Shown: one piece after another, positions 1 through 64,000 of the stretch
How positions within the stretch are numbered: position 1 is the first letter of the stretch
Layout of the letters: every line of letters begins with the position of its first letter
The notes under the pieces: generated by a model
Told to the model about the DNA's origin: nothing
What the model saw: the letters and a program-made list of their open reading frames with translations, nothing else
Databases searched by the model: none
Position numbers and translations under genes: made by a program
Assembly: GCF_003008615.1 (NCBI RefSeq)
Contig: NZ_CP027657.1
Coordinates: 3,782,001-3,846,000, forward strand
Direction: 5' to 3'
DNA length: 64,000 nt
Source of the DNA: Pseudomonas mendocina
GTDB taxonomy: Bacteria > Pseudomonadota > Gammaproteobacteria > Pseudomonadales > Pseudomonadaceae

Positions 1-1241
1 TCCTTCTCGATGATCCCGCAGAAGCCCGGGAAGAACGAGCAGCCGCCTGCTTCGCCGGCCTGTACGCCGATGTTGTACGGCGCGTTGGGGATGTAGGAAA
101 CCTCGGCGGAGAACACCGCATCGACCGATTCCAGGTAGCGGTTGGCGGTCACCCCGAACACGTCGATGAAGGGGAAGATCAGCTCGCCGACGGTGGAGTT
201 CGGGTCGGAGTTGTAGTCGCCCTTGTACGGGCCGACGTAGGTACGACCACTGGCGGCATTGCCGACGCCCAGCGGGTTGTTCGGGTTGGAGTTGATCACC
301 GGGTTCTGCGACGGGCCGTGGAACCAGCCCAGGGAGTATTCCCACTCGCCGGCCATGCCCTTCCAGCGCACGCCGTAGGACGGATCGTCCATGTCGGCGG
401 CCTTGTGGTCGTAGTTGTACGGCACGTCGGCGCCGAAGGTGGCGGACTCGAAGGTGATGCCCTTGTTCGGGTTGTTCGCCCAGCGTCCGCCTTCCAGGTC
501 ATAGCTGTTGCCGCGGTCGCTGGCACGGTTCATCCGGCCTGGGATGTAGAGCAGCTGCAGGGTGCCGTCGACGCTGTCGAAGCGCTCCATCAGGTTGACC
601 ATCCACAGCGGCTTGCGCACGTCCTCGTTCTCCGGTTCGAGGAACGAGCGGATGCGCATGTCGTAACCGTGGATCACGTCCAGCGACTGGAAGAAGTCGG
701 TCTCGCCCCAGACCACCTGCTGCTTACCGAGCTTGAGGGTGGTGGTCGGGGTGACCCCGGTCTGCCACCACAGCTCGCGGATTTCTTCGCTGTTGTAGAC
801 GTCGTCCATCAGGTTGACCGACGACTTGCTGCGGTTGCTGAAGAAGTCGGAGGCGGCGTTGCCGTCCATGCTCTTCTGCAGGTCTTTCAGGTAGTCGGTT
901 TCCACCTCGCGGGCCACGCGCCCGGAGATGTTGAACTGCGAGTTGCCGAAGTCCTTGAACAGGTTGAGCTTGAGCGTGGTGCGCGCCATCGACAGGTCGT
1001 AGCGATAGTTGCCCTTGCGCTTCGCGCCGACCAGCCCGTTGGGGTCATCGGTATCCATTACATAGGGGTTCTCCAGGTTCCAGGACATGTGCTGGCGCGC
1101 ATATCCACTGACCTCCCAGTCGGAGAAGAACCCTTCATCAGCCTGTGCCCCAGCCTGCACTCCCATACCAGCCAGCAGAACCGCGCAAGCGATCGGAGTT
1201 TTGCCAGACCACGCTTTCATATTGTTGTTGTGTGCGCTCAT
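1..1241 (-). CDS. DUF1302 family outer-membrane-associated protein (3' end outside window)
   Basis: About 413 N-terminal residues are visible; the reading frame stays open to base 1, so the C-terminus is cut off by the window edge. It begins MSAHNNNMKAWSGKT and has a signal peptide (hydrophobic ACAVLLAGMGVQA, then AQA). The mature part is rich in Trp, Tyr and Asn with the porin-like alternation of the DUF1302 family (RELWWQTG, KLGKQQVVWGE). Start ATG at 1241 is preceded by AGGAACTGAA and lies 2 bases after the stop of the RND gene, so translation is probably coupled; a second ATG at 1220 is possible. From family knowledge, DUF1302 proteins are usually followed by DUF1329 and sit beside MMPL/RND and YCF48 genes in clusters for hydrophobic substrates; the biochemical role is not established. 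I infer an envelope uptake or export role. Confidence 0.85.
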   Translation of the reverse strand, partial: MSAHNNNMKAWSGKTPIACAVLLAGMGVQAGAQADEGFFSDWEVSGYARQHMSWNLENPYVMDTDDPNGLVGAKRKGNYRYDLSMARTTLKLNLFKDFGNSQFNISGRVAREVETDYLKDLQKSMDGNAASDFFSNRSKSSVNLMDDVYNSEEIRELWWQTGVTPTTTLKLGKQQVVWGETDFFQSLDVIHGYDMRIRSFLEPENEDVRKPLWMVNLMERFDSVDGTLQLLYIPGRMNRASDRGNSYDLEGGRWANNPNKGITFESATFGADVPYNYDHKAADMDDPSYGVRWKGMAGEWEYSLGWFHGPSQNPVINSNPNNPLGVGNAASGRTYVGPYKGDYNSDPNSTVGELIFPFIDVFGVTANRYLESVDAVFSAEVSYIPNAPYNIGVQAGEAGGCSFFPGFCGIIEK

Positions 1242-1243
1242 TT

Positions 1244-3643
1244 TCAGTTCCTGATGTGTTCAGGTTGGTGGATACGCCCGCAGATCGGGGCATCTTTCGT
1301 CTGGCCGTGCTCAAAGATGAATTTCGGTTTGAACACCAGCGCAAGCGAAGGCATGACGAAGAGCGAGGTCAGTGCCGAAACCATCAGCCACAGGCCGATC
1401 AGCATGCCCATCTCCGCCTGGAATCGAAGGGAGGAGAACGACCAGAACAGCACCCCGGCAGCCAGGGTGAAGGCCGTCAGCAGCACCCCACGGCCCGCCG
1501 AGCCGAGGGACTGCAGCACCGCGTCGAGCGGGTCGGCATCCGGGTGTTTTTCCAGGTATTCCTTCATCGAATCGACGATGTAGAAGGCGTAATCCACGCC
1601 CAGGCCGATGCCCAGGGCCACCACCGGCAGCGTGCTGATGCTCATGCCGATGCCTTGCCAGGCCATGAAGGCGAAGGTCACCACGTTGGAGATCAGCACC
1701 GGGATGATGAAGAAGATGCCGCTGACCGAAGAGCGGTAGACCACCAGGCAGCACAGCACCACCACCAGGAAGGCCAGCGCGGTGGCCTCGATCTGGTCGC
1801 CGAGGAGGATCTCGTTGACCGCCGCGATGATCCCCAGCACGCCACCGACCAGCTTCACCTCGGCCCCTTCCAGCGGGTTGTCGCGGATGAACTCGTTGGC
1901 GTAGTGGGTCGCCTTGCGCAGGGTGTCGCCCTTGTGATCGCGGAAGAACAGGGTCACGGCTGCGTTACGGAACTGCACGTCGGCGAACTGGGTCAGGTCG
2001 TCCGGGTCGGCGCCCTGCATGTAGAAGCTGATCAGCTCGCCATTCTCCATGCGGCTCAGGCCCAGCTCGCCATAGCGCGGGTTGCCTTCGTAGAGGTTGC
2101 GGCGAATGTCGATGACGATATCGGCCAGCGACACCGAACCGCCGATCTCCGGCTGGCGCTCCATGTAGCGCGAGAAGCGCAGCATCCAGTCGAGCACCTC
2201 GGGCGTTTTCATGGCGTCCAGTTCCTTGCCTTCGAGCACTACGAACATCTGCTCGGAACCGGGGTAGAGGCGGTTGATCAGGGCGCTGTCGCGGTTGAAG
2301 GCGGAGTCCTGCCAGAGGATCGGCGAACCGTCACTGGCGTCGCCGACGTTGATCCGCGTGGCTTCGAACATGAAGCCGCCGAGCAGCACCAGGGTCACCG
2401 GGGCGACCCAGTAGCGTGCGCGGCTGCGCACCATCCACTTCGCACCATTGAGGACGAACTGCATGAACCCGTCGAGGTTGACCGGGTGCACGTAGCCTTC
2501 CGGGCGCTTGATGTAGGACAGCAGCGCCGGGGTCAGCAGCACCGCCGAAACGGCGATGGTCATCACCCAGATGGCGCCGATGATCGCCACTTTGTGCATC
2601 AGCGGAATGGGCGTGAGGATGACGCAGAGGATCGCCCCAGCATCGGCGTACAGCCCCAGCATGCTCGGGCGGAACAGCTCGCGCATGGTCTGCTCGGCGG
2701 CCTTGCGCGGTTCGATGGACTCGCCCACGGCCAGGTCGTCGAAGCGGGTGATCAGCTGCACCGAGTGGGAGAAGGCGCGCGCCGTGATGATGAAGGCCAC
2801 CACGATCACCAGCGGGTCGAAGTTGTAGCCCAGCAGGCTGCCCACGCCCAGTGCCCAGATGGCCGAGACCGTACCGGCGATCAGCGGCAGCAGGGTGCCG
2901 CGCCAGGTGCGGCTGAACACGAACAGCAGGATCAGCATGGCCGCCAGCGACAGCAGGGCGATGCCCACGGTCTCGCCGAGGTAGTGCGCCACCCAGCCAT
3001 AGAGGATCGGCTCGCCCACCAGGTGCAGGCTGACCTGATCCTTGACTGGCGAGGCGTCGAGGATGGCCTCGATCTGCGGGAAGATCTTCGCGTAGTCCAC
3101 CAGATGGTCGTAGAAGTCGACCTGGATCAGCGCCGAACTCAGGTCACGGTCGACGTACAGGCCATAGACCAGCGGGTTGTTCAGTACTGCCTGGCGCAAT
3201 TCGCGCATCTGCTGCGCGTCCTTGGGCAGATCCGGCCACATCAGTGGACGGGTCTCGATGCCTTCGCTGGAAGCATTGACGCGCTTGAGCTTCTTCGAGG
3301 CAAGCGAGGTGATCTGCATCGGATTGACGCCCTCGACCTGCTGCAGGTCGTAGGTGATCCGGCGCACTTCACCGAGCACGTCCTCGCGGAAGATGTCGCC
3401 CTCCTTGGCCTTGACCAGGATGGTCACGCGGTTGCTGGCGGCGAAGCTGTCCTGGTACTTCTGGTGCACCTTCACGTAGGGGTGGTCGTGGGGAACCATG
3501 TCGCTGAAGCGGGTGCGGATGTCCAGGTTGACCAGGCTGGCGGCAAAACCCAGGGTGATCAACCCGACCACCATGCACACCAGCAGGCGATGGCGGATCG
3601 ACCACAGCGACAGGCGCGCGGCGAAATTCATGGCGGCATTCAT
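1244..3643 (-). CDS. RND/MMPL family transporter
   Basis: A 799-residue inner-membrane protein with one N-terminal membrane helix (about residues 13-35), a large periplasmic domain, and two MMPL helix blocks (roughly residues 225-400 and 620-790). The second block carries GIGLGVDYAFYIVDSMKEYL, typical of MMPL/SSD proteins. There is no adaptor (membrane-fusion) gene or TolC beside it, as is usual for MMPL-type rather than HAE-type RND pumps. Its start overlaps the stop of the YCF48 gene by 4 bases (ATGA) and its stop is 2 bases before the DUF1302 start, so the three are one translational unit. The likely role is transport of a hydrophobic metabolite or lipid through the inner membrane and periplasm; the substrate cannot be read from the sequence. 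Confidence 0.9.
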   Translation of the reverse strand: MNAAMNFAARLSLWSIRHRLLVCMVVGLITLGFAASLVNLDIRTRFSDMVPHDHPYVKVHQKYQDSFAASNRVTILVKAKEGDIFREDVLGEVRRITYDLQQVEGVNPMQITSLASKKLKRVNASSEGIETRPLMWPDLPKDAQQMRELRQAVLNNPLVYGLYVDRDLSSALIQVDFYDHLVDYAKIFPQIEAILDASPVKDQVSLHLVGEPILYGWVAHYLGETVGIALLSLAAMLILLFVFSRTWRGTLLPLIAGTVSAIWALGVGSLLGYNFDPLVIVVAFIITARAFSHSVQLITRFDDLAVGESIEPRKAAEQTMRELFRPSMLGLYADAGAILCVILTPIPLMHKVAIIGAIWVMTIAVSAVLLTPALLSYIKRPEGYVHPVNLDGFMQFVLNGAKWMVRSRARYWVAPVTLVLLGGFMFEATRINVGDASDGSPILWQDSAFNRDSALINRLYPGSEQMFVVLEGKELDAMKTPEVLDWMLRFSRYMERQPEIGGSVSLADIVIDIRRNLYEGNPRYGELGLSRMENGELISFYMQGADPDDLTQFADVQFRNAAVTLFFRDHKGDTLRKATHYANEFIRDNPLEGAEVKLVGGVLGIIAAVNEILLGDQIEATALAFLVVVLCCLVVYRSSVSGIFFIIPVLISNVVTFAFMAWQGIGMSISTLPVVALGIGLGVDYAFYIVDSMKEYLEKHPDADPLDAVLQSLGSAGRGVLLTAFTLAAGVLFWSFSSLRFQAEMGMLIGLWLMVSALTSLFVMPSLALVFKPKFIFEHGQTKDAPICGRIHQPEHIRN

Positions 3644-4623
3644 TGTTGGTGCTCCCGAGGCCAGAGCTGCAGGTCGTCCTGGCGCAGCAAACCGAGTTGA
3701 TGGCCGATCAGCACCACGCCGTCGGCGGTGTCGAGCAGTCGGCTGTGATAGCTCTTGTCCAGACCGTCAGGCGTCCAGGCCTGCCATTCGCCGGCCGGGG
3801 TGCGCGAGCGGAACAGCGCGCCGCGGTCGCCGGTGGTCAGCCACTCGCCGTCATGCACGGTGACGTCGAACAGGTGCTCAGGGGTGAAGGCGTTCACCGC
3901 CTGCCAGCTGTCGCCACCGTCGCGACTGATGAAGGCCTGGCCCTGGTTGCCCACGGCAACGCCGGTGCGACCGTCGAAGACCAGCGCGCGCAGGCTCTCG
4001 CTGCCCAGTTCCTGGGTCGTCCAGGTCAGGCCGCCATCGCGGCTGCGCAGCAGGCGACCGAATTCGGCGGTGATCCACAGGTCGCCGTCGACACCGGCGC
4101 GGATGCTGTTGAAGGTGACGTCGTCACCGTTGCCCATCGGCTCCCAGTGCGTGGCATCGGCGTCGCCGCGAAACAGCGCGCCCATTTCGCCGACTGCCCA
4201 GAAATGGCCGTCGATGAAACTGACGCTGAGCAGCTTGCCGGCCAGGTCGGAGACCACCAGTTCCTGGCTTTGCCAAGGCTCTTGCCCCTGGCGCGTCCAC
4301 AGGTGTCCCTGGTTACCGACCACTACCTGGCGGCCCTGATCGGAGACGGCGATCGACTGCAGGTTGCTGCGCGCCGGCAGCTCTTCCCGTGTCCAGGTCG
4401 CCCCGGCGTCCAGGCTCGACAGCAGGGCGCCGTTCTGCCCGACGATCCACAGGTGCTCGCCGAGTGCGGCGCCATCGAAGAAGGCATCGCGGCGTTCCAG
4501 CAGCGGCTGATCCAGCGGCACCGGGTTGACCGAGGGTTTGATGAACACCGCGGCATAGGCCAGGCTGCCGATCACCATCCAGGGGGCCAGCCGCGCGAGC
4601 CAGCCAAGCAGGCACTTAAACAT
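3640..4623 (-). CDS. YCF48/BNR-repeat beta-propeller protein
   Basis: A 327-residue protein with an N-terminal membrane anchor or uncleaved signal (WLARLAPWMVIGSLAYAAVF) and then repeated blocks of the YCF48/photosystem-II-assembly type: LSSLDAGATWTREELP, LLRSRDGGLTWTTQEL and AFISRDGGDSWQAVN. Each contains the S/T-x-D-x-G-x-T/S-W motif of BNR/sialidase-like propellers. It overlaps the preceding HMG-CoA-lyase-like gene by 8 bases and the following RND gene by 4. In other proteobacteria this family occurs next to MMPL and DUF1302/1329 genes; it is probably a periplasm-facing accessory of the transporter. A link to photosynthesis is not implied. Confidence 0.85.
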   Translation of the reverse strand: MFKCLLGWLARLAPWMVIGSLAYAAVFIKPSVNPVPLDQPLLERRDAFFDGAALGEHLWIVGQNGALLSSLDAGATWTREELPARSNLQSIAVSDQGRQVVVGNQGHLWTRQGQEPWQSQELVVSDLAGKLLSVSFIDGHFWAVGEMGALFRGDADATHWEPMGNGDDVTFNSIRAGVDGDLWITAEFGRLLRSRDGGLTWTTQELGSESLRALVFDGRTGVAVGNQGQAFISRDGGDSWQAVNAFTPEHLFDVTVHDGEWLTTGDRGALFRSRTPAGEWQAWTPDGLDKSYHSRLLDTADGVVLIGHQLGLLRQDDLQLWPREHQQ

Positions 4624-5539
4624 GGTGGCCTCCCTGCTGCTTGCCGGCCTGGCGGTCGAGCCAGCGGAACGAATGGCCGCCCAGCGGCGTGCCGGTCAGG
4701 GCTTGCACGCGTTGCACGCTGGTCACCAGCGCCAGCGGGTCGATGCCGCTGCGCAGGCCCATGGCGTCGAGCATCAGCACCAGGTCTTCGGTGGCCAGGT
4801 TGCCGGTGGCGCCCGGTGAGAAAGGGCAGCCGCCGAGGCCGCCAATGGAACTGTCGAACTCGCGCACGCCGCACTCCAGCGCGGCCAGTACGTTGGCCAG
4901 GGCCATGCCCCGGGTGTCGTGGAAATGGCAGGACAACTGGCGGGCGGCGTCGTACGGGGTCAGTCGCTCCAGCACCTCGCGCACGGCACGCGGATTGGCC
5001 GCGCCAATGGTGTCGGCGATGATCACCTTGTCCGCACCCGCTTCGAACATGCGCTGGGTCAGGTGCTCCACCACCGAGGGCGGAGTCAGTCCTTCGAACG
5101 GGCATTCGAAGGCCACGGCGACGTAGGCACGGGCCTGGATGCCGTCCTCACGAGCGCGCTGCATCAGCTCGGCACAGACCGCGGTGGTCTGCTCCAGGCT
5201 CATGTTGATGTTGCGCTGGTTCATGGTTTCCGTGGCCGACAGCACCACGGCGACCGAGCGCACGCCGGCTTCGCGGGCCAGTTCGTAGCCGCGCAGGTTG
5301 GGTACCAGCGCTGAGTAGGCGACCGCATCGGTCATCGGCAGGCGGCCGAACAGCTCGCCGGTGCCGGCCATCTGCGGCACCGCCTTGGGCGATACGAAAC
5401 TGCCGACCTCGATGCTGCGAATGCCGCTATCGAGCAGCGCGTCGATCATCAACAGGCGCTCGTCGAGGCTCAGGGTCTTGCCCTGGCTTTGCAGCCCGTC
5501 GCGCGGGCCGACTTCATTAACGGTGACGAAATCGCTCAT
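4616..5539 (-). CDS. Hydroxymethylglutaryl-CoA lyase family protein
   Basis: A 307-residue DRE-TIM metallolyase. The N-terminal VGPRDGLQ gives the catalytic Arg-Asp pair, SCHFHDTRGMALAN the metal-binding His pair, and SSIGGLGGCPFSPGATGN the glycine-rich loop with the catalytic Cys of HMG-CoA lyases. The family cleaves 3-hydroxy-3-methyl-acyl-CoA to acetyl-CoA (or a homologue) plus a keto acid. It starts 3 bases after the stop of the CoA-transferase gene, so the two probably act in sequence: activation of a hydroxy-dicarboxylic acid to the CoA ester, then C-C cleavage. The substrate may be HMG-CoA or a related branched hydroxyacyl-CoA; no leucine-degradation genes are nearby, so a dedicated catabolic role is more likely than leucine breakdown. 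Confidence 0.87.
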   Translation of the reverse strand: MSDFVTVNEVGPRDGLQSQGKTLSLDERLLMIDALLDSGIRSIEVGSFVSPKAVPQMAGTGELFGRLPMTDAVAYSALVPNLRGYELAREAGVRSVAVVLSATETMNQRNINMSLEQTTAVCAELMQRAREDGIQARAYVAVAFECPFEGLTPPSVVEHLTQRMFEAGADKVIIADTIGAANPRAVREVLERLTPYDAARQLSCHFHDTRGMALANVLAALECGVREFDSSIGGLGGCPFSPGATGNLATEDLVLMLDAMGLRSGIDPLALVTSVQRVQALTGTPLGGHSFRWLDRQAGKQQGGHHV

Positions 5540-5542
5540 GCC

Positions 5543-6742
5543 TCACCCCACGATCCGTTGGTTCTTCAGCGCAGCGATGCGCTCGGCGTCGTAACCCAGC
5601 ACGCGTTCGAGCACGGCGTCGGTGTGTTCGCCCAGCAGGGGCGGTGCGCTGTAGCTGTCTTCGTCGTCGGCCGACAGCTTGATCGGGTTGCCCGGTGCTT
5701 CCACCGTGCCGCCTTGCGGGTGGGGGATTTCCACCACCATCTTGCGATGGCGCACCTGCGGGTCGGCCAGCGCATCGCTGAAGCGGTTGACCGGCGCGCA
5801 GGGCACGCGCACCGAGGACAGCTGCTCGACCCAGTGGGCGGTGTCGCGGGTGGCGAACAGCTCGTTGAGGATGCCGTCGATCAGCTGCTTGTCGGCCAGG
5901 CGCGCCGGTTGGGTCTTGTATTTGGGATCCTTGAGGGCATCGACGTCGAGCAGGCCGACCAGGTTGTCCCAGAAGCTGTCGAAGATCACCGCGACGATGA
6001 TGAAACCGTCGGCGGTGCGGTAGGTGTTGTACGGCACGTGAACGAAGTGGCCGTTGCCCAGCGGTTCGGGGTTCTCGCCGCTGAGGAAATACATGGTGGC
6101 CATGTAGTTGAGCATGCTGATCTGACAGTCGAGCATGCTGATGTCGACGTGCTGCCCATGGCCCTTGCTGTGGCGTGCCTGCAGTGCGGCCAGTACGCCC
6201 ATCACGGCGAACATGCCGCCGCCCAGATCGCCGATGGGGATGCCGGCGCGGGTCGGATGGTCGGCGTTGTCGCCGGTGATCGACATGCCGCCACCGATAC
6301 CCTGCACCACCTGGTCGAACGCCGGGCGCTGGTAGTTGGGGCCGTCCTGGCCGAAGCCGGACACCGAGCAGGTGATGATCAGGGGGTTGATCAGTTTGAG
6401 GTGCTCGTAGTCGATCTTGAGCTTCTGCGGCACGCCGGCGCTGAAGTTGTCCAGCACCACGTCGGCTTCACGCACCAGGTCGTGGAACACGGCCAGGCCC
6501 TGCTCACTCTTCAGATCGATGCACACGCTCTGCTTGTTGCGGTTGAGCGTGAGGAAGTAGGCGCCCATGCCCTTGAACGAATGCCGAGGATCCTTGGCCA
6601 ACAGGGCACGTGTGCCTTCGCCAGCCAGCGGCTCGACCTTGATTGTTTCCGCCCCGAGATCGGCAAGGATCATTCCGGCATAAGGGCCGGACAGCATGTG
6701 GGTCAGATCGAGGATGCGAATCCCCTCTAGCGGTTTGCTCAT
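5543..6742 (-). CDS. CaiB/BaiF family (class III) CoA-transferase
   Basis: A 399-residue type III CoA-transferase. The N-terminal MSKPLEGIRILDLTHMLSGP and LADLGAETIKVE are family hallmarks, and GIPIGDLGGGMFAVMGVLAAL matches the region holding the catalytic Asp of formyl-CoA transferase. The enzyme moves CoA between carboxylic acids without ATP. The start is supported by AAGAGAACG a few bases upstream. It is the first gene of the unit running to position 1. With the HMG-CoA-lyase-like gene 3 bases downstream it forms an activate-then-cleave module. The CoA donor and acceptor are unknown. Confidence 0.9.
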   Translation of the reverse strand: MSKPLEGIRILDLTHMLSGPYAGMILADLGAETIKVEPLAGEGTRALLAKDPRHSFKGMGAYFLTLNRNKQSVCIDLKSEQGLAVFHDLVREADVVLDNFSAGVPQKLKIDYEHLKLINPLIITCSVSGFGQDGPNYQRPAFDQVVQGIGGGMSITGDNADHPTRAGIPIGDLGGGMFAVMGVLAALQARHSKGHGQHVDISMLDCQISMLNYMATMYFLSGENPEPLGNGHFVHVPYNTYRTADGFIIVAVIFDSFWDNLVGLLDVDALKDPKYKTQPARLADKQLIDGILNELFATRDTAHWVEQLSSVRVPCAPVNRFSDALADPQVRHRKMVVEIPHPQGGTVEAPGNPIKLSADDEDSYSAPPLLGEHTDAVLERVLGYDAERIAALKNQRIVG

Positions 6743-7082
6743 GATCGTTCTCTTGTACTTGTTGGAATTGCCCGCACAAGAGGGATAGCAAGGCCCTTGC
6801 CAAGTCTTTGGATGACTTTTAGTTGTTTGTTTTTAAAGGGATTTTTTTAATTTTTTGAGTGAATCAGCGAAGCGCTTGGAGCAATCGCATTGCAAGGTGA
6901 AATAGCGATTTCATTCTGCATGGATGGTGGTGAGCGAACGGGGAAGGGCGTCGATAAGGGAGGTCGGCGGGGGAGTGGACAGACGATTCGCTGGGAGGGT
7001 GGTCGTTCGGATGGTTGAGGGGGCTGATACCGGACTGGCAAGTTTGTGTGTTGTCTTGTCGGGTGTTTTGGACGCCGCTGCA

Positions 7083-7215
7083 GTGTTTGCCGGAAGTCCT
7101 TGTTTCGCCCCCTCGGGCGACTCACTTTTCTTTGAAGTGCGCAAAGAAAAGTAAGCAAAAGAAAGCGCACCCCATCATCCGGCCCCGGCTGCGCCGGGGT
7201 TCCCTCGTTCCATCA
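7083..7215. repeat. Dispersed Pseudomonas-type intergenic repeat
   Basis: The stretch contains CTTTTCTTTGAAGTGCGCAA followed by a partly mirrored AAAGAAAAGTAAGCAAAAG, then a GC hairpin CCCCGGC-TGC-GCCGGGG near 7183-7199. From memory, near-identical stretches occur in many Pseudomonas intergenic regions and are often mis-annotated as short hypothetical proteins. No coding function is claimed. Confidence 0.5.
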
Positions 7216-7426
7216 CCGTTCCAGGGGCACGCCACGATGGGCCATCCCTGGCCCTCCGTGGCTCTCGCGGCATCCATGCCGCTCAACCCCTTCCACGGTG
7301 ATTCCACTCGGCCTCCTGAAGGGGACTTGGGCGTCGTCTGCGAGATCGCGATGCAAGAGCAAAAACACGGAGATTAAGGGTTGGCCACAAGAGCACAGCG
7401 AGACAGGTTTAGAGCCCGTAAGGGAA

Positions 7427-7720
7427 ACCCTGAAAAAGTTGTCATTACTCGCTGCGCTCGCCCGAAGAGGAATCATCCAGAACCTGAGAACTCCTGGGCT
7501 CGCGCCTTCGCGGGAGTGACGAGGTGGGCTGGCGTAGGGTGCGCCGTGCGCACCGGGTGATGGCAAGGCGTTAGGAAAGCGCTGAAAAACGCCGTCGTTA
7601 CTCGTTGCACTCGCCCTGTACGGGCCACACTGAAGTGCGTTCAGCGCAAGCGCTGTCCTGCACAGGCGGGAATCCAGAACCTGCGGACTCCCTGGGCTCC
7701 CTCCTTCGCGGGAGTGACGG
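7427..7720. repeat. Two diverged tandem REP-like units
   Basis: Unit 1 (about 7427-7520) and unit 2 (about 7576-7720) share the order 'CCTGAAAAA...GTTACTCG(C/T)TG(C/A)(G/A)CTCGCCC...CCAGAACCTG..GACTCC(C)TGGGCTC...CCTTCGCGGGAGTGACG'. Both end in the same CCTTCGCGGGAGTGACG block. The pattern is that of duplicated extragenic palindromic elements; no transposase is present. Confidence 0.6.
7534..7554 (+). repeat. GTAGGGTGCGC palindromic repeat, copy 1
   Basis: GTAGGGTGCGC followed by CGTGCGCACC; the inner part is self-complementary (GGTGCGC/GTGCGCACC). Further copies lie at 10049-10069, 63557-63577 (inverted) and 63625-63644, all between genes. Confidence 0.7.
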
Positions 7721-7837
7721 CAAATGACTTTTTCAGAACATCCTAAGAGGTGAAGCCTGTAGTGCAGGTTACTCACACAATGGAGAGTGCCACGTACTTA
7801 TTTGCCAGTCCGGTGTCATTCAAATACGCAGACCTCC

Positions 7838-7864
7838 AAAAAAAACCGGCACTCAAGGTGCCGG
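7838..7864 (-). terminator. Rho-independent terminator of the ene-reductase operon
   Basis: Read on the minus strand it is a perfect 7-bp stem CCGGCAC / GTGCCGG with a 5-base loop followed by eight T residues (A-run 7838-7845 on the plus strand). It lies 25 bases beyond the stop of the gene at 7889-9967. It separates this unit from the CaiB operon further along the minus strand. Confidence 0.85.
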
Positions 7865-7888
7865 CAAACTTCACGCTCAGGAGCAGTC

Positions 7889-9967
7889 TCAGGTGAATCG
7901 ATGTGCTTCGATGGGGCCGTCGAATCCTTCCAGCGCCCCCGGTTCGATGTAGCGTTTCCAATTGTCGAAGATTTCCCGGCCGGCGAGAAAACCCTCGAAG
8001 ATGGCGTGGTCGGTCTTGCGCGGCACCACCGCGTCGCCGACCCGGTGCACGTTCGGCAGATCGGCCTTGAGGGCGTGGTACAGGCCGTCCACCGGCAGGT
8101 GCCGCACCGCCAGGACGATGCTGTCGAAGCCTTCCAGGGTCTGCTCCTCACCGCTGTAGAGGTTGAACAGATCGACCGCCGTACCGCGTACCCGGCTGAC
8201 CCAGGCATTGAGGGTGTAAGTCAGGCCACGGCTGAACAGGTTGGCGTACACCACCGGCTGATCCAGGGTGGTGCCCAGACGATGGAACAGCGCGTTCCAG
8301 CGTGTGACCACGTGCACCTCGTGGCCGTTTTCCACCAGCAGCTCGGTGATGCCGGCGGAGTAGCGGTTGCCTTCCTCGTCCAGCACCAGCACGCGCTTGC
8401 CGACCCGCTGCGGCTGTGCCAGCACGTCGAGCGCGGTGAACACATGCTCGGCATCCAGCCCCGGCACCTGCTCGACCAGCGGGTTGATGTCGGAGTAACC
8501 GCTGCGATCCGGCAGCGAGCCGGTGGCGACGATCACGCCATCCGGTTGCAGTGCGCGGATCGAGTCGACGCTGGCTTCGCAGTTCAGCTTCACCTGCACA
8601 CCGGCCTTGGCCATCTGCACCTTGAGGTCTTCGGTGATCCAGGCGAAGGAATCGCGACGCGGCAGGCGCACGATATGGTTGACCTGGCCACCGAGTTCGC
8701 CGGCCTTTTCCAGCAGGGTGACGCGGTGTCCGCGCTTGGCCAGGCCCTCGGCCGCCTTCATCCCGGCTGGACCACCGCCGACCACCACCCAGTGTCTGGC
8801 CGCTGGCGCCAGCTCCAGCGTCTGTGGCCCGAAGACTTCCTCGCGGCCGGTGGCTGGGTTGACCTGGCAGGTCATCGAAGTGCCGTGGAACAGGCGCGAA
8901 ACGCAGCCCTGGTTGCAGCGCAGGCAGTGGTAGATCTCGTCCTCGCGGCCCTCGGCAGTCTTGCGCGCGAACTCGGGGTCGGCGATCTGTGCGCGGGTCA
9001 TGGCCACCATGTCGGCGTCGCCGCGGGCCAGGATCGCCTCGGCTTCGCCGGCACTGCCGATACCGGAGACGCAGAACACCGGTAGCTTCACCGCGCGCTT
9101 GAGGCGCGCCACCGGATCGACCAGCCAGCCATTGGGCACGTCGTAGGGCGGCATGATGTAGGTGGCCGACTGGTATACCCCGGCGGTGGCCATGATGTAG
9201 TCGATATGGCCGGTGGCTTCGACCGTCTGCGCGACCTTTATCCAGTCGTCGATCTGCATGCCGCCCGGCACCATTTCGTCCATCGACAGGCGGATGCCGA
9301 TCACCAGATCCGGGCCGACCTTTTCCCGCACCGCCGCGATCACTTCGAGCGGTAGGCGCATGCGGTTCTCGTAGCTGCCGCCGTATTCATCGTTACGCTT
9401 GTTGAACAGCGGCGAGATGAACTGGTGTAGCAGGTAGCTGTGCGCCAGGTGGATCTCGACACCGTCGAAGCCGGCCAGGCGCGCGTACTCGGCCGAGCGC
9501 ACCCAGCCCTCGACGACCTCATCCATGTCCGAGCGCTCCATGGCCTTGGCCATCTCGCCGAACACCGGTGACTTGATGTTGGACGACGACCAGAGCACGC
9601 GGTAGTCATCCATGGCGTGGGTTTCACCCATCACGCCGAAGTGGTTGAGCTGGGCGAAGATGTGCGCGCCGAAGCCGTGCACCGCCTCTGTCAGCGCCGT
9701 GTCGCGCTCGATCATTTCTTCGCGGTAGCCATAGGGATAGCCGCGGCAGAAGGTGTTGGAGGTCGGATGGATCAGGCGGTTGCCGGTGACCATCAGGCCG
9801 ATGCCGCCCTTGGCGCGCGCGGCGTGGTAGTAGATATCGCGGTTGTTGGTCAGCCCCTCGGGGGAGTTGAAGGCCATGGCATGGGCCGACTGCATGATGC
9901 GGTTGCGCAGGGTAATGCCGCGCAGGCGCAGGGGTTGGAACAGGTGCGGATAACGTTCGACGGTCAT
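7889..9967 (-). CDS. FMN/4Fe-4S/FAD ene-reductase (TMADH / 2,4-dienoyl-CoA reductase type)
   Basis: A 692-residue three-domain flavoprotein. Residues about 1-370 form an old-yellow-enzyme TIM barrel for FMN (LFQPLRLRGITLRNRIMQSA; GFDGVEIHLAHSYLLHQF). A cysteine cluster follows (CLRCNQGCVSRLFHG...C, pattern C-x2-C-x3-C) for a 4Fe-4S centre, then an FAD/NAD(P)-binding half with VVGGGPAGMKAAEGL. This architecture is that of FadH, trimethylamine dehydrogenase and the BaiCD/BaiH enoate reductases. The length matches the family. It is the last gene of its unit, 25 bases before a terminator, and a paralogue lies directly upstream. I infer reduction or oxidation of a C=C bond conjugated to a carbonyl or CoA thioester; the substrate is unknown. 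Confidence 0.9.
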   Translation of the reverse strand: MTVERYPHLFQPLRLRGITLRNRIMQSAHAMAFNSPEGLTNNRDIYYHAARAKGGIGLMVTGNRLIHPTSNTFCRGYPYGYREEMIERDTALTEAVHGFGAHIFAQLNHFGVMGETHAMDDYRVLWSSSNIKSPVFGEMAKAMERSDMDEVVEGWVRSAEYARLAGFDGVEIHLAHSYLLHQFISPLFNKRNDEYGGSYENRMRLPLEVIAAVREKVGPDLVIGIRLSMDEMVPGGMQIDDWIKVAQTVEATGHIDYIMATAGVYQSATYIMPPYDVPNGWLVDPVARLKRAVKLPVFCVSGIGSAGEAEAILARGDADMVAMTRAQIADPEFARKTAEGREDEIYHCLRCNQGCVSRLFHGTSMTCQVNPATGREEVFGPQTLELAPAARHWVVVGGGPAGMKAAEGLAKRGHRVTLLEKAGELGGQVNHIVRLPRRDSFAWITEDLKVQMAKAGVQVKLNCEASVDSIRALQPDGVIVATGSLPDRSGYSDINPLVEQVPGLDAEHVFTALDVLAQPQRVGKRVLVLDEEGNRYSAGITELLVENGHEVHVVTRWNALFHRLGTTLDQPVVYANLFSRGLTYTLNAWVSRVRGTAVDLFNLYSGEEQTLEGFDSIVLAVRHLPVDGLYHALKADLPNVHRVGDAVVPRKTDHAIFEGFLAGREIFDNWKRYIEPGALEGFDGPIEAHRFT

Positions 9968-9981
9968 GCTGTTCTCCTTCG

Positions 9982-10069
9982 CGGCCGGCAGTGCCGGCCG
10001 GAAATGGCGTCATGTCGCGCACAGCCGAGGAGCTGTGCGCGGCTTTGCGTAGGGTGCGCTGTGCGCACC
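9982..10069. repeat. Stacked palindromes between the two ene-reductase genes
   Basis: Three hairpins occur in the 119-base gap: CGGCCGGCA-G-TGCCGGCCG at 9982-10000 (9-bp arms, 1-base spacer), GCGCACAGC / GCTGTGCGC at 10017-10040 (9-bp arms, 6-base loop), and the GTAGGGTGCGC palindrome copy 2 at 10049-10069. There is no T-run, so these are more likely mRNA-stabilising or REP-like structures than terminators. Confidence 0.65.
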
Positions 10070-10086
10070 GCTAGCCGATCAAGCGA

Positions 10087-12204
10087 TCAGCCCACTGGGG
10101 CACCCATGGCCGTGCGCCAGTCGGCACCAAAGCCTTCCAGCTCGCCTTGCTCGATGAACCGGTTCGGGTCGTCGAGCAACTCGCGGCCGGCCAGCATGCC
10201 TTCGTAGAGGGTGTCCTGCAGTGGTCTGGGCAAGCGGGCATCGCCAATGCAGTGCAGGTTCTTCACCCTGCCTTGCAGGGGTCGATACAGGGCATCGTGC
10301 GGGCTATGTCCGGCGGCGATGACGAAGGTGTCCGCCTCCAGGCAGGCGCTGTCCTGATCGGTGAACAGGTTGAGCAACTGCGCGCGCTGGCCATCGATGC
10401 GGCGCACCCAACTGTTGAGGGTGTACTGCAGGCCTTTGCGGAACACGTGCTGGTAGTTCACCGGCAGATCCAGGGTCAGGGCCAGGTTGGGCGCCAGGGC
10501 GATGAAGCGGCTGACCAGGTGCACCTGGTGGCCACGGTCGAGCAGGTACTCGGCGGTGCCAAGGGCGTAGCGGCCGCCGTCTTCGTCGAACAGCACCACG
10601 CGTTTGCCAACCCGTGCCGGGTCTTCGAGCACTTCCACCACACTGAGCACGTTGTCCTGCTCGGTGCCCGGTACGCGATCCACGGCGGGGCGGGTGGAGG
10701 TGAAGGCGGTCTTCAGTGGCGTCGAGCCGGTGGCCAGAAGCACGCCGTCGGCGCCGAACGCCACCACTTCGTCGGCGCTCATCGCGCAGTTCAGGCGGAT
10801 CTCCACGCCGGCCTTGCGCAGTTGCCGCTCCAGGTCGCGCGGGATGAAGGCGAACTTGTGCCGGCGCGGCATGCGGGCGGCCAGGTTGAGCAGGCCGCCG
10901 AGGCGGTCGTCCTTTTCCACCAGGGTGACGCGATGGCCACGCTGGCGCAGGGTCAGCGCCGCCTTCATGCCCGCCGGGCCACCACCGACCACCAGCCAGT
11001 GACCGGGTGTCTCGGCAGGCTTGAGGGTGTGCAGGCCGAAACGCTGCTCGCGCCCGGCGGCCGGGTTGACCACGCAGGAAATCGCGTTGCCGGCCATCAG
11101 CCGGGCGATGCACGCCTGGTTGCAGCGGATGCAGTGGTTGATTTCGTCCTCACGGCCTTCGCGCAGCTTGTTGCAGAACTCGGGGTCTGCGATCTGCGTG
11201 CGGGTCATCGCTACCATGTCGGTGGCGCCGTTGGCCACCAGGGCTTCGGCTTTCTCCGGGTCGACGATATGGCCGACGATAAACAGTGGAATCTCGCTGA
11301 TTTCGCGCAGCGCAGCGCGCAGGCGGGCACCGTCGTCCACCAGCCAGTTCTCCGGGTAGTCGCCCGGCGGAATCTGGTCGGCATGGGCGGCATAGGTGCC
11401 GGCGGTGGCGCTGACGTAGTCGATCAGGCCGGTCTCGACCAGCTTGCGGGTCATCTGGATCGCCGTGTCGGCGTGCATGCCGTCGACGGTGCATTCGTCC
11501 AGCGAGACGCGGATGCCCACCACGAAGTCGGGGCCGACCGCGTCACGTACGCGCTGCATGGTCTCGATGGGAAAGCGCACGATGTTATCGAGGCTGCCGC
11601 CGTACTCGTCGGTGCGCTTGTTGTAGACGAAGGAGAGGAACTGCTGGTGCAGATAACCGTGTGAATAGTGCAGCTCGACGCCGTCGAAGCCTGCCGCCTT
11701 GGCGTTCAGGGCGCTGAGGGCGAAGTGCTCGGACACCTCGTCCATTTCTGCCTTGGTCATCTCCTTGGCCCACTCGTTGTAGGCCGGCGACTTCATGGTC
11801 GACGGTCCCCACTGCACGCGGTAGTCGTCCAGCGCGCCGCTGCGGCCCTGCGGCCCGAAGTGGATCAGCTGGGCGATGATGCGTGCGCCGAAGGCATGCA
11901 CGGCGTTCACCATCTCGGCATCGCGCTCGATCATTTCCTGGCGGTTGCCACGGGCCAGCGAGCGGTTGGGGCCGGTGGAGGCCGGGTGGGTGTGGCGTGC
12001 GCCGGTGACGATCAGGCCGATGCCGCCCTTGGCACGCTCGGCCTGGTAGTGGATGTCACGGTCGTTGGTCAGCCCCTCGGCCGAGGCGAAGCCCTTGGCG
12101 TGGGCGGTTTGCATCAAGCGGTTGCGTACGGTGATGTTGCCGATCTTCAGCGGCGAGAAAATCGAGGGATAGCGAAGCTCCCCCGGCGTCTTGGGCTGGG
12201 TCAT
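10087..12204 (-). CDS. FMN/4Fe-4S/FAD ene-reductase, second paralogue
   Basis: A 705-residue protein with the same three-part build as its neighbour: OYE barrel (IFSPLKIGNITVRNRLMQTAHAKG; GFDGVELHYSHGYLHQQF), cysteine cluster CIRCNQACIARL plus a later Cys, and FAD site VVGGGPAGMKAALTL. I place the start at ATG 12204 (MTQPKTPGE), which has AAAGGA 8 bases upstream; an ATG at 12213 is also possible. The two copies are clearly diverged, so they probably act on different intermediates or form a two-step reduction. The family electron donor is NAD(P)H through FAD, the Fe-S cluster and FMN. It sits between the NTF2-like gene and the first paralogue in one operon. Confidence 0.88.
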   Translation of the reverse strand: MTQPKTPGELRYPSIFSPLKIGNITVRNRLMQTAHAKGFASAEGLTNDRDIHYQAERAKGGIGLIVTGARHTHPASTGPNRSLARGNRQEMIERDAEMVNAVHAFGARIIAQLIHFGPQGRSGALDDYRVQWGPSTMKSPAYNEWAKEMTKAEMDEVSEHFALSALNAKAAGFDGVELHYSHGYLHQQFLSFVYNKRTDEYGGSLDNIVRFPIETMQRVRDAVGPDFVVGIRVSLDECTVDGMHADTAIQMTRKLVETGLIDYVSATAGTYAAHADQIPPGDYPENWLVDDGARLRAALREISEIPLFIVGHIVDPEKAEALVANGATDMVAMTRTQIADPEFCNKLREGREDEINHCIRCNQACIARLMAGNAISCVVNPAAGREQRFGLHTLKPAETPGHWLVVGGGPAGMKAALTLRQRGHRVTLVEKDDRLGGLLNLAARMPRRHKFAFIPRDLERQLRKAGVEIRLNCAMSADEVVAFGADGVLLATGSTPLKTAFTSTRPAVDRVPGTEQDNVLSVVEVLEDPARVGKRVVLFDEDGGRYALGTAEYLLDRGHQVHLVSRFIALAPNLALTLDLPVNYQHVFRKGLQYTLNSWVRRIDGQRAQLLNLFTDQDSACLEADTFVIAAGHSPHDALYRPLQGRVKNLHCIGDARLPRPLQDTLYEGMLAGRELLDDPNRFIEQGELEGFGADWRTAMGAPVG

Positions 12205-12302
12205 TTTCCTCATCCTTTGTTCTTGTTCTGGTGAGTGGCCCGTCGTCGTGGAACGGGCCGTTGCCGCTGCCTGCGCGGCCTTCAGACCGGCAGGCGGGCA
12301 GG

Positions 12303-12338
12303 GCGCCCGGAGGGCAACACGGTCATGCCTCCGGGCGC
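12303..12338. other. Strong intercistronic hairpin
   Basis: GCGCCCGGAGG (12303-12313) pairs perfectly with CCTCCGGGCGC (12328-12338) across a 14-base loop, in the 147-base gap between the NTF2-like gene and the ene-reductase. No T-run follows on either strand. It may process or protect mRNA segments. Confidence 0.6.
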
Positions 12339-12351
12339 TGGCTGGCGCGGA

Positions 12352-12741
12352 TCAGCGCAGCACGTTCTCGCCGCTCATGAAGACGAACACGCGGCGGAAC
12401 TTGCCGTCTTCGACGTACCAGAAGTTGCAGTTGCGCAGGCGGGTCTCGTTGCCTTGCGCGTCCTTGAGGTACACGTTGAAGCGCGAGCAGATGGTCTGGG
12501 TGTCGACGTCGACTGCCAGCTCGAAATCGCCGTGCCAGATTTCTTCGAAGTTGCCGAACAGGTTGTCGAACATCTTGCGCACGCCACTGTGGCCGTCGTG
12601 CGTGAGGTTGTCGGTCTGGATGGTGAAGGCCACATCCTCATGGAAGCAGTCCAGCACGCCGGCGATGTTCTTGCTGTCCACGTTGGCGAAGTATTTCTGC
12701 GTAGCCAGGTCGATCAGTTGCTCACGGGAAAGATGACTCAT
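12352..12741 (-). CDS. NTF2-like / SnoaL-fold protein
   Basis: A 129-residue protein of the nuclear-transport-factor-2 fold: N-terminal helix (LSREQLIDLATQKYFANVDSKN), then GVLDCFHEDVAFTIQTDN and further strands ending FWYVEDGKFRRVFVFMSGENVL. Members range from ketosteroid isomerase and limonene-epoxide hydrolase to dehydratases and binding proteins, so the fold does not fix a reaction. It lies 21 bases after the racemase-like gene and is followed by the ene-reductases, which suggests a catabolic isomerase, hydratase or hydrolase step. Its start is preceded by a clear AAGGAG on the minus strand. Confidence 0.8.
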   Translation of the reverse strand: MSHLSREQLIDLATQKYFANVDSKNIAGVLDCFHEDVAFTIQTDNLTHDGHSGVRKMFDNLFGNFEEIWHGDFELAVDVDTQTICSRFNVYLKDAQGNETRLRNCNFWYVEDGKFRRVFVFMSGENVLR

Positions 12742-12762
12742 TGCTTGTTCTCCTTGTTGATG

Positions 12763-13512
12763 TCATTGACCAGCGAAGCCGTGATAGGCGGCGTCGTTGA
12801 GAATCTGCGGGGCGGGGTAGGCCTTGCGGCTCTGCGTGAGGCCAAGGCCCAGCAGCAGCTCGCACAGCTTGTAGGACACCAGACCGGGGTTGATCACCGG
12901 AATCGGCAGGCGCTCGGCCAGGTAGGCATGGGACTGGTGCATGGTGGTGGAACCGAGCACGATCACATCGGCGCCATCTTCTTCCATCGCCCGGCGCGCT
13001 TCGGCTTCGAGCTTGGCGAACACCACCTCTTCCTTGCCTTCGAGCAGCTCCTTGAGGTCGGGGCGGGTCTTGATCGAGCGCAGCGAGGCCACGCGCGGCC
13101 ACAGGTGGTATTCGGTGAGGGTCTTCTCGTACAGCGGGAACCATTCGTCCCACATGGTGATGATGCTGAACTTCTTGCCCAGCATGCAGGCGGTGTGGAA
13201 GGCCGCCATGCCCGGTGCGATCACTGGGATGTCCAGTCGCGAGCGCAGGGCGGCGAGGCCGGAGTCGCTGACGGTGTCGATGCACACCGCGCTGTAGCCT
13301 TCCTCCTGGGCGCGCAGGCCAGCCTGCACCACGGAGAAGTCCATGAGCAGCACGTCATACGCACTGTCACCGAGCGAGGCACCCTTGGCGACCGGGACGA
13401 ATTCCGGATGGAAACCGGGCAGGATCATGCTGGCCGGCAGCTGCGAGGCGCGGTTGTCGGCGCCTGCCTGATCCATGGGAATGGGGATGATTACCTTGAT
13501 GCGGTGGGTCAT
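12763..13512 (-). CDS. Asp/Glu (hydantoin) racemase family protein lacking catalytic cysteines
   Basis: A 249-residue protein from ATG 13512 (MTHRIKVIIPIPMDQAG), chosen because GGGAG stands at the right distance; an upstream extension to 13590 has no such site. The fold signature of the Asp/Glu racemase superfamily is clear (IPVIAPGMAAFHTACMLGKKF; GADVIVLGSTTMHQ; IPVINPGLVSYKL). In racemases the two catalytic cysteines sit in ACFGDPGL-like and VLGCAGM-like motifs. Here these read DTVSDSGL and VLGSTTM, so both appear to be replaced by Thr/Ser. It is therefore unlikely to be a classical two-base racemase; a maleate-isomerase-like, lyase or decarboxylase role is possible. It is the first gene of the operon ending at 7889. 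Confidence 0.8.
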   Translation of the reverse strand: MTHRIKVIIPIPMDQAGADNRASQLPASMILPGFHPEFVPVAKGASLGDSAYDVLLMDFSVVQAGLRAQEEGYSAVCIDTVSDSGLAALRSRLDIPVIAPGMAAFHTACMLGKKFSIITMWDEWFPLYEKTLTEYHLWPRVASLRSIKTRPDLKELLEGKEEVVFAKLEAEARRAMEEDGADVIVLGSTTMHQSHAYLAERLPIPVINPGLVSYKLCELLLGLGLTQSRKAYPAPQILNDAAYHGFAGQ

Positions 13513-13603
13513 GCAGATCTCCCGGAGGATGTAGCCGTCATGAACACGGCTTTTGTTGTTTTCCTCTCTTGAGCAAGACCGGTGCCACAATCAAACGAAA
13601 GCA

Positions 13604-13613
13604 CAATGCATTG
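13604..13613. promoter_or_regulatory. Candidate regulator half-site CAATGCATTG
   Basis: A perfect 10-base palindrome centred on ATGCAT, 92 bases upstream of the racemase-like start. ATGCAT also occurs in the LysR/PrpF intergenic region (14679-14691). It may be an operator of the LysR protein for the minus-strand operon. The gap 13513-13719 holds nothing else recognisable. Confidence 0.35.
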
Positions 13614-13719
13614 ATTGTTATAGGGTTTTCAGCAAAGCAGAACGGCGCCGCCGTTACCGCTCATTCAACTTGAAATGAAACGAATCAAGTTGAAATAGTG
13701 TGCGTGTCACAGGGTGACG

Positions 13720-14613
13720 TCACTCCCTCCAGCGCTTGAGCAACATCTCGATGAACAGCTCCGCGGTGCTCGACAGCGGGGCACCATCGCGCCGAACCAG
13801 GCCTATGGTGCGTTCGATCTGTGGCGGTGGCAGCTCGCGGCAGCAGATCGCGTCATGCTCGCTGGCCGGCATCGCCAGACGCGGCAGGATGGCCACGCCT
13901 AGGCCGCATTCCACCAGGCCCAGCGAGGTCGACAGGTGCTGTACCTCGTAGAAGCCGTTCAGGCGTATGCCATGGCCGGACAGCGCGCTGTCGAGCAGCA
14001 TGCGGTTGCCGCTGTCGCGGCTGACGGTGATCAGGCGCACGCTCTGCAAATCCTGCCATTCCACCACCGGTAGGGCGGCCAGTGGATGGTCGCTGCGCAT
14101 GGCCAGCACGAAGGGGTCGCGTAGCAGGGGGGTGAAGCTGATCTCCGGATGCTGGGCGCTGATCATGTTGATGCCGAAATCGGCATCGCCACTGATCACG
14201 CGCTCCAGGCCCTCATTGGCGCTGACGTCGAGAATGCGGATGCGGATGCCCGGATAGGCCTCGTTGAACACACGGATCACGCTGGGCAGGAAGTAGAAGG
14301 CTGCCGTCGGAATGCAGGCGATGGTGACGGTGCCCTTCTGGTGGGTCTTGAGTTCGCGCACGCCCTGGATGGACGACTCATAGTCTTCCAGCATGCGCCG
14401 TGCACGGGGTAGGTAATCCTTGCCGACATCCGTGAGCCAGCTGCGGCGTGTCGTCCGTTCGAGCAGCTTGGCGCCCAGGGTTTCCTCAAGCTTCTGCAGT
14501 CGCCGCGAGAGCGCCGGCTGCGACAGATGCAGAGATTGAGCCGCTTCCAGAAAGGAGTGCGACTCGGCAACCCGCACGAAGGCGGCCAGATCAAGGAACT
14601 CTATTCGATGCAT
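13720..14613 (-). CDS. LysR-family transcriptional regulator
   Basis: A 297-residue LysR protein. The N-terminal winged helix is complete (LAAFVRVAESHSFLEAAQSLHLSQPALSRRLQKLEETLGAKLLER) and is followed by the effector-binding domain of normal length (from about residue 90, GTVTIACIPTAAFYFLPSVIRVF). It is divergent from the PrpF-like gene across a 138-base gap rich in AT palindromes, the usual LysR arrangement. It probably controls the isomerase/transporter genes and perhaps both minus-strand catabolic units; the coinducer should be a pathway carboxylate, but this is inference. Confidence 0.93.
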   Translation of the reverse strand: MHRIEFLDLAAFVRVAESHSFLEAAQSLHLSQPALSRRLQKLEETLGAKLLERTTRRSWLTDVGKDYLPRARRMLEDYESSIQGVRELKTHQKGTVTIACIPTAAFYFLPSVIRVFNEAYPGIRIRILDVSANEGLERVISGDADFGINMISAQHPEISFTPLLRDPFVLAMRSDHPLAALPVVEWQDLQSVRLITVSRDSGNRMLLDSALSGHGIRLNGFYEVQHLSTSLGLVECGLGVAILPRLAMPASEHDAICCRELPPPQIERTIGLVRRDGAPLSSTAELFIEMLLKRWRE

Positions 14614-14640
14614 TAACAGGTAAACCTTTCAATATATTAC

Positions 14641-14691
14641 GCATTAATGCTTATAAATTATCACTCTTCCTTGATGTTTGCATTTGATGCA
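14641..14691. promoter_or_regulatory. Candidate LysR operator region
   Basis: Two palindromes, GCATTAATGC at 14641-14650 and TGCAT-TTG-ATGCA at 14679-14691, lie about 38 bases apart centre to centre between the divergent LysR and PrpF-like genes. The segment is strikingly AT-rich for this genome (TTATAAATTAT at 14651-14661). This two-site spacing is compatible with recognition and activation sites of a LysR tetramer. Confidence 0.45.
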
Positions 14692-14751
14692 TAAAAGGGC
14701 CGCTGACAAGCTGTATCCACCGCCGCTCCGGTGGTCGTTGGATCAGAGATA

Positions 14752-15849
14752 ATGAATAGCATCCCTTGCATCATCATGCGCGGCGGCACCTCGCGTGGCC
14801 CCTTCATCCGCCTGACCGATCTGCCCGAGTCCCTTGAAGCCCGCAGTGAAATCCTGCTCGACCTCATGGGCGCCGGACATCCGTTGCAGGTCGATGGCAT
14901 TGGTGGTGGCAACTCGCTGACCAGCAAGGTGGCGATGGTAGGGCCTTCCAGCCGTAGTGATGCTGATGTCGATTACCTGTTCGCACAGGTCGATGTGACC
15001 GAGCGTTCGGTGGACTACACCCCCAATTGCGGCAACATGCTGTCCGCAGTTGGCCCGTTCTCGATCGAGACCGGCCTGGTGTCTCCCACCTATGAGCAGA
15101 CCCGCGTTCGTGTCTTCAATCTCAACACCCAACGCATCATCGAATGCCTGGTGCCAACCCCCAACGGTCGCGTCGCCTACGAAGGCAATACCGCCATCAG
15201 TGGTGTGCCGGGCCGTGCCGCTGGTATCCAGCTGAGCTTTCTCGATGTTGCCGGCGCCAAGACTGGCAAGCTGCTGCCAACCGGCAATGTTTGTGAGCGA
15301 ATCGATGGCATCGAAGTCAGCTGCGTGGATGCTGCCACGCCGGTGGTGATCCTGCGCGCCAGCGACCTGGGCGTCGATGGCCACGCCGACCCTGCCACGC
15401 TCGACGCCAACCCCGAGATGCTGCGCAGGCTCGAAGGCATTCGTCGCGAAGCCGGGTTGCGCATGGGCATGGGCGACGTCAGCCAGTCCGTGCTCCCCAA
15501 GCCGATCCTGATCAGCGCGGCGGCGGAGGGCGATGCCACCCTCTGTGCGCGTTACTTCGTACCGCAGCGCTGCCACAAGGCGCTGGCCGTCACTGGCGCC
15601 ATCGCGCTCGGTGCGGCACTGAACCTGCCGGGGAGCGTCGCCAACCGCGTTGCGCGGGACGCTGGCCGGCTGCTGGAGGGGCAGGTGCTCGAGGCCATTC
15701 GCATCGAGCATCCCTCCGGGCACCTCGATATCTGCGTTGGTTTGCGTGACGGCAACCCCCGTGATATCGCCCGCGTGTCGCTGATTCGCACGGCACGCAA
15801 GATCATGGACGGTCGTTTGTTCTACCGTGTGGCTGATGCCTTGAATTGA
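14752..15849 (+). CDS. PrpF-family isomerase (4-oxalomesaconate tautomerase / methylaconitate isomerase type)
   Basis: A 365-residue member of the PrpF family, two diaminopimelate-epimerase-like halves. Diagnostic motifs are IPCIIMRGGTSRGPF at the N-terminus, DGIGGGNSLTSKVAMVG, and PNCGNMLSAVGPF, which carries the catalytic-region Cys. Members shift double bonds in unsaturated tricarboxylates (2-methylaconitate, 4-oxalomesaconate/GalD). The start at ATG 14752 is the one that matches family N-termini. It is divergent from LysR and followed after 195 bases by a CitMHS transporter. I infer isomerisation of an imported unsaturated polycarboxylate. Confidence 0.85.
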   Translation: MNSIPCIIMRGGTSRGPFIRLTDLPESLEARSEILLDLMGAGHPLQVDGIGGGNSLTSKVAMVGPSSRSDADVDYLFAQVDVTERSVDYTPNCGNMLSAVGPFSIETGLVSPTYEQTRVRVFNLNTQRIIECLVPTPNGRVAYEGNTAISGVPGRAAGIQLSFLDVAGAKTGKLLPTGNVCERIDGIEVSCVDAATPVVILRASDLGVDGHADPATLDANPEMLRRLEGIRREAGLRMGMGDVSQSVLPKPILISAAAEGDATLCARYFVPQRCHKALAVTGAIALGAALNLPGSVANRVARDAGRLLEGQVLEAIRIEHPSGHLDICVGLRDGNPRDIARVSLIRTARKIMDGRLFYRVADALN

Positions 15850-16044
15850 TGAAGGCCCAGCCTTCTTCCATCAGCCCGACAATAAACACAAGACGGGTAT
15901 CCGACATGTTCATCGTTCCTTTCGCATTGCCAGGTTTTTCCGTGATTCAGATGACCGGCCGCGGCCTGCCCTGATACCCGGCAGGCGCGTCATTGCCAGC
16001 AATCCAGCTTTCATCTGATCCGATAATTACAAGAGTTCAATGCA
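15850..16044. other. Intergenic gap before the CitMHS gene
   Basis: It holds a small imperfect hairpin near 15853-15872 and no recognisable gene. A 22-codon frame (15906-15974) begins MFIVPFALPGFSV but has no visible ribosome site. Confidence 0.3.
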
Positions 16045-17349
16045 ATGCTCTCACTGCTCGGTTTATCCATGGTGGTCGTGTTCACCTACCTGATCATGAC
16101 CAAACGTCTGTCTCCCGTCGTGGCACTGACCCTGGTACCCATCGTCTTCGCCGTCATCGGTGGATTCGCCCCCGACCTTGGCAAGATGATGCTCGACGGC
16201 CTCAAGACCGTCGCGCCCTCGGCTGCCCTGCTGCTGTTCGCCATCCTGTTCTTCGGCATCATGATCGACTCGGGTCTGTTCGATCCGCTGATCCGCACCA
16301 TCCTGCATGCCGTCAACGGCAACCCGACGAAGATCGCCATCGGCACCGCGCTGCTATCGCTGATGGTGGCGCTCGATGGCGATGGCACCACCACCTACAT
16401 GATCACCGTGGCCGCCATGTTGCCGCTGTACAAGCGTATCGGCATGAACCCGTTGATTCTGGCCTGCATCTCCATGCTCTCGCTCAGCATCATGAGCGGC
16501 ATGAGCCCCTGGGGTGGCCCGGCCACGCGCGCCATCGCAGTTCTCGGGCTGGATGCCACCCACTACTTCATTCCCATGTTGCCGACCATGATCGGTGGCG
16601 CCCTGTGGGTGGTGTTCACCGCCTGGATTCTCGGCCGTCGCGAGCTCAAGCGTGTCGGTAACGTGCAACTGCAGACCGGTGGCGATGATTGCTACATCAA
16701 GTCGATCCTCGTCGATGGCCCGCACAAACGCCCGCGTCTGATCCTGATCAACCTGCTGCTGGTGGTGGCAGTGATGGTCGCTCTGGTGGCTGGCCTGATG
16801 AACGCCGCGGTGCTGTTCATGATCGGCTTCGTCATCGCCCTGATGATCAACTACCCGCGCCTGGACGAGCAGAAGGAACGCATCCTCGCTCACGCCGGCA
16901 ACGCCATGACCGTCGTGTTGCTGGTGTTCGCCGCCGGTGTGTTCGCCGGCATCTTCTCCGGCACCAAGATGGTCGATGCACTGGCCAACTCCCTGGTGGA
17001 AATGATCCCGCCGAGCTGGGGCAGCTTCTTCCCGCTGGTGGTGGCGCTGACCAGCATGCCGCTGACCTTCGTGCTGTCCAACGACGCGTATTACTTCGGC
17101 ATGGTGCCGATTCTGGCACAGGCGGCGTCTGCCTACGGCATCGACCCGGTGGAGATCGCGCGCGCCTCGGTACTCGGACAACCGGTACACCTGATGAGCC
17201 CGCTGGTGGCCTCGACCCTGCTGCTGGTGGGCATGGTCGACCGCGACATCGGCGACTTCCAGCGCTTCACCTGGAAGTGGGCCGTGCTCACGTCGCTGGT
17301 GATCACCGCGCTGGCGCTGCTGTCCGGTGCCATCAGCCTGTTTGCCTGA
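16045..17349 (+). CDS. CitMHS-family citrate/carboxylate:metal symporter
   Basis: A 434-residue, roughly 12-helix inner-membrane carrier. The N-terminus MLSLLGLSMVVVFTYLIM and the LDGDGTTTYMITVAAMLPLYKRI segment are typical of the CitMHS family, which takes up citrate or related polycarboxylates as metal complexes. It follows the PrpF-like isomerase in the same direction with no terminator between, so co-transcription is likely. The neighbouring isomerase suggests a tricarboxylate or unsaturated dicarboxylate rather than citrate itself; this is inference. Confidence 0.88.
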   Translation: MLSLLGLSMVVVFTYLIMTKRLSPVVALTLVPIVFAVIGGFAPDLGKMMLDGLKTVAPSAALLLFAILFFGIMIDSGLFDPLIRTILHAVNGNPTKIAIGTALLSLMVALDGDGTTTYMITVAAMLPLYKRIGMNPLILACISMLSLSIMSGMSPWGGPATRAIAVLGLDATHYFIPMLPTMIGGALWVVFTAWILGRRELKRVGNVQLQTGGDDCYIKSILVDGPHKRPRLILINLLLVVAVMVALVAGLMNAAVLFMIGFVIALMINYPRLDEQKERILAHAGNAMTVVLLVFAAGVFAGIFSGTKMVDALANSLVEMIPPSWGSFFPLVVALTSMPLTFVLSNDAYYFGMVPILAQAASAYGIDPVEIARASVLGQPVHLMSPLVASTLLLVGMVDRDIGDFQRFTWKWAVLTSLVITALALLSGAISLFA

Positions 17350-17357
17350 TCCCGTCA

Positions 17358-17377
17358 GGCCACACGTTGGTGTGGCC
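17358..17377 (+). terminator. Hairpin after the CitMHS gene
   Basis: GGCCACAC-GTTG-GTGTGGCC, a perfect 8-bp stem 8 bases after the stop codon. There is no T-run, so termination would be weak or factor-assisted. Confidence 0.45.
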
Positions 17378-17521
17378 CGACATGATGTGGGCCCATCGGC
17401 CCCGAGCAGCGTTTGCCTTGAGCGGGCGCGACACCCTGTACTCACAAGGTGCAGGGTTTACTGGCCACGACTATCCGACTCGCAGGGCACGGCCATCCGC
17501 CTGCCTGGTCGAGCTGCGGCG

Positions 17522-17552
17522 CCGGGAACCCACAGGTTCCCGGTCTTTTTTT
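17522..17552 (+). promoter_or_regulatory. Terminator-like attenuator in the terC leader
   Basis: CCGGGAACC-CACA-GGTTCCCGG, a perfect 9-bp stem followed by TCTTTTTTT. It ends 22 bases before the terC start, and the ribosome site CTGGAGA lies just after it. No promoter fits in the remaining space, so terC transcripts must read through this hairpin, which implies attenuation or a riboswitch expression platform. Homologues of TerC/Alx are controlled by manganese (yybP-ykoY) riboswitches in other bacteria, but I do not see that aptamer's consensus here. Confidence 0.65.
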
Positions 17553-17574
17553 CTACAGCTGGAGACTTTTGTTG

Positions 17575-18261
17575 ATGGATTGGTTCATCGATCCCGTGTT
17601 CTGGATGGCGCTGATGCAGATCATCGCCATCGATATTCTGCTGGGCGGCGACAACGCCGTGGTCATCGCCCTGGCCTGTCGGCACTTGCCCGAAGCTCAG
17701 CGGCGCAAGGCGATCATGGGCGGCGTGATCGGGGCGATCGCGCTACGCATCGGTCTGTTGTTCTTCGCCATGCAACTGCTGGCGCTGCCGTACCTGAAAC
17801 TCTTCGGCGCTGTCCTGCTGCTGTGGATCGGTATCAAGCTGCTGCTGCCCGAGCCGGAAGAAAACCATGAGATCAAGCCTGGCAGTGGGTTGATCGCAGC
17901 GATCAAGACCATCATCGTGGCCGACGCGGTGATGAGTCTGGACAATGTCCTGGCCGTGGCTGGTGCTGCCGGTGGCAACCTGCTGCTGGTCAGCCTCGGC
18001 GTGTTGATCAGCATCCCGATCATCGTCTGGGGCAGCCAGCTGGTACTGAAACTGATGGATCGCTTCCCCCAGGTGGTGCTGCTCGGCGGCGCGTTACTGG
18101 GCTGGATCGCCGGCGGCATGGCCGTGGGTGACGTAGCCGTGGCCGAGTGGATGCCGGCGGTCGTCGGCCTGAAATACCTGGCCGGCGCACTGGGCGCTGC
18201 ACTGGTGATCGCGGTGGGCGTCTTCATGCGTCAGCGCGGGGCTGCGCAAGAGACTGCGTAG
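17575..18261 (+). CDS. TerC-family integral membrane protein (YjbE/Alx type)
   Basis: A 228-residue membrane protein with about seven helices, starting MDWFIDPVFWMALMQII. IDILLGGDNAVVIALACRHLP and VADAVMSLDNVLAVAGAA carry the paired Asp-Asn motifs (GGDNA and SLDNV) conserved in TerC proteins and thought to bind metal. ATG 17575 is preceded by CTGGAGA. Family members export or balance manganese or confer tellurium resistance; the short YjbE-like form here fits a metal exporter. It stands alone, with a terminator hairpin in its leader and another after it, so it is an independent unit. Confidence 0.88.
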   Translation: MDWFIDPVFWMALMQIIAIDILLGGDNAVVIALACRHLPEAQRRKAIMGGVIGAIALRIGLLFFAMQLLALPYLKLFGAVLLLWIGIKLLLPEPEENHEIKPGSGLIAAIKTIIVADAVMSLDNVLAVAGAAGGNLLLVSLGVLISIPIIVWGSQLVLKLMDRFPQVVLLGGALLGWIAGGMAVGDVAVAEWMPAVVGLKYLAGALGAALVIAVGVFMRQRGAAQETA

Positions 18262-18281
18262 TCAACGGCCCGTTCAGATGC

Positions 18282-18316
18282 AAAAAAGCACTTGCGGTAA
18301 TCGCCAAGTGCCTTTT
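18282..18316 (+). terminator. Rho-independent terminator after terC
   Basis: GCACTTG (18288-18294) pairs with CAAGTGC (18305-18311), flanked by an A6 run on the left and CTTTT on the right, so it can act on both strands. Confidence 0.75.
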
Positions 18317-18549
18317 CGTAGCGCTCATTTGGTGGAAACGGAGCAATTTGAGTTTCTTTATTTTGCCCGTTTCCGCCCTGACCAAATGGTAGCTTTCCCA
18401 TATCTGGCTTGGGGCTCAGCTATTGATGGGCTCTCCCATGTGATGGTTCGGTATCGAAAGCGCTATCCAGGGTGAAGGTGCTCTGTTTTGCGAGTCTTGC
18501 CTTGTAGCAGGCGCCGACGAAGACGCTCGGGGTGATGAGTTCCACCTTG
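18317..18549. other. Gap between terC and the polysaccharide/lasso region
   Basis: One plus-strand frame (to 18475) ends FRPDQMVAFPYLAWGSAIDGL and could be a gene remnant, but I recognise no family. The left edge of the cluster, and any attachment site, would lie here; I found no copy of the ssrA 3' end. Confidence 0.3.
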
Positions 18550-19827
18550 TCATGAGTTCCCTTGTTGCGGATCAGTGGTTAGCGGTGGGCGCAGCCCTAT
18601 GAGGATACCTACCGGCAGCCAGAAGATTACCCAGTAGTGGTTCGGACGCAGGAATATCGAGTGAACGTCCGTCAGCATCGCCATCATGGCTAGAATCAGC
18701 AGAGCCAGCCCTAGGCGGGCCAAAGGCTGCTGGCGCAGGCGCCAGCCTTTTTCTAGTAGGCATCCTAGAAAAAGGATGAACAGGGTGATGCCGGGCAGCC
18801 CAAGCTGATACCAGAGCTGGAGGTAGAGGCTGTGAGCATGTTTGACCGAGCCGCCCCAGGGATAGGTGAATTCGAATGGTGCTCCCGGTCCCGCACCCCA
18901 TAACCAGAAGTCCGGCAGACGTGCCAGCCAGCTCAACCAGATCAGGTCACGCCTGCTGGCGCCCCTGACCAGCCATTCGTTACGCACTTCTGGCCAGAAC
19001 ATGGCCAGCATGCCCAGGAGCAGAAAGGCGCCACTGATCAATAGCGTTCTGGAAATGCGTCCGGGAAATAGCAACAACAGGCACAGACCTGCCACCAGCG
19101 TGGAAATCCAGGCTCCCCGGGAAAATGTCAACAGGACATAGATGCACAGGCCTGCGATGCCGAGCAGTATCAGGGCTGATCGCCAGGCACGGGGAGGGGC
19201 TGCGACCAGGCGCTGGCTCAGGATAATTACGAAGAAACCATAGAAAAGGCCGGCAATTACCGGATACTTGAGATCGCCCAGGCCATACCAATCCAGAGTA
19301 TAGAGGCGGGCGTCTTCGCGAATCGTGGCATAGTCCAGTGGTATCGCCTTGATGCCGAACTGATGTATGACGGTCATCCAGGCGAACACCGCCGCTACCG
19401 TCGCGCTTAACGTAAGCACTGTAATCAGCGTTCGTGGGTGCGATGTCAGACGCCCGACTGCGTGAATGTAGAGCATCACGAACAGGGCGATCTTCAGCCA
19501 ATAGCCTGAGCTTTTGTCGCTGACCTCCGCTCGCCATAGGGCATTCAGTATCAGGCAAGCCAGTAGGCCTGCCAGGGCAAGAACCGCTGGCTGCTTCCAT
19601 AGCTGGAAGTTCGGGCGAATGAACAGCAATACCAGGCTGGGCAGTAGTAAAAACAGATGAACCTGGGTGGAGTAGCTGCTGCCGTCGGCGATCAGCAGTA
19701 TTCCCGCTATCTGTATGAAAAGCCCCAGGCTGAGCACTGCCAGCCAGCCTGGGGCAAGTACCCTGTGCCTGGTGTCGCTGGAAAACACTCGGCTGGTCAG
19801 CCTCCGTGCGCTATGGAACAATTCCAT
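18550..19827 (-). CDS. O-antigen ligase/polymerase-like membrane protein (Wzy_C family)
   Basis: A 425-residue protein with about ten to twelve membrane helices and a periplasmic loop containing GAGPGAPFEFTYPWGGSVKHAHSLYLQLWYQLGLPG, which matches the Wzy_C/WaaL signature (conserved H-x-x-x-L...G). The family joins or polymerises lipid-linked glycans on the periplasmic face. It is divergent from the lasso kinase gene across only 50 bases. A second protein of the same class lies at 34072-35388, so one may be the polymerase and the other a ligase that transfers the finished chain to an acceptor. Confidence 0.82.
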   Translation of the reverse strand: MELFHSARRLTSRVFSSDTRHRVLAPGWLAVLSLGLFIQIAGILLIADGSSYSTQVHLFLLLPSLVLLFIRPNFQLWKQPAVLALAGLLACLILNALWRAEVSDKSSGYWLKIALFVMLYIHAVGRLTSHPRTLITVLTLSATVAAVFAWMTVIHQFGIKAIPLDYATIREDARLYTLDWYGLGDLKYPVIAGLFYGFFVIILSQRLVAAPPRAWRSALILLGIAGLCIYVLLTFSRGAWISTLVAGLCLLLLFPGRISRTLLISGAFLLLGMLAMFWPEVRNEWLVRGASRRDLIWLSWLARLPDFWLWGAGPGAPFEFTYPWGGSVKHAHSLYLQLWYQLGLPGITLFILFLGCLLEKGWRLRQQPLARLGLALLILAMMAMLTDVHSIFLRPNHYWVIFWLPVGILIGLRPPLTTDPQQGNS

Positions 19828-19877
19828 GGTTCGACCCGTCCCCTGGACTTTTCTGGATAAGGCATCAGCCGCTATTT

Positions 19878-20789
19878 ATGTCGCGCATTCTGCATAAAGC
19901 CTATGGCTTGTCCATCGGCACGGATTTGTCATTGCCCGAGCTATCGTCCATGTCTCCCGATGCAGTGGATTGCGTCGATGTCGAGATTCGCCAAATGACG
20001 CTGGATGCTCCCGAGCGTTATGGGGCGTTGCAGCAGATGGCGCCTTTTCTCTGGGCTTCCAGAACCTGCTTGTGGTTACAGGTGCCCGGCGTCGTCACCT
20101 TTCTGGTGCGAGAGGGGCGGCAGATCCTTTTTGATCCGGTTGCGGGAGTGGACGAGGACAGCATCCGTGTATTTCTCCTGGGATCGGCCATCGGCGCATT
20201 GCTGATGCAGCGGGGATTGCTCGTGTTGCATGGCAATGCAGTGCGCATCGGTGACCGTTGTTTGATATGCCTCGGCCATTCAGGGGCCGGCAAGTCCACC
20301 TTGGCAACGGCGTTTTCCCTGCGCGGGTACGAAATACTGGCTGACGATGTGGTGCCCGTTACGGCTGATGGATGGGTGCTGCCGGGCATTGCCCGAGCAA
20401 AGTTGTGGGCCGACAGCATCGCGCATCTGGGGATCGAGGCGGCAGGTCTGCAGCGGATAAGGCCCATGCTGGAGAAGTTCAGCTTGCCGCTGGAGCGTTC
20501 GCCGGCGCTGGAGCCGATTGCTCTGGGCGCTTTGTACATCCTCGATAAGCACAACCTGGCAAGCCCCACCATCCAGACGTTACAGGGTGTCCAGCGCTTC
20601 GAGAAACTCTGTGAGCACAATTATCGACCGCGTTTCATCGATGCGATGGGGCTGCAGGCTCAGCGCTTTTCGCTCTGCGCTGCGGTAGCCGGCAAGGTGA
20701 AGGTCAAGCAGCTCATGCGCAGCTCTTCAGCCTTCGATGTCGATAGCCTGGTCGACAGGATTCTCGCTGACATGGGCGTCGTTGCATGA
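19878..20789 (+). CDS. HprK-like kinase of the lasso peptide pathway
   Basis: A 303-residue protein whose C-terminal half is the HPr-kinase/phosphorylase fold: Walker A GHSGAGKST at residues 133-141, followed by GYEILADDVVPV with the acidic catalytic region. The N-terminal half is the variable domain seen in lasso kinases of the paeninodin (PadeK/ThcoK) type and in 'HprK-related kinase' proteins. I start it at ATG 19878 (MSRILHKAYGLSIG); no strong ribosome site is visible. It overlaps the sulfotransferase gene by 4 bases and heads a five-gene overlapping operon ending with the cyclase. All three precursors end in Ser, the residue phosphorylated in paeninodin, so C-terminal Ser phosphorylation is the expected reaction. 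Confidence 0.82.
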   Translation: MSRILHKAYGLSIGTDLSLPELSSMSPDAVDCVDVEIRQMTLDAPERYGALQQMAPFLWASRTCLWLQVPGVVTFLVREGRQILFDPVAGVDEDSIRVFLLGSAIGALLMQRGLLVLHGNAVRIGDRCLICLGHSGAGKSTLATAFSLRGYEILADDVVPVTADGWVLPGIARAKLWADSIAHLGIEAAGLQRIRPMLEKFSLPLERSPALEPIALGALYILDKHNLASPTIQTLQGVQRFEKLCEHNYRPRFIDAMGLQAQRFSLCAAVAGKVKVKQLMRSSSAFDVDSLVDRILADMGVVA

Positions 20790-21625
20790 GTGAGGGGATC
20801 TACTGGCTGGCGTCTTATCCCAAGAGCGGGAATACCTGGCTGCGTACCTTCATCAGCAATCTGTTGAGCGATGCCGATAAGCCCGTAGAGATCAACCATC
20901 TGATCGGCGATCATGCTGCTGATCGACATTGGCTGGATGACGTGTTGGGCCTTTCCAGTGCGGATCTCAGCGATGACGAGTTGCAGCAATTGCGGCCTGC
21001 CGTTTACCAGTGGGGCGAGAGGCTACCTCGCTACGTCAAGATCCATGATGCCTATGACTATTGCGCCGATGGTTCGCCGTTGATTGGTCGCTATGGCACG
21101 GTGGGCGCTGTATACCTGGTGCGCAACCCGCTGGATGTCGTGCCCTCGATGGCCAACCATTTTGGCTATGACCTCGAACGGGCTGTGGCCATCGCGCTCG
21201 ATAGCGAGTCTGTCCTCAACCGCAACCCAAAGTGTTACCGCCCTCAGACCCGCCAGTGGTTGTCGTGCTGGTCAGGGCATGCGCGCAGTTGGCTCGAGCA
21301 AACGGATGTGCCCGTCCATGTCATGCGTTATGAGGACATGCTCGATAAGCCCCTTCGGGCATTCACGGCTGCGGCCCGTTTCCTGAGCTTGCCCCATGAT
21401 CCGCAAACGGTCGCCAAGGCTCTGTGTTTCAGTGACTTCGAGGTGCTGGCCGAGCAGGAGCAGCGTGGAGGCTTTCAAGAGCGGTATTCCGATCGTCCCT
21501 TCTTCAACAAAGGCAAGAGCGGCTATGGGCGTTCCATGCTGAGCCCTCAGCAGATCCAGCGCATCCTGCAAGCTCATGCGCCGATGATGGAGCGTTTCGG
21601 TTATTTGGACAGTGGAGCTTTTTGA
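20786..21625 (+). CDS. PAPS-dependent sulfotransferase
   Basis: A 279-residue protein of the Sulfotransfer_1 fold. The 5'-phosphosulfate loop is YPKSGNTW (residues 11-18) and the 3'-phosphate site is YLVRNPLDVVPSMANHF. C-terminal FFNKGKSGYGR resembles the family's RKGxxGDW motif in a diverged form. It is translationally coupled to the kinase (ATGA) and, by TGATG, to the CobS-like gene. Candidate acceptors are Ser/Thr of the lasso peptide, its C-terminal phosphate or sugar, or the polysaccharide. I do not know a characterised sulfated lasso peptide, so the assignment of target is open. Confidence 0.82.
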   Translation: MSEGIYWLASYPKSGNTWLRTFISNLLSDADKPVEINHLIGDHAADRHWLDDVLGLSSADLSDDELQQLRPAVYQWGERLPRYVKIHDAYDYCADGSPLIGRYGTVGAVYLVRNPLDVVPSMANHFGYDLERAVAIALDSESVLNRNPKCYRPQTRQWLSCWSGHARSWLEQTDVPVHVMRYEDMLDKPLRAFTAAARFLSLPHDPQTVAKALCFSDFEVLAEQEQRGGFQERYSDRPFFNKGKSGYGRSMLSPQQIQRILQAHAPMMERFGYLDSGAF

Positions 21626-22575
21626 TGAGTAAGGCCGATAGCGAGTCTCCCGATACGCTATGTGACCCCCAGGCGACCTTCGGTTGCCAACTGCCTTGGG
21701 CGGTGCCTGCCTTCGCCCAGGCCAGTGATCATGTGCCGATGGCCGATCCTGCCTTCCAGTTCGATCCGCATGTCTGTCGCGCCATTCTTCTGGGCTTTGC
21801 CCATTCTCGCCGCGTCTATTTGTATGGGCCGCATGGCAGTGGCAAGTCGACGCACATCGAGCAGGTCGCTGCCCGGCTGAACTGGCCCTGCCTGCGCATC
21901 AACCTCGACGGCCATGTCAGCCGGGCCGACCTGATAGGTCGTGACATGCTGGTCGTGCGCGATGGGAAGCAGGTCACCGAGTTCGTACCAGGCCTGCTGG
22001 TCTGGGCCTTGCAGCGCCCCATGGCACTGGTGCTCGATGAGTACGATGCCGGTCGTCCCGAGGTGATGTTCGTCATCCAGCGCCTGTTGGAGGCCGATGG
22101 GCGGCTTACGCTGCTGGATCAGAATCAGGTCATCACACCACATCCGGCATTTCGTCTGTTCGCCACCGGCAACACGGCCGGCAGCGGTGATAGCGCCGGG
22201 CTCTATGCCGGTACGCAGGTGCTCAACCAGGCACAGCTCGACCGCTGGAACGTCATGCTGGAGTTGGGGTATCCAAGCAAGGAGCAGGAAGCCAGGATCA
22301 TCCAGGCGCGGCTGCCGACACTGACGCAGGAGCAGGTTCGGGGCATGCTCGAACTGGCCTGGCTCTGCCGTCAGGCGCATGAGCAGGGCGAGCTGTCTTC
22401 GTTGCTGTCATTGCGCACGCTGTTGGCCTGGGGCGAGAACCTGGTGCTGCTCGAAGACATGGCGCATGCGTTCTGTCTGTCGTTTCTCAACCGCTGTGAC
22501 GTTGCCGAACGGCCCCTGGTCGCCGAGCTTTATCAGCGCTGCTTCGCGCGTGAACTGCTTGACGTCGGACGATGA
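21625..22575 (+). CDS. CobS-like AAA+ (MoxR-clade) ATPase
   Basis: A 316-residue AAA+ ATPase: Walker A GPHGSGKST (residues 68-76), Walker B LVLDEYD (135-141), sensor 1 FRLFATGNT. The segments THIEQVAARLNWPCLRINLDG and DEYDAGRPEVMFVIQRLLEA are nearly the wording of cobaltochelatase subunit CobS. No CobN or other corrin gene is in the window. ATG 21625 overlaps the sulfotransferase stop by one base (TGATG). Together with the VWA protein that follows (4-base overlap) it forms a CobST/MoxR-VWA chaperone-like pair inside a lasso-peptide operon. Possible roles are ATP-driven remodelling of the cyclase or precursor, or metal insertion; the sequence does not decide. Confidence 0.85.
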   Translation: MSKADSESPDTLCDPQATFGCQLPWAVPAFAQASDHVPMADPAFQFDPHVCRAILLGFAHSRRVYLYGPHGSGKSTHIEQVAARLNWPCLRINLDGHVSRADLIGRDMLVVRDGKQVTEFVPGLLVWALQRPMALVLDEYDAGRPEVMFVIQRLLEADGRLTLLDQNQVITPHPAFRLFATGNTAGSGDSAGLYAGTQVLNQAQLDRWNVMLELGYPSKEQEARIIQARLPTLTQEQVRGMLELAWLCRQAHEQGELSSLLSLRTLLAWGENLVLLEDMAHAFCLSFLNRCDVAERPLVAELYQRCFARELLDVGR

Positions 22576-24131
22576 GCGGCGATTCTGAGCCCGGGGCACT
22601 GCAGGCCTGGCCGGCCATCTATGCCGGTACGCCTGGGGCATCCGTCGCTCATTCTGATCGAGCCCATAGTGATGCTGACGCTGCCTGGCAGCGCTGGCAT
22701 GACGCGCAGACCGACGCGCTGTTCTCCGTACTTGAACAGCCCTGGTACAGGGTGATCGAACAGGCTCGGGTGGAAACGCTGGCGAGCCGACATCTGCCCG
22801 GCATGGCCCACAACCTGGCATGTTTGCTGCCATTACCCACCGCCTTTTCGCCTGCCGCACATCTGTACCACTGCGCTCGTATTGCTCTGGCCGGTGGTGA
22901 GCTGCGCGATGAACAATGGCAGGTTCCCGATCAGACGGCTGGCCACTGGTTGGGGCGTCTGTTAGAGCGTGGCCGTCAGCGCCAGTTGCAGCAACTGAGT
23001 GCATACCTGTCGTTGTTGCTGTTGGAGGCGCGCTTGCAGTTGGCCGATGCCCAGGGTTTTGCTCGGGTGATCAAGCCTCTGGTAGAGGCCTATGTCCGGT
23101 CTTTTGCATCCACACAGCAATCACTTTCGTTGTCCATGGCTGCAGGTGTAACAGCCATGGGGCGGGAGGATCGCCTTTCACGTGCGGTTGAGCGTTCTGC
23201 CGCGAAGCAGGATGGGCCGTATCGGATATTTTCCCAGACTTGGGACGAGGTGCTGGGCATACGAGAGTTGAAGGCACTGGCGCAACAGCCGCATGCCTGC
23301 CTGAGCGACGAGGTTCAGGCACAGGCCAGACGCCTGGCCCAGCAGCTACGCAAGCGTCTGCAAAGCCTGCAGCGGCATCGCTGGAGCTTCGATCAGCCAC
23401 AAGGCATGCTCGATGCTCGCCGCCTGACATCGGTGGTGACCAGCGCCAACACTGCCATATTTCGCCAGCCGCAACAGGCGCCGCTTACCGATGCCAGCAT
23501 TTCCCTGTTACTCGATCTGTCCGGTTCGATGCGTGGTCTGCCGCAGCAGATGACCTTGTTGGCGGTCGATCTGGCGGTGCGCGCACTCGAAGCGGCCGGA
23601 GTCTCGTGCGAGGTGCTGGGTTACGGTACACGCTATGCCAGCCAGGAAAACCCGGTATTCGAGGCCTGGCAGGCCGCGGGCCAGCCCGCGTCTCCCGGAC
23701 GGCTCAATGCAACGCGTTACCTCGTCTACAAGAGCGTGCGGCAACCCTGGCGTGCCGGCCGTGGGTTATTGATGCGTCAGGCACCGCTCGCGGGGGAAAA
23801 CATCGATGGTGAGGCGTTGCTCTGGGCTGCCAGGCGCCTGCTCAAACAGCCGCAGCGGCGCAAGATTCTGCTGGTGTTCTGCGATGGCGCTCCACATGAC
23901 GAAGCGACGACCATCGCCAATGGCCCTGACTACCTGCGCAGGCACCTGCACCAGAGCATCGCCATGATCGAGCGTGGGCCGATCCATCTGGCGGCCATTG
24001 GCATGGGCCAGGGCATTGCGCATTACTATCGCCACAGTCTGAGGCTGCAAGGCCCCGAGACGATCTTTAGCGTATTGTTCGAGCAGTTGCCGCGACTACT
24101 CGATGACACGCATGGGGAGAGGTTTGCATGA
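22572..24131 (+). CDS. CobT-like von Willebrand factor A protein
   Basis: A 519-residue protein with a C-terminal VWA domain whose MIDAS is DLSGS (residues 315-319) and which continues to ILLVFCDGAPHDEATT, as in CobT. The long N-terminal part is helical and Gln/Leu-rich and matches the CobT/MoxR-partner layout. It overlaps the CobS-like gene by 4 bases and the cyclase gene by 4 bases, so the stoichiometry of all three products is probably linked. AAA+/VWA pairs act as metal chelatase motors (BchI/D, CobS/T) or protein-maturation chaperones (MoxR, RavA/ViaA, NorQ/NorD). Here the client may be the cyclase, the precursor or a modifying enzyme. Confidence 0.82.
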   Translation: MSGDSEPGALQAWPAIYAGTPGASVAHSDRAHSDADAAWQRWHDAQTDALFSVLEQPWYRVIEQARVETLASRHLPGMAHNLACLLPLPTAFSPAAHLYHCARIALAGGELRDEQWQVPDQTAGHWLGRLLERGRQRQLQQLSAYLSLLLLEARLQLADAQGFARVIKPLVEAYVRSFASTQQSLSLSMAAGVTAMGREDRLSRAVERSAAKQDGPYRIFSQTWDEVLGIRELKALAQQPHACLSDEVQAQARRLAQQLRKRLQSLQRHRWSFDQPQGMLDARRLTSVVTSANTAIFRQPQQAPLTDASISLLLDLSGSMRGLPQQMTLLAVDLAVRALEAAGVSCEVLGYGTRYASQENPVFEAWQAAGQPASPGRLNATRYLVYKSVRQPWRAGRGLLMRQAPLAGENIDGEALLWAARRLLKQPQRRKILLVFCDGAPHDEATTIANGPDYLRRHLHQSIAMIERGPIHLAAIGMGQGIAHYYRHSLRLQGPETIFSVLFEQLPRLLDDTHGERFA

Positions 24132-26056
24132 GCGCCATTGCCGGCATCGTTCGTTTTGACGGTCAAGCGCTGGAGCGCAATGTATTGCAGCGCATGAGCA
24201 GCATACTTGCGCCATACGGGCGTGATGCCCAGGACACCTGGCAGGGTTCTGGAGCCGGCCTGGTGCGTACCTTGCTGCGCACGACGCCGGAGGATCTGTA
24301 TGACCGCCAGCCCGTCGTTTCCGCTGATTGTCAGGTGGTGTTCGCTGGGCGCCTAGACAATCGTGACGAGTTGATCGCTCAGTTGGCGCTGGACGAGCGT
24401 CTGGCCAGTCAGATGGCCGACTCCGAGTTGATGGCCCAGGCTTGCCAGCGCTGGGACACCCTTGCTCTCGAGCGCGTCGAGGGTAGTTACGCCCTGGCCT
24501 GCTGGCAACCGCAGCGCAGGCGTCTGTGGCTTGCGCGTGATGTCATGGGCGGGCAGCCATTGTTCTGGCACCGGCAGTCCGGATTCCTGGCCTTTGCTTC
24601 CTGGCCCAAGGCGCTGTTCTGCGTACCTGGTGTCCCGCGCAATGTCGATGAGCAGAGCGTACTTGAACAGCTAGCACTGTTGCCCAGGGCGGGCTGTGCA
24701 TTCAAGGATATCCATCGAGTGAATCCAGGCGAGCTCATGCTGGTGGAGGGCGATAAGGTTTCCACGCATATCCATCGGCGCCTGGGCAGTGGCCCGCAGG
24801 TGCGCTTCAAGCGTGACGAGGAGTATGTCGAGGCGCTGCACGAGCATCTTCAGCGGGCAGTGTCGGCCTGTTTGCGCAGCAACGGGCCTGTGGCTTCCCA
24901 CCTCAGCTCTGGATTCGACAGCTCCACCGTGACGGCCTACGCCGCGCGCCAACTGGCACACAGGGGAGAGCGCCTGACCGCCTACACAGCAGCGCCCAGA
25001 GAAGGCTTCGCAGGGCCTGTGCCGCGTGATCGGCATGGTGACGAAAGCAAGGTAGCAGCCCAGTTGGCAGGGCGTTTCGACAATATCGATCATGTGATTC
25101 TGCGTTCCTCGGGTCAGTCGCCGCTGGAATCCCTGGCGCAGGAGATCGACGAACTGGATCAATCTCCGGTCAATCCTTGCAATACCCTATGGATGCGGGC
25201 CATCGAGCGAGATGCACAAGCGCGTGGTTGCAAGGTGATGCTTACCGGGCAGATGGGCAATATGTCCATTTCCTATAACGGCTATCCCTATATGGCTTCG
25301 CTCTGGCGCAAGGGCCGTTGGTTGCAATGGTGGCGTGAGCTGTGTGCCTATCAGCGTACGCATCCGCAATGGCGCAGGCGTGGCCTCGTTCTGCGTACGG
25401 TTGGTGCATCGATGCCTGGATGGTTGTGGCAACAGATTGCTATCAGGCGCGGGGAGTTTGGTGGGGAGCTGGATCAATATACGGCCGTAAACCTGCAGCA
25501 GTTGACCGCTGGATGGTTGCAGCAGCGCGCCGATGCCAAGGGCTGGGATCTCAGTTACCGACCCTGGCACGATGGCAGGGCCATGCGCCTGGCCGTGTTA
25601 GGTCGCATTGACACCGGCGCGGCGCTTGCCTCGGCGAACGTGCGCGGGCTGGAGATGCGCGACCCCACTTGTGACAGGCGGCTAGTGGAGTTTTGCCTGG
25701 GTGTGCCGGATTCGCAGTTTCTCCGCGACGGGCAGCCGCGCTGGCTGCTGCGTCGGCTGATGGCAGGCGTACTGCCAGGGGAGATACTTGAAGGACGCGG
25801 TAAGGGTTATCAATTCGCCGACTGGTATGAGGGGCTGAGTGCGGATCGTGAGCGCTTGCGCGAGCAATTGCTGCTGTTGCGTCAACATCGCCGGGCGGCA
25901 CAGTTGCTCGACCTGCCGGCTCTGGAGGCGTTGCTTGAAAACTGGCCCGAAGAGGGCTGGGGCAACATGGCGACCATTCAGCGCTATCGTCTGAAGCTGC
26001 TCCGGGGCGTCGCGATGGGCAACTTCATCCGCTATGCCGAGCCGGATAATCGCTGA
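24128..26056 (+). CDS. Lasso macrolactam synthetase (asparagine-synthetase-like cyclase, C protein)
   Basis: A 642-residue asparagine-synthetase homologue. The N-terminus reads MSAIAGIV: the glutaminase nucleophile Cys2 is replaced by Ser, so it should not use glutamine, as expected for a lasso cyclase. The ATP-pyrophosphatase loop is SSGFDSS (about residues 260-266), and GQMGNMSISYNG (about 373-385) resembles proteobacterial lasso cyclases. The reaction would be adenylation of the Asp8 side chain of the core and capture by the N-terminal amine to form the ring. It is last in the kinase-sulfotransferase-CobS-CobT operon and faces the three precursor genes, whose nearest stop is 98 bases away on the other strand. 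Confidence 0.88.
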   Translation: MSAIAGIVRFDGQALERNVLQRMSSILAPYGRDAQDTWQGSGAGLVRTLLRTTPEDLYDRQPVVSADCQVVFAGRLDNRDELIAQLALDERLASQMADSELMAQACQRWDTLALERVEGSYALACWQPQRRRLWLARDVMGGQPLFWHRQSGFLAFASWPKALFCVPGVPRNVDEQSVLEQLALLPRAGCAFKDIHRVNPGELMLVEGDKVSTHIHRRLGSGPQVRFKRDEEYVEALHEHLQRAVSACLRSNGPVASHLSSGFDSSTVTAYAARQLAHRGERLTAYTAAPREGFAGPVPRDRHGDESKVAAQLAGRFDNIDHVILRSSGQSPLESLAQEIDELDQSPVNPCNTLWMRAIERDAQARGCKVMLTGQMGNMSISYNGYPYMASLWRKGRWLQWWRELCAYQRTHPQWRRRGLVLRTVGASMPGWLWQQIAIRRGEFGGELDQYTAVNLQQLTAGWLQQRADAKGWDLSYRPWHDGRAMRLAVLGRIDTGAALASANVRGLEMRDPTCDRRLVEFCLGVPDSQFLRDGQPRWLLRRLMAGVLPGEILEGRGKGYQFADWYEGLSADRERLREQLLLLRQHRRAAQLLDLPALEALLENWPEEGWGNMATIQRYRLKLLRGVAMGNFIRYAEPDNR

Positions 26057-26072
26057 TTGTGGTTAGCAAACC

Positions 26073-26136
26073 GTTGAAAACTACTTTGGCTTTGGCTTTG
26101 GCTTCCTACATCCGCGCAGTCGCCTGCGTTTTCAAC
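26073..26136. terminator. Inverted repeat between cyclase and precursor genes
   Basis: GTTGAAAAC at 26073-26081 and GTTTTCAAC at 26128-26136 are perfect complements separated by 46 bases, inside the 97-base convergent gap. The loop contains a CTTTGG triple repeat. It may be a bidirectional termination structure; it has no clean T-run. Confidence 0.4.
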
Positions 26137-26153
26137 AGTCCGCTAGTGTGTGC

Positions 26154-26315
26154 TCAGGACAAAAGACCTGCGTCAGTTGCGCCAGGACCACCAGCCTCGG
26201 TTTCGTCTAGATTCAGTCGAACAAGACATGGCGCCTGGTAGGGCTGGCGTTCGCGGGCGTCATTCTGCTCGTTTGGCGCGGCGGTGGTAATGCTTTCAAG
26301 GTCTTGGGGCTGCAT
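26154..26315 (-). CDS. Lasso peptide precursor A1
   Basis: A 53-residue precursor. The leader starts MQPQDLESITTAAP and holds Y26-Q-A-P29-C-L31, the Y-x-x-P-x-L motif bound by the PqqD-like B1 protein, at -15, -12 and -10 relative to the core. Thr39 stands at -2, as in lasso precursors. The core from residue 41 is AGGPGATDAGLLS: Ala1, Asp8 for an eight-residue ring, five-residue tail ending in Ser. ATG 26315 is preceded by TAGGAG. The stop is TGA at 26154-26156. The core resembles the start of paeninodin (AGPGTSTPDAF, from memory), another kinase-associated lasso peptide. It is the last of three tandem copies. Confidence 0.9.
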   Translation of the reverse strand: MQPQDLESITTAAPNEQNDARERQPYQAPCLVRLNLDETEAGGPGATDAGLLS

Positions 26316-26441
26316 GTCAAAAATCTCCTATCAGGTTGATAAACGAATACGGCTCAGCAGGTCACTTACTGATTGCGGGGATGCACAGGTACAGATACAA
26401 CGCTGACACCAGCCAGAGATTACAAAGGCTCTGCCAGAAAC

Positions 26442-26603
26442 TCAGGACTGATTACTGCCATCACTGATAAAACCAGTGGAGCCCAGTGTTTTTGAAAGTT
26501 CCATTCGCACCAGGCTGGGCGCCTGGTAGGGCTGGCGTTCGCAGGTGTCGATCTGCTCGTTTGGCTCGGCGGTGGTAACGCTTTCAAGGTCTTGTGTTTG
26601 CAT
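26442..26603 (-). CDS. Lasso peptide precursor A2 (divergent core)
   Basis: A 53-residue precursor with the leader conserved (MQTQDLESVTTAEP; Y26-Q-A-P29-S-L31; Thr39 at -2) but a different core from residue 41: GSTGFISDGSNQS. It still obeys the same rules, a small first residue (Gly1), Asp8, length 13 and C-terminal Ser, so selection keeps these four positions while the rest varies. Ribosome site ACGAGAG precedes ATG 26603. Same strand and spacing as its neighbours, 126 bases upstream of A1. The core lacks the AGxxG..TDAG pattern of A1 and A3, so the peptide may have a different target. Confidence 0.88.
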   Translation of the reverse strand: MQTQDLESVTTAEPNEQIDTCERQPYQAPSLVRMELSKTLGSTGFISDGSNQS

Positions 26604-26680
26604 GCTATGGCTCTCGTGGCGGGTGCTGATCAGCGATTATCTTCGGTGTGGTAGTGCCGGGTGAATAGCGCTAACAGGGG

Positions 26681-26842
26681 TCAGGAAAATATACCCGCGT
26701 CGGTTGAACCAGCTGAGCCAGCCTCGGTGTTCTTGAATTCAAGTCGGACAAGGCTGGGCGCCTGGTAGGGTTGGCGTTCGCGGGCGTCGATATGCTCGCT
26801 TGGCTCGGCGGCGGTAACGCTTTCAAGGTCTTTGGGTTGCAT
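26681..26842 (-). CDS. Lasso peptide precursor A3
   Basis: A 53-residue precursor from ATG 26842 (MQPKDLESVTAAEP); upstream extension of the frame to 26953 has no ribosome site and does not match the other copies, whereas CGGAG precedes 26842. Leader Y26-Q-A-P29-S-L31 and Thr39 at -2. Core from residue 41: AGSAGSTDAGIFS, with Ala1, Asp8 and C-terminal Ser13. It is the promoter-proximal copy of the tandem set, 77 bases ahead of A2. The tail AGIFS has only Phe as a bulky residue. Confidence 0.9.
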   Translation of the reverse strand: MQPKDLESVTAAEPSEHIDARERQPYQAPSLVRLEFKNTEAGSAGSTDAGIFS

Positions 26843-27166
26843 GTCGGGGCTCCGTGGTTGCAGATATCTGATCGTATCAGCGTTATCTGTTGGGCAAGCA
26901 CTTAGGATGCCGCGCAAAGTGCCTGCCGATGAGTTCTGATTGAACGTTGGCATAACTGGCTCGTTCTAGCACGATGATCGCTCGTCTGCCAGATGGCCGC
27001 TCAAAATCATGCCACCTGTTGCAGTCTGCCTCCAGCGACCGAATGCATAATGCGCTTCGCAGGCTTGAGTAGGGGGAGGGCATGCGGCATTCTTGGAGTC
27101 GCCTAGGACTGGCGGTGGATGGGATTTCGCTGGTGTATGGTCTCATTTCCCTGCCTGAGTCGCTTC
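26843..27166. promoter_or_regulatory. Divergent control region between precursors and wecB
   Basis: A 324-base gap that must carry the promoter for the three precursor genes (minus strand) and one for wecB (plus strand). A small inverted repeat GATATCTGATCGTATC lies near 26864-26879. No convincing -35/-10 pair is clear to me. The minus-strand open frame across 26883-27146 has no family resemblance and I leave it out. Confidence 0.4.
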
Positions 27167-28243
27167 ATGCACATCGCCTTTGTCCTGGGCACGCGCCCCG
27201 AAATCATCAAGCTGTCCTCCCTGATCAAGGCCTGCCAGGATCAACGGATCGACTACACCCTGATCCATACCAATCAGCATTATTCGTCCAATATGGATGC
27301 GTGCTTCTTCGAGGAGCTGGCGTTGCCGGCTGCCCATTTCAACTTGGGTGTCGGGGCCTGTCCTCCTGCCTCACAGGTCGGACGTATTCTGGTGGCTCTG
27401 GATCCGTTGCTCAACGACCTGAAACCTGATCATGTGGTGGTACAAGGCGATACCAACAGCGCTCTGGCCGGTGGGCTGGCCGCGAGCAAGGCGGGCTTCA
27501 GTGTGGCGCACGTCGAGGCAGGGTTGCGCAGTTTCGACCGTAGCATGCCTGAGGAAAACAACAGGGTGCTGCTCGACCACCTGGCCAGCCATTGGTTCTG
27601 CCCTGCCGAGCGGCAGGTTCAACTCCTGGCTCGGGAAGGTATCGCCGGAGCAGGTGTGCAGGTGACCGGCAATACGGGCGTGGATGCCACCTTGCTCTAT
27701 GCCGCACGGGCAATCACATACTCTCAAGTGCTCGAGCGGTTTGGGGTGCAGCCAGGCAATTACCTGTTGCTGACCTGTCATCGTCCCTCCAATACCGATG
27801 ATATGGCGCGTTTCGCCCAGCTCATGAGCAGTATTGAGTATCTCGCCAAGAGGCGTGGGCAGGTGGTCATATATCCCTACCACCCTCGCTTGTCAGATGC
27901 ACATCACGCAATACTCGCAGCCTTGCCTTCGATTATCTGCTGCGAGCCACTGGGCTATCTGGATACCTTGGCATTACTGCAGCAGTCATCCCTGCTACTC
28001 ACCGACAGTGGGGGGTTGCAGGAAGAGGCCTATGTGCTGGGTTTGCCTTGCCTGATCCTGCGTAACAATACCGAGCGTCCGGAAACCCTGGAAAACGGCG
28101 GAGCCTACCTGGTTCGGGATATCTCGCCAGAGACGCTTTGCCGACTGGCTGCCGAGTTGGAAGGGGCGAGCATTCACAGGGGCGGAGCCCTTGGCGATGG
28201 CCTTGCCTATCGCCATATTCTCGGTGCTTTGCTCGAATCCTGA
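27167..28243 (+). CDS. wecB: UDP-N-acetylglucosamine 2-epimerase (non-hydrolysing)
   Basis: A 358-residue GT-B-fold epimerase. MHIAFVLGTRPEIIKLSSLI is the family start, so I place the first codon at 27167. Further signatures are VVVQGDTNSALAG, HVEAGLRSFDRSMPEENNRVLLDHLA and LTDSGGLQEEAYVLGLP...LRNNTERPET. It converts UDP-GlcNAc to UDP-ManNAc in the cytoplasm. The WecG/TagA domain encoded next door uses ManNAc-type donors, so these two make a coherent pair. No UDP-ManNAc dehydrogenase (WecC) is in the window. The gene converges on the methyltransferase-WecG fusion with 11 bases between. Confidence 0.9.
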   Translation: MHIAFVLGTRPEIIKLSSLIKACQDQRIDYTLIHTNQHYSSNMDACFFEELALPAAHFNLGVGACPPASQVGRILVALDPLLNDLKPDHVVVQGDTNSALAGGLAASKAGFSVAHVEAGLRSFDRSMPEENNRVLLDHLASHWFCPAERQVQLLAREGIAGAGVQVTGNTGVDATLLYAARAITYSQVLERFGVQPGNYLLLTCHRPSNTDDMARFAQLMSSIEYLAKRRGQVVIYPYHPRLSDAHHAILAALPSIICCEPLGYLDTLALLQQSSLLLTDSGGLQEEAYVLGLPCLILRNNTERPETLENGGAYLVRDISPETLCRLAAELEGASIHRGGALGDGLAYRHILGALLES

Positions 28244-28254
28244 GGCTGTCAGGG

Positions 28255-29967
28255 TTAGCCGAAGAGGCGCTTGGCGAGCCAGGCCGGCAGCCATAGCATG
28301 ATCAGGCGGCTATTGCTGGTGACATAGCGTTTGAGCAGTCGCCTAGGCTCCTGGAGAAGGCGAAACACCCACTCGCAACCGGCCCGCTGCATCCACAGTG
28401 GAGCACGCCGCAGGCGCCCAGCCAGGACATCGAACGAGCCGCCAACCCCCATCAGAAAGGGAATATCGAGCCTGGCCTGGACGCGGCTCAGAAAGAGATC
28501 CTGATTAGGTGTAGGGAGTCCGACGATCAGGCAGTCAGCTCCGCTGTCGCGCAGTGTCTCGAAGAGCTGCGGCTCCTGTTCTGCGTTGAAATAGCCATGG
28601 TGCCAGCCCGCCAGTTGCAGCGTCGGGTAACTGTGTTGCAGCTTCCTCACGGTTTCCTCGATGACGTCGGGCGTTGCACCGAGCAAATAGGGGCGCAAGC
28701 CCTGGGTGGCACAGACTTGCAGCAACGCATGCATCGTATCGATGCCGGTTACCCGCTGCGGAACGGGGATACCCAGGCTGCGAGCCGCCCATACGACGCC
28801 CATGCCATCTGCGACGCAAAGCTCTGCACGAAACAGTGCCTGGCGCAGTTGGGCGTCCTCTTGCAGGTCGATCAGCTTGGCGGTGTTGACATCTGCCAGC
28901 CTCAGCGGCTGGCGTGTCTGCATGCTGTCCAGCGCGCGCTGGATGACCTGTTCCTGTGTCACCAGGCTGACGGGGGCACCGAGCACGATGGCTTGCGTCG
29001 GGGTCGAGAGCGCCTGATCCAGTGCCCTCTCGTGTCGCCAGCGGGAGAGCCTTCCAACCCTGTCTGCACCCAGTACGGATTGAAGGGCTTTCAGACGCAT
29101 GCGCCGGATTGGCGATACAGGCGTTCGCTGAGCGTCTCGGGCCTGTTGTAGAAAAGCTTCGCGCTGGGCAGGTGTCACAGGGGCAATGACCGAGCCTTCC
29201 GCCGCAGGGCGTGCCTCTTGATAAAGATTACCGGCCGTGCAGTTCGTGGGCGCGACGGGGTCCCAGCCTCCCAGGCGTATGACGCGCTGCAGGCCGTCTG
29301 CACTGAAATAGCAGGTGTGCGCTGGATGCACTGCCGTCCAGGTGGCACCCGGGATGAACGCATCGGGGACTTCGATGGCCAGGCGACTTTCGGGGGTACT
29401 GACGGCGGCAAGCTGCCTGAGCACACCCACAGGATCGACCAGATGTTCAAAGGTATGAAAGAGCGCGATCAGATCAAGCGTACCGACTTGATCGATCTGC
29501 TCGAGTTCGATGAAACGAACGGGGGCACCATCGAGCGCCAGGCTGCGTTCGGCATGACCTGGCTCGACCGCGAATAGCTGCAGGTCATCGCGTAAGGCAT
29601 GCATGCTGCCAAGGAAGGCGCCATGGCCGGAACCGATCTCCAGAACCCGGGCATTGCGGGGCAGTGATTGGGCCAGTCGCCTGGCTCTGTGCAACGCCAG
29701 CTCTCGGCTGCGCATCTGCAACAGCAGGCGTTCGTCCGGCGTGTCGCTGGCCATGAAGGGGAACAGCTGGCGATAGTGTTCCCGGTAGAAATGATCCAGA
29801 GTCGTGGCCGGCAGATCCGGGCACAGGTAGGCTGAGGCGCAATGGCCACAGCAGTAGAGCGTCTGGCCGCTATCGAGCAATTGCTCTCGGTCGATAGCGT
29901 GCTGATCTTCTGTCATTCCGCAGAATCGGCAGATGGCGGCTCCATAATTCGGTCGCATCAGGCTCAT
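28255..29967 (-). CDS. Methyltransferase - WecG/TagA glycosyltransferase fusion
   Basis: A 570-residue two-domain protein. Residues about 1-290 start with a small Cys-rich zinc-finger-like segment (CRFCG...CCGHC) and a class I SAM methyltransferase (VLEIGSGHGAFLGSM; LIALFHTFEHLVDP). Residues about 325-570 are a WecG/TagA/CpsF glycosyltransferase (LADVNTAKLIDL; CVADGMGVVWAARSLG; RVTGIDTMHALL; LIVGLPTPNQDLF; FLMGVGGSFDVLAGRLRRAP; GCEWVFRLLQEPRRLLKRY). The latter family transfers ManNAc or ManNAcA to lipid-linked GlcNAc. It overlaps the epimerase gene by 4 bases. The fusion suggests that the sugar is methylated as or after it is added. Confidence 0.88.
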   Translation of the reverse strand: MSLMRPNYGAAICRFCGMTEDQHAIDREQLLDSGQTLYCCGHCASAYLCPDLPATTLDHFYREHYRQLFPFMASDTPDERLLLQMRSRELALHRARRLAQSLPRNARVLEIGSGHGAFLGSMHALRDDLQLFAVEPGHAERSLALDGAPVRFIELEQIDQVGTLDLIALFHTFEHLVDPVGVLRQLAAVSTPESRLAIEVPDAFIPGATWTAVHPAHTCYFSADGLQRVIRLGGWDPVAPTNCTAGNLYQEARPAAEGSVIAPVTPAQREAFLQQARDAQRTPVSPIRRMRLKALQSVLGADRVGRLSRWRHERALDQALSTPTQAIVLGAPVSLVTQEQVIQRALDSMQTRQPLRLADVNTAKLIDLQEDAQLRQALFRAELCVADGMGVVWAARSLGIPVPQRVTGIDTMHALLQVCATQGLRPYLLGATPDVIEETVRKLQHSYPTLQLAGWHHGYFNAEQEPQLFETLRDSGADCLIVGLPTPNQDLFLSRVQARLDIPFLMGVGGSFDVLAGRLRRAPLWMQRAGCEWVFRLLQEPRRLLKRYVTSNSRLIMLWLPAWLAKRLFG

Positions 29968-30956
29968 GCGTTGGCCTTATGCTTCTGCCACTCTGTCACG
30001 ATCTCCTGAAGGCTGTCATCGAGCGGTGTCGCTGCATGCCAGCCTGTGGTCTCGGTGGTCTTTTCCGGAGCCCCCCACTGGCTAGGACGGTCGACCTTGC
30101 GGCGCAGGGCTGGATCGCTGTGAATCTCTACCGTCAGGCCCAGGCATCGAGCCAGGCCATTCACGATATCGGTAATTGCCGTTTCGCGACCGCTGCACAG
30201 ATTGTAGGCACTGGCTCGTTGCTCGGGCCAGGGCGCATGGTTGGCCAGTGCGGCCAGGCCGGTGGCGAGATCCTTGACATCGACGAAGTCGCGACGAGTA
30301 TGCAGGTTGCCCATTGCCAGGCGTATATGCGAACCCGCTGGTGCACCTTCCATCCGCCTCAAGACCTCAGGGATCAGATGGCCGTTGGGGTCGCCCCAGC
30401 CGATGGCATTGAACAGTCGGGCAATGATGCCGCTGGCTGCAGTGCGCTCGGCCCACAATGCTAGTTGGTGTTCGTTGCTCAGCTTGGTCGCTGCATAGAC
30501 ATCGCAGGGGTGTAGCTGCATGTCTTCGCTAAGGGGCTGATCCGCGACGGCGTAAACCGCGCCGCTGGAGGCCAGCAGGACGCGTTTGCAGCCCTGCTTT
30601 GCACAGGCATCGAGAACAGTCTGTAGGCCCAGGACATTGACCTCCACAGCCAGCCTGGGATCGGCTTCACAGCTGGGGATGTGATGCAGCGCCGCCAGGT
30701 GGATCAGCGTATCCGGCTCGAACTCGCGCAATGCCTGCTGGACACGCTCCGGGTCACGTATGTCGCCAAGGAAAGTGGTGAGGCCAGGGCGAGCCTCAGG
30801 CATGGGAAGACCGACGGACAAATTGTCGAAAACGGCGACATGCGCCTCTGGTAGCAATACTTCCAGCAGGCGACGACCAATGAATCCGGCTCCACCTGTG
30901 ATGAAAACCCGTCTTTTATTCCCCGATGCTGCGAATGGTGAAGACAACTTCCGCAC
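29964..30956 (-). CDS. NAD-dependent sugar epimerase/dehydratase (extended SDR)
   Basis: A 330-residue extended short-chain dehydrogenase. NAD-binding VFITGGAGFIGRRLLEVL, catalytic YAATK (in CDVYAATKLSNEH), and ASSGAVYAVADQPLSE are as in UDP-glucose 4-epimerase-like enzymes. It acts on a nucleotide sugar in the cytoplasm; the exact epimerisation or dehydration cannot be told. It is followed, with a 4-base overlap, by the methyltransferase-WecG fusion, and is divergent from the amidotransferase gene across 188 bases. It probably supplies a second sugar for the repeat unit. Confidence 0.87.
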   Translation of the reverse strand: MRKLSSPFAASGNKRRVFITGGAGFIGRRLLEVLLPEAHVAVFDNLSVGLPMPEARPGLTTFLGDIRDPERVQQALREFEPDTLIHLAALHHIPSCEADPRLAVEVNVLGLQTVLDACAKQGCKRVLLASSGAVYAVADQPLSEDMQLHPCDVYAATKLSNEHQLALWAERTAASGIIARLFNAIGWGDPNGHLIPEVLRRMEGAPAGSHIRLAMGNLHTRRDFVDVKDLATGLAALANHAPWPEQRASAYNLCSGRETAITDIVNGLARCLGLTVEIHSDPALRRKVDRPSQWGAPEKTTETTGWHAATPLDDSLQEIVTEWQKHKANA

Positions 30957-31144
30957 TCCCTGGCTGGCAAATCAGGCACCGAGTTCAGTGCCATTGATGG
31001 TGCCGCCTATTGTAGGGAGGTTTTGGCAGAACAACAGGTGGGTAGGCGCAGAATCCGATGGTGATTGTTGTTAGGATGCTGCGTTGATTTCTGGGGCTTA
31101 TGTCACTCGTCCAGCGTGATGCTCGGATTGTATGGAGGCTGTCT

Positions 31145-33001
31145 ATGTGTGGTCTGGTGGTTCTGGCACGTTGGCCAGAGCAGGCGAGTAGGCTGGCAAT
31201 GCGAGCTGCGTTGGATTGTCTGGCGCATCGCGGGCCGGACGCTGAAGGCATGCATGCGGCCTGGGGTGGTCGGTTGCTGCTGGGGCATCGGCGTCTTGCG
31301 ATTCTCGATACCAATACGGCGGCTTCCCAGCCCATGATTGACCCGCTGACGGCAACCGCGCTGGTCTTCAATGGCGCGATCTACAACTATCGAGAGTTGC
31401 GCGCTGAGTTGCAGGCACTGGGCGCCGTTTTCAGCACCGGCTCCGATACGGAGGTCATTCTGTTGGCCTGGCGTCATTGGGGCACGGCGTGCTTCCAGCG
31501 CTTCAATGGCATGTGGGCGCTGGCGATACACGACGGGCCTTCCGGTAAGCTGTATCTGAGTCGTGATCGGCTTGGGGTCAAACCACTGTATTGCCGGCGA
31601 TCGGCGGATTGCCTGGCGGTGGCCAGCGAACTCAAGGCTGTGCTGGCGGCCAGCCAGGCGCCGCTAAGGGTCGATCCCGCCGCGGCATTGGACTACCTGA
31701 GCCTGGGCTTGCTCGATCATCGCCCTTCCAGTTTTCTGCAGGACATCATTGAGGTACCACCCGGGGCGCTCTGGTGCGTCACGCCGGATGGCTTCATCGA
31801 GCAACGACGTTTTCATGACTGGCCCGAGGTCGATCCAGACTTGCAATGCGAGACGGTCGCCAAGGCGCTGCCCGAGCTTCTCGTGGATGCCGTCGGTTTG
31901 CGTCTGCGCTCCGATGTCGCGCTTGCCGCGCAGCTTTCCGGTGGTATGGATTCGGGTAGCGTGGCTTGGGCCATCGGTCAGCAACGCCAGGCGCTGGAGC
32001 ACTTTCAGGGCTTTTTTTCCTATGGCTACGATGGCGAGATAGGCCAGGAACACGACGAAACGGCGGCAGCCTTGCGCACCCTGGAACATGTCGCGCCTGG
32101 GTTGCCGTATCACCGTGTAGCGGCTGCCGCCTGTCCGCAACTGGCGGAGCTTGAACAACTGATCGCGGTGCAGGAGTTGCCAGTGGCGACGCCAAGCATT
32201 CTGGCGGGGTGGCGCCTGTTCCGAGCTATCTCGGCAACCGGGGCGAAAGTGGTGCTGACGGGGGATGGCAGTGATGAGCTGTTTGCCGGCTATACCCGGC
32301 GCTATCTGCCGTTGGCACTGCGTCGAGCGCTCGGGCGATTGGACTTTGCACAGGCGGGTGCACTTCTGGCGAGTGATGAGCTGTCATACGGCATTGCACT
32401 GCGCCGCTTGGTCTGGAGTCTGCCCGCCTCGGCCTTGTATGGCCTGTTCCGCCGGCAGCCGCATATGCGCGTGCTCCGTGAGGGCTTCCTGAATGCTCAG
32501 CGAGAGGCATTGCAGGGCGTGATCGCTCTGCAGCGCCAGGAACTCGATGTGCAGGGTGTCGATGATGTGAGGCGGGTGCTGTTGCCGCAGATTCTGCGCT
32601 ATGGCGACCGCAATGCCATGGCCTGGGGCATCGAGTCACGGTCACCATTCCTGGACTACCGTATCGCCGAGCTGGCCATGCGCCTGCCTGCATCACGCAA
32701 GGTTGGACCTGCGGGTGGAAAGCTGCCGCTGCGCATGGCGATGACTGGCCGTCTGCCGGATGCCGTGGTGCGTGGGCACAAGAATCGCGGGTTGGGCAAT
32801 GCCGAGCAGTACCAGGTTGGCCATATGAATCTGACCGAACTGCTCGAGGCACCTCCGCAGGCCGCAGCAGATTTCATCGACATCGCGCAGCTACGCGAAC
32901 AGCTACGTCGCCAGCCAGGCAACCCCAGATTGTGGTGGCCGGTCTGTTTCCTGCTTTGGCTGCGTTGGCTGGAGACCGGGCCGGGTCGACTAGCGTGCTG
33001 A
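31145..33001 (+). CDS. Asparagine-synthase-type glutamine amidotransferase (Cys2 present)
   Basis: A 618-residue AsnB-like protein starting MCGLVVLARWP at 31145, where GGAGG lies just upstream; Cys2 is the glutaminase nucleophile. It has HRGPDAEG and the ATP loop SGGMDSG (residues 265-271), plus TGDGSDELFAGY, all as in true glutamine-dependent enzymes. This contrasts with the cyclase at 24128-26056, which lacks Cys2. Such amidotransferases in O-antigen and exopolysaccharide loci (WbpS-like) amidate sugar acids. I assign it to the glycan, but a second lasso cyclase cannot be excluded. Its last 12 bases overlap the convergent glycosyltransferase gene. Confidence 0.85.
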   Translation: MCGLVVLARWPEQASRLAMRAALDCLAHRGPDAEGMHAAWGGRLLLGHRRLAILDTNTAASQPMIDPLTATALVFNGAIYNYRELRAELQALGAVFSTGSDTEVILLAWRHWGTACFQRFNGMWALAIHDGPSGKLYLSRDRLGVKPLYCRRSADCLAVASELKAVLAASQAPLRVDPAAALDYLSLGLLDHRPSSFLQDIIEVPPGALWCVTPDGFIEQRRFHDWPEVDPDLQCETVAKALPELLVDAVGLRLRSDVALAAQLSGGMDSGSVAWAIGQQRQALEHFQGFFSYGYDGEIGQEHDETAAALRTLEHVAPGLPYHRVAAAACPQLAELEQLIAVQELPVATPSILAGWRLFRAISATGAKVVLTGDGSDELFAGYTRRYLPLALRRALGRLDFAQAGALLASDELSYGIALRRLVWSLPASALYGLFRRQPHMRVLREGFLNAQREALQGVIALQRQELDVQGVDDVRRVLLPQILRYGDRNAMAWGIESRSPFLDYRIAELAMRLPASRKVGPAGGKLPLRMAMTGRLPDAVVRGHKNRGLGNAEQYQVGHMNLTELLEAPPQAAADFIDIAQLREQLRRQPGNPRLWWPVCFLLWLRWLETGPGRLAC

Positions 33002-34063
33002 CACGTTTTCGTAGAGGGCTTTTACGCGTTGACGAATACCTTCCCAGGTGAAGGTATTCATCGTGCGTCGATGATGTTCGTCGCTGATCCTGCCTCGAGA
33101 CTGCTGCACGATGCATTGCACGAGTCGGCTGACATCCGCGAGTGGGTAGAGAGCATCCTCCAGGCCGACTTGGGTGAGGATCGCCCGGTTGCCTGGAATG
33201 TCGCTGGCGACCACCGGGCAACGGTGCAACAGCATTTCGATGATTACTGTCGGCATGCCTTCCATTTCCGACGGGAGCAGGAATGCATCGGCTGCAGCCG
33301 ACATCCCGGCGACATCGTTGTCGCTGACGAAGCCGTGGAACTGTACCCGTTCACTCAGTCCCTGGCTGGCGGCCAGATGTTCCAGGCGTGCACGGTCAGG
33401 GCCGGTGCCGACCAGATGCAGCACTGCCTGCTCGAGTCCAGGTTGGCTAAGCGCTGCAATGGCGTCTTCGAGGCGTTTGACGCAGTCGAGTCGTCCTACC
33501 GACAGCAAGGCCGGCGAGCCCTTGAGTTCTGTGCCCATGACGTTCTGAGGCAGGTTCTTCAGCAGCACACAGTTGGGGATGAACACAGGGCGTGTGACGC
33601 GCAGGTTCCGGGTCTGCAGATAGTCCAGCCAGAATTCAGCCAGTAACACGGTGGCATCAGCCCGCTTCAGGAGCCAGCGTTCGGCCAGTTGATCCCATAG
33701 CCACTTGGCCGCGCGTTTAACGGTGCTGCTGTCGTGATCGTAGTAACAATGCGGTGTGTAGACGACTTTCTTGTTCAGGCGATGGGCCATGTACGCCGCA
33801 CGTAGACTGACTGGTGTGCGTGAGCCATGGACATGCACGATATCCGCCCAGCGAACATCGGCTAGCAGGTTGGCCTTGCTCGCATGATGAACCTCATAGC
33901 GGCCGGCTCCTGCGTCAGGGTCTACAGCCTGAGCGATCACACGTATCGAATGCCCCTCTTGCAATGCCAGATCGGCCAGGCCGGCGATGTGGCGCGAAAC
34001 GCCACCACCGCCAGTATGAGGTTGGAAGTTCTTGTAGACGTGCAGGATGCGTGCAGGAGTCAT
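32990..34063 (-). CDS. Glycosyltransferase family 4 (GT-B)
   Basis: A 357-residue GT4 enzyme. N-terminal ILHVYKNFQPHTGGGGVSRHI is the acceptor-side loop, ALLSVGRLDCVKRLEDAI opens the donor domain, and AFLLPSEMEGMPTVIIEML holds the E-x7-E donor-binding motif. It is the last gene of the long minus-strand operon that begins with the PqqD-like gene. It should add one sugar to a lipid-linked repeat unit, or to a modified peptide; the sugar cannot be told. It starts 8 bases after the O-antigen polymerase stop. Confidence 0.88.
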   Translation of the reverse strand: MTPARILHVYKNFQPHTGGGGVSRHIAGLADLALQEGHSIRVIAQAVDPDAGAGRYEVHHASKANLLADVRWADIVHVHGSRTPVSLRAAYMAHRLNKKVVYTPHCYYDHDSSTVKRAAKWLWDQLAERWLLKRADATVLLAEFWLDYLQTRNLRVTRPVFIPNCVLLKNLPQNVMGTELKGSPALLSVGRLDCVKRLEDAIAALSQPGLEQAVLHLVGTGPDRARLEHLAASQGLSERVQFHGFVSDNDVAGMSAAADAFLLPSEMEGMPTVIIEMLLHRCPVVASDIPGNRAILTQVGLEDALYPLADVSRLVQCIVQQSRGRISDEHHRRTMNTFTWEGIRQRVKALYENVSAR

Positions 34064-34071
34064 GTCGAGAC

Positions 34072-35388
34072 TTATCTAAGGGCCTGTGAAGTGGGAACGG
34101 CGCTGCCTGTATCGAGTGCGCCGAAGGCGCGTACGGCGCCGCCGAGCATCAGCCACAGCGCCGCCGAGCCTGAAACCGAAAGGATGTGTTCGGAGGTTAC
34201 CAGTGTGATGGTCATGCCGGCCGCTAGGTAGAATAGTGCCAAACCAAGCGTCTCTTGATGCTGGCGGTATCCGTTCAGCGCCAGGAGCATGGCTCGCCCA
34301 TAAAAATACAGGAACACCAGTGCGCCGGGGACGCCGATCTGGAACGCGATGCTGAAAATTGCCCCTTCGCCGCCGCCGAGACTGCTCAGGAAAAGTGTTC
34401 CGGCTACTGCGCCCTGTCGCCCCAGTCCGCCGCCCAGCAGTAAAACCTGTGGCAGGTCTTGCAGGTTTTTTTGCAGGGCTGTCCAGTGCCCGATGCTGGA
34501 GCCATCAAGGAAGAAGATGGTTTTGATGATCAAGGAGGCCGAGGCCGCGAGAAAGCCCGCCAGTACGATGCTGGCGAGCATGAGCCGAACCCAGGGCGGG
34601 CCGGAGAGCTGGCGTGCGCTGAGTGCGTAGCCGAGCAGAGCGATCCCTGCCATCAGCATCGCGCCGCGGGTTCCCGACATCCACACGCCAGCGAGTAGCA
34701 TGGCGCACAGCAGCAAGCGCAAGCAGAGACCTGCACGATCACGCAGATACCTGTGGTTCATCGCCAGCGCCAGCAGCGCTGCAATGGCCAGAAAGCTACC
34801 TTGGGCCAGTGGTGCGGCGAGCAGCCCGGCAGCGCGCCGTTGCAGGTTCTCCATGGTGCCCATGTAGAAGTTCCAGGGCAGGGCGGTTTCGGGGTGTGTC
34901 GATCTGGGTAGAACGCCCTTGATCTGTGCGCTGTACTCAGGAAAGCGCAGGGTGTGTGTCCAGAATTCGGTGTGGCCGATATCCCAGGTACCGAAGGCGG
35001 TACTGGCCAGTGCGATGAGGACGATGAACGATGCGCTGCGCTGTAGCTCTGCGGTATTGCGAATGCAGTAGTAACCGACCAGGAACAGCAGCGGGGGAAT
35101 CATCAGGCTGCCGAACGAACCGATGATGATCGGCAGTGAAACCCCGTAGGCGAGGCCGACCGGAATGTGCACGAGCGCCAGGGCGCCATACAGCACGATG
35201 GCGATGAGCATATCCCTGGGCAGTCGGCAGACCAGCAGGCACAGGGCTGCCGTGATGATGATGGTAGCGTCGCGGCTGGGGCGCAGCATCGAGGCTGCGG
35301 GGAAATTGCCGGCGTCATAGAGCCAGGCCGTGAACAGGTCGCCGCAGTGAATCCAGAGGATCAGCAACAGTAGGTAATAGCGTCTCAT
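34072..35388 (-). CDS. O-antigen polymerase/ligase-like membrane protein
   Basis: A 438-residue protein with about eleven membrane helices (MRRYYLLLLILWIHCGDLF...; LLLCAMLLAGVWMSGTRGAMLMAGIALLGY). The SGTRGA motif and the loop GGGLGRQGAVAGTLFLSS resemble Wzy/EpsK-like polymerases. I start it at ATG 35388 because it overlaps the preceding stop as ATGA; a longer form from 35415 is possible. It is the likely polymerase for the glycan repeat unit delivered by the flippase encoded immediately upstream. Confidence 0.8.
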   Translation of the reverse strand: MRRYYLLLLILWIHCGDLFTAWLYDAGNFPAASMLRPSRDATIIITAALCLLVCRLPRDMLIAIVLYGALALVHIPVGLAYGVSLPIIIGSFGSLMIPPLLFLVGYYCIRNTAELQRSASFIVLIALASTAFGTWDIGHTEFWTHTLRFPEYSAQIKGVLPRSTHPETALPWNFYMGTMENLQRRAAGLLAAPLAQGSFLAIAALLALAMNHRYLRDRAGLCLRLLLCAMLLAGVWMSGTRGAMLMAGIALLGYALSARQLSGPPWVRLMLASIVLAGFLAASASLIIKTIFFLDGSSIGHWTALQKNLQDLPQVLLLGGGLGRQGAVAGTLFLSSLGGGEGAIFSIAFQIGVPGALVFLYFYGRAMLLALNGYRQHQETLGLALFYLAAGMTITLVTSEHILSVSGSAALWLMLGGAVRAFGALDTGSAVPTSQALR

Positions 35389-37988
35389 CGCGTGCAACCC
35401 ACCCATTCCAGCCATTGGTCATTCGTTTTGAATGTGTCCTCCAGCCAATCGCGCTGGCGTTTCAGGAAGACCTGACGCCGTTCTTCATGCTGCACCAGTG
35501 CATCCAGGAGCTGCCTCAGCGCCTGGTAATCGGCCACGCGGATCAGTGGCTGTCCAACCTTTCGGGCGGCTATCGAGCCGGGTGCCTGCCAGTCGAGGCC
35601 GATGACCAGATGCCCGTAGCGTGCGGCATCGAGCAATGCCGTCGAGCAAAAGCCCAGCACGATGCTGGGGGCGCTCCCCGGCTGCAGGATGTCATGTGGC
35701 GGGCGTCGACACAGGTGAACCAGTGTTGCGGGGTAGGGATTCGCCTGCCGACATTCCTCGGGGTGCAGCAGGATTTGCAGGCGTTGCCCATAGTGATCGT
35801 CGGCATGCAGGTGTTGCGCGAGTTGAATGAAGTCGGCCTTCAGCGAGCGACCGAAGATTGGTGTGTGCGTCTGGGAAATGATGCATATCGCCGCTGGGGT
35901 AGATAGTGCCTCGGTAGGGGGCGGCAACGCTTTGCTCGGGCCGCGAAGCAGAGTGGCGGGGGGGAAACCCAGCGTCAGGTAGGCTTCCTGGCTGCTCTCT
36001 CCCCAGACCAGTTGTCGATCTGCTCTTGGTGGCGCGAATTCGTCTGTTGGCAGCCCGTGCTGCACACAGAGGCTGCGCCATGTGCCCCGGCTGGCCTCTA
36101 TGGCGGCAACGGCGAACAGGTCGAAGTCGTTGTGCAGTAGCAGCGTTCCGCCCGCAGCCTGCTGCGCCAGGGTGCGCCGCCATGCTTCCAGCCAGAGGCG
36201 ATGACGAAACAGCGTGCAGCGTACCGGCCAGGCCTCGATGGGAGCCTGATGTGCTGCGGGAAGCGGCATGATCCAGGCGTGCAGTGCACTGATCCAGCCC
36301 TTGAAGGATGGGCGTGCCGGGCAGGATCCACTGACTATCGAGCGCAGGCGCGGGTGGATCACGATGGCAGTGGGGCGTCCCTGTGCTTGCAGGCTTTGCA
36401 GGCAGGGCTCCAATGCCTCGCGACCGCTGCTACCGGGCAGTGACGCCACCCCGATGATTGTGGGTAAGCGGGCCGATTGGCGAGGCAGCGACAGGCAGTA
36501 TCCGGCGTCCCGCATGGCTGCCAGGAAACAACGCAGATTGCGTTTGTAGCCTGTGCGCTGCCGGATGAAGAAAAGCTCATGGCGCAAGCGGCTGATTTCC
36601 GCGCCGTAGTGATCGGCGAGGGCTTGCTGGAATGCTGCCGGCGACTGGGTCTTGGCGGCATGTGGCGTTCCCGCCTCCCGCAATGCCTGAGGCTGTCGAT
36701 AAAGCGACAGCAGGATCAGTGGCAGCAGTGCCGCGTTCAACAGCCAGGCAGCCGGGAGATCGATGATCAGTGCGCTGATGAAGATGGATGTCAGAAGCAG
36801 ATAGCCACTGGAAGTGAGCCCAAGGCGGCACAAGTGAAGTGTGGCCAGGGTTAGGCCCAGCATCACCAGTGCGCGGCCCCACAACAGTCCGGCGGCGGAT
36901 TCCAGCGCAAAGGCCGTGAGTTGCCACAGCGCACTGGTGAACAGCCCGAAGAACATGATGTGCAGGAGTTGGCGCTCGTGCCCGTGGCCAATGGCCAGTG
37001 CACTGCCTAGGCCTCCCAGGGTGATGAAGGTCCAGCCCAGCATGATTGGGATGAGCAGATCCAGCCTCTGCAGCAGGGGCGTTGCAGGCCATAGTGTCCA
37101 GAAGGTCAGTACCAGCAGCAGGCCGATCGCCAATCCTGCCAGGAGCAATGCGCCCAGGTAGCCTGCCCACCTTGAGCCCGATCCTTTGACTTCGACCAAC
37201 AAGAGGCGATTGAACTGGTTGAAGATTCCGGATGCACCATTGAGCGCATGGCTCAACAGGAGGTAGGTGGCGGTGAAGCTGGGTGCCAGTTGGGCGATCA
37301 GAAAGGGTGTCAGACGTTCATGCAGGGTTCCGGCAATGCCGATCATCGATAGCTGCAGGGCTGATGCGAGCATGTTGCTTTCCCGCTTGTCCAGGCTGGG
37401 TAACAGCAGATGGGGGCGGCCGAACGTGTACAGGTTGACCGCTGCCTGAGCAGCAAAACCCAGGCTGACCAGCGCACCAGCCGTACTGGCGGAAAGGGGC
37501 GTATTGCTCAGCAGCACGATCAGGCTGGCCATCAGGGCTGTGGGCCAGGCAACTTGCTGAAGCAGAAAGCCCATATGCCGTCGCCCCTGGGCGAGTAGCG
37601 GTGCTGAATAATTGATCAAGCCCAGTAGCGTGGCCGGCAAGGCGCTGAGCAGGTAGGCAAAACCATCGCTTTGCGCACCGCGTATCAGTAGCCAGCCAAG
37701 CAAGACTGCTGCATCGAGCAACAGCGTCAGCGTCAGTCGGTGCAGAAGCGCCTTGCGCCAGCGCGCGCTCCAGCCTGGCGCATCTGGCGATTCGCGCAGG
37801 AATAGAGAGCTGTAGCCCAGGTCGGCAATGAACAGGGTGCTGAGAATCAGCAGGTGAGCCAGGCCGACTTCGGCGTACAGCGATTGGCCAAGCTGCTGCA
37901 GCAGAAGTAGCTGAAAGGCGAAGTTGGTGATCTGGCCAGTGGCATAGATGGCTGCGCCACTGGCAAAGCTGAGGCCCGAGTGTGCCAT
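35385..37988 (-). CDS. Polysaccharide flippase fused to a GT-B-like domain
   Basis: An 867-residue protein in two parts. Residues about 1-420 are a 12-helix MATE/MOP-type flippase (GAAIYATGQITNFAFQLLLLQQLGQSLYAEVGLAHLL; ERLTPFLIAQLAPSFTATYLLLSHALNG). Residues about 440-867 are soluble, with features of capsule-type GT-B enzymes (SLCVQHGLPTDEF, VWGESSQEAYLTLGF, ICIISQTHTPIFGRSLK, SIVLGFCSTALLDAARYGHLVIGLDW), similar in layout to CDP-glycerol or sialyl transferases. The fusion would couple glycosylation to flipping. It overlaps the polymerase gene by 4 bases and abuts the TylF-like gene. The C-terminal assignment is less certain than the flippase. Confidence 0.75.
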   Translation of the reverse strand: MAHSGLSFASGAAIYATGQITNFAFQLLLLQQLGQSLYAEVGLAHLLILSTLFIADLGYSSLFLRESPDAPGWSARWRKALLHRLTLTLLLDAAVLLGWLLIRGAQSDGFAYLLSALPATLLGLINYSAPLLAQGRRHMGFLLQQVAWPTALMASLIVLLSNTPLSASTAGALVSLGFAAQAAVNLYTFGRPHLLLPSLDKRESNMLASALQLSMIGIAGTLHERLTPFLIAQLAPSFTATYLLLSHALNGASGIFNQFNRLLLVEVKGSGSRWAGYLGALLLAGLAIGLLLVLTFWTLWPATPLLQRLDLLIPIMLGWTFITLGGLGSALAIGHGHERQLLHIMFFGLFTSALWQLTAFALESAAGLLWGRALVMLGLTLATLHLCRLGLTSSGYLLLTSIFISALIIDLPAAWLLNAALLPLILLSLYRQPQALREAGTPHAAKTQSPAAFQQALADHYGAEISRLRHELFFIRQRTGYKRNLRCFLAAMRDAGYCLSLPRQSARLPTIIGVASLPGSSGREALEPCLQSLQAQGRPTAIVIHPRLRSIVSGSCPARPSFKGWISALHAWIMPLPAAHQAPIEAWPVRCTLFRHRLWLEAWRRTLAQQAAGGTLLLHNDFDLFAVAAIEASRGTWRSLCVQHGLPTDEFAPPRADRQLVWGESSQEAYLTLGFPPATLLRGPSKALPPPTEALSTPAAICIISQTHTPIFGRSLKADFIQLAQHLHADDHYGQRLQILLHPEECRQANPYPATLVHLCRRPPHDILQPGSAPSIVLGFCSTALLDAARYGHLVIGLDWQAPGSIAARKVGQPLIRVADYQALRQLLDALVQHEERRQVFLKRQRDWLEDTFKTNDQWLEWVGCTR

Positions 37989-38732
37989 CTATCGTGCGGC
38001 CGTCTGTCCGTCTCGGTTCGGCACATGGCACAAGTAGGCACGCGATGCCGCGCCATAGGCAAACCAGGGCTCAAGCTCAATCTGGCTTTGCTCCAGGAAC
38101 TCACGCAATGCCCTGCGCTGGCCCTTGTCATTGCTGGCGCGGAACAGGTCATGGTCGTCGCACAGCAAGACGCTGCCCTGTACCAGTCGGGGGCCGATCA
38201 TGTTCAGAGCATCCCGCGTGGACAGATAAAGATCGCAATCCAGGTGCACGATGGCGGCGGGGGCAGAGCCAATGGCCTGGGCGTTGTCACTGAAAAGTCC
38301 GGGCACCAAGCGCAGGCGTGGCGCCTTCAGGCCAACAACGGCGCAGAGCTCCCTCGTGCTTTGTTCAGTTGCCATGAATGTGCCTGTGGCAAGGGTGTCT
38401 TCGCCCTCATCATTTTCCGGCATGCCCGAGAAGCTGTCGAAACCATAGAACATGCTCTGATGGGCCATGAAGTCTGCAACGCTTCCCTTACGTTCATACG
38501 GAAGATCCTTGGAGTTCAGGATTCGTCCGTTGCAGCGCTGGTAGGACAACCATGAACTGATCAGGCTGTGTCCGCGATAAACGCCAAATTCGTAGTAGTC
38601 GCCACTGAGTTGTGTCGCATGTACGTAAGCCCAGGCACGGTGCAGTGCACCATGAACATCATTGCGGTTGAAGTGCGCGCGCGCGCGTAGCCGCCAGTAG
38701 ATCAGGCGTGCTCGATCCTTGAAACTGGGCAT
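37989..38732 (-). CDS. TylF/MycF-like O-methyltransferase
   Basis: A 247-residue class I methyltransferase of the macrocin O-methyltransferase family. The SAM region is DYYEFGVYRGHSLISSWL, followed by FYGFDSFSGMPENDEG, and AAIVHLDCDLYLSTRDALN plus LLCDDHD give the metal-binding acids. I start at ATG 38732 (MPSFKDRARL), which has GGGAG upstream; the frame is open to 38837. Its stop is directly followed by the flippase start. In surface-glycan loci this family methylates a sugar hydroxyl. Confidence 0.83.
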   Translation of the reverse strand: MPSFKDRARLIYWRLRARAHFNRNDVHGALHRAWAYVHATQLSGDYYEFGVYRGHSLISSWLSYQRCNGRILNSKDLPYERKGSVADFMAHQSMFYGFDSFSGMPENDEGEDTLATGTFMATEQSTRELCAVVGLKAPRLRLVPGLFSDNAQAIGSAPAAIVHLDCDLYLSTRDALNMIGPRLVQGSVLLCDDHDLFRASNDKGQRRALREFLEQSQIELEPWFAYGAASRAYLCHVPNRDGQTAAR

Positions 38733-38852
38733 CCGTGTACTCCCGGTGTGTATGAAGGTAGGCGCTGGGTCATGTTGGATTGACGACGGCTCTGTAGGGC
38801 TCTGTAACCCCTTGTTTGGTTGTAGCCTGAAGCGCATGCCTTGCGCTGGTGA

Positions 38853-40043
38853 TCATTTGGCACCGAGCGGTAACGCCTGGCGACGGATCAGCTGATACAG
38901 GGCAAGCAATACCGAACTGGCGAAAAATACCAAGGCGAATATGCCGGCGCCGACGATCAGAGGGCGCCTGCTAATGATCGGTGTTGCCGGAAGGTCGGTG
39001 ATTGCCTTGAGTTGAAGCAGCTGTGGCTTGCTGAGTAGAGACTGAACCTGGTTCAGCACGTCCGAGCTGACTTCCGTTGCAGCCAATGATGAAGCATTGG
39101 CTTGTTGGAGCTGGTTGGCGCGCGTTATCAATTGTTGAGCCAGATCATGACCCGAATGAGTGGGCGGTAGTGACTTGTCGATCTTGCTGATGACCTGCTC
39201 GTAGAATCCAAGCCGCTCCAGCTCGTACTCGGTTTTCTTGATCAGGCTATTGTCCTCCGAAATCGTTGATTCCAGGGCGACAATCTGAGCCAGTGGTGAC
39301 ATATAGCGGCCACCACCACCTTGCACCGAAACCACGGTGTTGCGCTCGACCTGACGAAGTTCAGGGTACTGGGCGAGTAACTGTTGCATGTCTTCGATGC
39401 GGCTGCGATTGAGTTGCATGGCGACTTGTTTGTCGAACAGCTGGAGTTGCAACTCCGGTCGTTTGTCGATGATGAGGTTTTGCCAATCGTTTATGAGGCT
39501 GCGTGCACCTTCCAGCACCATTGCTTCACGAATCTGGCTGATCATGAGCTGTCGAAGAAGTTTGGATTGGTCGTCGCTGCGGGCTCTGATGGACAACTCC
39601 AATCCCAGGGTGCTGGCTTTTTGCAGATTGGCGCTCGGTGCGTCCTGAATATCGTCTCGGCGCAGTGCCGAGCGATAGCGAACACTGTTTTTCCAGAAAT
39701 CAGGGTTGCTGAAACGGCCAGCCAGTCGCTGGCGCTCGGCTTCATCGCTGCCTGCCGAGCTTTTCTCAAGGGTGTTCTGAATGAGGGCTTTATCTGGAAG
39801 GATGGGCTCTATCTGGCGCCATTTGTCCAGTGACAGGGTCGGGGTATCAAGCAGTGCGGTGAGCTGATAGAGCGGATTATTCGCCACCCAGAACACGACG
39901 GGCGCAGTGCACAGCAACGCTATCAGCAGCACCCGGCGCCCTTGCTTCAGATAGAAGTTCAATATGCCGATGAACAGGTCGCCCAGCGAGGCTTCATCTG
40001 TTCGAGTGGGTGCATCGGCTCGTATCGACATGGTTTGGCTCAT
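38853..40043 (-). CDS. Wzz-like polysaccharide chain-length determinant
   Basis: A 396-residue polysaccharide co-polymerase: an N-terminal membrane helix (RVLLIALLCTAPVVFWVA), a long periplasmic helical part with coiled-coil stretches (QLFDKQVAMQLNRSRIEDMQQLLAQ; STISEDNSLIKKTEYELE), and a C-terminal helix after a Pro-rich segment (ATPIISRRPLIVGAGIFALVFF). There is no cytoplasmic kinase domain. It sets polymer length together with Wzy. Its presence in the same operon as the lasso B, D and N genes is the strongest sign that the two pathways are expressed together. Confidence 0.82.
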   Translation of the reverse strand: MSQTMSIRADAPTRTDEASLGDLFIGILNFYLKQGRRVLLIALLCTAPVVFWVANNPLYQLTALLDTPTLSLDKWRQIEPILPDKALIQNTLEKSSAGSDEAERQRLAGRFSNPDFWKNSVRYRSALRRDDIQDAPSANLQKASTLGLELSIRARSDDQSKLLRQLMISQIREAMVLEGARSLINDWQNLIIDKRPELQLQLFDKQVAMQLNRSRIEDMQQLLAQYPELRQVERNTVVSVQGGGGRYMSPLAQIVALESTISEDNSLIKKTEYELERLGFYEQVISKIDKSLPPTHSGHDLAQQLITRANQLQQANASSLAATEVSSDVLNQVQSLLSKPQLLQLKAITDLPATPIISRRPLIVGAGIFALVFFASSVLLALYQLIRRQALPLGAK

Positions 40044-40116
40044 CGTGCGTGGTCAGGGGGTATTGTGGGACGCCAAGGTGGGGCACTGTGCCATAGGCTT
40101 TTGCGGACGGGCAAAC

Positions 40117-41319
40117 CTAGGAATTGAGCCAGCGCTCGAAGTCTGCCAGTAGGCGGGTCTGTTCGCCCAGTTGCGGGTCACGTCTGGCTCTCAGATGTTC
40201 CGGCAGGCGTTGTGTGAAGAAACGCTGCCAGCGTATCCAGTAGCCGAGTAAGGCTGAATCTGGCGTGCCCTGCATGCTGAGTAGCTTTTCGCGCGAGGGA
40301 AACAGCGCCTGAGCATAGATCCGCAGCTTGCCCGAAAGAGTCTGTTGTTTGTCCAGCAGCATGAGGTAATAGGCGTCCCGGTGCGACTGTTGGCTGTTCA
40401 GAAGCAACTGCTTGCTGACATGCATGACTTCGCTGCTGGGTTGATGTTCTGCGGCCATTGGCGGCAGTTCCAGCCTAGGCCACGCCTGGCGAGCCATTTC
40501 CAGCAATAGGTAACACCCTTTGCTGTAACCACCGTGCTTGGCAAGGCGCCAGAAGAGTGGCCAATCAATGCTGTGTTTCTCCAGCAGCATGGCGATGTCG
40601 CTGATGATCAGGGGGCCGTTATCGAGTTGATGCTGGTAAGCCGCATGCACGATCAGGTGCAGCAGTTGATCCGTGGGCGAAAGCACTCGCATGGTCGGAG
40701 TGCCGGGTGCTTGAGCCTCGATGGCACGGGTACGCAACTGGGTCTGACTCAGGTAAGCGTCATGTTCATCCGTTGTGTAGACACTGGTGTGCACTTCGAT
40801 GCAGACCCCGTGGCCATCGATCAGCGGGGGGAGGTGCCGGTGTTTGTCCAGCCAGTCCCTGGCATGCCCCTTGGACTGCTCGGACTGGACGAAACCGGCT
40901 TGCTGCAGGCATTCAAACGCATGCAAGGCCTGCGCATAGGGGACGAGGATATCCAGATCCCGCATTGGGCGCAGACCTGCTGCAGGATAAACATAGAAGG
41001 CCAGGTAAGCGCCCTTGAGCACCAGGCTGTCAATTCCGGCTTCATCCAGCAACTGGGTAACCTGTCGAAGCGCCGCGCCTTGTCTTAGGCATCTGAGCGT
41101 CGAGCGATGGCAGGCAGCAGCCAGGCGTTCATGGACTGCTGCGGGTATCGAATCGCGTACGTCTTCATGTTTCAGCTGCCATTGCAGCAGTGGCAGCAAG
41201 CGATGTTGGCTGGCCATGTCCAGCAGCGTCGTCCATTCCTGCTCGGTAATTTCAGGCAAGGTAACGGGAGGCTGCCCGAGCAGTGTCAGTAGCTGTTGCC
41301 GGGCTAGCTGCTGGGACAT
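40117..41319 (-). CDS. NTP_transf_5 nucleotidyltransferase, lasso tailoring candidate
   Basis: A 400-residue protein with the NTP_transf_5 core: LVLKGAYLAFYVYPAAGLRPMRDLDILVP holds the Lys-Gly and the D-x-D metal motif (DLDILV), followed by IDGHGVCIEVHTSVY. I start at ATG 41319, preceded by AGGAG, overlapping the ABC exporter gene by 16 bases. Members in kinase-containing lasso clusters (the pseudomycoidin PsmN type, from memory) attach sugars to the phosphorylated C-terminus. With the kinase and three Ser-ending precursors present, that is the most likely role here. The same family also occurs in exosortase/HPr-rel loci, where its role is unknown. Confidence 0.82.
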   Translation of the reverse strand: MSQQLARQQLLTLLGQPPVTLPEITEQEWTTLLDMASQHRLLPLLQWQLKHEDVRDSIPAAVHERLAAACHRSTLRCLRQGAALRQVTQLLDEAGIDSLVLKGAYLAFYVYPAAGLRPMRDLDILVPYAQALHAFECLQQAGFVQSEQSKGHARDWLDKHRHLPPLIDGHGVCIEVHTSVYTTDEHDAYLSQTQLRTRAIEAQAPGTPTMRVLSPTDQLLHLIVHAAYQHQLDNGPLIISDIAMLLEKHSIDWPLFWRLAKHGGYSKGCYLLLEMARQAWPRLELPPMAAEHQPSSEVMHVSKQLLLNSQQSHRDAYYLMLLDKQQTLSGKLRIYAQALFPSREKLLSMQGTPDSALLGYWIRWQRFFTQRLPEHLRARRDPQLGEQTRLLADFERWLNS

Positions 41320-43067
41320 GCAGTGCACTCCTGAGTGACGTCGAGAGGGGGATTGCTGCTGCATCTAACCAGGCGACCTCGATCCAGTTCGATCACCTGG
41401 GTGGCATGTTCCAGCGTTGTCGGTTTGTGGCTGATGATCAGGATGGTCACCGTTCCTTGCAGTTTGCCAATCGCGTCGCGAATACGCAGCTCATTGTCCT
41501 GATCCAGTGCGCTGGTGGCTTCGTCGAGAATCAGCAGCAGAGGTTTGCGCAGAAGCGCACGGGCCAAGGCAAGCCGCTGTCGTTCGCCTCCGGAGAGGCT
41601 GACTCCAGCATCACCAATCTGGGTGTCGAGTCCTTGCGGCAGATCGAAAACGAAGTCGGCAGCTGCTTGGTGCAGGGCCTCTTTCAGGGCATCCTCGCTG
41701 GCCTCTTCATGGCCACACAGCAGGTTGTTGCGAATGCTGTCGTTGAAGAGGAACACATCTTGGGTCATGTAGGCCACGCTATGACGCCAGGAGATGCGAT
41801 TGCTCGCATCTATCGGTACGCCATCGACGGTAATCGTGCCCGTATCCGGAGCCAGCAGGCCGGCGATGACATCGGCGAGCGTGCTCTTGCCAGAGCCCGA
41901 TGGCCCAACGACCGCAGTTGTGCTCAGGTAGGGGAGCTCGAGGGTCACCGAGTCCAGAGCGACTTGCTCGCGCTCTGCATAGCTCACACCAATGCCACTC
42001 AGGCGGATTGCATGGCGCAATTGCCAGGTCGAGCTGTCCTGGATCACCTGCTCGCTTGCCGCCAGACTCTGCTGGAGCAGGGCTTCACCCGCAAGCAGCG
42101 CCGGCAAGGCATGCAGCCACTGGTGTACCTGCTGCTGGAGGGTTGCAAAAAGCGGAATCAGGCGGGCGAAGATGAGTACCAGTGTCAGTAGTTGAGCCGT
42201 CGCGACCGACCAGAACTCAAGCCCCATGTAGAGATAAAACGCCAGCAGCGCGACCCCTGAGCATTGGAACAGCGCTTTGGTCTTGCCGCTTGTGGCCGAG
42301 AAGCGTTCTTGCTGCACGCGCATGTCATGCATGGCTAGCTCGAACTGCTCCAGATGAATCTCTTCACGCCCCAGGGTCTTGCTCAGGCGTATGCCCGTCA
42401 GGCTGTCCTGCACGTTGGCATGCATCGTTTTGAATGCGGCGGACAAGCCTTGGCCGAGAGCCAGTGCATTGTGGCGCTGGCCATTGAGCGCGACCAACAG
42501 CAGAGCCGCACTCAATAGCACCAGCAACGTCATCTGCCACGACAGCAATAGGGCTGCAATCAGGTAAACGGCCATGGTCATCAGCGTGGCGAGTGTCGCG
42601 AGTCCGAAGTTGAGGCCATTGCCAATCCGGTTGATGTCATTGAGCAGCAGGCTGGCCAGATCACTTCGACGGCGCTTGATGAGCCAGCGCCACTCCGCGT
42701 GCAGCAGGGCTGAAAAACACTCGCGGCGCAGGTCGTCGACGAGGATGTGCTGCAGGTGTGCGGCCTGTTGCTCGCGACCGTATTGAATGAGGCTACGCAA
42801 GCCAACCAGTAGCACGAAAAGGGTCAGTAATGGCCCGGGTGTCAACCAGTCGCCAAACCTGCCGGCTGCTGACAGGAGGTTGCTTGCAAGGTTGGCAGAG
42901 GTATCAGGTGAGGGCTGCAAAACGTGCAGCAGGGGAATGACAATGGCGATGCCAAGCCCCTCCGTCAGGCCACACAACACCATCAGAACGAAGAGGCTCG
43001 CTACCTTTCTCGCCGGGGCTCGTCGGAGCAGGCGCATGAAGGCATTGGCGGCAACTGCGAGGATCAT
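41304..43067 (-). CDS. ABC exporter (fused permease-ATPase; lasso D protein)
   Basis: A 587-residue half-transporter: six membrane helices in residues about 1-320 and a complete ATPase domain with Walker A GPSGSGKST, signature LSGGERQ, Walker B LLILDEATSALD and switch His in ILIISHKP. There is no N-terminal peptidase domain, consistent with leader removal by the separate B2 protease. It overlaps the B2 gene by 4 bases (ATGA). Lasso clusters usually carry such an exporter for release and self-immunity; export of a lipid-linked glycan is the alternative. Confidence 0.9.
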   Translation of the reverse strand: MILAVAANAFMRLLRRAPARKVASLFVLMVLCGLTEGLGIAIVIPLLHVLQPSPDTSANLASNLLSAAGRFGDWLTPGPLLTLFVLLVGLRSLIQYGREQQAAHLQHILVDDLRRECFSALLHAEWRWLIKRRRSDLASLLLNDINRIGNGLNFGLATLATLMTMAVYLIAALLLSWQMTLLVLLSAALLLVALNGQRHNALALGQGLSAAFKTMHANVQDSLTGIRLSKTLGREEIHLEQFELAMHDMRVQQERFSATSGKTKALFQCSGVALLAFYLYMGLEFWSVATAQLLTLVLIFARLIPLFATLQQQVHQWLHALPALLAGEALLQQSLAASEQVIQDSSTWQLRHAIRLSGIGVSYAEREQVALDSVTLELPYLSTTAVVGPSGSGKSTLADVIAGLLAPDTGTITVDGVPIDASNRISWRHSVAYMTQDVFLFNDSIRNNLLCGHEEASEDALKEALHQAAADFVFDLPQGLDTQIGDAGVSLSGGERQRLALARALLRKPLLLILDEATSALDQDNELRIRDAIGKLQGTVTILIISHKPTTLEHATQVIELDRGRLVRCSSNPPLDVTQECTACPSS

Positions 43068-43540
43068 GGCGTTTTACGCCCGGAAGTGACGAAACAGCCT
43101 ACGACCGTGTAGCTGGCAAGGCCGTCGCCACCGCAGACGCGAATTGATCCGACGGTTACCCAAGCATGTGCAATCAGTGCTTTCTGCACGTCGCGAGACA
43201 AACCAAAGCAGGTCACGCAGGGAATGCCTGCTGCTCCCAATAGCATCCGAGCGGTGAGGGCCTGGGCGAAACAGTTGGAATGCCAGGGCGTATGGCATGC
43301 AGCCCAGCGAACGGTACGACCAATATCGAGTGCTCGCCTGGTTTGTTGCGGCGTCGCCAGGCATGAGAGTGGATATGGGCCGTGCTCTGCACCGAGCAGT
43401 TTGCTCAATAGGCGAAAGGGCAACAGCAGAACCAGCGCTCGGCTCAAACCGAGCAATGGCCAGACAATGGGCAGAGCGTAACGTTGAGCGCGCGGCTTGC
43501 GTAGGAAGTTATGCAGTCGACAGCGTAGTTGTGCGTACAT
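43064..43540 (-). CDS. Lasso leader peptidase B2 (transglutaminase-like cysteine protease)
   Basis: A 158-residue protein of the lasso-B2/transglutaminase-like family. The catalytic Cys is in SNCFAQALTARMLL (Cys90) and the His in ALIAHAWVTVG (His125); Asp139 in CGGDG may complete the triad. An N-terminal hydrophobic stretch (LSRALVLLLPFRLL) is common in the family. It would cut the leader after Thr-x at the -1/+1 junction of the three precursors. It starts 11 bases after the B1 stop and overlaps the exporter gene by 4 bases, but lies more than 16 kb from the precursors. Confidence 0.9.
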   Translation of the reverse strand: MYAQLRCRLHNFLRKPRAQRYALPIVWPLLGLSRALVLLLPFRLLSKLLGAEHGPYPLSCLATPQQTRRALDIGRTVRWAACHTPWHSNCFAQALTARMLLGAAGIPCVTCFGLSRDVQKALIAHAWVTVGSIRVCGGDGLASYTVVGCFVTSGRKTP

Positions 43541-43551
43541 GCTGAGCGACT

Positions 43552-43833
43552 TCAGATGATCTGGGCTGCGCCCTGATCCAGAAGAGCTTGCACGAATATC
43601 AGAATATCCCCGCGGCAGGTCTGTTCGTCGACCTTGTACTCGCTGACGATGGTGTTGGTCATTTGCTCAATGGTCATTGGACGTTCGAGCAATGCCCAGA
43701 GGCGCGGGCCTACTCCGCTGATGCCGAAGTACTGGCCACTGCGGACATGCATCATGACAATGTCGCCATCCATCTCGGTTGCAATGAGCTCAGGCGAGCG
43801 GATGACGTGGCTGTTGGCGGCTAGATGGGGCAT
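43552..43833 (-). CDS. PqqD-like RiPP recognition element (lasso B1)
   Basis: A 93-residue PqqD-fold protein: strands in VIRSPELIATEMDGDIVMMHVRSGQYFGIS, then GVGPRLWALLERPMTIEQM and a C-terminal helix. This is the stand-alone RRE that binds the Y-x-x-P-x-L part of lasso leaders and hands the precursor to B2. It is the first gene of the minus-strand operon B1-B2-exporter-nucleotidyltransferase-Wzz-methyltransferase-flippase-polymerase-glycosyltransferase. Upstream (43834-44055) I see no distinct promoter. Confidence 0.9.
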   Translation of the reverse strand: MPHLAANSHVIRSPELIATEMDGDIVMMHVRSGQYFGISGVGPRLWALLERPMTIEQMTNTIVSEYKVDEQTCRGDILIFVQALLDQGAAQII

Positions 43834-44055
43834 GGCTACTCATGATCCAAGAAGATAGCGCAAGCCTAACAGCTCCCCAGTGTGATGGCACTATTACACG
43901 AGCGTCTGGCAAGCTGATAAAGCATGGGGATCACCGCTGTACTCAGGGTCATCGATCACCAGGACACATGCTTCGCAGGATGGCCAGAGGCAACAGGGGA
44001 GGCCTGGTTGGCTGTTGATCGGCTAGTAGCTCTTGCAACGGATTCGGTTGGGACG

Positions 44056-44337
44056 CTAGATCACAGGCCCGAACTCTCGGGATCCCAGTTGCACCAAGCT
44101 TTTGAGTCCGTCTCCTGCTCGGGCCCGCCGCATGTCTGCAATGCGAGCTTCTCCCGCGATCTGGGCGGTGTACAGGTACTTCATGCCGCTATCGAATTGC
44201 ACAGTGATTGAGTCCTGTCCAATTTCAAATACGACAACTCCGAATCTATAAGCGCGCCGGATTTGGTATAGCGTTGCAGTGTTTTTGGCATCATCAAGCG
44301 AGTACCGCCTACCGGAATTTCGTAGGGCATTTGGCAC
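44056..44337 (-). CDS. Small hypothetical protein, KTSC-like
   Basis: Up to 93 residues, starting at GTG 44337 if the full frame is used. The middle part, GVVVFEIGQDSITVQFDSGMKYLYT, followed by a helix (ARIADMRRARAGDGLKSLVQL), resembles small KTSC-type proteins found in mobile elements, where the pattern is strand-strand-Y-x-Y then a short helix. I cannot assign a function. A plus-strand frame covers the same DNA (43924-44211) but has no protein-like features. The neighbourhood (integrase remnant, toxin-antitoxin, ssrA) suggests island cargo or debris. Confidence 0.45.
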   Translation of the reverse strand: MPNALRNSGRRYSLDDAKNTATLYQIRRAYRFGVVVFEIGQDSITVQFDSGMKYLYTAQIAGEARIADMRRARAGDGLKSLVQLGSREFGPVI

Positions 44338-44338
44338 A

Positions 44339-44572
44339 ATGCCCGGCGAGCTTAGTAGGCATCGAGAAGGCGTGCAGGAAGAAGCCTACTTCCTGGGCAT
44401 TGGAATCGCCTCCGGCACACGCCACGCCAACGCAATCTACTTTGAAGATATTTGCTCTATTAGGTCGATCCGCGATCACTATGCCGCAAAAGGCATGGAT
44501 GAAGACGCACTCTACGAACACATCAAGGGCATCCTGGAAGAACGCTACGTCCGGTGGGGGCATGCCGTCTGA
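44339..44572 (+). CDS. Hypothetical small protein, possibly a remnant
   Basis: Seventy-seven residues from ATG 44339 (MPGELSRHREG), or longer from 44279. The sequence (GIASGTRHANAIYF, DICSIRSIRDHYAAKG, EDALYEHIKGILEERY) has normal amino-acid composition and predicted helices, but I recognise no family. It ends just before the integrase remnant and has the same orientation, so it may be a leftover of the same element. Confidence 0.35.
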   Translation: MPGELSRHREGVQEEAYFLGIGIASGTRHANAIYFEDICSIRSIRDHYAAKGMDEDALYEHIKGILEERYVRWGHAV

Positions 44573-44641
44573 TGTTTGTTTGCCAAATACACAAACAAGA
44601 CAAACACGCGGCAGTTCAAGCGTCCGGACGGGGTCAATATC

Positions 44642-44937
44642 ATGGCGATTGATCAGCTACCGGATGGCCGCTGGAAAGTCGAGCCCATCAGCCGAACTCG
44701 GCCATCACCTCATTCCGTCGCGCTCTGGCCAGGACGACCATCCGCCTCCCGAAAGGCCAGGCTGCTCACTCCCTGCGCCACACCTTTGCAAGCCACTTCA
44801 TCCAGAACGGTGGGAACATCCTCACCCTGCAGAAAATCCTGGGCCACTCCAGCCTGGCAATGACCATGCGTTACGCGCACCTGGCGCCGGATCATCTGCA
44901 GGATGCGGTACGCTTTGGCCCGCTCTCGTCTCTATGA
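44642..44937 (+). pseudogene. Tyrosine integrase remnant (internal deletion and frame change)
   Basis: ATG 44642 opens with MAIDQLPDGRWKVEPIS, the N-terminus of many Pseudomonas phage-type integrases. About 20 codons later the sequence jumps to the C-terminal catalytic part in another frame (44686-44937): SLRHTFASHF (the Arg-His box), ILGHSSLAMTMRYAHLAPDH (His and the Tyr nucleophile), ending FGPLSSL. Roughly 200 or more central residues are missing, so no active enzyme is made. It lies 0.8 kb from the ssrA 3' end, a typical integrase target. Confidence 0.85.
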
Positions 44938-44942
44938 TTCAG

Positions 44943-44979
44943 ATATTCCATTGATGGAATATTCCTTTGAGGTTATATT
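44943..44979 (+). promoter_or_regulatory. Toxin-antitoxin promoter with palindromic operator
   Basis: The perfect palindrome ATATTCCAT-TG-ATGGAATAT (44943-44962) overlaps a -35 box TTGATG (44951-44956); a -10 box TATATT (44974-44979) follows at 17 bases. The predicted transcription start falls at or next to the toxin ATG 44986. Repression by the antitoxin's HTH at the palindrome is expected. Confidence 0.75.
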
Positions 44980-44985
44980 TTCTCC

Positions 44986-45351
44986 ATGACTTGGGATATC
45001 GAATACACCGACGAGTTCGGTGAGTGGTGGGAAAGCTTGTCTGCTGAGGAACAGGAGTCCGTTGCGGTGTCAGTCCAGCTCCTAGAGGAGCGAGGCCCGT
45101 CACTGGGCTTTCCACACAGCAGCGGAATCAATGGCTCTCGTCACAGCCACATGCGCGAGCTGAGGACTCAGCACGAAGGCCGACCCTACAGAACCCTGTA
45201 TGCATTTGATCCCAGGCGTTCGGCTATTTTGCTGATCGGTGGCGACAAGACTGGTGATGATCGTTGGTATGACATCAACGTTCCGCTGTCTGATCGACTG
45301 TATGACGAACATCTGGAACAGCTTCGTAAGGAGGGCTTGATAGATGGCTAA
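44986..45351 (+). CDS. RelE/HigB-type toxin (Gp49/DUF891 family)
   Basis: A 121-residue RelE-superfamily toxin: EYTDEFGEWWESLSAEEQESVAVSVQLLEERGPSLGFP is the family opening, followed by HMRELRTQHEGRPYRTLYAFDPRRSAILLIGGDKTGDDRWYD, with the conserved MRELR and basic residues used for ribosome-dependent mRNA cleavage. The toxin precedes the antitoxin, the HigBA order, and overlaps it by 8 bases. No Shine-Dalgarno sequence precedes ATG 44986, and the promoter places the transcript start about there, so translation may be leaderless. Confidence 0.9.
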   Translation: MTWDIEYTDEFGEWWESLSAEEQESVAVSVQLLEERGPSLGFPHSSGINGSRHSHMRELRTQHEGRPYRTLYAFDPRRSAILLIGGDKTGDDRWYDINVPLSDRLYDEHLEQLRKEGLIDG

Positions 45352-45676
45352 GAAATTTGCAGAGCTGCGCGCAAAAATGGCGCCTGAGGCTCAGGCCAGG
45401 GTAGAGGCCAAAGCCCAGGAGCTGCTTGCAGAGATGCCGCTTAATGAGCTGCGCCAGGCTCGTGGGCTGTCACAGAAGGTGCTGGCTGAGGTACTGCATG
45501 TACAGCAACCATCCATCGCCAAGATGGAAAAGCGTACTGACATGTACATTTCCACTTTGCGTAGCCACATCGAAGCCATGGGTGGTCAGTTGGATGTCAT
45601 TGCCCGGTTTCCCGATGGTTCGGTGAAGATCAGCAATTTTTCAGACATCGAAAGCGATCTTCTCCAGCAGGCTTAA
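45344..45676 (+). CDS. XRE-family antitoxin (HigA-like)
   Basis: A 110-residue HTH protein. The XRE helix-turn-helix is LNELRQARGLSQKVLAEVLHVQQPSIAKMEKRTDMYISTL; a C-terminal extension (MGGQLDVIARFPDGSVKISNFSD) is typical of the HigA2/DUF-type antitoxins paired with Gp49 toxins. It would bind and neutralise the toxin and repress the shared promoter at the 44943-44962 palindrome. Overlap with the toxin gene ensures coupled translation. Confidence 0.92.
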   Translation: MAKKFAELRAKMAPEAQARVEAKAQELLAEMPLNELRQARGLSQKVLAEVLHVQQPSIAKMEKRTDMYISTLRSHIEAMGGQLDVIARFPDGSVKISNFSDIESDLLQQA

Positions 45677-45705
45677 CGCTTCGACACCTTTTCGACACCC
45701 CAAAG

Positions 45706-45745
45706 AAAAACCCCTGGCTTTCTCTAGGAAAATCAGGGGTTTATT
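45706..45745 (-). terminator. Terminator of ssrA (bidirectional)
   Basis: AAACCCCTG (45708-45716) pairs with CAGGGGTTT (45734-45742). On the minus strand it is followed by TTTTTCTTT directly after the tmRNA 3' end; on the plus strand it can stop antitoxin transcripts. Confidence 0.85.
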
Positions 45746-46137
45746 TGGTGGAGCCGGGGGGATTTGAACCCCCGTCCGCCAGTTCTCCACTGTCGGTACT
45801 ACATGCTTAGCCGTGTCTATTGAGTTAACCCTCAGCCGCCCGACGGGCAGGGTGCATTGGGCGAGTTGTGTAAGTTTTAGCCACTTCGTCCACAACGTAC
45901 TACGCGGCGATCCTGTTCTGCATGACAATCACTTCAGGTTTACAGGCATCCCCTAGTGATCGCTGGAGCCGAAGCTACCAGAAGGACTAGTCGCGCCGCT
46001 TACGCAGCGAGAGCGTAGCCCTCGTAGTTTTCGTCATTGGCAACTATAGAAAGTTGCAACAGTGGATTTACGACTTCTGTTACCAAGTCGGCATGCACCT
46101 CGAGCTTCGCTACCGGCGTCGAATCCTAATCGGCCCC
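45746..46137 (-). ncRNA. ssrA: tmRNA
   Basis: The 5' end GGGGCCGATTAGGATTCGAC (46137 downward) and the 3' end ...GGTTCAAATCC...GGCTCCACCA (to 45746) are the tRNA-like halves, with encoded CCA. The tag reading frame is at 46041-46000 and decodes to ANDENYEGYALAA then TAA. Length about 392 bases, normal for a gammaproteobacterial one-piece tmRNA. It rescues stalled ribosomes and tags the products for proteolysis. Its tRNA-like 3' end is a standard integration site, and an integrase remnant lies next to it. Confidence 0.97.
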
Positions 46138-46265
46138 AAAACTTTTCGGTTACAGATAGGACGCTCAGTGTACGGCAAAGGTTCCTCAGCGTCGACTGCG
46201 GATTCCATCACGGAAGGCTATGATGGCGCCTCGCGCCAGCCTGTGCCCTCTGGAAAGGAGCCGTA
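46138..46265. promoter_or_regulatory. Divergent gap between ssrA and the hybrid kinase gene
   Basis: It must hold the ssrA promoter on the minus strand and one for the kinase on the plus strand; TATGAT (46218-46223) is a possible -10 for the latter. The kinase ribosome site GGAAAGGAG directly precedes its start. Confidence 0.4.
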
Positions 46266-49181
46266 ATGCCGAGTTCTAGCCGCTACCCTCTACGTCAGTG
46301 GATCTGGCGAGCGTTCGTGCAAAGCGCTTTGATCCCACTGATCCTGGTGGAGTCGGTGTTGATTGCGGTGTATCTGCTGAGCAACCAGGCGATTCGCGAT
46401 GCGCAGATCGGCCACCTACAAGAGACAGCGGTCAAGGATCTGGCCAGCGCTGCATTGCGCGAAGGGCAAGTCATCGACGGGCGCCTGCGTTCCATCGAGT
46501 CATTGGTGCAGGTATACCGCGATGCCGCTCACAAAGCGCTATTCGATACCCGCTTCCAGGCGGACGAACTCGAGCGCCAACGCCATGCGGTTACCGACAG
46601 TGGTGTGTTCTATACCCGCAGCGACGACGGTCGCGCGGCGTCCTTCTATGCCAATAGCACGCCCTTGGCGCAGCAGGATCACGACAAGGTCATGCGACTG
46701 TCGCAACTCGATCCGTTGATGCGCTCGATCCAGCAGGCCAACCCGCTGGTGGCTGCCCTGTATTTCAATACCTGGGACAGCTACAACCGCATCTACCCCT
46801 GGTTCGATACGCCGGCGCAGTATCCCCATGACATGGTGATTCCAGATTACAACTTCTACTACCTCGCCGACGCCAAGCACAATCCGGATCGCAAGGTGAT
46901 GTGGACGGAGGTGTATCTCGACCCTGCGGGGCTTGGCTGGATGATGTCCGCCATCGCTCCGGTGTATCGCGACGATTTCCTCGAAGGTGTTGTCGGCCTG
47001 GATATCACCGTTGGCCAGGTGCTTGGCGAGATCGCCGAACTCAATGTGCCCTGGCAGGGTTACGCGATGCTGGTCAGCCATGACCACAACATCATGGCGC
47101 TGCCCAAGGCCGGTGAGCTGGATTTCGGCCTGCGCGAACTGACCCAGTACTCCTACGAGGAGGCCGTGCGCCGTGAGGTGCTCAAGCCCGAGGACTTCAA
47201 TCTGGCCAAGCGCGAGGGTATGGAGTCGTTACTGCTAGCGATGAACGAGGGCAATGGCAACGTTCAGGAAGTGGTGCTCGGTGGACGCAAGCAACTGGTG
47301 GCCTGGAGCGAGATTCCACAAACCGGATGGCGCTTGCTGCTGGTGGTAGACGAAGAGCAGATTTTCCATGACACCAACCAGCTGGCCGAACGCTACATGC
47401 AGATCGGTTATCTGCTGATCGCCGGTCTGCTGGCCTTTTACCTGCTGTTCTTCGCCTTTATGTGGCTGCGTTCGCGCAACCTGAGCAACCAATTGGCCGA
47501 GCCGATTTCCGGCATCGTCGATATGGCCGCCAGCCTGGGGCAGGGCAAATACCTGCCGGCCACACCGGATAGCCATATTAGCGAGGTCAGTCGCCTGGCC
47601 GATGCCGTGCAGCAGGCTGGGAGGCAGCTCAAGGCCAGCGAGCAGGAGCGCCAGGAGGCGCAGAACATCCTGCAGTTGGTGCTGGAGAGCACGACCGAAA
47701 GCCTCTGGCAGATCGATGCCAAGGCGCTGACCATCGAGCTCAGCGAGCGATTCGTACGGCGCTTTGGCCTGGGCGCTTCGACCCTGGCGCTCAGCGAATT
47801 CAACCAGCGCGTGCACCCGGATGATCTGGAGCGGCTGCGTCATCTGCGCAAGCTGTTCGCCGACAGTGGCGAGGAATACTTCGACGCGGAATATCGCTAC
47901 CTCGATTGCCACGGCGAGTACCTCTGGCTGCTCAGCCGCGGCAAGGTGTTGGGGCGTGACGAGACAGGTTGGCCGTTGCGTATCGCTGGCACCCATGTCG
48001 ATATCACCCGGCTCAAGCAAGTGCAGGAGGAGTTGCGCCACGCCAGCCTCGAAGCGCTGGCAGCGAGCCAGGCCAAGAGTCGTTTCCTGTCGAGTATGAG
48101 CCATGAACTGCGCACGCCGCTGAACGCCATCCACGGCTTTGCCCAGTTGATCGAGATGGAGGCGCAGGAGAAGCCCGACGCCAAACTGGAGAGCGATTAC
48201 TCGCGCGAGATCGTCAGTGCAAGTCGTCATCTCACTTCGCTGGTCGACGATATTCTCGATCTTTCGAGTATCGAGAGCCGGCGGCAGCAATTGCAGCTCC
48301 AGCCTATCGAGATTGGCGCTTTGCTGGGTGGTTGCGCCGAGCTGGTACAGCCTGAGGTGCAGCAGAAACAGCTGCAGTTGCAGGTAATGGAGCCGGCCGA
48401 CCCGCCCTTGTTCGTGCAGGGTGATCCGCGTCGGGTACGGCAGATCTTGCTCAACCTGCTTTCCAATGCGATCAAGTACAACAGTCCGCGCGGAATGATC
48501 CGCATGGGTTACGAGGTGCGCGCCGACTGTGTGCGGCTATGGGTCGATGACACCGGCCCCGGGCTGTCCAGCGAGCAGCAGGCGCAATTATTCCAGCCGT
48601 TCCAGCGTCTGGGACGCGAAAGCTCGAACATTCCGGGAACGGGGATCGGTCTGGTGCTGTGTCGCGAATTGGCCAGTCTGATGGATGGGGAAATCGGCCT
48701 GCGCAGCGAACCCGGGGTAGGCAGCCGTTTCTGGCTCGATATACCCAGCGCTGCCAGTCCTGGTGGCCAGAGCAGCGAGGCTGTCGATGCGCCAGCACAA
48801 ACGGTGCAAAGTCTGGTTCAGGTGCTGTGCGTCGAGGATCACCCTGCCTGCATGAAGATTCTGCAGGCGTCGCTGCGTGAGTTCGCCGAGGTGCGTGGCG
48901 TCAGCTCCTGCCAGCGCGCTCTGGCCGAATTGGAAGGCAGTGAGCCAGCGCTGGTGCTACTGGATATCGACCTGCCCGACGGCAATGGGCTGGATATTCT
49001 CGACGCCATGCGCGCCGAGCCACGTCTGCGTGATGTACCGGTGATGGTAATCAGCGCAGTGGCCGACGCCCGTTTGTTCGAGGATGCCCGAGCACGTGGT
49101 GCGTCGGCCTGTCTGAGTAAACCGGTCGATCTGCAGGAGGTACGACAGGTCGCGTTGGGCCTGCTCTACAGTGGTTTCTGA
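46266..49181 (+). CDS. Cache-domain hybrid sensor histidine kinase with PAS and receiver domains
   Basis: A 971-residue membrane sensor. It has TM1 (about 20-38), a large periplasmic Cache-like domain (about 40-375, with YFNTWDSYNRIYPWFDT and GLDITVGQVLGEI), TM2 (about 382-402), a linker, a PAS domain (about 460-595), HisKA with FLSSMSHELRTPLNAI (phospho-acceptor His613), an HATPase domain (NLLSNAIKYNS; GTGIGLVLC) and a C-terminal receiver with VLLDIDLPDGNG (Asp900) and CLSKPVDL. All catalytic residues are present. Start ATG 46266 has GGAAAGGAG. No response-regulator gene is adjacent. Its N-terminal half is strongly similar to the kinase at 60200-62686, so the two probably sense related small molecules. 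Confidence 0.92.
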   Translation: MPSSSRYPLRQWIWRAFVQSALIPLILVESVLIAVYLLSNQAIRDAQIGHLQETAVKDLASAALREGQVIDGRLRSIESLVQVYRDAAHKALFDTRFQADELERQRHAVTDSGVFYTRSDDGRAASFYANSTPLAQQDHDKVMRLSQLDPLMRSIQQANPLVAALYFNTWDSYNRIYPWFDTPAQYPHDMVIPDYNFYYLADAKHNPDRKVMWTEVYLDPAGLGWMMSAIAPVYRDDFLEGVVGLDITVGQVLGEIAELNVPWQGYAMLVSHDHNIMALPKAGELDFGLRELTQYSYEEAVRREVLKPEDFNLAKREGMESLLLAMNEGNGNVQEVVLGGRKQLVAWSEIPQTGWRLLLVVDEEQIFHDTNQLAERYMQIGYLLIAGLLAFYLLFFAFMWLRSRNLSNQLAEPISGIVDMAASLGQGKYLPATPDSHISEVSRLADAVQQAGRQLKASEQERQEAQNILQLVLESTTESLWQIDAKALTIELSERFVRRFGLGASTLALSEFNQRVHPDDLERLRHLRKLFADSGEEYFDAEYRYLDCHGEYLWLLSRGKVLGRDETGWPLRIAGTHVDITRLKQVQEELRHASLEALAASQAKSRFLSSMSHELRTPLNAIHGFAQLIEMEAQEKPDAKLESDYSREIVSASRHLTSLVDDILDLSSIESRRQQLQLQPIEIGALLGGCAELVQPEVQQKQLQLQVMEPADPPLFVQGDPRRVRQILLNLLSNAIKYNSPRGMIRMGYEVRADCVRLWVDDTGPGLSSEQQAQLFQPFQRLGRESSNIPGTGIGLVLCRELASLMDGEIGLRSEPGVGSRFWLDIPSAASPGGQSSEAVDAPAQTVQSLVQVLCVEDHPACMKILQASLREFAEVRGVSSCQRALAELEGSEPALVLLDIDLPDGNGLDILDAMRAEPRLRDVPVMVISAVADARLFEDARARGASACLSKPVDLQEVRQVALGLLYSGF

Positions 49182-49198
49182 GCAGGCCCTGCCGTGCG

Positions 49199-49444
49199 TT
49201 ATTCGCTGGCGGAAAGCAGATCCAGCGCTTCGCTCAACACCTTGACCGACTCGGCATGATCGCCAGCCTTGTGTAGGGCTTCGCCTTCAGCGCGCAGCTC
49301 CTTGACCTTGGCCAGCACCTCGGGGTCGGTGGGCGGGTCGCTTTGCAGCAGGGCGTCGATCTTGGCCATGTCCTGCGGGCAGTGCATGGCCCACAGTGGC
49401 AGGCTGACCAGGATAGCGGCGAGAAACATGAGCGTGCGACGCAT
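49199..49444 (-). CDS. Small secreted helical protein
   Basis: An 81-residue protein with a clear signal peptide (MRRTLMFLAAILVSLPLWA) and a mature part of two charged helices (DMAKIDALLQS; VLAKVKELRAEGEALHKAGDHAESVKVLSEALDLL), the second reminiscent of a single TPR hairpin. I recognise no named family. It converges on the hybrid kinase gene with 17 bases between and has its own short leader with AGGAG. It is probably periplasmic. Confidence 0.8.
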   Translation of the reverse strand: MRRTLMFLAAILVSLPLWAMHCPQDMAKIDALLQSDPPTDPEVLAKVKELRAEGEALHKAGDHAESVKVLSEALDLLSASE

Positions 49445-49509
49445 GATGACTCTCCTGAAACAGGCAGCAGGGATTTCAGTATAGAAGCTCGCTGCCCGTA
49501 TGCAGGTAC

Positions 49510-51351
49510 TCAGTAGTGATACCAGCGCAGTTCCAGCTTCACTTCGTTGACCGGGCTGGCGAGCTGGCTGAATTCGCGCTGGGCACTCAGGCGCAGGCCG
49601 AGGTTACGCGACACTTCCCATTGCTGGTTGAGTGACAGGCGCCGGCGCACTTCACCGTTGTGGAAATAGTCACCGGCTGCTTCCAGGGTCAGGTTGCCCA
49701 GCGGGTTGCGCCAGAGCAGGCCACTATTGAAGCCCAGTGCGGGCGAAACGACTGCCGCGAAGTCTTCGTTGTATTCCAGGCGCGCGGTGCCGAGGGTAAA
49801 ACCGAGCAAATCTTCGCTCAACTGCCAGCTGTAACCGCCGCCGCCGCTGATGTGGCCAACCAGTGGTGTGTCGCCAGCTTCGCCTAGTACGCGCTCCAGA
49901 CCGCCGCCGATCTGCCAGGAAAGGGGCTGGAGCAGGGCATTGCGTGGTGTCAAAGAGCGGATGTTGGCCAGATCCAGGCGCTGCAGTTGCCAGTGATTGT
50001 TCTCGTACTGGCGCAGCTTGAGCTGGAGGATTTCGATCTGTGCGCCCAGCGGGAAACCGTCGAGGTTGTCGCTCAGGTCATGGTAGGCCATGCGCAGACC
50101 GTATTCGGCGAAGGCGCGATCATCCCGGCTGCCGCCCGCCAGTTGCCAGGTGCGTGATTCGTGACCTTCTTCGGGCAGAGGTGGGCGTTCGACCTTCAGC
50201 GGTGGTGGCGGATTGCGGTTGATAGCGCCGAGCAACTGGAAGCTGCGTTGGGCGTTGCTGCTGCGCTCTTCTCTGTTGGCGTGGTAGCGCACCAGGCGGA
50301 AGGCGGCGTCCTGAATCAGTGCGCGCCGTTCGGCGGGCAGGGCGAGGAAGTCGGCATCGCTGAGCTGCGTCGGGTCTTCACTCAGGCGTAGTGCCCAGAC
50401 CTGTTCGTCGGCCTGCAATGGCTCGGCGCGCGCCAGCAGCTCACGCTCACGCGAGGGACGGTAGTCGATACGTTCGATCAGCCCGGCATCCTTGACCGCA
50501 CGTACGGTGTCGGTGGGGATGGCGGTGAGCGGGAAGTGCTCGGTCAGTTCGATGCCGGGGCGGGCGATCTCCAGCAGTTCCAGCAGGCGGTAGGAGCAGT
50601 TTTCGTCGAAGAAGAAGTAGTCGAAGCGGATCTGCTTGAGTTCCCACACATGTTCGACCATGCGCGCGGTTTCTTCCGGTGTCAGGTTCAGCCGGTATTC
50701 CCACAGGTCGCGGTTTTCCAGGCTGTTGTATTCGCTGAGTTTGTCGCGGTAGGGCACCAGGGCGAACAGGCCGGGGTAGCCGCCCATCAGCCCGCGCCAG
50801 GCGTAGAGGATGCTGTTGTCGTCGCCTTCGATGAAGGCGCCGAAGTTCAGCGCGTAACTGAGCAGCGCGGTGTTGTGACTGTCGATATCGGCCTGGTCGA
50901 TGCGCAACAGGGTGTGGCCGAACATCGACGACGGACTGTTCAGGTATGCCGCCGGGAACACCAGCACCGTGCTGTGTGGATTGACGTCGGCAAACCAGTT
51001 TCGGTACTCGGCGCAGTCCGGGTTGGGTAGGTCATCGAGTTGCAGTTGGGCTTTCAACCAGCGGGTGCGCGCCGGGTAGATGCACTGAGGGTGACGGTCG
51101 CCAAGCTCGGCTGGCCGATAGAGCGCCTGTAGCGTGGCGGAGAGTTCGGCCGTCGGGTCGTGGTCGCCACCGGCGGCGAGGAAGAAGGCATCGTCATCGA
51201 CATAGCTGCGCCAGCCGCCGAGCTTGCCGGTCTCGTAGTGACCCAGAGCAATCCAGTACGGGTCGCTGGCCAGTTCGGCCAGGCGCTGCGCTGAGACGGC
51301 GTGAAGCGGAAGGCTGAAGCTCAGGGCGAGGACGGCGAAGATCCGTTTCAA
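49510..51351 (-). CDS. DUF4105 / Lnb N-terminal periplasmic domain protein
   Basis: About 613 residues if started at TTG 51351, giving a standard signal peptide (KRIFAVLALSFSLPLHAVSA); the frame continues to ATG 51441 but that extension is basic and unlike a signal. A GGAAG lies upstream of the TTG. The DUF4105 domain contains NSPSSMFGHTLLRIDQ and YALNFGAFIEGDDN with a conserved His, and FFFDENCSYRLLELLEIARPG with the conserved Cys. The C-terminal third is beta-rich and ends in Tyr (LELRWYHY), suggesting an outer-membrane barrel. Function is unknown; an envelope hydrolase or transpeptidase-like activity has been suggested by the NlpC-like motifs, which is inference. Confidence 0.82.
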   Translation of the reverse strand: MKRIFAVLALSFSLPLHAVSAQRLAELASDPYWIALGHYETGKLGGWRSYVDDDAFFLAAGGDHDPTAELSATLQALYRPAELGDRHPQCIYPARTRWLKAQLQLDDLPNPDCAEYRNWFADVNPHSTVLVFPAAYLNSPSSMFGHTLLRIDQADIDSHNTALLSYALNFGAFIEGDDNSILYAWRGLMGGYPGLFALVPYRDKLSEYNSLENRDLWEYRLNLTPEETARMVEHVWELKQIRFDYFFFDENCSYRLLELLEIARPGIELTEHFPLTAIPTDTVRAVKDAGLIERIDYRPSRERELLARAEPLQADEQVWALRLSEDPTQLSDADFLALPAERRALIQDAAFRLVRYHANREERSSNAQRSFQLLGAINRNPPPPLKVERPPLPEEGHESRTWQLAGGSRDDRAFAEYGLRMAYHDLSDNLDGFPLGAQIEILQLKLRQYENNHWQLQRLDLANIRSLTPRNALLQPLSWQIGGGLERVLGEAGDTPLVGHISGGGGYSWQLSEDLLGFTLGTARLEYNEDFAAVVSPALGFNSGLLWRNPLGNLTLEAAGDYFHNGEVRRRLSLNQQWEVSRNLGLRLSAQREFSQLASPVNEVKLELRWYHY

Positions 51352-51645
51352 GGTCGCTGTTCTTCCGGTTCGGGGCGATGACCGAGCTTTGGCCAGGCGC
51401 GATGCTGGTGTCAAGGCAGCACTGGAGCGGCATTTGTGCAAGTGCGAGGTGTTACCGATGATGCGCCTTGCATCACGTTCCAGGTTTCATTTGGCCAGGT
51501 GGTTGAAGCCCTGGAGTTGGCGGAGCGGTTATTGGCAGCGGGATTTTTCTCTGTAGGACGAATCAAGCCTTGATCGCCATTGCGCCACAGGCCCAGAATC
51601 ATGCCCATGTTTTGCGGAGATGTCCGCCCGCTATAAGGATCACCA
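51352..51645. other. Divergent gap before the Lon-like protease
   Basis: A 294-base segment with no recognisable gene. TATAAG near 51630 may be a -10, and AAGGA precedes the protease ATG. No clear heat-shock promoter is visible to me. Confidence 0.35.
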
Positions 51646-54132
51646 ATGTCCCAGCGTAGCCTCGATGCTTTGCGCCTTGCACCCGAATCACTGACCCGCC
51701 CTTTCTCCCCCGAGCAGTTCAACTTCAAAAGTACCGACGATCTTGAACCTTTCCGCGGTGTGCTCGGTCAGGCCCGCGCCGTGGAGGCACTGCAATTCGG
51801 TGTGGCCATGCCGCGCCCTGGTTACAACGTGTTCGTCATGGGCGAGCCAGGCACCGGGCGCTTCTCTTTCGTCCAGCGCTATCTCAAGGCCGAAGCCAAG
51901 CGCATGGAGACGCCGGCCGACCGCGTCTACGTTAACCACTTCGACGAGCCGCGCGAGCCACGGGCGCTGGAGCTGGCGGCTGGTACGGCGAGCGAGTTCA
52001 TCGCCGACATCAACCAACTGATCGACAACCTGCTGGCCACCTTCCCGGCGGTATTCGAGACGCCGACCTTCCAGCAGAAGAAAAGCGCCATCGATCGTTC
52101 CTTCAACAAGCGCTACGACCAGGCGCTGGACGTGATCGAACGCCTGTCGCTGGAGAAGGGCATCGCCCTGTACCGCGACAGTACCAATATCGCCTTTACC
52201 CCGATGGCCGATGGCAAGGCGCTGGACGAAGCTGAATTCGCCCAGTTGCCGGAAGCTGAGCGCGAGCGTTTTCACGCTGATATCGCATTGCTCGAGGAGC
52301 GTCTGAACGAAGAGCTGGCCAGCCTGCCGCAGTGGAAGCGTGAGTCGAGCAACCTGCTGCGTCAGCTCAACGAGGAAACCATTACCGTTGCGCTGCAACC
52401 GCTGCTGGCGCCGTTGTCGGAGAAGTACGCCGAGAATGCCGGCGTTTGCGCCTACCTGCAGGCCATGCAGGTCAATCTGCTGAAGACTGCCGTTGAGCAA
52501 CTGGTGGAGGTGGACAAGGCCGACCCGCAGCTGCGCAAGCTGCTGGAAGAGCTGTACTGCCCGAGCCTGGTGGTTGGGCACCATGCCCACGGCGGTGCGC
52601 CGGTGGTGTTCGAGTCGCATCCGACCTACGACAACCTGTTCGGCCGTATCGAGTACAGCTCCGACCAGGGCGCCCTGTACACCAGCTATCGGCAACTGCG
52701 CCCGGGCGCGCTGCACCGCGCCAATGGCGGCTACCTGGTGGTCGAGGCGGAGAAACTGCTCAGCGAGCCTTTCGTCTGGGAGGCGCTGAAACGCGCGCTG
52801 CATTCACGCCAGTTGAAGATGGAGTCGCCGCTGGGCGACCTCGGCCGCATCGCCACCGTCACGCTCAACCCGCAGGTGATCCCGCTGCAGCTCAAGGTGG
52901 TGATCATCGGTTCGCGTCAGCTCTATTACGCACTGCAGGATGCCGATCCGGATTTCCAGGAGATGTTCCGTGTACTGGTCGACTTCGACGAGGACATTCC
53001 TTTGGCCGACGACAGCCTGGAGCAGTTTGCCCAGTTGATGAAGACGCGTACCTCCGAGGAGGGCATGGCACCGCTCAGCGGCGCTGCCGTGGCGCGCCTG
53101 GCCACCTACAGCGCGCGCCTGGCTGAGCACCAGGGTCGCCTATCTGCACGCATCGGTGACCTGTTCCAGCTGGTCAGCGAGGCGGATTTCATCCGCGATC
53201 TGGCTGGTGAGAGCCTCACCGATGTCGGCCACATCGAGCGTGCGCTGAAGGCCAAGGCCACCCGCACCGGCCGTGTTTCGGCGCGGATCATCGACGACAT
53301 GCTGGCCGGCATCATCCTCATCGACACCAGCGGCGCCGCCGTCGGCAAGTGCAACGGCCTGACCGTGCTGGAAGTGGGTGATTCGGCATTCGGCGTGCCG
53401 GCGCGGATTTCCGCCACCGTCTATCCGGGCGGTAGCGGTATCGTCGATATCGAGCGTGAAGTCAGCCTGGGGCAGTCGATTCACTCCAAGGGCGTGATGA
53501 TCCTTACCGGCTTCCTGGGCAGCCGCTACGCGCAGGAGTTCCCGCTGGAGATTTCCGCGAGCATCGCCCTGGAACAATCCTACGGCTATGTCGATGGCGA
53601 TAGCGCCTCGCTTGGTGAGGTGTGCACGCTGATCTCGGCGTTGTCGCGCACGCCACTCAAGCAATGCTTCGCCATCACCGGCTCGATCAACCAGTTTGGT
53701 GAGGTACAGGCGGTCGGTGGGGTCAACGAGAAGATCGAAGGTTTCTTCCGCCTGTGTGAAGCCCGCGGTCTGACCGGCGAGCAGGGCGTGATCATCCCGC
53801 ATTCCAACGTCGCCAACCTGATGCTCGACGAACGCGTGCTGCAGGCTGTGAGAAACGGCCAGTTCAACGTCTACGCCGTGCGCCATGTCGATGAGGCGCT
53901 GAGCCTGCTGGTCGGCGAGGCGGCCGGCCACCCCGACGAGAAGGGGCGCTTTCCCAAGGGTAGTGTCAATGCGCGTGTGGTCGAGCGCTTGCGCGATATT
54001 GCCGAGATTGGCTTGGAAGAGGAGGTCAAGAGCCCCGAGGTGGCGAAGAAACCCGAGGCCGAAAGCAAAGCGGCCAAGCCGGCCAAGGCTCCGCGCGGTA
54101 AGAAAGGGGAAGGTGAGGGCACTGCGAGCTGA
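51646..54132 (+). CDS. Lon-like ATP-dependent protease (AAA_32 / S16)
   Basis: An 828-residue protein. AAA+ part: FRGVLGQARAVEALQFGVAM, with a diverged P-loop GEPGTGRFS, and a LonB-type insertion. The protease part has the Ser-Lys dyad region: SASIALEQSYGYVDGDSASL gives the catalytic Ser and TPLKQCFAITGSINQFGEV the family context with the Lys following (GGVNEKIEGFF). The C-terminal tail is low-complexity and Lys/Ala/Glu-rich (KSPEVAKKPEAESKAAKPAK). It resembles the Pseudomonas Lon-like proteins (PA4576- or AsrA/PA0779-type, from memory); gene order here favours the PA4576 type. It probably degrades damaged or specific stress proteins. Confidence 0.9.
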   Translation: MSQRSLDALRLAPESLTRPFSPEQFNFKSTDDLEPFRGVLGQARAVEALQFGVAMPRPGYNVFVMGEPGTGRFSFVQRYLKAEAKRMETPADRVYVNHFDEPREPRALELAAGTASEFIADINQLIDNLLATFPAVFETPTFQQKKSAIDRSFNKRYDQALDVIERLSLEKGIALYRDSTNIAFTPMADGKALDEAEFAQLPEAERERFHADIALLEERLNEELASLPQWKRESSNLLRQLNEETITVALQPLLAPLSEKYAENAGVCAYLQAMQVNLLKTAVEQLVEVDKADPQLRKLLEELYCPSLVVGHHAHGGAPVVFESHPTYDNLFGRIEYSSDQGALYTSYRQLRPGALHRANGGYLVVEAEKLLSEPFVWEALKRALHSRQLKMESPLGDLGRIATVTLNPQVIPLQLKVVIIGSRQLYYALQDADPDFQEMFRVLVDFDEDIPLADDSLEQFAQLMKTRTSEEGMAPLSGAAVARLATYSARLAEHQGRLSARIGDLFQLVSEADFIRDLAGESLTDVGHIERALKAKATRTGRVSARIIDDMLAGIILIDTSGAAVGKCNGLTVLEVGDSAFGVPARISATVYPGGSGIVDIEREVSLGQSIHSKGVMILTGFLGSRYAQEFPLEISASIALEQSYGYVDGDSASLGEVCTLISALSRTPLKQCFAITGSINQFGEVQAVGGVNEKIEGFFRLCEARGLTGEQGVIIPHSNVANLMLDERVLQAVRNGQFNVYAVRHVDEALSLLVGEAAGHPDEKGRFPKGSVNARVVERLRDIAEIGLEEEVKSPEVAKKPEAESKAAKPAKAPRGKKGEGEGTAS

Positions 54133-54204
54133 TCAGATCTTGCACGATTGTCCCTGATCGCCAGGGGTAGCTGCGCAGGTCTTTTTGCTCACTTCTCATG
54201 CACA

Positions 54205-54233
54205 GAGTTATCCACAGGTTTTGTGGGTAACTC
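54205..54233. other. Hairpin containing a consensus DnaA box
   Basis: GAGTTATCCACA-GGTTT-TGTGGGTAACTC; the left arm contains TTATCCACA at 54208-54216. A second TTATCCACA is at 54707-54715, both in the same orientation. The hairpin may be the protease terminator; it lacks a strong T-run. Confidence 0.5.
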
Positions 54234-54297
54234 TGCTCTTCACAGTGGGATCGCTCGGGGTGTAGGCTGAAGCCTGAATTCCGCGAGGGTCGCCGCG

Positions 54298-54651
54298 ATG
54301 TCGCGTAGCCTCTGCCTCACCCGCCACTGCCTGGGCCTGGTCACCCGAATCGAATGCGTGATTCGGCCACTGGCAGGGGAAACCGGACGCTGGACGCTGC
54401 TCTGCGCAGCCGGTATGTCCGATGCCCAGCCTTCAGCCATCAAGGTACAAGGCCCATTCTACGGGCCTTTCGTCGCTGAGGACGTGCTGGCAGGCATTGC
54501 CGAGAGCCTGGCCCTGCAGGGTTATGTCGAATGTTGCGAACCACCTATCTGGCGTTTGCACCTGCTGGCTGAACTGCGCCGTGTCAATGGTGAAGGGCAT
54601 GGCCATGGGCGGTCGTTTCAACGGCGCCCTGAAACCGACGGCCAGAGCTGA
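54298..54651 (+). CDS. Small hypothetical protein
   Basis: A 117-residue protein starting MSRSLCLTRHCLGLVTRIECVIRPL. It seems a compact alpha-beta domain (WTLLCAAGMSDAQPS; VQGPFYGPFVAEDVLAGIAESLALQGYVEC) with a basic, polar tail. I recognise no family. The codon choice fits its neighbours. It lies between the Lon-like protease and the TIGR00645 gene, in the same orientation, with a DnaA-box-like 9-mer on each side. The minus-strand frame over the same DNA looks like a shadow. Confidence 0.65.
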   Translation: MSRSLCLTRHCLGLVTRIECVIRPLAGETGRWTLLCAAGMSDAQPSAIKVQGPFYGPFVAEDVLAGIAESLALQGYVECCEPPIWRLHLLAELRRVNGEGHGHGRSFQRRPETDGQS

Positions 54652-54729
54652 GCGGGCGTCGCTACGAGGGCTTTTCCAGAGCCATTCATCTGCGTCTGAA
54701 CTGGGGTTATCCACAGTACTTCCGGATAC

Positions 54730-54758
54730 TTCTGCTGACCGGAGCGGCTGGGTATACT
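54730..54758 (+). promoter_or_regulatory. Promoter of the TIGR00645 gene
   Basis: TTCTGC (54730-54735), a 17-base spacer and TATACT (54753-54758), followed by a 37-base leader to ATG 54796. Confidence 0.55.
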
Positions 54759-54795
54759 CGCCGCCGTTTCGCCCCTCTTCTCTAGTGAGTTCTCC

Positions 54796-55287
54796 ATGGA
54801 ACGCTTTATCGAAAACGCGATGTACGCCTCGCGCTGGTTGCTGGCACCTATCTACTTTGGCCTGTCCCTCGGGTTACTGGCGCTGGCGTTGAAATTCTTC
54901 CAGGAAGTCTTCCACATCCTGCCCAACGTTTTCGCCATGGCCGAAGCCGAGCTGATCCTGGTGCTGCTGTCGCTGATCGACATGGCGCTGGTCGGCGGCC
55001 TGCTGGTGATGGTGATGATCTCCGGATACGAAAATTTCGTTTCGCAGCTGGATATCGACGACGGCAAGGAGAAGCTCAACTGGCTGGGCAAGATGGATTC
55101 CAGCTCGCTGAAGATGAAAGTGGCGGCCTCCATCGTGGCGATTTCCTCGATCCACCTGCTGCGGGTGTTCATGGATGCGCGCAACTACGACACCGATCAC
55201 CTGATGTGGTACGTGATCATCCACATGACTTTCGTCGCCTCGGCGTTCGCCATGGGCTACCTGGACAAGCTGACCAAGCACGACTGA
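54796..55287 (+). CDS. TIGR00645/UPF0114 (YqhA) membrane protein
   Basis: A 163-residue inner-membrane protein with four helices, beginning [27 protein letters not shown], the family signature. [13 protein letters not shown] and [33 protein letters not shown] are also diagnostic. The function of the family is unknown. It is an independent unit with a plausible promoter (54730-54758) and a terminator-like hairpin at 55300-55326. Confidence 0.93.
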
Positions 55288-55299
55288 GTCGTCTTGAAG

Positions 55300-55326
55300 A
55301 CCGCTCGTCCGCTCAGGACGAGCGGT
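55300..55326 (+). terminator. Terminator after the TIGR00645 gene
   Basis: ACCGCTCGTCC-GCTCA-GGACGAGCGGT, perfect 11-bp stem, followed by TCCTTCC. Confidence 0.75.
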
Positions 55327-55353
55327 TCCTTCCTGGGCTTGAGCTTTCTTTAT

Positions 55354-55363
55354 CTTGTACAAG
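55354..55363. promoter_or_regulatory. Palindrome CTTGTACAAG in the DUF6482 promoter region
   Basis: A perfect 10-base palindrome in an AT-rich leader containing TTGTATAACTCTTGTATGAAAT; it lies about 45 bases before the DUF6482-type start and may be an operator. The ribosome site AAGGAGGTG is near-perfect. Confidence 0.4.
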
Positions 55364-55407
55364 AATTGAATTTGTATAACTCTTGTATGAAATAAGGAGG
55401 TGCTCGC

Positions 55408-55713
55408 ATGAACCTGCCCGACCTGTCCATCCATGCTCAGGCTGGACGTATCGCTGAACTCAATCTGGTTTCCCTCGAAGGTGGCATCTATCTGCTGGAG
55501 GCCTGGATGGGTGGCCGTGCTCATCCGGTGCTCGACAGTCGAGGCGCGGCATTGAAGCTGCGCTCGGTCGAGCACGCCCGTGATGTCTTGCAGGATCTGC
55601 CGGTTTTGCCTTTCTTCCTTCTGCACACTTCCGTGCACGATGAAATGTGCGGCATGCCGTCGGCCAACAACGGCTTGAAGGTACCGATCAGTCTGCACTC
55701 GGCATGGTCATAG
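55408..55713 (+). CDS. DUF6482-type small protein
   Basis: A 101-residue protein with an AAGGAGGTG ribosome site, so probably well translated. It is an alpha-beta protein (IAELNLVSLEGGIYLLEAWMG; LKLRSVEHARDVLQDLPVLPFFLLHTSVHDEMCGMP) of the small Pseudomonas family that follows the TIGR00645 gene in P. aeruginosa, from memory. It has no signal peptide. The function is unknown. The photolyase gene starts 9 bases downstream. Confidence 0.8.
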   Translation: MNLPDLSIHAQAGRIAELNLVSLEGGIYLLEAWMGGRAHPVLDSRGAALKLRSVEHARDVLQDLPVLPFFLLHTSVHDEMCGMPSANNGLKVPISLHSAWS

Positions 55714-55722
55714 GGCGCACTG

Positions 55723-57258
55723 GTGTTAACGCGTCGATTGGTGCTGGTACTGGGTGATCAGCTTTCGCTGCAACTGGCCTCTCTGCAGGGGCTCGACTCC
55801 GAGCGTGATCAGGTGCTGCTGGCCGAGGTTATGGAGGAGGCCAGCCATGTGCCACATCACCCGAAGAAGATTGCACTGATCTTCAGTGCCATGCGTCACT
55901 TCGCCGAGCAGTTGCGCGGACGGGGCATTCGGGTGCAGTACGTGCAACTCGATGATCCGCACAACAGCGGTTCTCTGCACGGTGAGCTGATGCGCTGGAC
56001 GCAGCGCCTGAACCCGCAGGAAATCCATATTTGCGAATGTGGCGACTGGCGCCTGGAGCAGTCACTGCGGCATTGCGGTCTGGCCATCCACTGGCACGCC
56101 GACAGTCGCTTTCTATGCAGCCGCGATGGCTTTGCCCTGTGGGCCAAGGGGCGCAAGCAACTGCGCATGGAGTTCTTCTACCGGGAGATGCGCAAGCTCA
56201 GCGGCCTGCTGCTGAACCCCGATGGCAGTCCGGAAGGCGGCGCCTGGAATTTCGATGCGGACAATCGCAAGGCGCTGCCCAAGGGGATACGGCCACCAGC
56301 ACCACTGCACATCGAGCCCGATGCCATCACCCGTGACGTGCTGGCATTGGTGGGCCAGCGCTTTGCCGATCATTACGGCAAGCTGGACGGCTTCGACTAT
56401 CCCGTGACGGCCGAACAGGCCGAACGGCTCTGGCAACACTTCCTCGCCAGCGGCCTGGCTGATTTTGGCGACTATCAGGATGCGATGGCCGATGGTGAAC
56501 CGTACCTGTTTCATTCGCGCATCAGTGCAGCACTGAACATCGGCCTGCTCGATCTGCGCCAATTATGCGAGGACGTGGAAGCCGCCTACCGCGAAGGACG
56601 GGTGCCGCTGAATGCGGCCGAAGGTTTCATTCGCCAGTTGATCGGCTGGCGTGAATACGTGCGCGGCATCTACTGGCTGTGCATGCCGGACTACGCCGAG
56701 GGCAACGTATTCGGTAATACCCGCGCGCTGCCCGAGTTCTACTGGACGGGGCAGACGCGCATGAACTGCATGCGCCAGGCCATCGGCCAGACTTTGGAGC
56801 ATGCCTATGCACACCATATCCAGCGGCTGATGGTCACCGGCAATTTCGCCTTGTTGGCCGGCATCGCGCCCAAGGCGATCTGCGACTGGTACCTAGCCGT
56901 GTACATGGATGCCTTCGACTGGGTCGAGCTGCCCAACACACTGGGCATGGTGATGCATGCCGATGGCGGTTACCTGGGTTCCAAGCCGTATTGCGCCAGC
57001 GGTCAGTACATCAAGCGCATGTCCAACCACTGTCAGGGTTGCAGCTACAAGGTCAGCGAGAGCACGGGCGAATCAGCGTGTCCATTCAATGCGCTGTACT
57101 GGCACTTCCTCATTCGCCACCGTGAGCGCCTCGAACGCAACCCGCGCCTGGGTATGGTTTACCGCAACCTGGCGCGGATGGACGACGAGAAGAAACAAGC
57201 CCTCTGGGAATGGGGCGAGCGCCTGCTGGCGCGACTGGATGCCGGGGAAGCGCTGTGA
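55723..57258 (+). CDS. FeS-BCP-type cryptochrome/photolyase ((6-4) photolyase, PhrB-like)
   Basis: A 511-residue photolyase-related protein starting at GTG 55723 ([14 protein letters not shown]), the opening of the bacterial cryptochrome/PhrB group. [17 protein letters not shown] and [21 protein letters not shown] are FAD-domain motifs. [28 protein letters not shown] provides clustered cysteines for the 4Fe-4S centre. The family repairs (6-4) photoproducts with light. Its stop overlaps the GTG of a DUF2256 gene, a known companion. Confidence 0.92.
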
Positions 57259-57383
57259 AGAAAAGCGAGCTGCCGGTGAAAACCTGTGCCTGGTGCGGTT
57301 TACCCTTTACCTGGCGCAAGAAGTGGGCGCGTTGCTGGGAGGAAGTGCGCTACTGCTCCGAGCGGTGTCGGCGACGCCATTGA
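57255..57383 (+). CDS. DUF2256 zinc-ribbon-like protein
   Basis: A 42-residue protein beginning at GTG 57255, overlapping the photolyase stop (GTGA). Four cysteines in two pairs ([10 protein letters not shown] and [10 protein letters not shown]) with [14 protein letters not shown] between match DUF2256, which is frequently fused to or next to FeS-BCP photolyases. It is probably a small zinc-binding accessory protein; its role is unknown. Confidence 0.9.
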
Positions 57384-57432
57384 CGATGGCATGCCCGACG
57401 CTTCCATTCGCCGGGCGCGTATCGCTTGATGC

Positions 57433-59073
57433 TCAGACCTGAAAGCGCGCCACCATGCCCTGCAGATTCGCAGCCAGATTCGACAGCGCGCGGCTGGCAG
57501 TGCTGGTTTCCTCCGATCCGGCAGAGTTCTGCAGCGACAGGTCGCGGATGTTGATCAGGTTGCGGTCGACCTCGCGGGCAACATGCGCCTGCTGCTCCGT
57601 GGCACTGGCGATCACCAGGTTGCGGTCGCCAATTTCGCTGATCGACTGGATGATCTGTTGCAACGCCGCGCCGGCGCCTTGAGCGATCTCCAGCGTCTGT
57701 TTGGCCAGGCCATTACTTGAATCCATGTCGCGCACTGCCTGTTCGGTATCGCCCTGCACGGCGCCGATCATGCTTTCGATCTCGCGGGTAGATTGCCCGG
57801 TCTTGTGCGCCAGGGCGCGTACCTCATCGGCTACCACCGCGAATCCGCGTCCGGCTTCACCGGCGCGGGCGGCTTCGATGGCGGCGTTGAGTGCGAGCAG
57901 GTTGGTCTGCTCGGCGATGCTGCGAATCACGTCGAGTACCTGGCTGATGCCACGAATCTTGCCGGCCAGTTGGCCGAAATTGTGCGAGGTATTGTCGACG
58001 TTACCTGCCAGTTGGTTGATCGAAGACAGCGTCTGGGTGATGCGCTCGCTGCCGTCACGGGCGATGCGTCCGGACTCGCTGGAGCTTTCCGAGGCGCTGG
58101 CGGCGTTGCGCGCCACTTCGTCCACGGCGCTGCTCATCTCGGTGACGGCAGTCGCGGCCTGGTCGATTTCCAGGCTCTGTTGGTGCAGGTTACGCGCGCT
58201 GGCATCGGTGACCGTGCTGAGTTGTTCGGCGGCCGAGGCCAGCTGGTTCGACGCGTCGGCGATCTGTTCGATGGTGCCGCGCAGGTTGCCCTGCATGCTC
58301 TTGAGCGCCTGCAGCAGCTTGGCTGGTTCGTCGTTGCCCCGGGTATCGATGCTCAGCGTCAGGTTGCCGCTGGCGACCGAGTCGGCGACCTGCACCGCGT
58401 CGGCCAGGGGGCTGACGATACTGCGGGTCAGCAAGGTGGCGAGTACGAACGTGGCGATGGCCGACAGGGCCATGACCAGCAGGGTACCGCGCATGGCCTG
58501 GGTGTAGACCGCGCTGGAGGCCTTGGCCGCGCTGGAAGCGCCCTCGCGGTTGTGCGTGACCAGCTCATTGAGGGCCTTGATCATGCTATCGGCTTGCGGG
58601 TTGAGGCTTGCATACAGGAGGCTCAGTGCGGCCTGCCGGTCGTTGTCGTTCAGGTGCTGGACGAGCTGTGCGCGGGTCGCCAGGTAGGTGCTTTCGTAGC
58701 GCTTGAAGTCATCGTAGTGCATGCGCTCTTCTGCGGAACTGATCAGGCCCTCGTAGTGCTGCTGCATGCGCTGCAGTTCGTCGAGAAGGGTCTGAGCCTG
58801 GGCCTTGTTCTCTTGCAGTTGCTGGGTGTTTTCGCTGAGCAGCATACGCAGGGTGGTTGCTCGCAGGCGCAGGATGTCCTGAGAGACATCGCTGAGGGTA
58901 TTTAGACTGGGAACCCAGTTTTCTTCGACCTCGCTGGAGCTGTCATGCATGCTGCTCATCTGCAGCAGGGCAAAACCGCCCAGTACGAAGACGAGCAGGG
59001 CGATGAGGCCAAATCCGATTGCAGCTCTGGGGGCTATGGATATGGAGCGGAAATTCATGGTGGCAGTACTCAA
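57433..59073 (-). CDS. Methyl-accepting chemotaxis protein (four-helix-bundle sensor)
   Basis: A 546-residue chemoreceptor: TM1 ([20 protein letters not shown]), a periplasmic four-helix-bundle domain (about 40-190), TM2 ([19 protein letters not shown]), HAMP ([25 protein letters not shown]), and a signalling hairpin with the conserved tip [35 protein letters not shown]. No C-terminal CheR-docking pentapeptide. The ligand is unknown. Start ATG 59073; an alternative is 59058 (MNFRSIS). It lies beyond the HD-GYP gene on the same strand with about 50 bases between. Confidence 0.95.
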
Positions 59074-59126
59074 GGGCTAGGAATACGTTCAAGGCTGTGG
59101 ATGACGCAGGGCATGCTCCGAGTCGG

Positions 59127-60203
59127 TCAGTCTCCTTGTGGACAATCGCTGAGCCTGTGCTGGAGGGCTTCGATTTGCTCGTAGAGCCCTTCGATGATGG
59201 CCACCAGGGTCGGGTCGAAGTGCTTGCCGGACTGCTCGCGGATGTACTGCTGGGCTTTCTCCTGCGGCCAGGCGGCTTTGTACGGGCGCGGCATGCGCAG
59301 GGCGTCGTAGACGTCGCACAGCGCCACGATGCGCGCCGATAGCGGAATCTGTTCTCCGCTCAGCCCTTCGGGATAGCCACTGCCATCCCACTTTTCGTGG
59401 TGACCCAGAGCAATCTCGGCAGCCATGCGGGTGAGTGACGAGGGGTGTTCGTCATGCAGGATCGAATAGCCGATCTGTGGGTGCTCCTGCATGGTCAGCC
59501 GTTCCTGTTCGGTCAACGGGCCAGGCTTGAGCAGGATGTGGTCGGCGATACCGATCTTGCCGACATCGTGCATCGGCGCCGCCTGACGCATCAGTTCGAC
59601 CCAGTCGTTCTCCATGCCCATCGCACTGGCGATCAAGGCAGCCGATTCGCCAATGCGGGCGATGTGGTTGCCGGTTTCGCTATCGCGGTAGGCGGCTGCG
59701 CGGGTCAGAGTACGCATCAGAGCGCTGTGGCTGTGCTTGAGCTGAGCAGTTCGTTCGCGCACCCGTTGTTCCAGGGTTTGCTTTGCCGTTTGTAAGTCCT
59801 GACTGGCGTGGCTTAGTTGCAGGTTGTTGCGCACACGCAGGATGACTTCAGGTAGATCTACCGGTTTGCTCAGGTAGTCGTTGGCGCCCAGTTCCAGGCC
59901 GGTACGGCGATTGGCCGTGTCGCTCAGTGCGGTGATGATGATCACCGGGCTGGCGCTGCGATCGCGGCCGGCCAGGCTGCGCAGGATTTCGAAGCCGTTC
60001 GGCGCCGGCATGTCGAGGTCGAGCAATAGCAGGTTCCAGGGATTGTGCTGCAGCCATTCGAGCGCTGCCGCCGAATCCGAGAAGCTGATGGTATTGCGCA
60101 GGCCAAAGGCTCTGAGACTGGATTCGAGCAGGCGATTGTTGGCGACTACGTCATCGACAATGACCACACGCGACTGGTGAAAGTCCTTCGATAGCATCAT
60201 CAA
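59127..60203 (-). CDS. HD-GYP response regulator (cyclic-di-GMP phosphodiesterase)
   Basis: A 358-residue protein with an N-terminal receiver (VVIVDDVVANNR; LLLLDLDMPAPNG with phospho-acceptor Asp; YLSKPVDLPEV), a coiled linker (TAKQTLEQRVRERTAQLKHS) and an HD-GYP domain (MHDVGKIGIADHILLKPGPL; GHHEKWDGSGYPEGLSG). All metal-binding and GYP residues are present, so it should hydrolyse cyclic-di-GMP. It overlaps the hybrid kinase gene by 4 bases, so the pair is a two-component module. Confidence 0.95.
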   Translation of the reverse strand: MMMLSKDFHQSRVVIVDDVVANNRLLESSLRAFGLRNTISFSDSAAALEWLQHNPWNLLLLDLDMPAPNGFEILRSLAGRDRSASPVIIITALSDTANRRTGLELGANDYLSKPVDLPEVILRVRNNLQLSHASQDLQTAKQTLEQRVRERTAQLKHSHSALMRTLTRAAAYRDSETGNHIARIGESAALIASAMGMENDWVELMRQAAPMHDVGKIGIADHILLKPGPLTEQERLTMQEHPQIGYSILHDEHPSSLTRMAAEIALGHHEKWDGSGYPEGLSGEQIPLSARIVALCDVYDALRMPRPYKAAWPQEKAQQYIREQSGKHFDPTLVAIIEGLYEQIEALQHRLSDCPQGD

Positions 60204-62686
60204 GCTCCTTGTGAGTCATGGGTCAGATCGTGAATCAGTTGGTGCAGCTCGACAGGGTCGATCGGCACGGCAAGCAGGGCGCTGGCGCCAAGGCTGATCA
60301 GCTCTTCGACCTGATCAGGGCGGCACAGCAGGATGATGGGAAGGCCGGCAAACTGTGGTTGGCGATGTACTTCACGCAATACCTCTCGGCCATCGACTCC
60401 TTCCAGTTCGACACTGAGCAGCAGTGCGTCCGGCGGGTTGGAGAGCATTGCGTCGAGCAGGCGCTGACCATCTTCGAATTGTTCGAGCGATACATCCGCC
60501 AAGGCTTGCTGCACCGTTGTGCGGTTCAGCAAGTCGCAATCGGCGTGGTAGACCCGTGCCACTGCAGCAGTGCTTTCAGTGTCGGTGGCGTCGTTCGCAG
60601 GCCGATGGCGTGGCAATTCGATCCAGAAACAGCTGCCGCTGCCGGCTTCGCTGTGCAGATCTATCTGGCCCTGCATCAGCGCGGCGTACTCCTTGCACAG
60701 TGACAAGCCGATACCGGTGCCCTGAATGGCCGTGTTTTCCTGGCCAAGCCGCTGAAACGGCTCGAAGAGCAAGGGTTGCAGTTCCGCAGGGATGCCGATG
60801 CCAGTGTCGCTCACGCTGAGGCGAATGTTGTCGCCGACCTCGGTGCATTCCAGCGTGACGCTGCCTTTGGGCGTGTACTTGATGGCGTTGGATAGCAGGT
60901 TGATCACTACCTGACGCAGGCGCCGCGGCTCGGCCATGACCGGAAGCGGATAACTGGGAAGACGAAGCTGCAGTTCGAGGCCATGAGCATTGACCTCGGG
61001 TTCTACCAGTTCGGCGCATTCGCGCATCAGAGCGACCGCATCGACTGGCTGCAGCTCCAGACGTTGACGTTCGCCCTGCAGGCGTGACCAGTCGAGGATA
61101 TCGGCCACCAACTGGTTGAGGTGACGGCTGGCCAGCAGGATTTCCTCCAGGTAGTCCGCCTCACCGTTGCCGCTCGGTAGCGGATTTTTCATGCGCATCA
61201 GTTGGGCGAACCCCTGGATGGCATTGAGCGGAGTTCGCAGTTCATGGCTCATGCTGGAGATGAACTTGCTCTTCGCCTGGCTGGCCTCTTCGGCCTCCAG
61301 GCTGGCGCGTTGCAACTGGCTGGAACTGCGTTGCAATTGCTCTCCCATGACCTGCACGTCGGCGATGATGCCTTCGAGTTCGGCGATTTCGCTCTGCGGT
61401 CTTGGTGGGTGCAGGTTACCTGTGCCAATGGCCTGCAACATGGTGGCGATGCCGGTGATTGGTGCCTTGAGCTTGTCGCTCAGGTTGCGCGTGCGGCCCC
61501 ACATGATGGCGAAGAACAACAGGTAGAACAGCACCAGGCCGGCGATCAACAGGTAGCCAATGTTGCTGTAATGGTTGGCCAGTGCATTGGCCTGGCTGAA
61601 CACCTCGACCTCATCGACCACCGTGAGCAGGTGCCAGTCAGTGGCGGGGATGGTGGACCAGGCCACTAGATGTGGGCGACCGTTCAGCGGCATTGAGAGT
61701 ACGCCGCTGTCATGCTCGGCGATCGCTTTGGCCAGGTTTTCGGTATCGGCGCGTTTGCTCAGGTTGAAGTCTTCTGGTTTGAACAGCTCCGAGCTGATTG
61801 CTTCGTCATAGGAGTGGGTGGTCAGCTCGTCGAGGCCGAAGTCGTCCTCGCCGTCTGGCGGTAGTGCCATGATGTTCATGTCCTGGCTGACGATCAGGGC
61901 GTAGCCGTTCCAGGGCACGTTCAGTTGCTGGATGTGCTCGAGCAACTTGCCGACGGTGATGTCCAGGCCGACTACTCCCTCAAGAAAGTCGCCACGGAAC
62001 ACCGGTGCGATAGCCGACAGCATCCAGCCCTGGCCTGCTGGGTCGAGATAGACGTCGGTCCAGGTGACCTTGCGCTGCGGGTTGTGGCTGGGCGTGGCGA
62101 GGTAATAGAAGTTGTAGTCGGGAATGACCATGTCGTGCGGGTACTGGTGCAACGTGTCGAACCAGGGATAGATGCGGTTGTAGCTATCCCAGCTGTTGAA
62201 ATAGATGCTGGCGATCAACGGGTTGTGCCGGACGGTTTCTCGCATGAACGGGTCGAGGTGCGCCAGGCGCGCCACCTTGTTCATGTCTTGCTGCTGCAAT
62301 GGCGTGGCGCTGGAGTAGAAGGAGGCTGCGCCGCCGTCGTCCTTCTCACTGTAGCGAACGCCGCCTGGGCTGGTTGCCAGGGGGGCGGGGGGAATTGGGC
62401 GCGTATCGCGCAGGGCTTCCTGGGTGAGCGTGGCGTAGGTCGCGGTCAGTCGGGCGATGTGACCGAGTTCGCTGCGGATCAGGTGGGCTTCTTGGGTGGC
62501 CGAGGTCTGCAGGTCGCTCAGTGCCATTTCCCGGAGGTAATTGATCTGGGCGTCGCGGATCGAAACGTTGGTCAGCAAGTAGATGCTGATCAGCGCGGTT
62601 TCCACCAGGATCAGCGGGATCAGTGCCGTTTGTACGAAGGCTCGCCATATCCATGTCCGAAGACTGACTTTGCTGCCTTTTTGCAC
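60200..62686 (-). CDS. Cache-domain hybrid sensor kinase with degenerate receiver
   Basis: An 828-residue membrane sensor. TM1 (FVQTALIPLILVETALISIYLL), periplasmic Cache-like domain with YFNSWDSYNRIYPWFDT and GLDITVGKLLEHI, TM2, HisKA with ISSMSHELRTPLNAI, and HATPase (NLLSNAIKYTP; GTGIGLSLC). There is no PAS domain, unlike its paralogue at 46266. The C-terminal receiver is degenerate: the phospho-acceptor position reads LLSVELEGVDG (Ser for Asp) and the conserved Lys-Pro reads LLAVPIDP (Val for Lys). The phosphate should therefore go straight from the His to the receiver of the HD-GYP protein encoded next. Confidence 0.92.
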   Translation of the reverse strand: MQKGSKVSLRTWIWRAFVQTALIPLILVETALISIYLLTNVSIRDAQINYLREMALSDLQTSATQEAHLIRSELGHIARLTATYATLTQEALRDTRPIPPAPLATSPGGVRYSEKDDGGAASFYSSATPLQQQDMNKVARLAHLDPFMRETVRHNPLIASIYFNSWDSYNRIYPWFDTLHQYPHDMVIPDYNFYYLATPSHNPQRKVTWTDVYLDPAGQGWMLSAIAPVFRGDFLEGVVGLDITVGKLLEHIQQLNVPWNGYALIVSQDMNIMALPPDGEDDFGLDELTTHSYDEAISSELFKPEDFNLSKRADTENLAKAIAEHDSGVLSMPLNGRPHLVAWSTIPATDWHLLTVVDEVEVFSQANALANHYSNIGYLLIAGLVLFYLLFFAIMWGRTRNLSDKLKAPITGIATMLQAIGTGNLHPPRPQSEIAELEGIIADVQVMGEQLQRSSSQLQRASLEAEEASQAKSKFISSMSHELRTPLNAIQGFAQLMRMKNPLPSGNGEADYLEEILLASRHLNQLVADILDWSRLQGERQRLELQPVDAVALMRECAELVEPEVNAHGLELQLRLPSYPLPVMAEPRRLRQVVINLLSNAIKYTPKGSVTLECTEVGDNIRLSVSDTGIGIPAELQPLLFEPFQRLGQENTAIQGTGIGLSLCKEYAALMQGQIDLHSEAGSGSCFWIELPRHRPANDATDTESTAAVARVYHADCDLLNRTTVQQALADVSLEQFEDGQRLLDAMLSNPPDALLLSVELEGVDGREVLREVHRQPQFAGLPIILLCRPDQVEELISLGASALLAVPIDPVELHQLIHDLTHDSQGA

Positions 62687-62912
62687 GACGCACGCTCCTG
62701 GCCTCTAGGGCTAGAACGAAATAATGGCCACATGATGGCTTTTCTTTGATTAAGTGAACCTTAGCTAAAGGTAGTAGGTGTTGCGTCAGATCAACTGAGG
62801 AAAGGTGAGTGTCATCAGCATGAGGGGCATGAGGCGCGTTGCCGGACGCTTGGTGTCGGGTGGTTCTGTGCTAGTCTGGCCGGCCTTTTTGCAGCCCCAA
62901 GCGGAGCCTTTC
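62687..62912. promoter_or_regulatory. Divergent gap between kinase operon and fklB
   Basis: A 226-base gap with the promoters of both units. The minus-strand side is AT-rich (62725-62780). A frame reading upstream of fklB (from 62805) lacks a ribosome site and family similarity. Confidence 0.35.
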
Positions 62913-63542
62913 ATGTCCGAACTCACCTTCAGCCCCGATCTGTCCTCCGATGAGGGCCGCGTCAGCTACGGCATCGGTCGCCAACTCGGCGGTCAACTGC
63001 GCGACAACCCGCCGCCCGGCGTGAGCCTGGAAGCCATCCTGGCTGGCGTGACCGACGCGTTCAGCGGCCAGGCAAGCCGTGTTTCCGAGGCTGAACTGTC
63101 GGCCAGCTTCCAGGTGATCCGCGAAGTGATGCAGGCCGAAGCTGCTGCCAAGGCCGAAGCGGCTGCCGGCGAAGGTCGTGCTTACCTGACCGAAAACGCC
63201 AAGCGTGAAGGTGTGACCGTATTGCCGTCGGGCCTGCAGTACGAAGTGTTGGTAGCCGGCGAGGGCGCCAAGCCATCGGCCGAAGACCAGGTGCGCACCC
63301 ACTACCATGGCACGCTGATCGACGGCACCGTGTTCGACAGCTCCTACGAGCGTGGCCAGCCGGCCGAATTCCCGGTAGGTGGTGTGATCCCGGGTTGGGT
63401 CGAGGCACTGCAACTGATGGGCACCGGCAGCAAGTGGCGTCTGCACGTACCGAGCGAGCAGGCCTACGGCGCGCAGGGCGTCGGCAGCATTCCGCCGCAC
63501 AGCGTGTTGGTGTTCGATGTCGAGCTGCTCGACATTCTGTAA
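62913..63542 (+). CDS. fklB: FKBP-type peptidyl-prolyl cis-trans isomerase (FklB, 22 kDa)
   Basis: A 209-residue protein starting MSELTFSPDLSSDEGRVSYGIGRQLGGQL at 62913 (GCGGAGCC upstream). An N-terminal helical dimerisation domain (about 1-90) with an Ala/Glu-rich helix is followed by the FKBP domain (LPSGLQYEVLVAGEG; HYHGTLIDGTVFDSSYERGQPAEFPVGGVIPGWVEALQLM; YGAQGVGSIPPHSVLVFDVELLDI). All active-site aromatic and Ile/Val positions look intact. No signal peptide, so it is cytoplasmic. Confidence 0.95.
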   Translation: MSELTFSPDLSSDEGRVSYGIGRQLGGQLRDNPPPGVSLEAILAGVTDAFSGQASRVSEAELSASFQVIREVMQAEAAAKAEAAAGEGRAYLTENAKREGVTVLPSGLQYEVLVAGEGAKPSAEDQVRTHYHGTLIDGTVFDSSYERGQPAEFPVGGVIPGWVEALQLMGTGSKWRLHVPSEQAYGAQGVGSIPPHSVLVFDVELLDIL

Positions 63543-63556
63543 GAGATCGCGGTATC

Positions 63557-63577
63557 GGTGCGCACGGCGCACCCTAC
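63557..63577 (-). repeat. GTAGGGTGCGC palindromic repeat, copy 3 (inverted)
   Basis: Reads GGTGCGCACGGCGCACCCTAC on the plus strand in two halves, GGTGCGCAC and GGCGCACCCTAC overlapping at the dyad; same family as 7534-7554. Confidence 0.7.
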
Positions 63578-63581
63578 GAAG

Positions 63582-63613
63582 CGGGGCGCCCTGGTGACAG
63601 GGCGCCCCGTTTG
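63582..63613 (+). terminator. fklB terminator
   Basis: CGGGGCGCCCTG-GTGA-CAGGGCGCCCCG, a perfect 12-bp stem (63582-63609), followed by TTTG. The preceding and following palindromic repeats bracket it. Confidence 0.8.
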
Positions 63614-63624
63614 CGTTTCTCCAG

Positions 63625-63644
63625 GTAGGGTGCGCTGCGCGCAC
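63625..63644 (+). repeat. GTAGGGTGCGC palindromic repeat, copy 4
   Basis: GTAGGGTGCGCTGCGCGCAC, 48 bases after copy 3 in the opposite orientation, with the fklB terminator between them. Confidence 0.7.
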
Positions 63645-63685
63645 AGGGTAATGACGAAGATCCGTCCATGCTCACCGGGAGCACT

Positions 63686-63913
63686 TCAGGGCCGCAAGGC
63701 CCGCGCGTAGCAGTAGAGAAACAGGCTGCGTACCAGCTCCTTGAGCACACTGGGCTCGCTGGAGTTCAGTTCGTGCAGATCCAGGTCACCCTGGTCGCGC
63801 AGTTCGTCCAGCGCTTCTTCTTCGAGCATGGCGCAGACTTCGCCGGTTTCGCGATTGAGGATGCGCAGATAAGGATGTGGCCGATCCAGCCAGGCATCGA
63901 TCAGGTAGGTCAT
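63686..63913 (-). CDS. Small acidic protein of the PA4570 type
   Basis: A 75-residue acidic protein (MTYLIDAWLDRPHPYLRILNRETGEVCAMLEEEALDELRDQGDL...) with AAGGAGA before the start. One Cys, no signal peptide. From memory it resembles PA4570 of P. aeruginosa, a small protein strongly induced by iron starvation, and its place beside fklB agrees. The upstream region contains an AT-rich dyad that could be a Fur site. The molecular function is unknown. It converges on fklB. Confidence 0.75.
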   Translation of the reverse strand: MTYLIDAWLDRPHPYLRILNRETGEVCAMLEEEALDELRDQGDLDLHELNSSEPSVLKELVRSLFLYCYARALRP

Positions 63914-63944
63914 GGCAGTTCTCCTTGGCCGTCTTTACGTAACT

Positions 63945-63962
63945 GAGAATAATTCCTATTAC
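63945..63962 (-). promoter_or_regulatory. Possible Fur box
   Basis: GTAATAGGAATTATTCTC on the minus strand, with the dyad AATAGGAATTATT, lies about 30-50 bases upstream of the small acidic gene, in an AT-rich promoter stretch. The match to the Fur 19-mer is partial. Confidence 0.4.
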
Positions 63963-64000
63963 ATAAATAGCAAGGATTAATTGAGACCTTCTGTCGTTTG

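Follow-up and report, generated by a model that had tools for sequence, protein, structure and literature searches.

The window analyzed here, a 64,000-nucleotide stretch of Pseudomonas mendocina DNA, contains three 53-codon genes on the minus strand, A1 (26154..26315), A2 (26442..26603) and A3 (26681..26842), with cores AGGPGATDAGLLS, GSTGFISDGSNQS and AGSAGSTDAGIFS, respectively. An earlier note had placed them at exactly these positions, with the leaders and cores that we find. As it also claimed, Y26, P29, L31, T39 (core position -2), a core of 13 residues, Asp8 and a C-terminal Ser are present in 3/3. The note described A1 and A2 as not visible as long ORFs; however, all three show as ORFs, and the description reflects small size alone. 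A3 sits inside a 90-aa ORF with an upstream ATG. A GGAG ribosome-binding site was found 5' of A1 and A3, and GAGAG only in front of A2. No promoter or terminator signals stood clearly above shuffles.

On the plus strand (19.9-26.1 kb), five genes overlap end to end in the order K-ST-CobS-CobT-C, through ATGA, TGATG, ATGA and ATGA, and A1-A3 come after C on the opposite strand, in convergent orientation. K (19878..20789, +) encodes an HPr-kinase-like, putative precursor kinase of 303 aa from the ATG at 19878, a GTG start at 19806 also being possible. Scored in its 327-aa form, it reached 25 bits against PF07475 (cut-off 33.3); the H, GxxGxGKS and DD motifs are present. ST (20786..21625, +), a sulfotransferase (PF00685, 57.5 bits), is joined to K by ATGA. 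It is followed by a CobS-like AAA+ ATPase (21622..22575, +; ATG 21625 is the likelier start), which has a CobS_N domain and both Walker A and Walker B motifs, and by a CobT-like VWA protein (22572..24131, +) of 519 aa with a DxSxS MIDAS. C (24128..26056, +), a putative lasso cyclase of the asparagine-synthetase fold without Cys2, overlaps the CobT-like gene by ATGA. Its best model was NF033535 (lasso cyclase) at 313 bits, below the cut-off of 525, and in the cyclase tree C is separate from the asnB2 group.

The remaining genes, B1, B2, D and NTF, lie 13-17 kb beyond this left half, behind a polysaccharide locus. B1 (43552..43833, -) is a PqqD-like RRE (PF05402, 54.4 bits versus 23.4) and scored 75.1 bits against the lasso RRE model, just below its cut-off of 80. 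B2 (43064..43540, -), a transglutaminase-like leader peptidase (NF033537, 72.6 bits versus a cut-off of 33), is the sole PF13471 match in the genome at E <= 0.001. D (41304..43067, -) is an ABC exporter, and NTF (40117..41364, -) is a PF14907 nucleotidyltransferase (NTP_transf_5), which adjoins the precursors in P. alcaligenes RU38D. In RU38D, one stretch of ~11 kb holds K-ST-CobS-CobT-C, two convergent precursors and NTF-ABC-B2-B1, with enzyme genes 67-96% identical to those of the window; the counterparts of A1 and A2 have cores AGGPGITDAGFLS and GSTGPISDGITTS. This contiguous cluster indicates that both window halves belong together and are split by the polysaccharide locus. A cluster without B1 and B2 was rejected, since both were found 13-17 kb away and RU38D has all genes together. 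The actual anatomy is larger than the earlier note described, and ST and the CobS/CobT-like pair were absent from its reasoning.

The same genome has a second lasso-like cluster (L019, 3262000-3275000) with C, ST, kinase and RRE genes and a precursor candidate at 4794-4973 (+) with core AGSTNTNDGVGGSS. No B2 was found in L019, and as the sole PF13471 match lies in the window, B2 may be shared in trans. Three tandem tail-collar-type ORFs lie beside lasso-like clusters at L019 (2834-4503) and at the Azospirillum plasmid loci L079 and L081; this assignment is based on PF07484 for one ORF and on 'tail fiber protein' in the plasmid annotation.

The polysaccharide locus between the two halves

The 13.3 kb gap between A3 and NTF carries polysaccharide genes (27119..40043, a locus without assigned strand): wecB, a methyltransferase-wecG, an epimerase, a second asnB, a GT4, a Wzy-like gene, a flippase-like gene with a domain of unknown family, TylF and a Wzz-like gene. 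Note that the Wzy, flippase and Wzz labels are guesses, those three ORFs having no family match above cut-off. An O-antigen ligase-like Wzy_C gene (18550..19827, -) recurs near the polysaccharide locus in several of the genomes that carry the marker described below.

As marker for the locus we used the C-terminal domain (35385-36626, -, ~410 aa) of the 867-aa flippase-like ORF, for which no Pfam match above cut-off was obtained. The domain is fused to the flippase-like half in the window, whereas the ORFs that contain it in the other 10 genomes with the marker measure 423-454 aa. Within the genus, its presence follows that of lasso clusters. In a larger draw, which contains the first six marker genomes, the marker was found in 11/383 genomes. 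Nine of these 11 have a lasso-type cluster within ~25 kb of it (G000, the window genome; G013, G051, G054, G061, G139, G1078, G1050 and G940), four of them with the CobS/CobT pair (G000, G013, G054 and G940).

These data bear on whether the association reflects function or merely a gene-rich hotspot that lasso and polysaccharide genes share without any functional tie. The hotspot is a serious contender, to which we give somewhat less than even weight. It is favored by RU38D, whose contiguous cluster has no such polysaccharide genes around it in 21.5 kb, and by G375 and G1121, which carry the marker with no lasso cluster near it in the ~60 kb fetched. In contrast, all five genus genomes with C (E <= 1e-70) fall among the 6/149 with the marker (hypergeometric 1e-8, a value that ignores kinship), and 9/11 marker genomes of the larger draw have lasso genes in the stretch fetched, in differing placement and orientation. 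The accessible part of a 2026 paper (PMC13381572) reports that paeninodins and LPPs often co-localize with capsular polysaccharide loci in Bacilli, where the role of this arrangement is unknown. Given this published association, the linkage in Pseudomonas is an extension and not a first.

Linkage of the CobS/CobT-like pair with the putative lasso cyclase

The CobS-like and CobT-like proteins are homologous to cobaltochelatase subunits over nearly their whole length (PDB 9ujv, 9uka) but fall below the TIGR01650/TIGR01651 equivalog cut-offs. The AlphaFold model of the CobT-like protein (mean pLDDT 78, pTM 0.55) had NorQ-NorD entries as its five best fold matches, with low whole-model TM values of 0.30-0.36. 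The genome has one CobT match at E <= 1e-30. Its single CobN, at G000:2252864, lies 1.5 Mb from the pair and is followed by a ChlI-type AAA gene; no CobN neighbors the pair. A B12 chelatase role of the pair was rejected for this genome, CobN being distant and beside the ChlI-type gene.

The linkage of the pair with C is recurrent. The two genes adjoin C in seven genomes that were read directly: the window genome, RU38D (L020), G013 (L017), G054 (L018), G203 and G312 (L062/L063) and G940. Around ordinary CobT loci, C was found within 1.5 kb in 2/40 cases (L022 and L024, from G203 and G312), the 40 loci coming from order- and class-wide CobT searches that mostly matched ordinary CobT. No C was present around further CobT matches in five larger stretches (L064-L068). 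In four of these (L065-L068), the fetched DNA has CobS/CobT-like pairs but no lasso cyclase; these pairs may belong to an ordinary chelatase or act in some other way.

As an indirect proxy for shared contigs, we compared the longest-contig sizes of 120 of 377 CobT-like matches with those of 120 of 355 C homologues. Among these listed matches, 35/118 distinct CobT-like values equaled that of a C homologue, compared to 0.45 on average, and never more than 4, across 1000 jitter controls. The hosts of C homologues, again among the matches listed and for C only, include Pseudomonas, Halomonas, Litchfieldella, Pigmentiphaga and Desulfobacter.

In the cyclase tree, one clade (support 99/96) contains 24/26 rows labeled as CobST-linked, together with 4 unlabeled rows; eight of the labels were read directly and 18 were assigned via a shared longest-contig size (18 of 36 such C rows used). 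The G203 and G312 cyclases are outside this main clade. With 24/26 cyclases in one clade and these two apart, lasso-linked CobST may have a single origin or more than one. A fully supported branch of the CobT tree separates 40 lasso-linked proteins, together with 13 further CobT-related ones, from the rest. CobT-related proteins of Halomonas fall within the lasso-linked group, and CobT of G203 and G312 groups with ordinary CobT, on a long branch whose position may be wrong. When plasmids were searched with one of the Halomonas CobT-related proteins, 10 records were returned, all partial.

Both components are sparsely distributed. In the genus sample, C (E <= 1e-70) was found in 5/149 genomes and a CobT-like protein (E <= 1e-30) in 8/149, three of the latter aligning over most of the length. 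An order-wide search for C at E <= 1e-90 returned the window genome only, at a threshold that also hides G203 and G312; in the family of G203, its C was present in 2/6 genomes. The pair is absent from lasso-type clusters that do have K, ST and C in G061, G139, G051, G1050 and G1078 and at the second locus of the window genome. At plasmid C loci, the pair was present at 0/4 places opened (5 records have C homologues; the Priestia record was left out). The existence of clusters without the pair indicates that this chemistry does not generally depend on it and that the pair is a clade-specific addition.

Could the pair work for some other metal chelatase or metalloenzyme, its place in the operon being mere hitch-hiking? 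Its near full-length homology to CobS and CobT points in this direction, as do the several lasso-type clusters that lack it and the insertion of metals by such AAA+/VWA pairs, exemplified by NorQD in the accessible part of PMC13036017. Arguing against it, the reading frames of the CobT-like gene and C overlap, adjacency of the pair to C recurs in two families and among shared contigs, and CobN is elsewhere, beside a ChlI-type AAA. We consider such hitch-hiking rather unlikely. From position and family, remodeling of C or of the C-precursor complex is the most likely role of the pair.

The recurrent CobS/CobT-like pair beside a lasso cyclase appears to be the new part of these clusters. Among the top-ranked papers listed from the open-access literature, with subscription journals mostly outside this search, no title linked lasso peptides with CobS/CobT, MoxR or VWA proteins. 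In the portions available of the papers examined that contain both lasso and AAA+/VWA-type terms, the two occur in unrelated places.

Precursor families and proposed pathway

Precursor-like ORFs adjoin C in convergent orientation in five other genomes (RU38D, G013, G054, G203 and G312). The earlier note had named a lack of homologous precursors next to the B/C genes of relatives as a result that would speak against its proposal; such precursors were found there. A scan of L017, L018 and L020 by leader motif only returned 16 small ORFs, of which 8/16 were set aside as overlapping other genes or antisense. The 8 kept (four in L017, two each in L018 and L020) occupy intergenic stretches after C and, given Thr at -2, 8/8 have Asp at core position 8. 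L017 combines, in a single cluster, two C genes and four precursors that differ in core type. In G203 and G312, which belong to another family of the order, a conserved small ORF convergent with C has WxxPxL in place of YxxPxL. It was chosen by place and motif from 22 conserved small-ORF pairs, and the register in L062 uses the second of two Thr residues.

A wider pattern, applied to 18 stretches, fixed aromatic-xxP in the leader, T/I/V/S at -2 and Asp/Glu at core position 8 but left the last residue free. It gave 23 rows, and the C-terminal residue was Ser in 19/19 (the register of L106 being doubtful) after four rows were set aside: three inside other genes, ending in P, L and V, and one Azospirillum row ending in G. 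Note that some of these rows are close orthologues and that L076, L077 and L113 are near-copies. L080, L081, L098, L114 and L120 gave zero precursor candidates. The arrangement varies: precursors are convergent with C in the window, RU38D, G013, G054, G203, G312 and the second locus of the window genome, upstream on the same strand in G061, G139 and G1050, beside B2 in G940, and upstream of a kinase gene in G1078. The small residue 1 claimed earlier applies to the three window cores but not to relatives, whose cores can begin with F, I, N or Q; as core residue 1 varies, a small residue is not a general feature.

With A1 as protein query, 6/7 candidates matched at E <= 0.01. Four are of 53 aa with first-type cores, P0009 differs in its core but retains Asp8 and the C-terminal Ser, and P0010 has 44 aa with a different end. 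The best match, P0005, may stand for the window's own cluster. Together with the similar precursors in related lasso clusters, these matches indicate that A1-A3 are more than chance ORFs. Among the three copies, leader dS was 0.36-0.48 and dN 0.17-0.19 (dN/dS ~0.4-0.5), lending modest support to A1-A3 as coding sequences. Between the cores of A1 and A3, dS was 0.82 and dN 0.27; core comparisons involving A2 are near saturation. A2 and its RU38D counterpart showed the opposite trend in the leader (dS 0.12, dN 0.21). On these grounds, A1-A3 are very probably lasso precursors. Their sequences fit products in which the ring comprises 8 residues and the C-terminal Ser is modified, in line with the earlier proposal; among the maturation genes, B2 passes its curated cut-off, with C and B1 below theirs.

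The products might instead be modified unthreaded or linear peptides, like the LPPs of Bacillota, rather than threaded lassos. LPP clusters also contain an RRE, an HPrK-like kinase, an NTP transferase and an MsbA-like exporter (accessible part of PMC13381572), and a 13-residue core would leave a tail of only 5 residues, with few bulky side chains to hold the thread. However, LPPs use a signal-peptidase-like protease, and the window has a lasso B2 above cut-off and a C-type cyclase; moreover, precursors picked out solely by their leader motif again have Asp8. We regard unthreaded products as improbable. The window genes scanned for families included no signal-peptidase-like LppS. That A1-A3 are decaying duplicates of which one at most is used is very unlikely: the weak ribosome-binding site of A2 and the short P0010 would suit decay, but both core types persist in RU38D, the leader motif, T39, D48 and S53 are kept in all three copies, and leader dS exceeds dN.

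Taken together, we think it likely that A1-A3 give rise to C-terminally modified 13-residue lassos and that the CobS/CobT-like pair remodels the cyclase-precursor complex. This reading starts from gene content, gene order, related precursors and the CobST-C linkage, as observed, and from these proposes the enzymatic steps, the site of modification and the client of the remodeler. The roles of B1, B2 and C follow established lasso biochemistry. B1 would bind the YxxPxL leader through its RRE, B2 would cut after residue 40, and C would join the N-terminus of residue 1 to Asp8, so that 8 residues form the ring and 5 the tail. The kinase is predicted to modify the C-terminal Ser or another hydroxyl, on which NTF and ST probably also act, and D would export the product. 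The CobS/CobT-like pair, encoded directly before C, would be a dedicated ATP-driven remodeler of the cyclase-precursor complex and not a B12 chelatase.

Published precedents bear on the modification. In the accessible text of PMC8498205, the C-terminal Ser of linear precursors is where HPrK-like kinases place their phosphate, and in pseudomycoidin an NTP transferase adds hexoses to the C-terminal Ser phosphate. The kinase of the bsf cluster targets Ser3 instead (PMC10368454, accessible part), so the C-terminal Ser is a likely but not a certain site here. ST could sulfate a peptide hydroxyl or the nearby polysaccharide. For MoxR-type AAA+ proteins with VWA partners, client remodeling by a twisting force has been proposed, with the MIDAS metal suggested to contact the client (PMC13036017, accessible part). 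In a more speculative version, which we hold to be doubtful, the cyclase of this clade would not fold the lasso by itself. A dedicated CobS-type AAA+ ring with its CobT-type VWA adaptor would spend ATP on pre-folding the precursor inside the cyclase or on threading it there, perhaps through a grip of the MIDAS metal on Asp8 or on the modified C-terminal Ser, and the finished, C-terminally charged lasso would act with the neighboring surface polysaccharide.

To our knowledge, how a linear lasso precursor is held in a pre-folded shape before ring closure is unresolved. A cyclase clade with its own AAA+/VWA pair would make this question testable by adding or removing two genes. The findings also add C-terminal-Ser lasso clusters in Gram-negative bacteria and extend the association of lasso and polysaccharide loci from Bacilli to Pseudomonas.

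Comparison with known systems

The kinase-type lasso clusters of paeninodin, pseudomycoidin, Sphingobium yanoikuyae and Bradymonas (bsf) have A, B1, B2, D and an HPrK-like kinase in common with the window, as well as C, in the window a putative lasso cyclase. Some also contain an NTP transferase and, in some Firmicutes, a putative sulfotransferase, as in the window (accessible part of PMC8498205). The Bradymonas bsf cluster has a YxxPxL leader and a Gly1-Asp8 ring like the window, and the H/GxxGxGKS/DD motif of its kinase matches K (both from the accessible part of PMC10368454). In contrast to the kinase-type clusters, the cluster in the window has the added CobS/CobT-like pair, its three precursors point toward C, and a polysaccharide locus divides it in two. 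The accessible text of PMC8498205 and PMC10368454 makes no mention of an AAA+/VWA pair, and 'AAA' and 'chelatase' occur 0 times in that of PMC8498205. Paeninodin and LPP clusters in Bacilli likewise have phosphopeptide-type RiPP genes beside polysaccharide loci (accessible part of PMC13381572), whereas the window is from Pseudomonas, with a partly different gene set in an interleaved arrangement.

Cobaltochelatase CobNST has CobS and CobT subunits to which the window pair is homologous along nearly its whole length. Unlike CobNST, however, the window pair has no adjoining CobN, and its operon partner is a lasso cyclase. At 519 aa the window CobT-like protein compares with mostly 573-674 aa (one of 529 aa) in the ungrouped rows of the CobT tree, where it belongs to a separate, well supported group. 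The MoxR-VWA system NorQ/NorD has the architecture of an AAA+ protein plus a VWA/MIDAS partner in common with the window pair. The client of NorQ/NorD is nitric oxide reductase, whereas that of the window pair would be a peptide cyclase.
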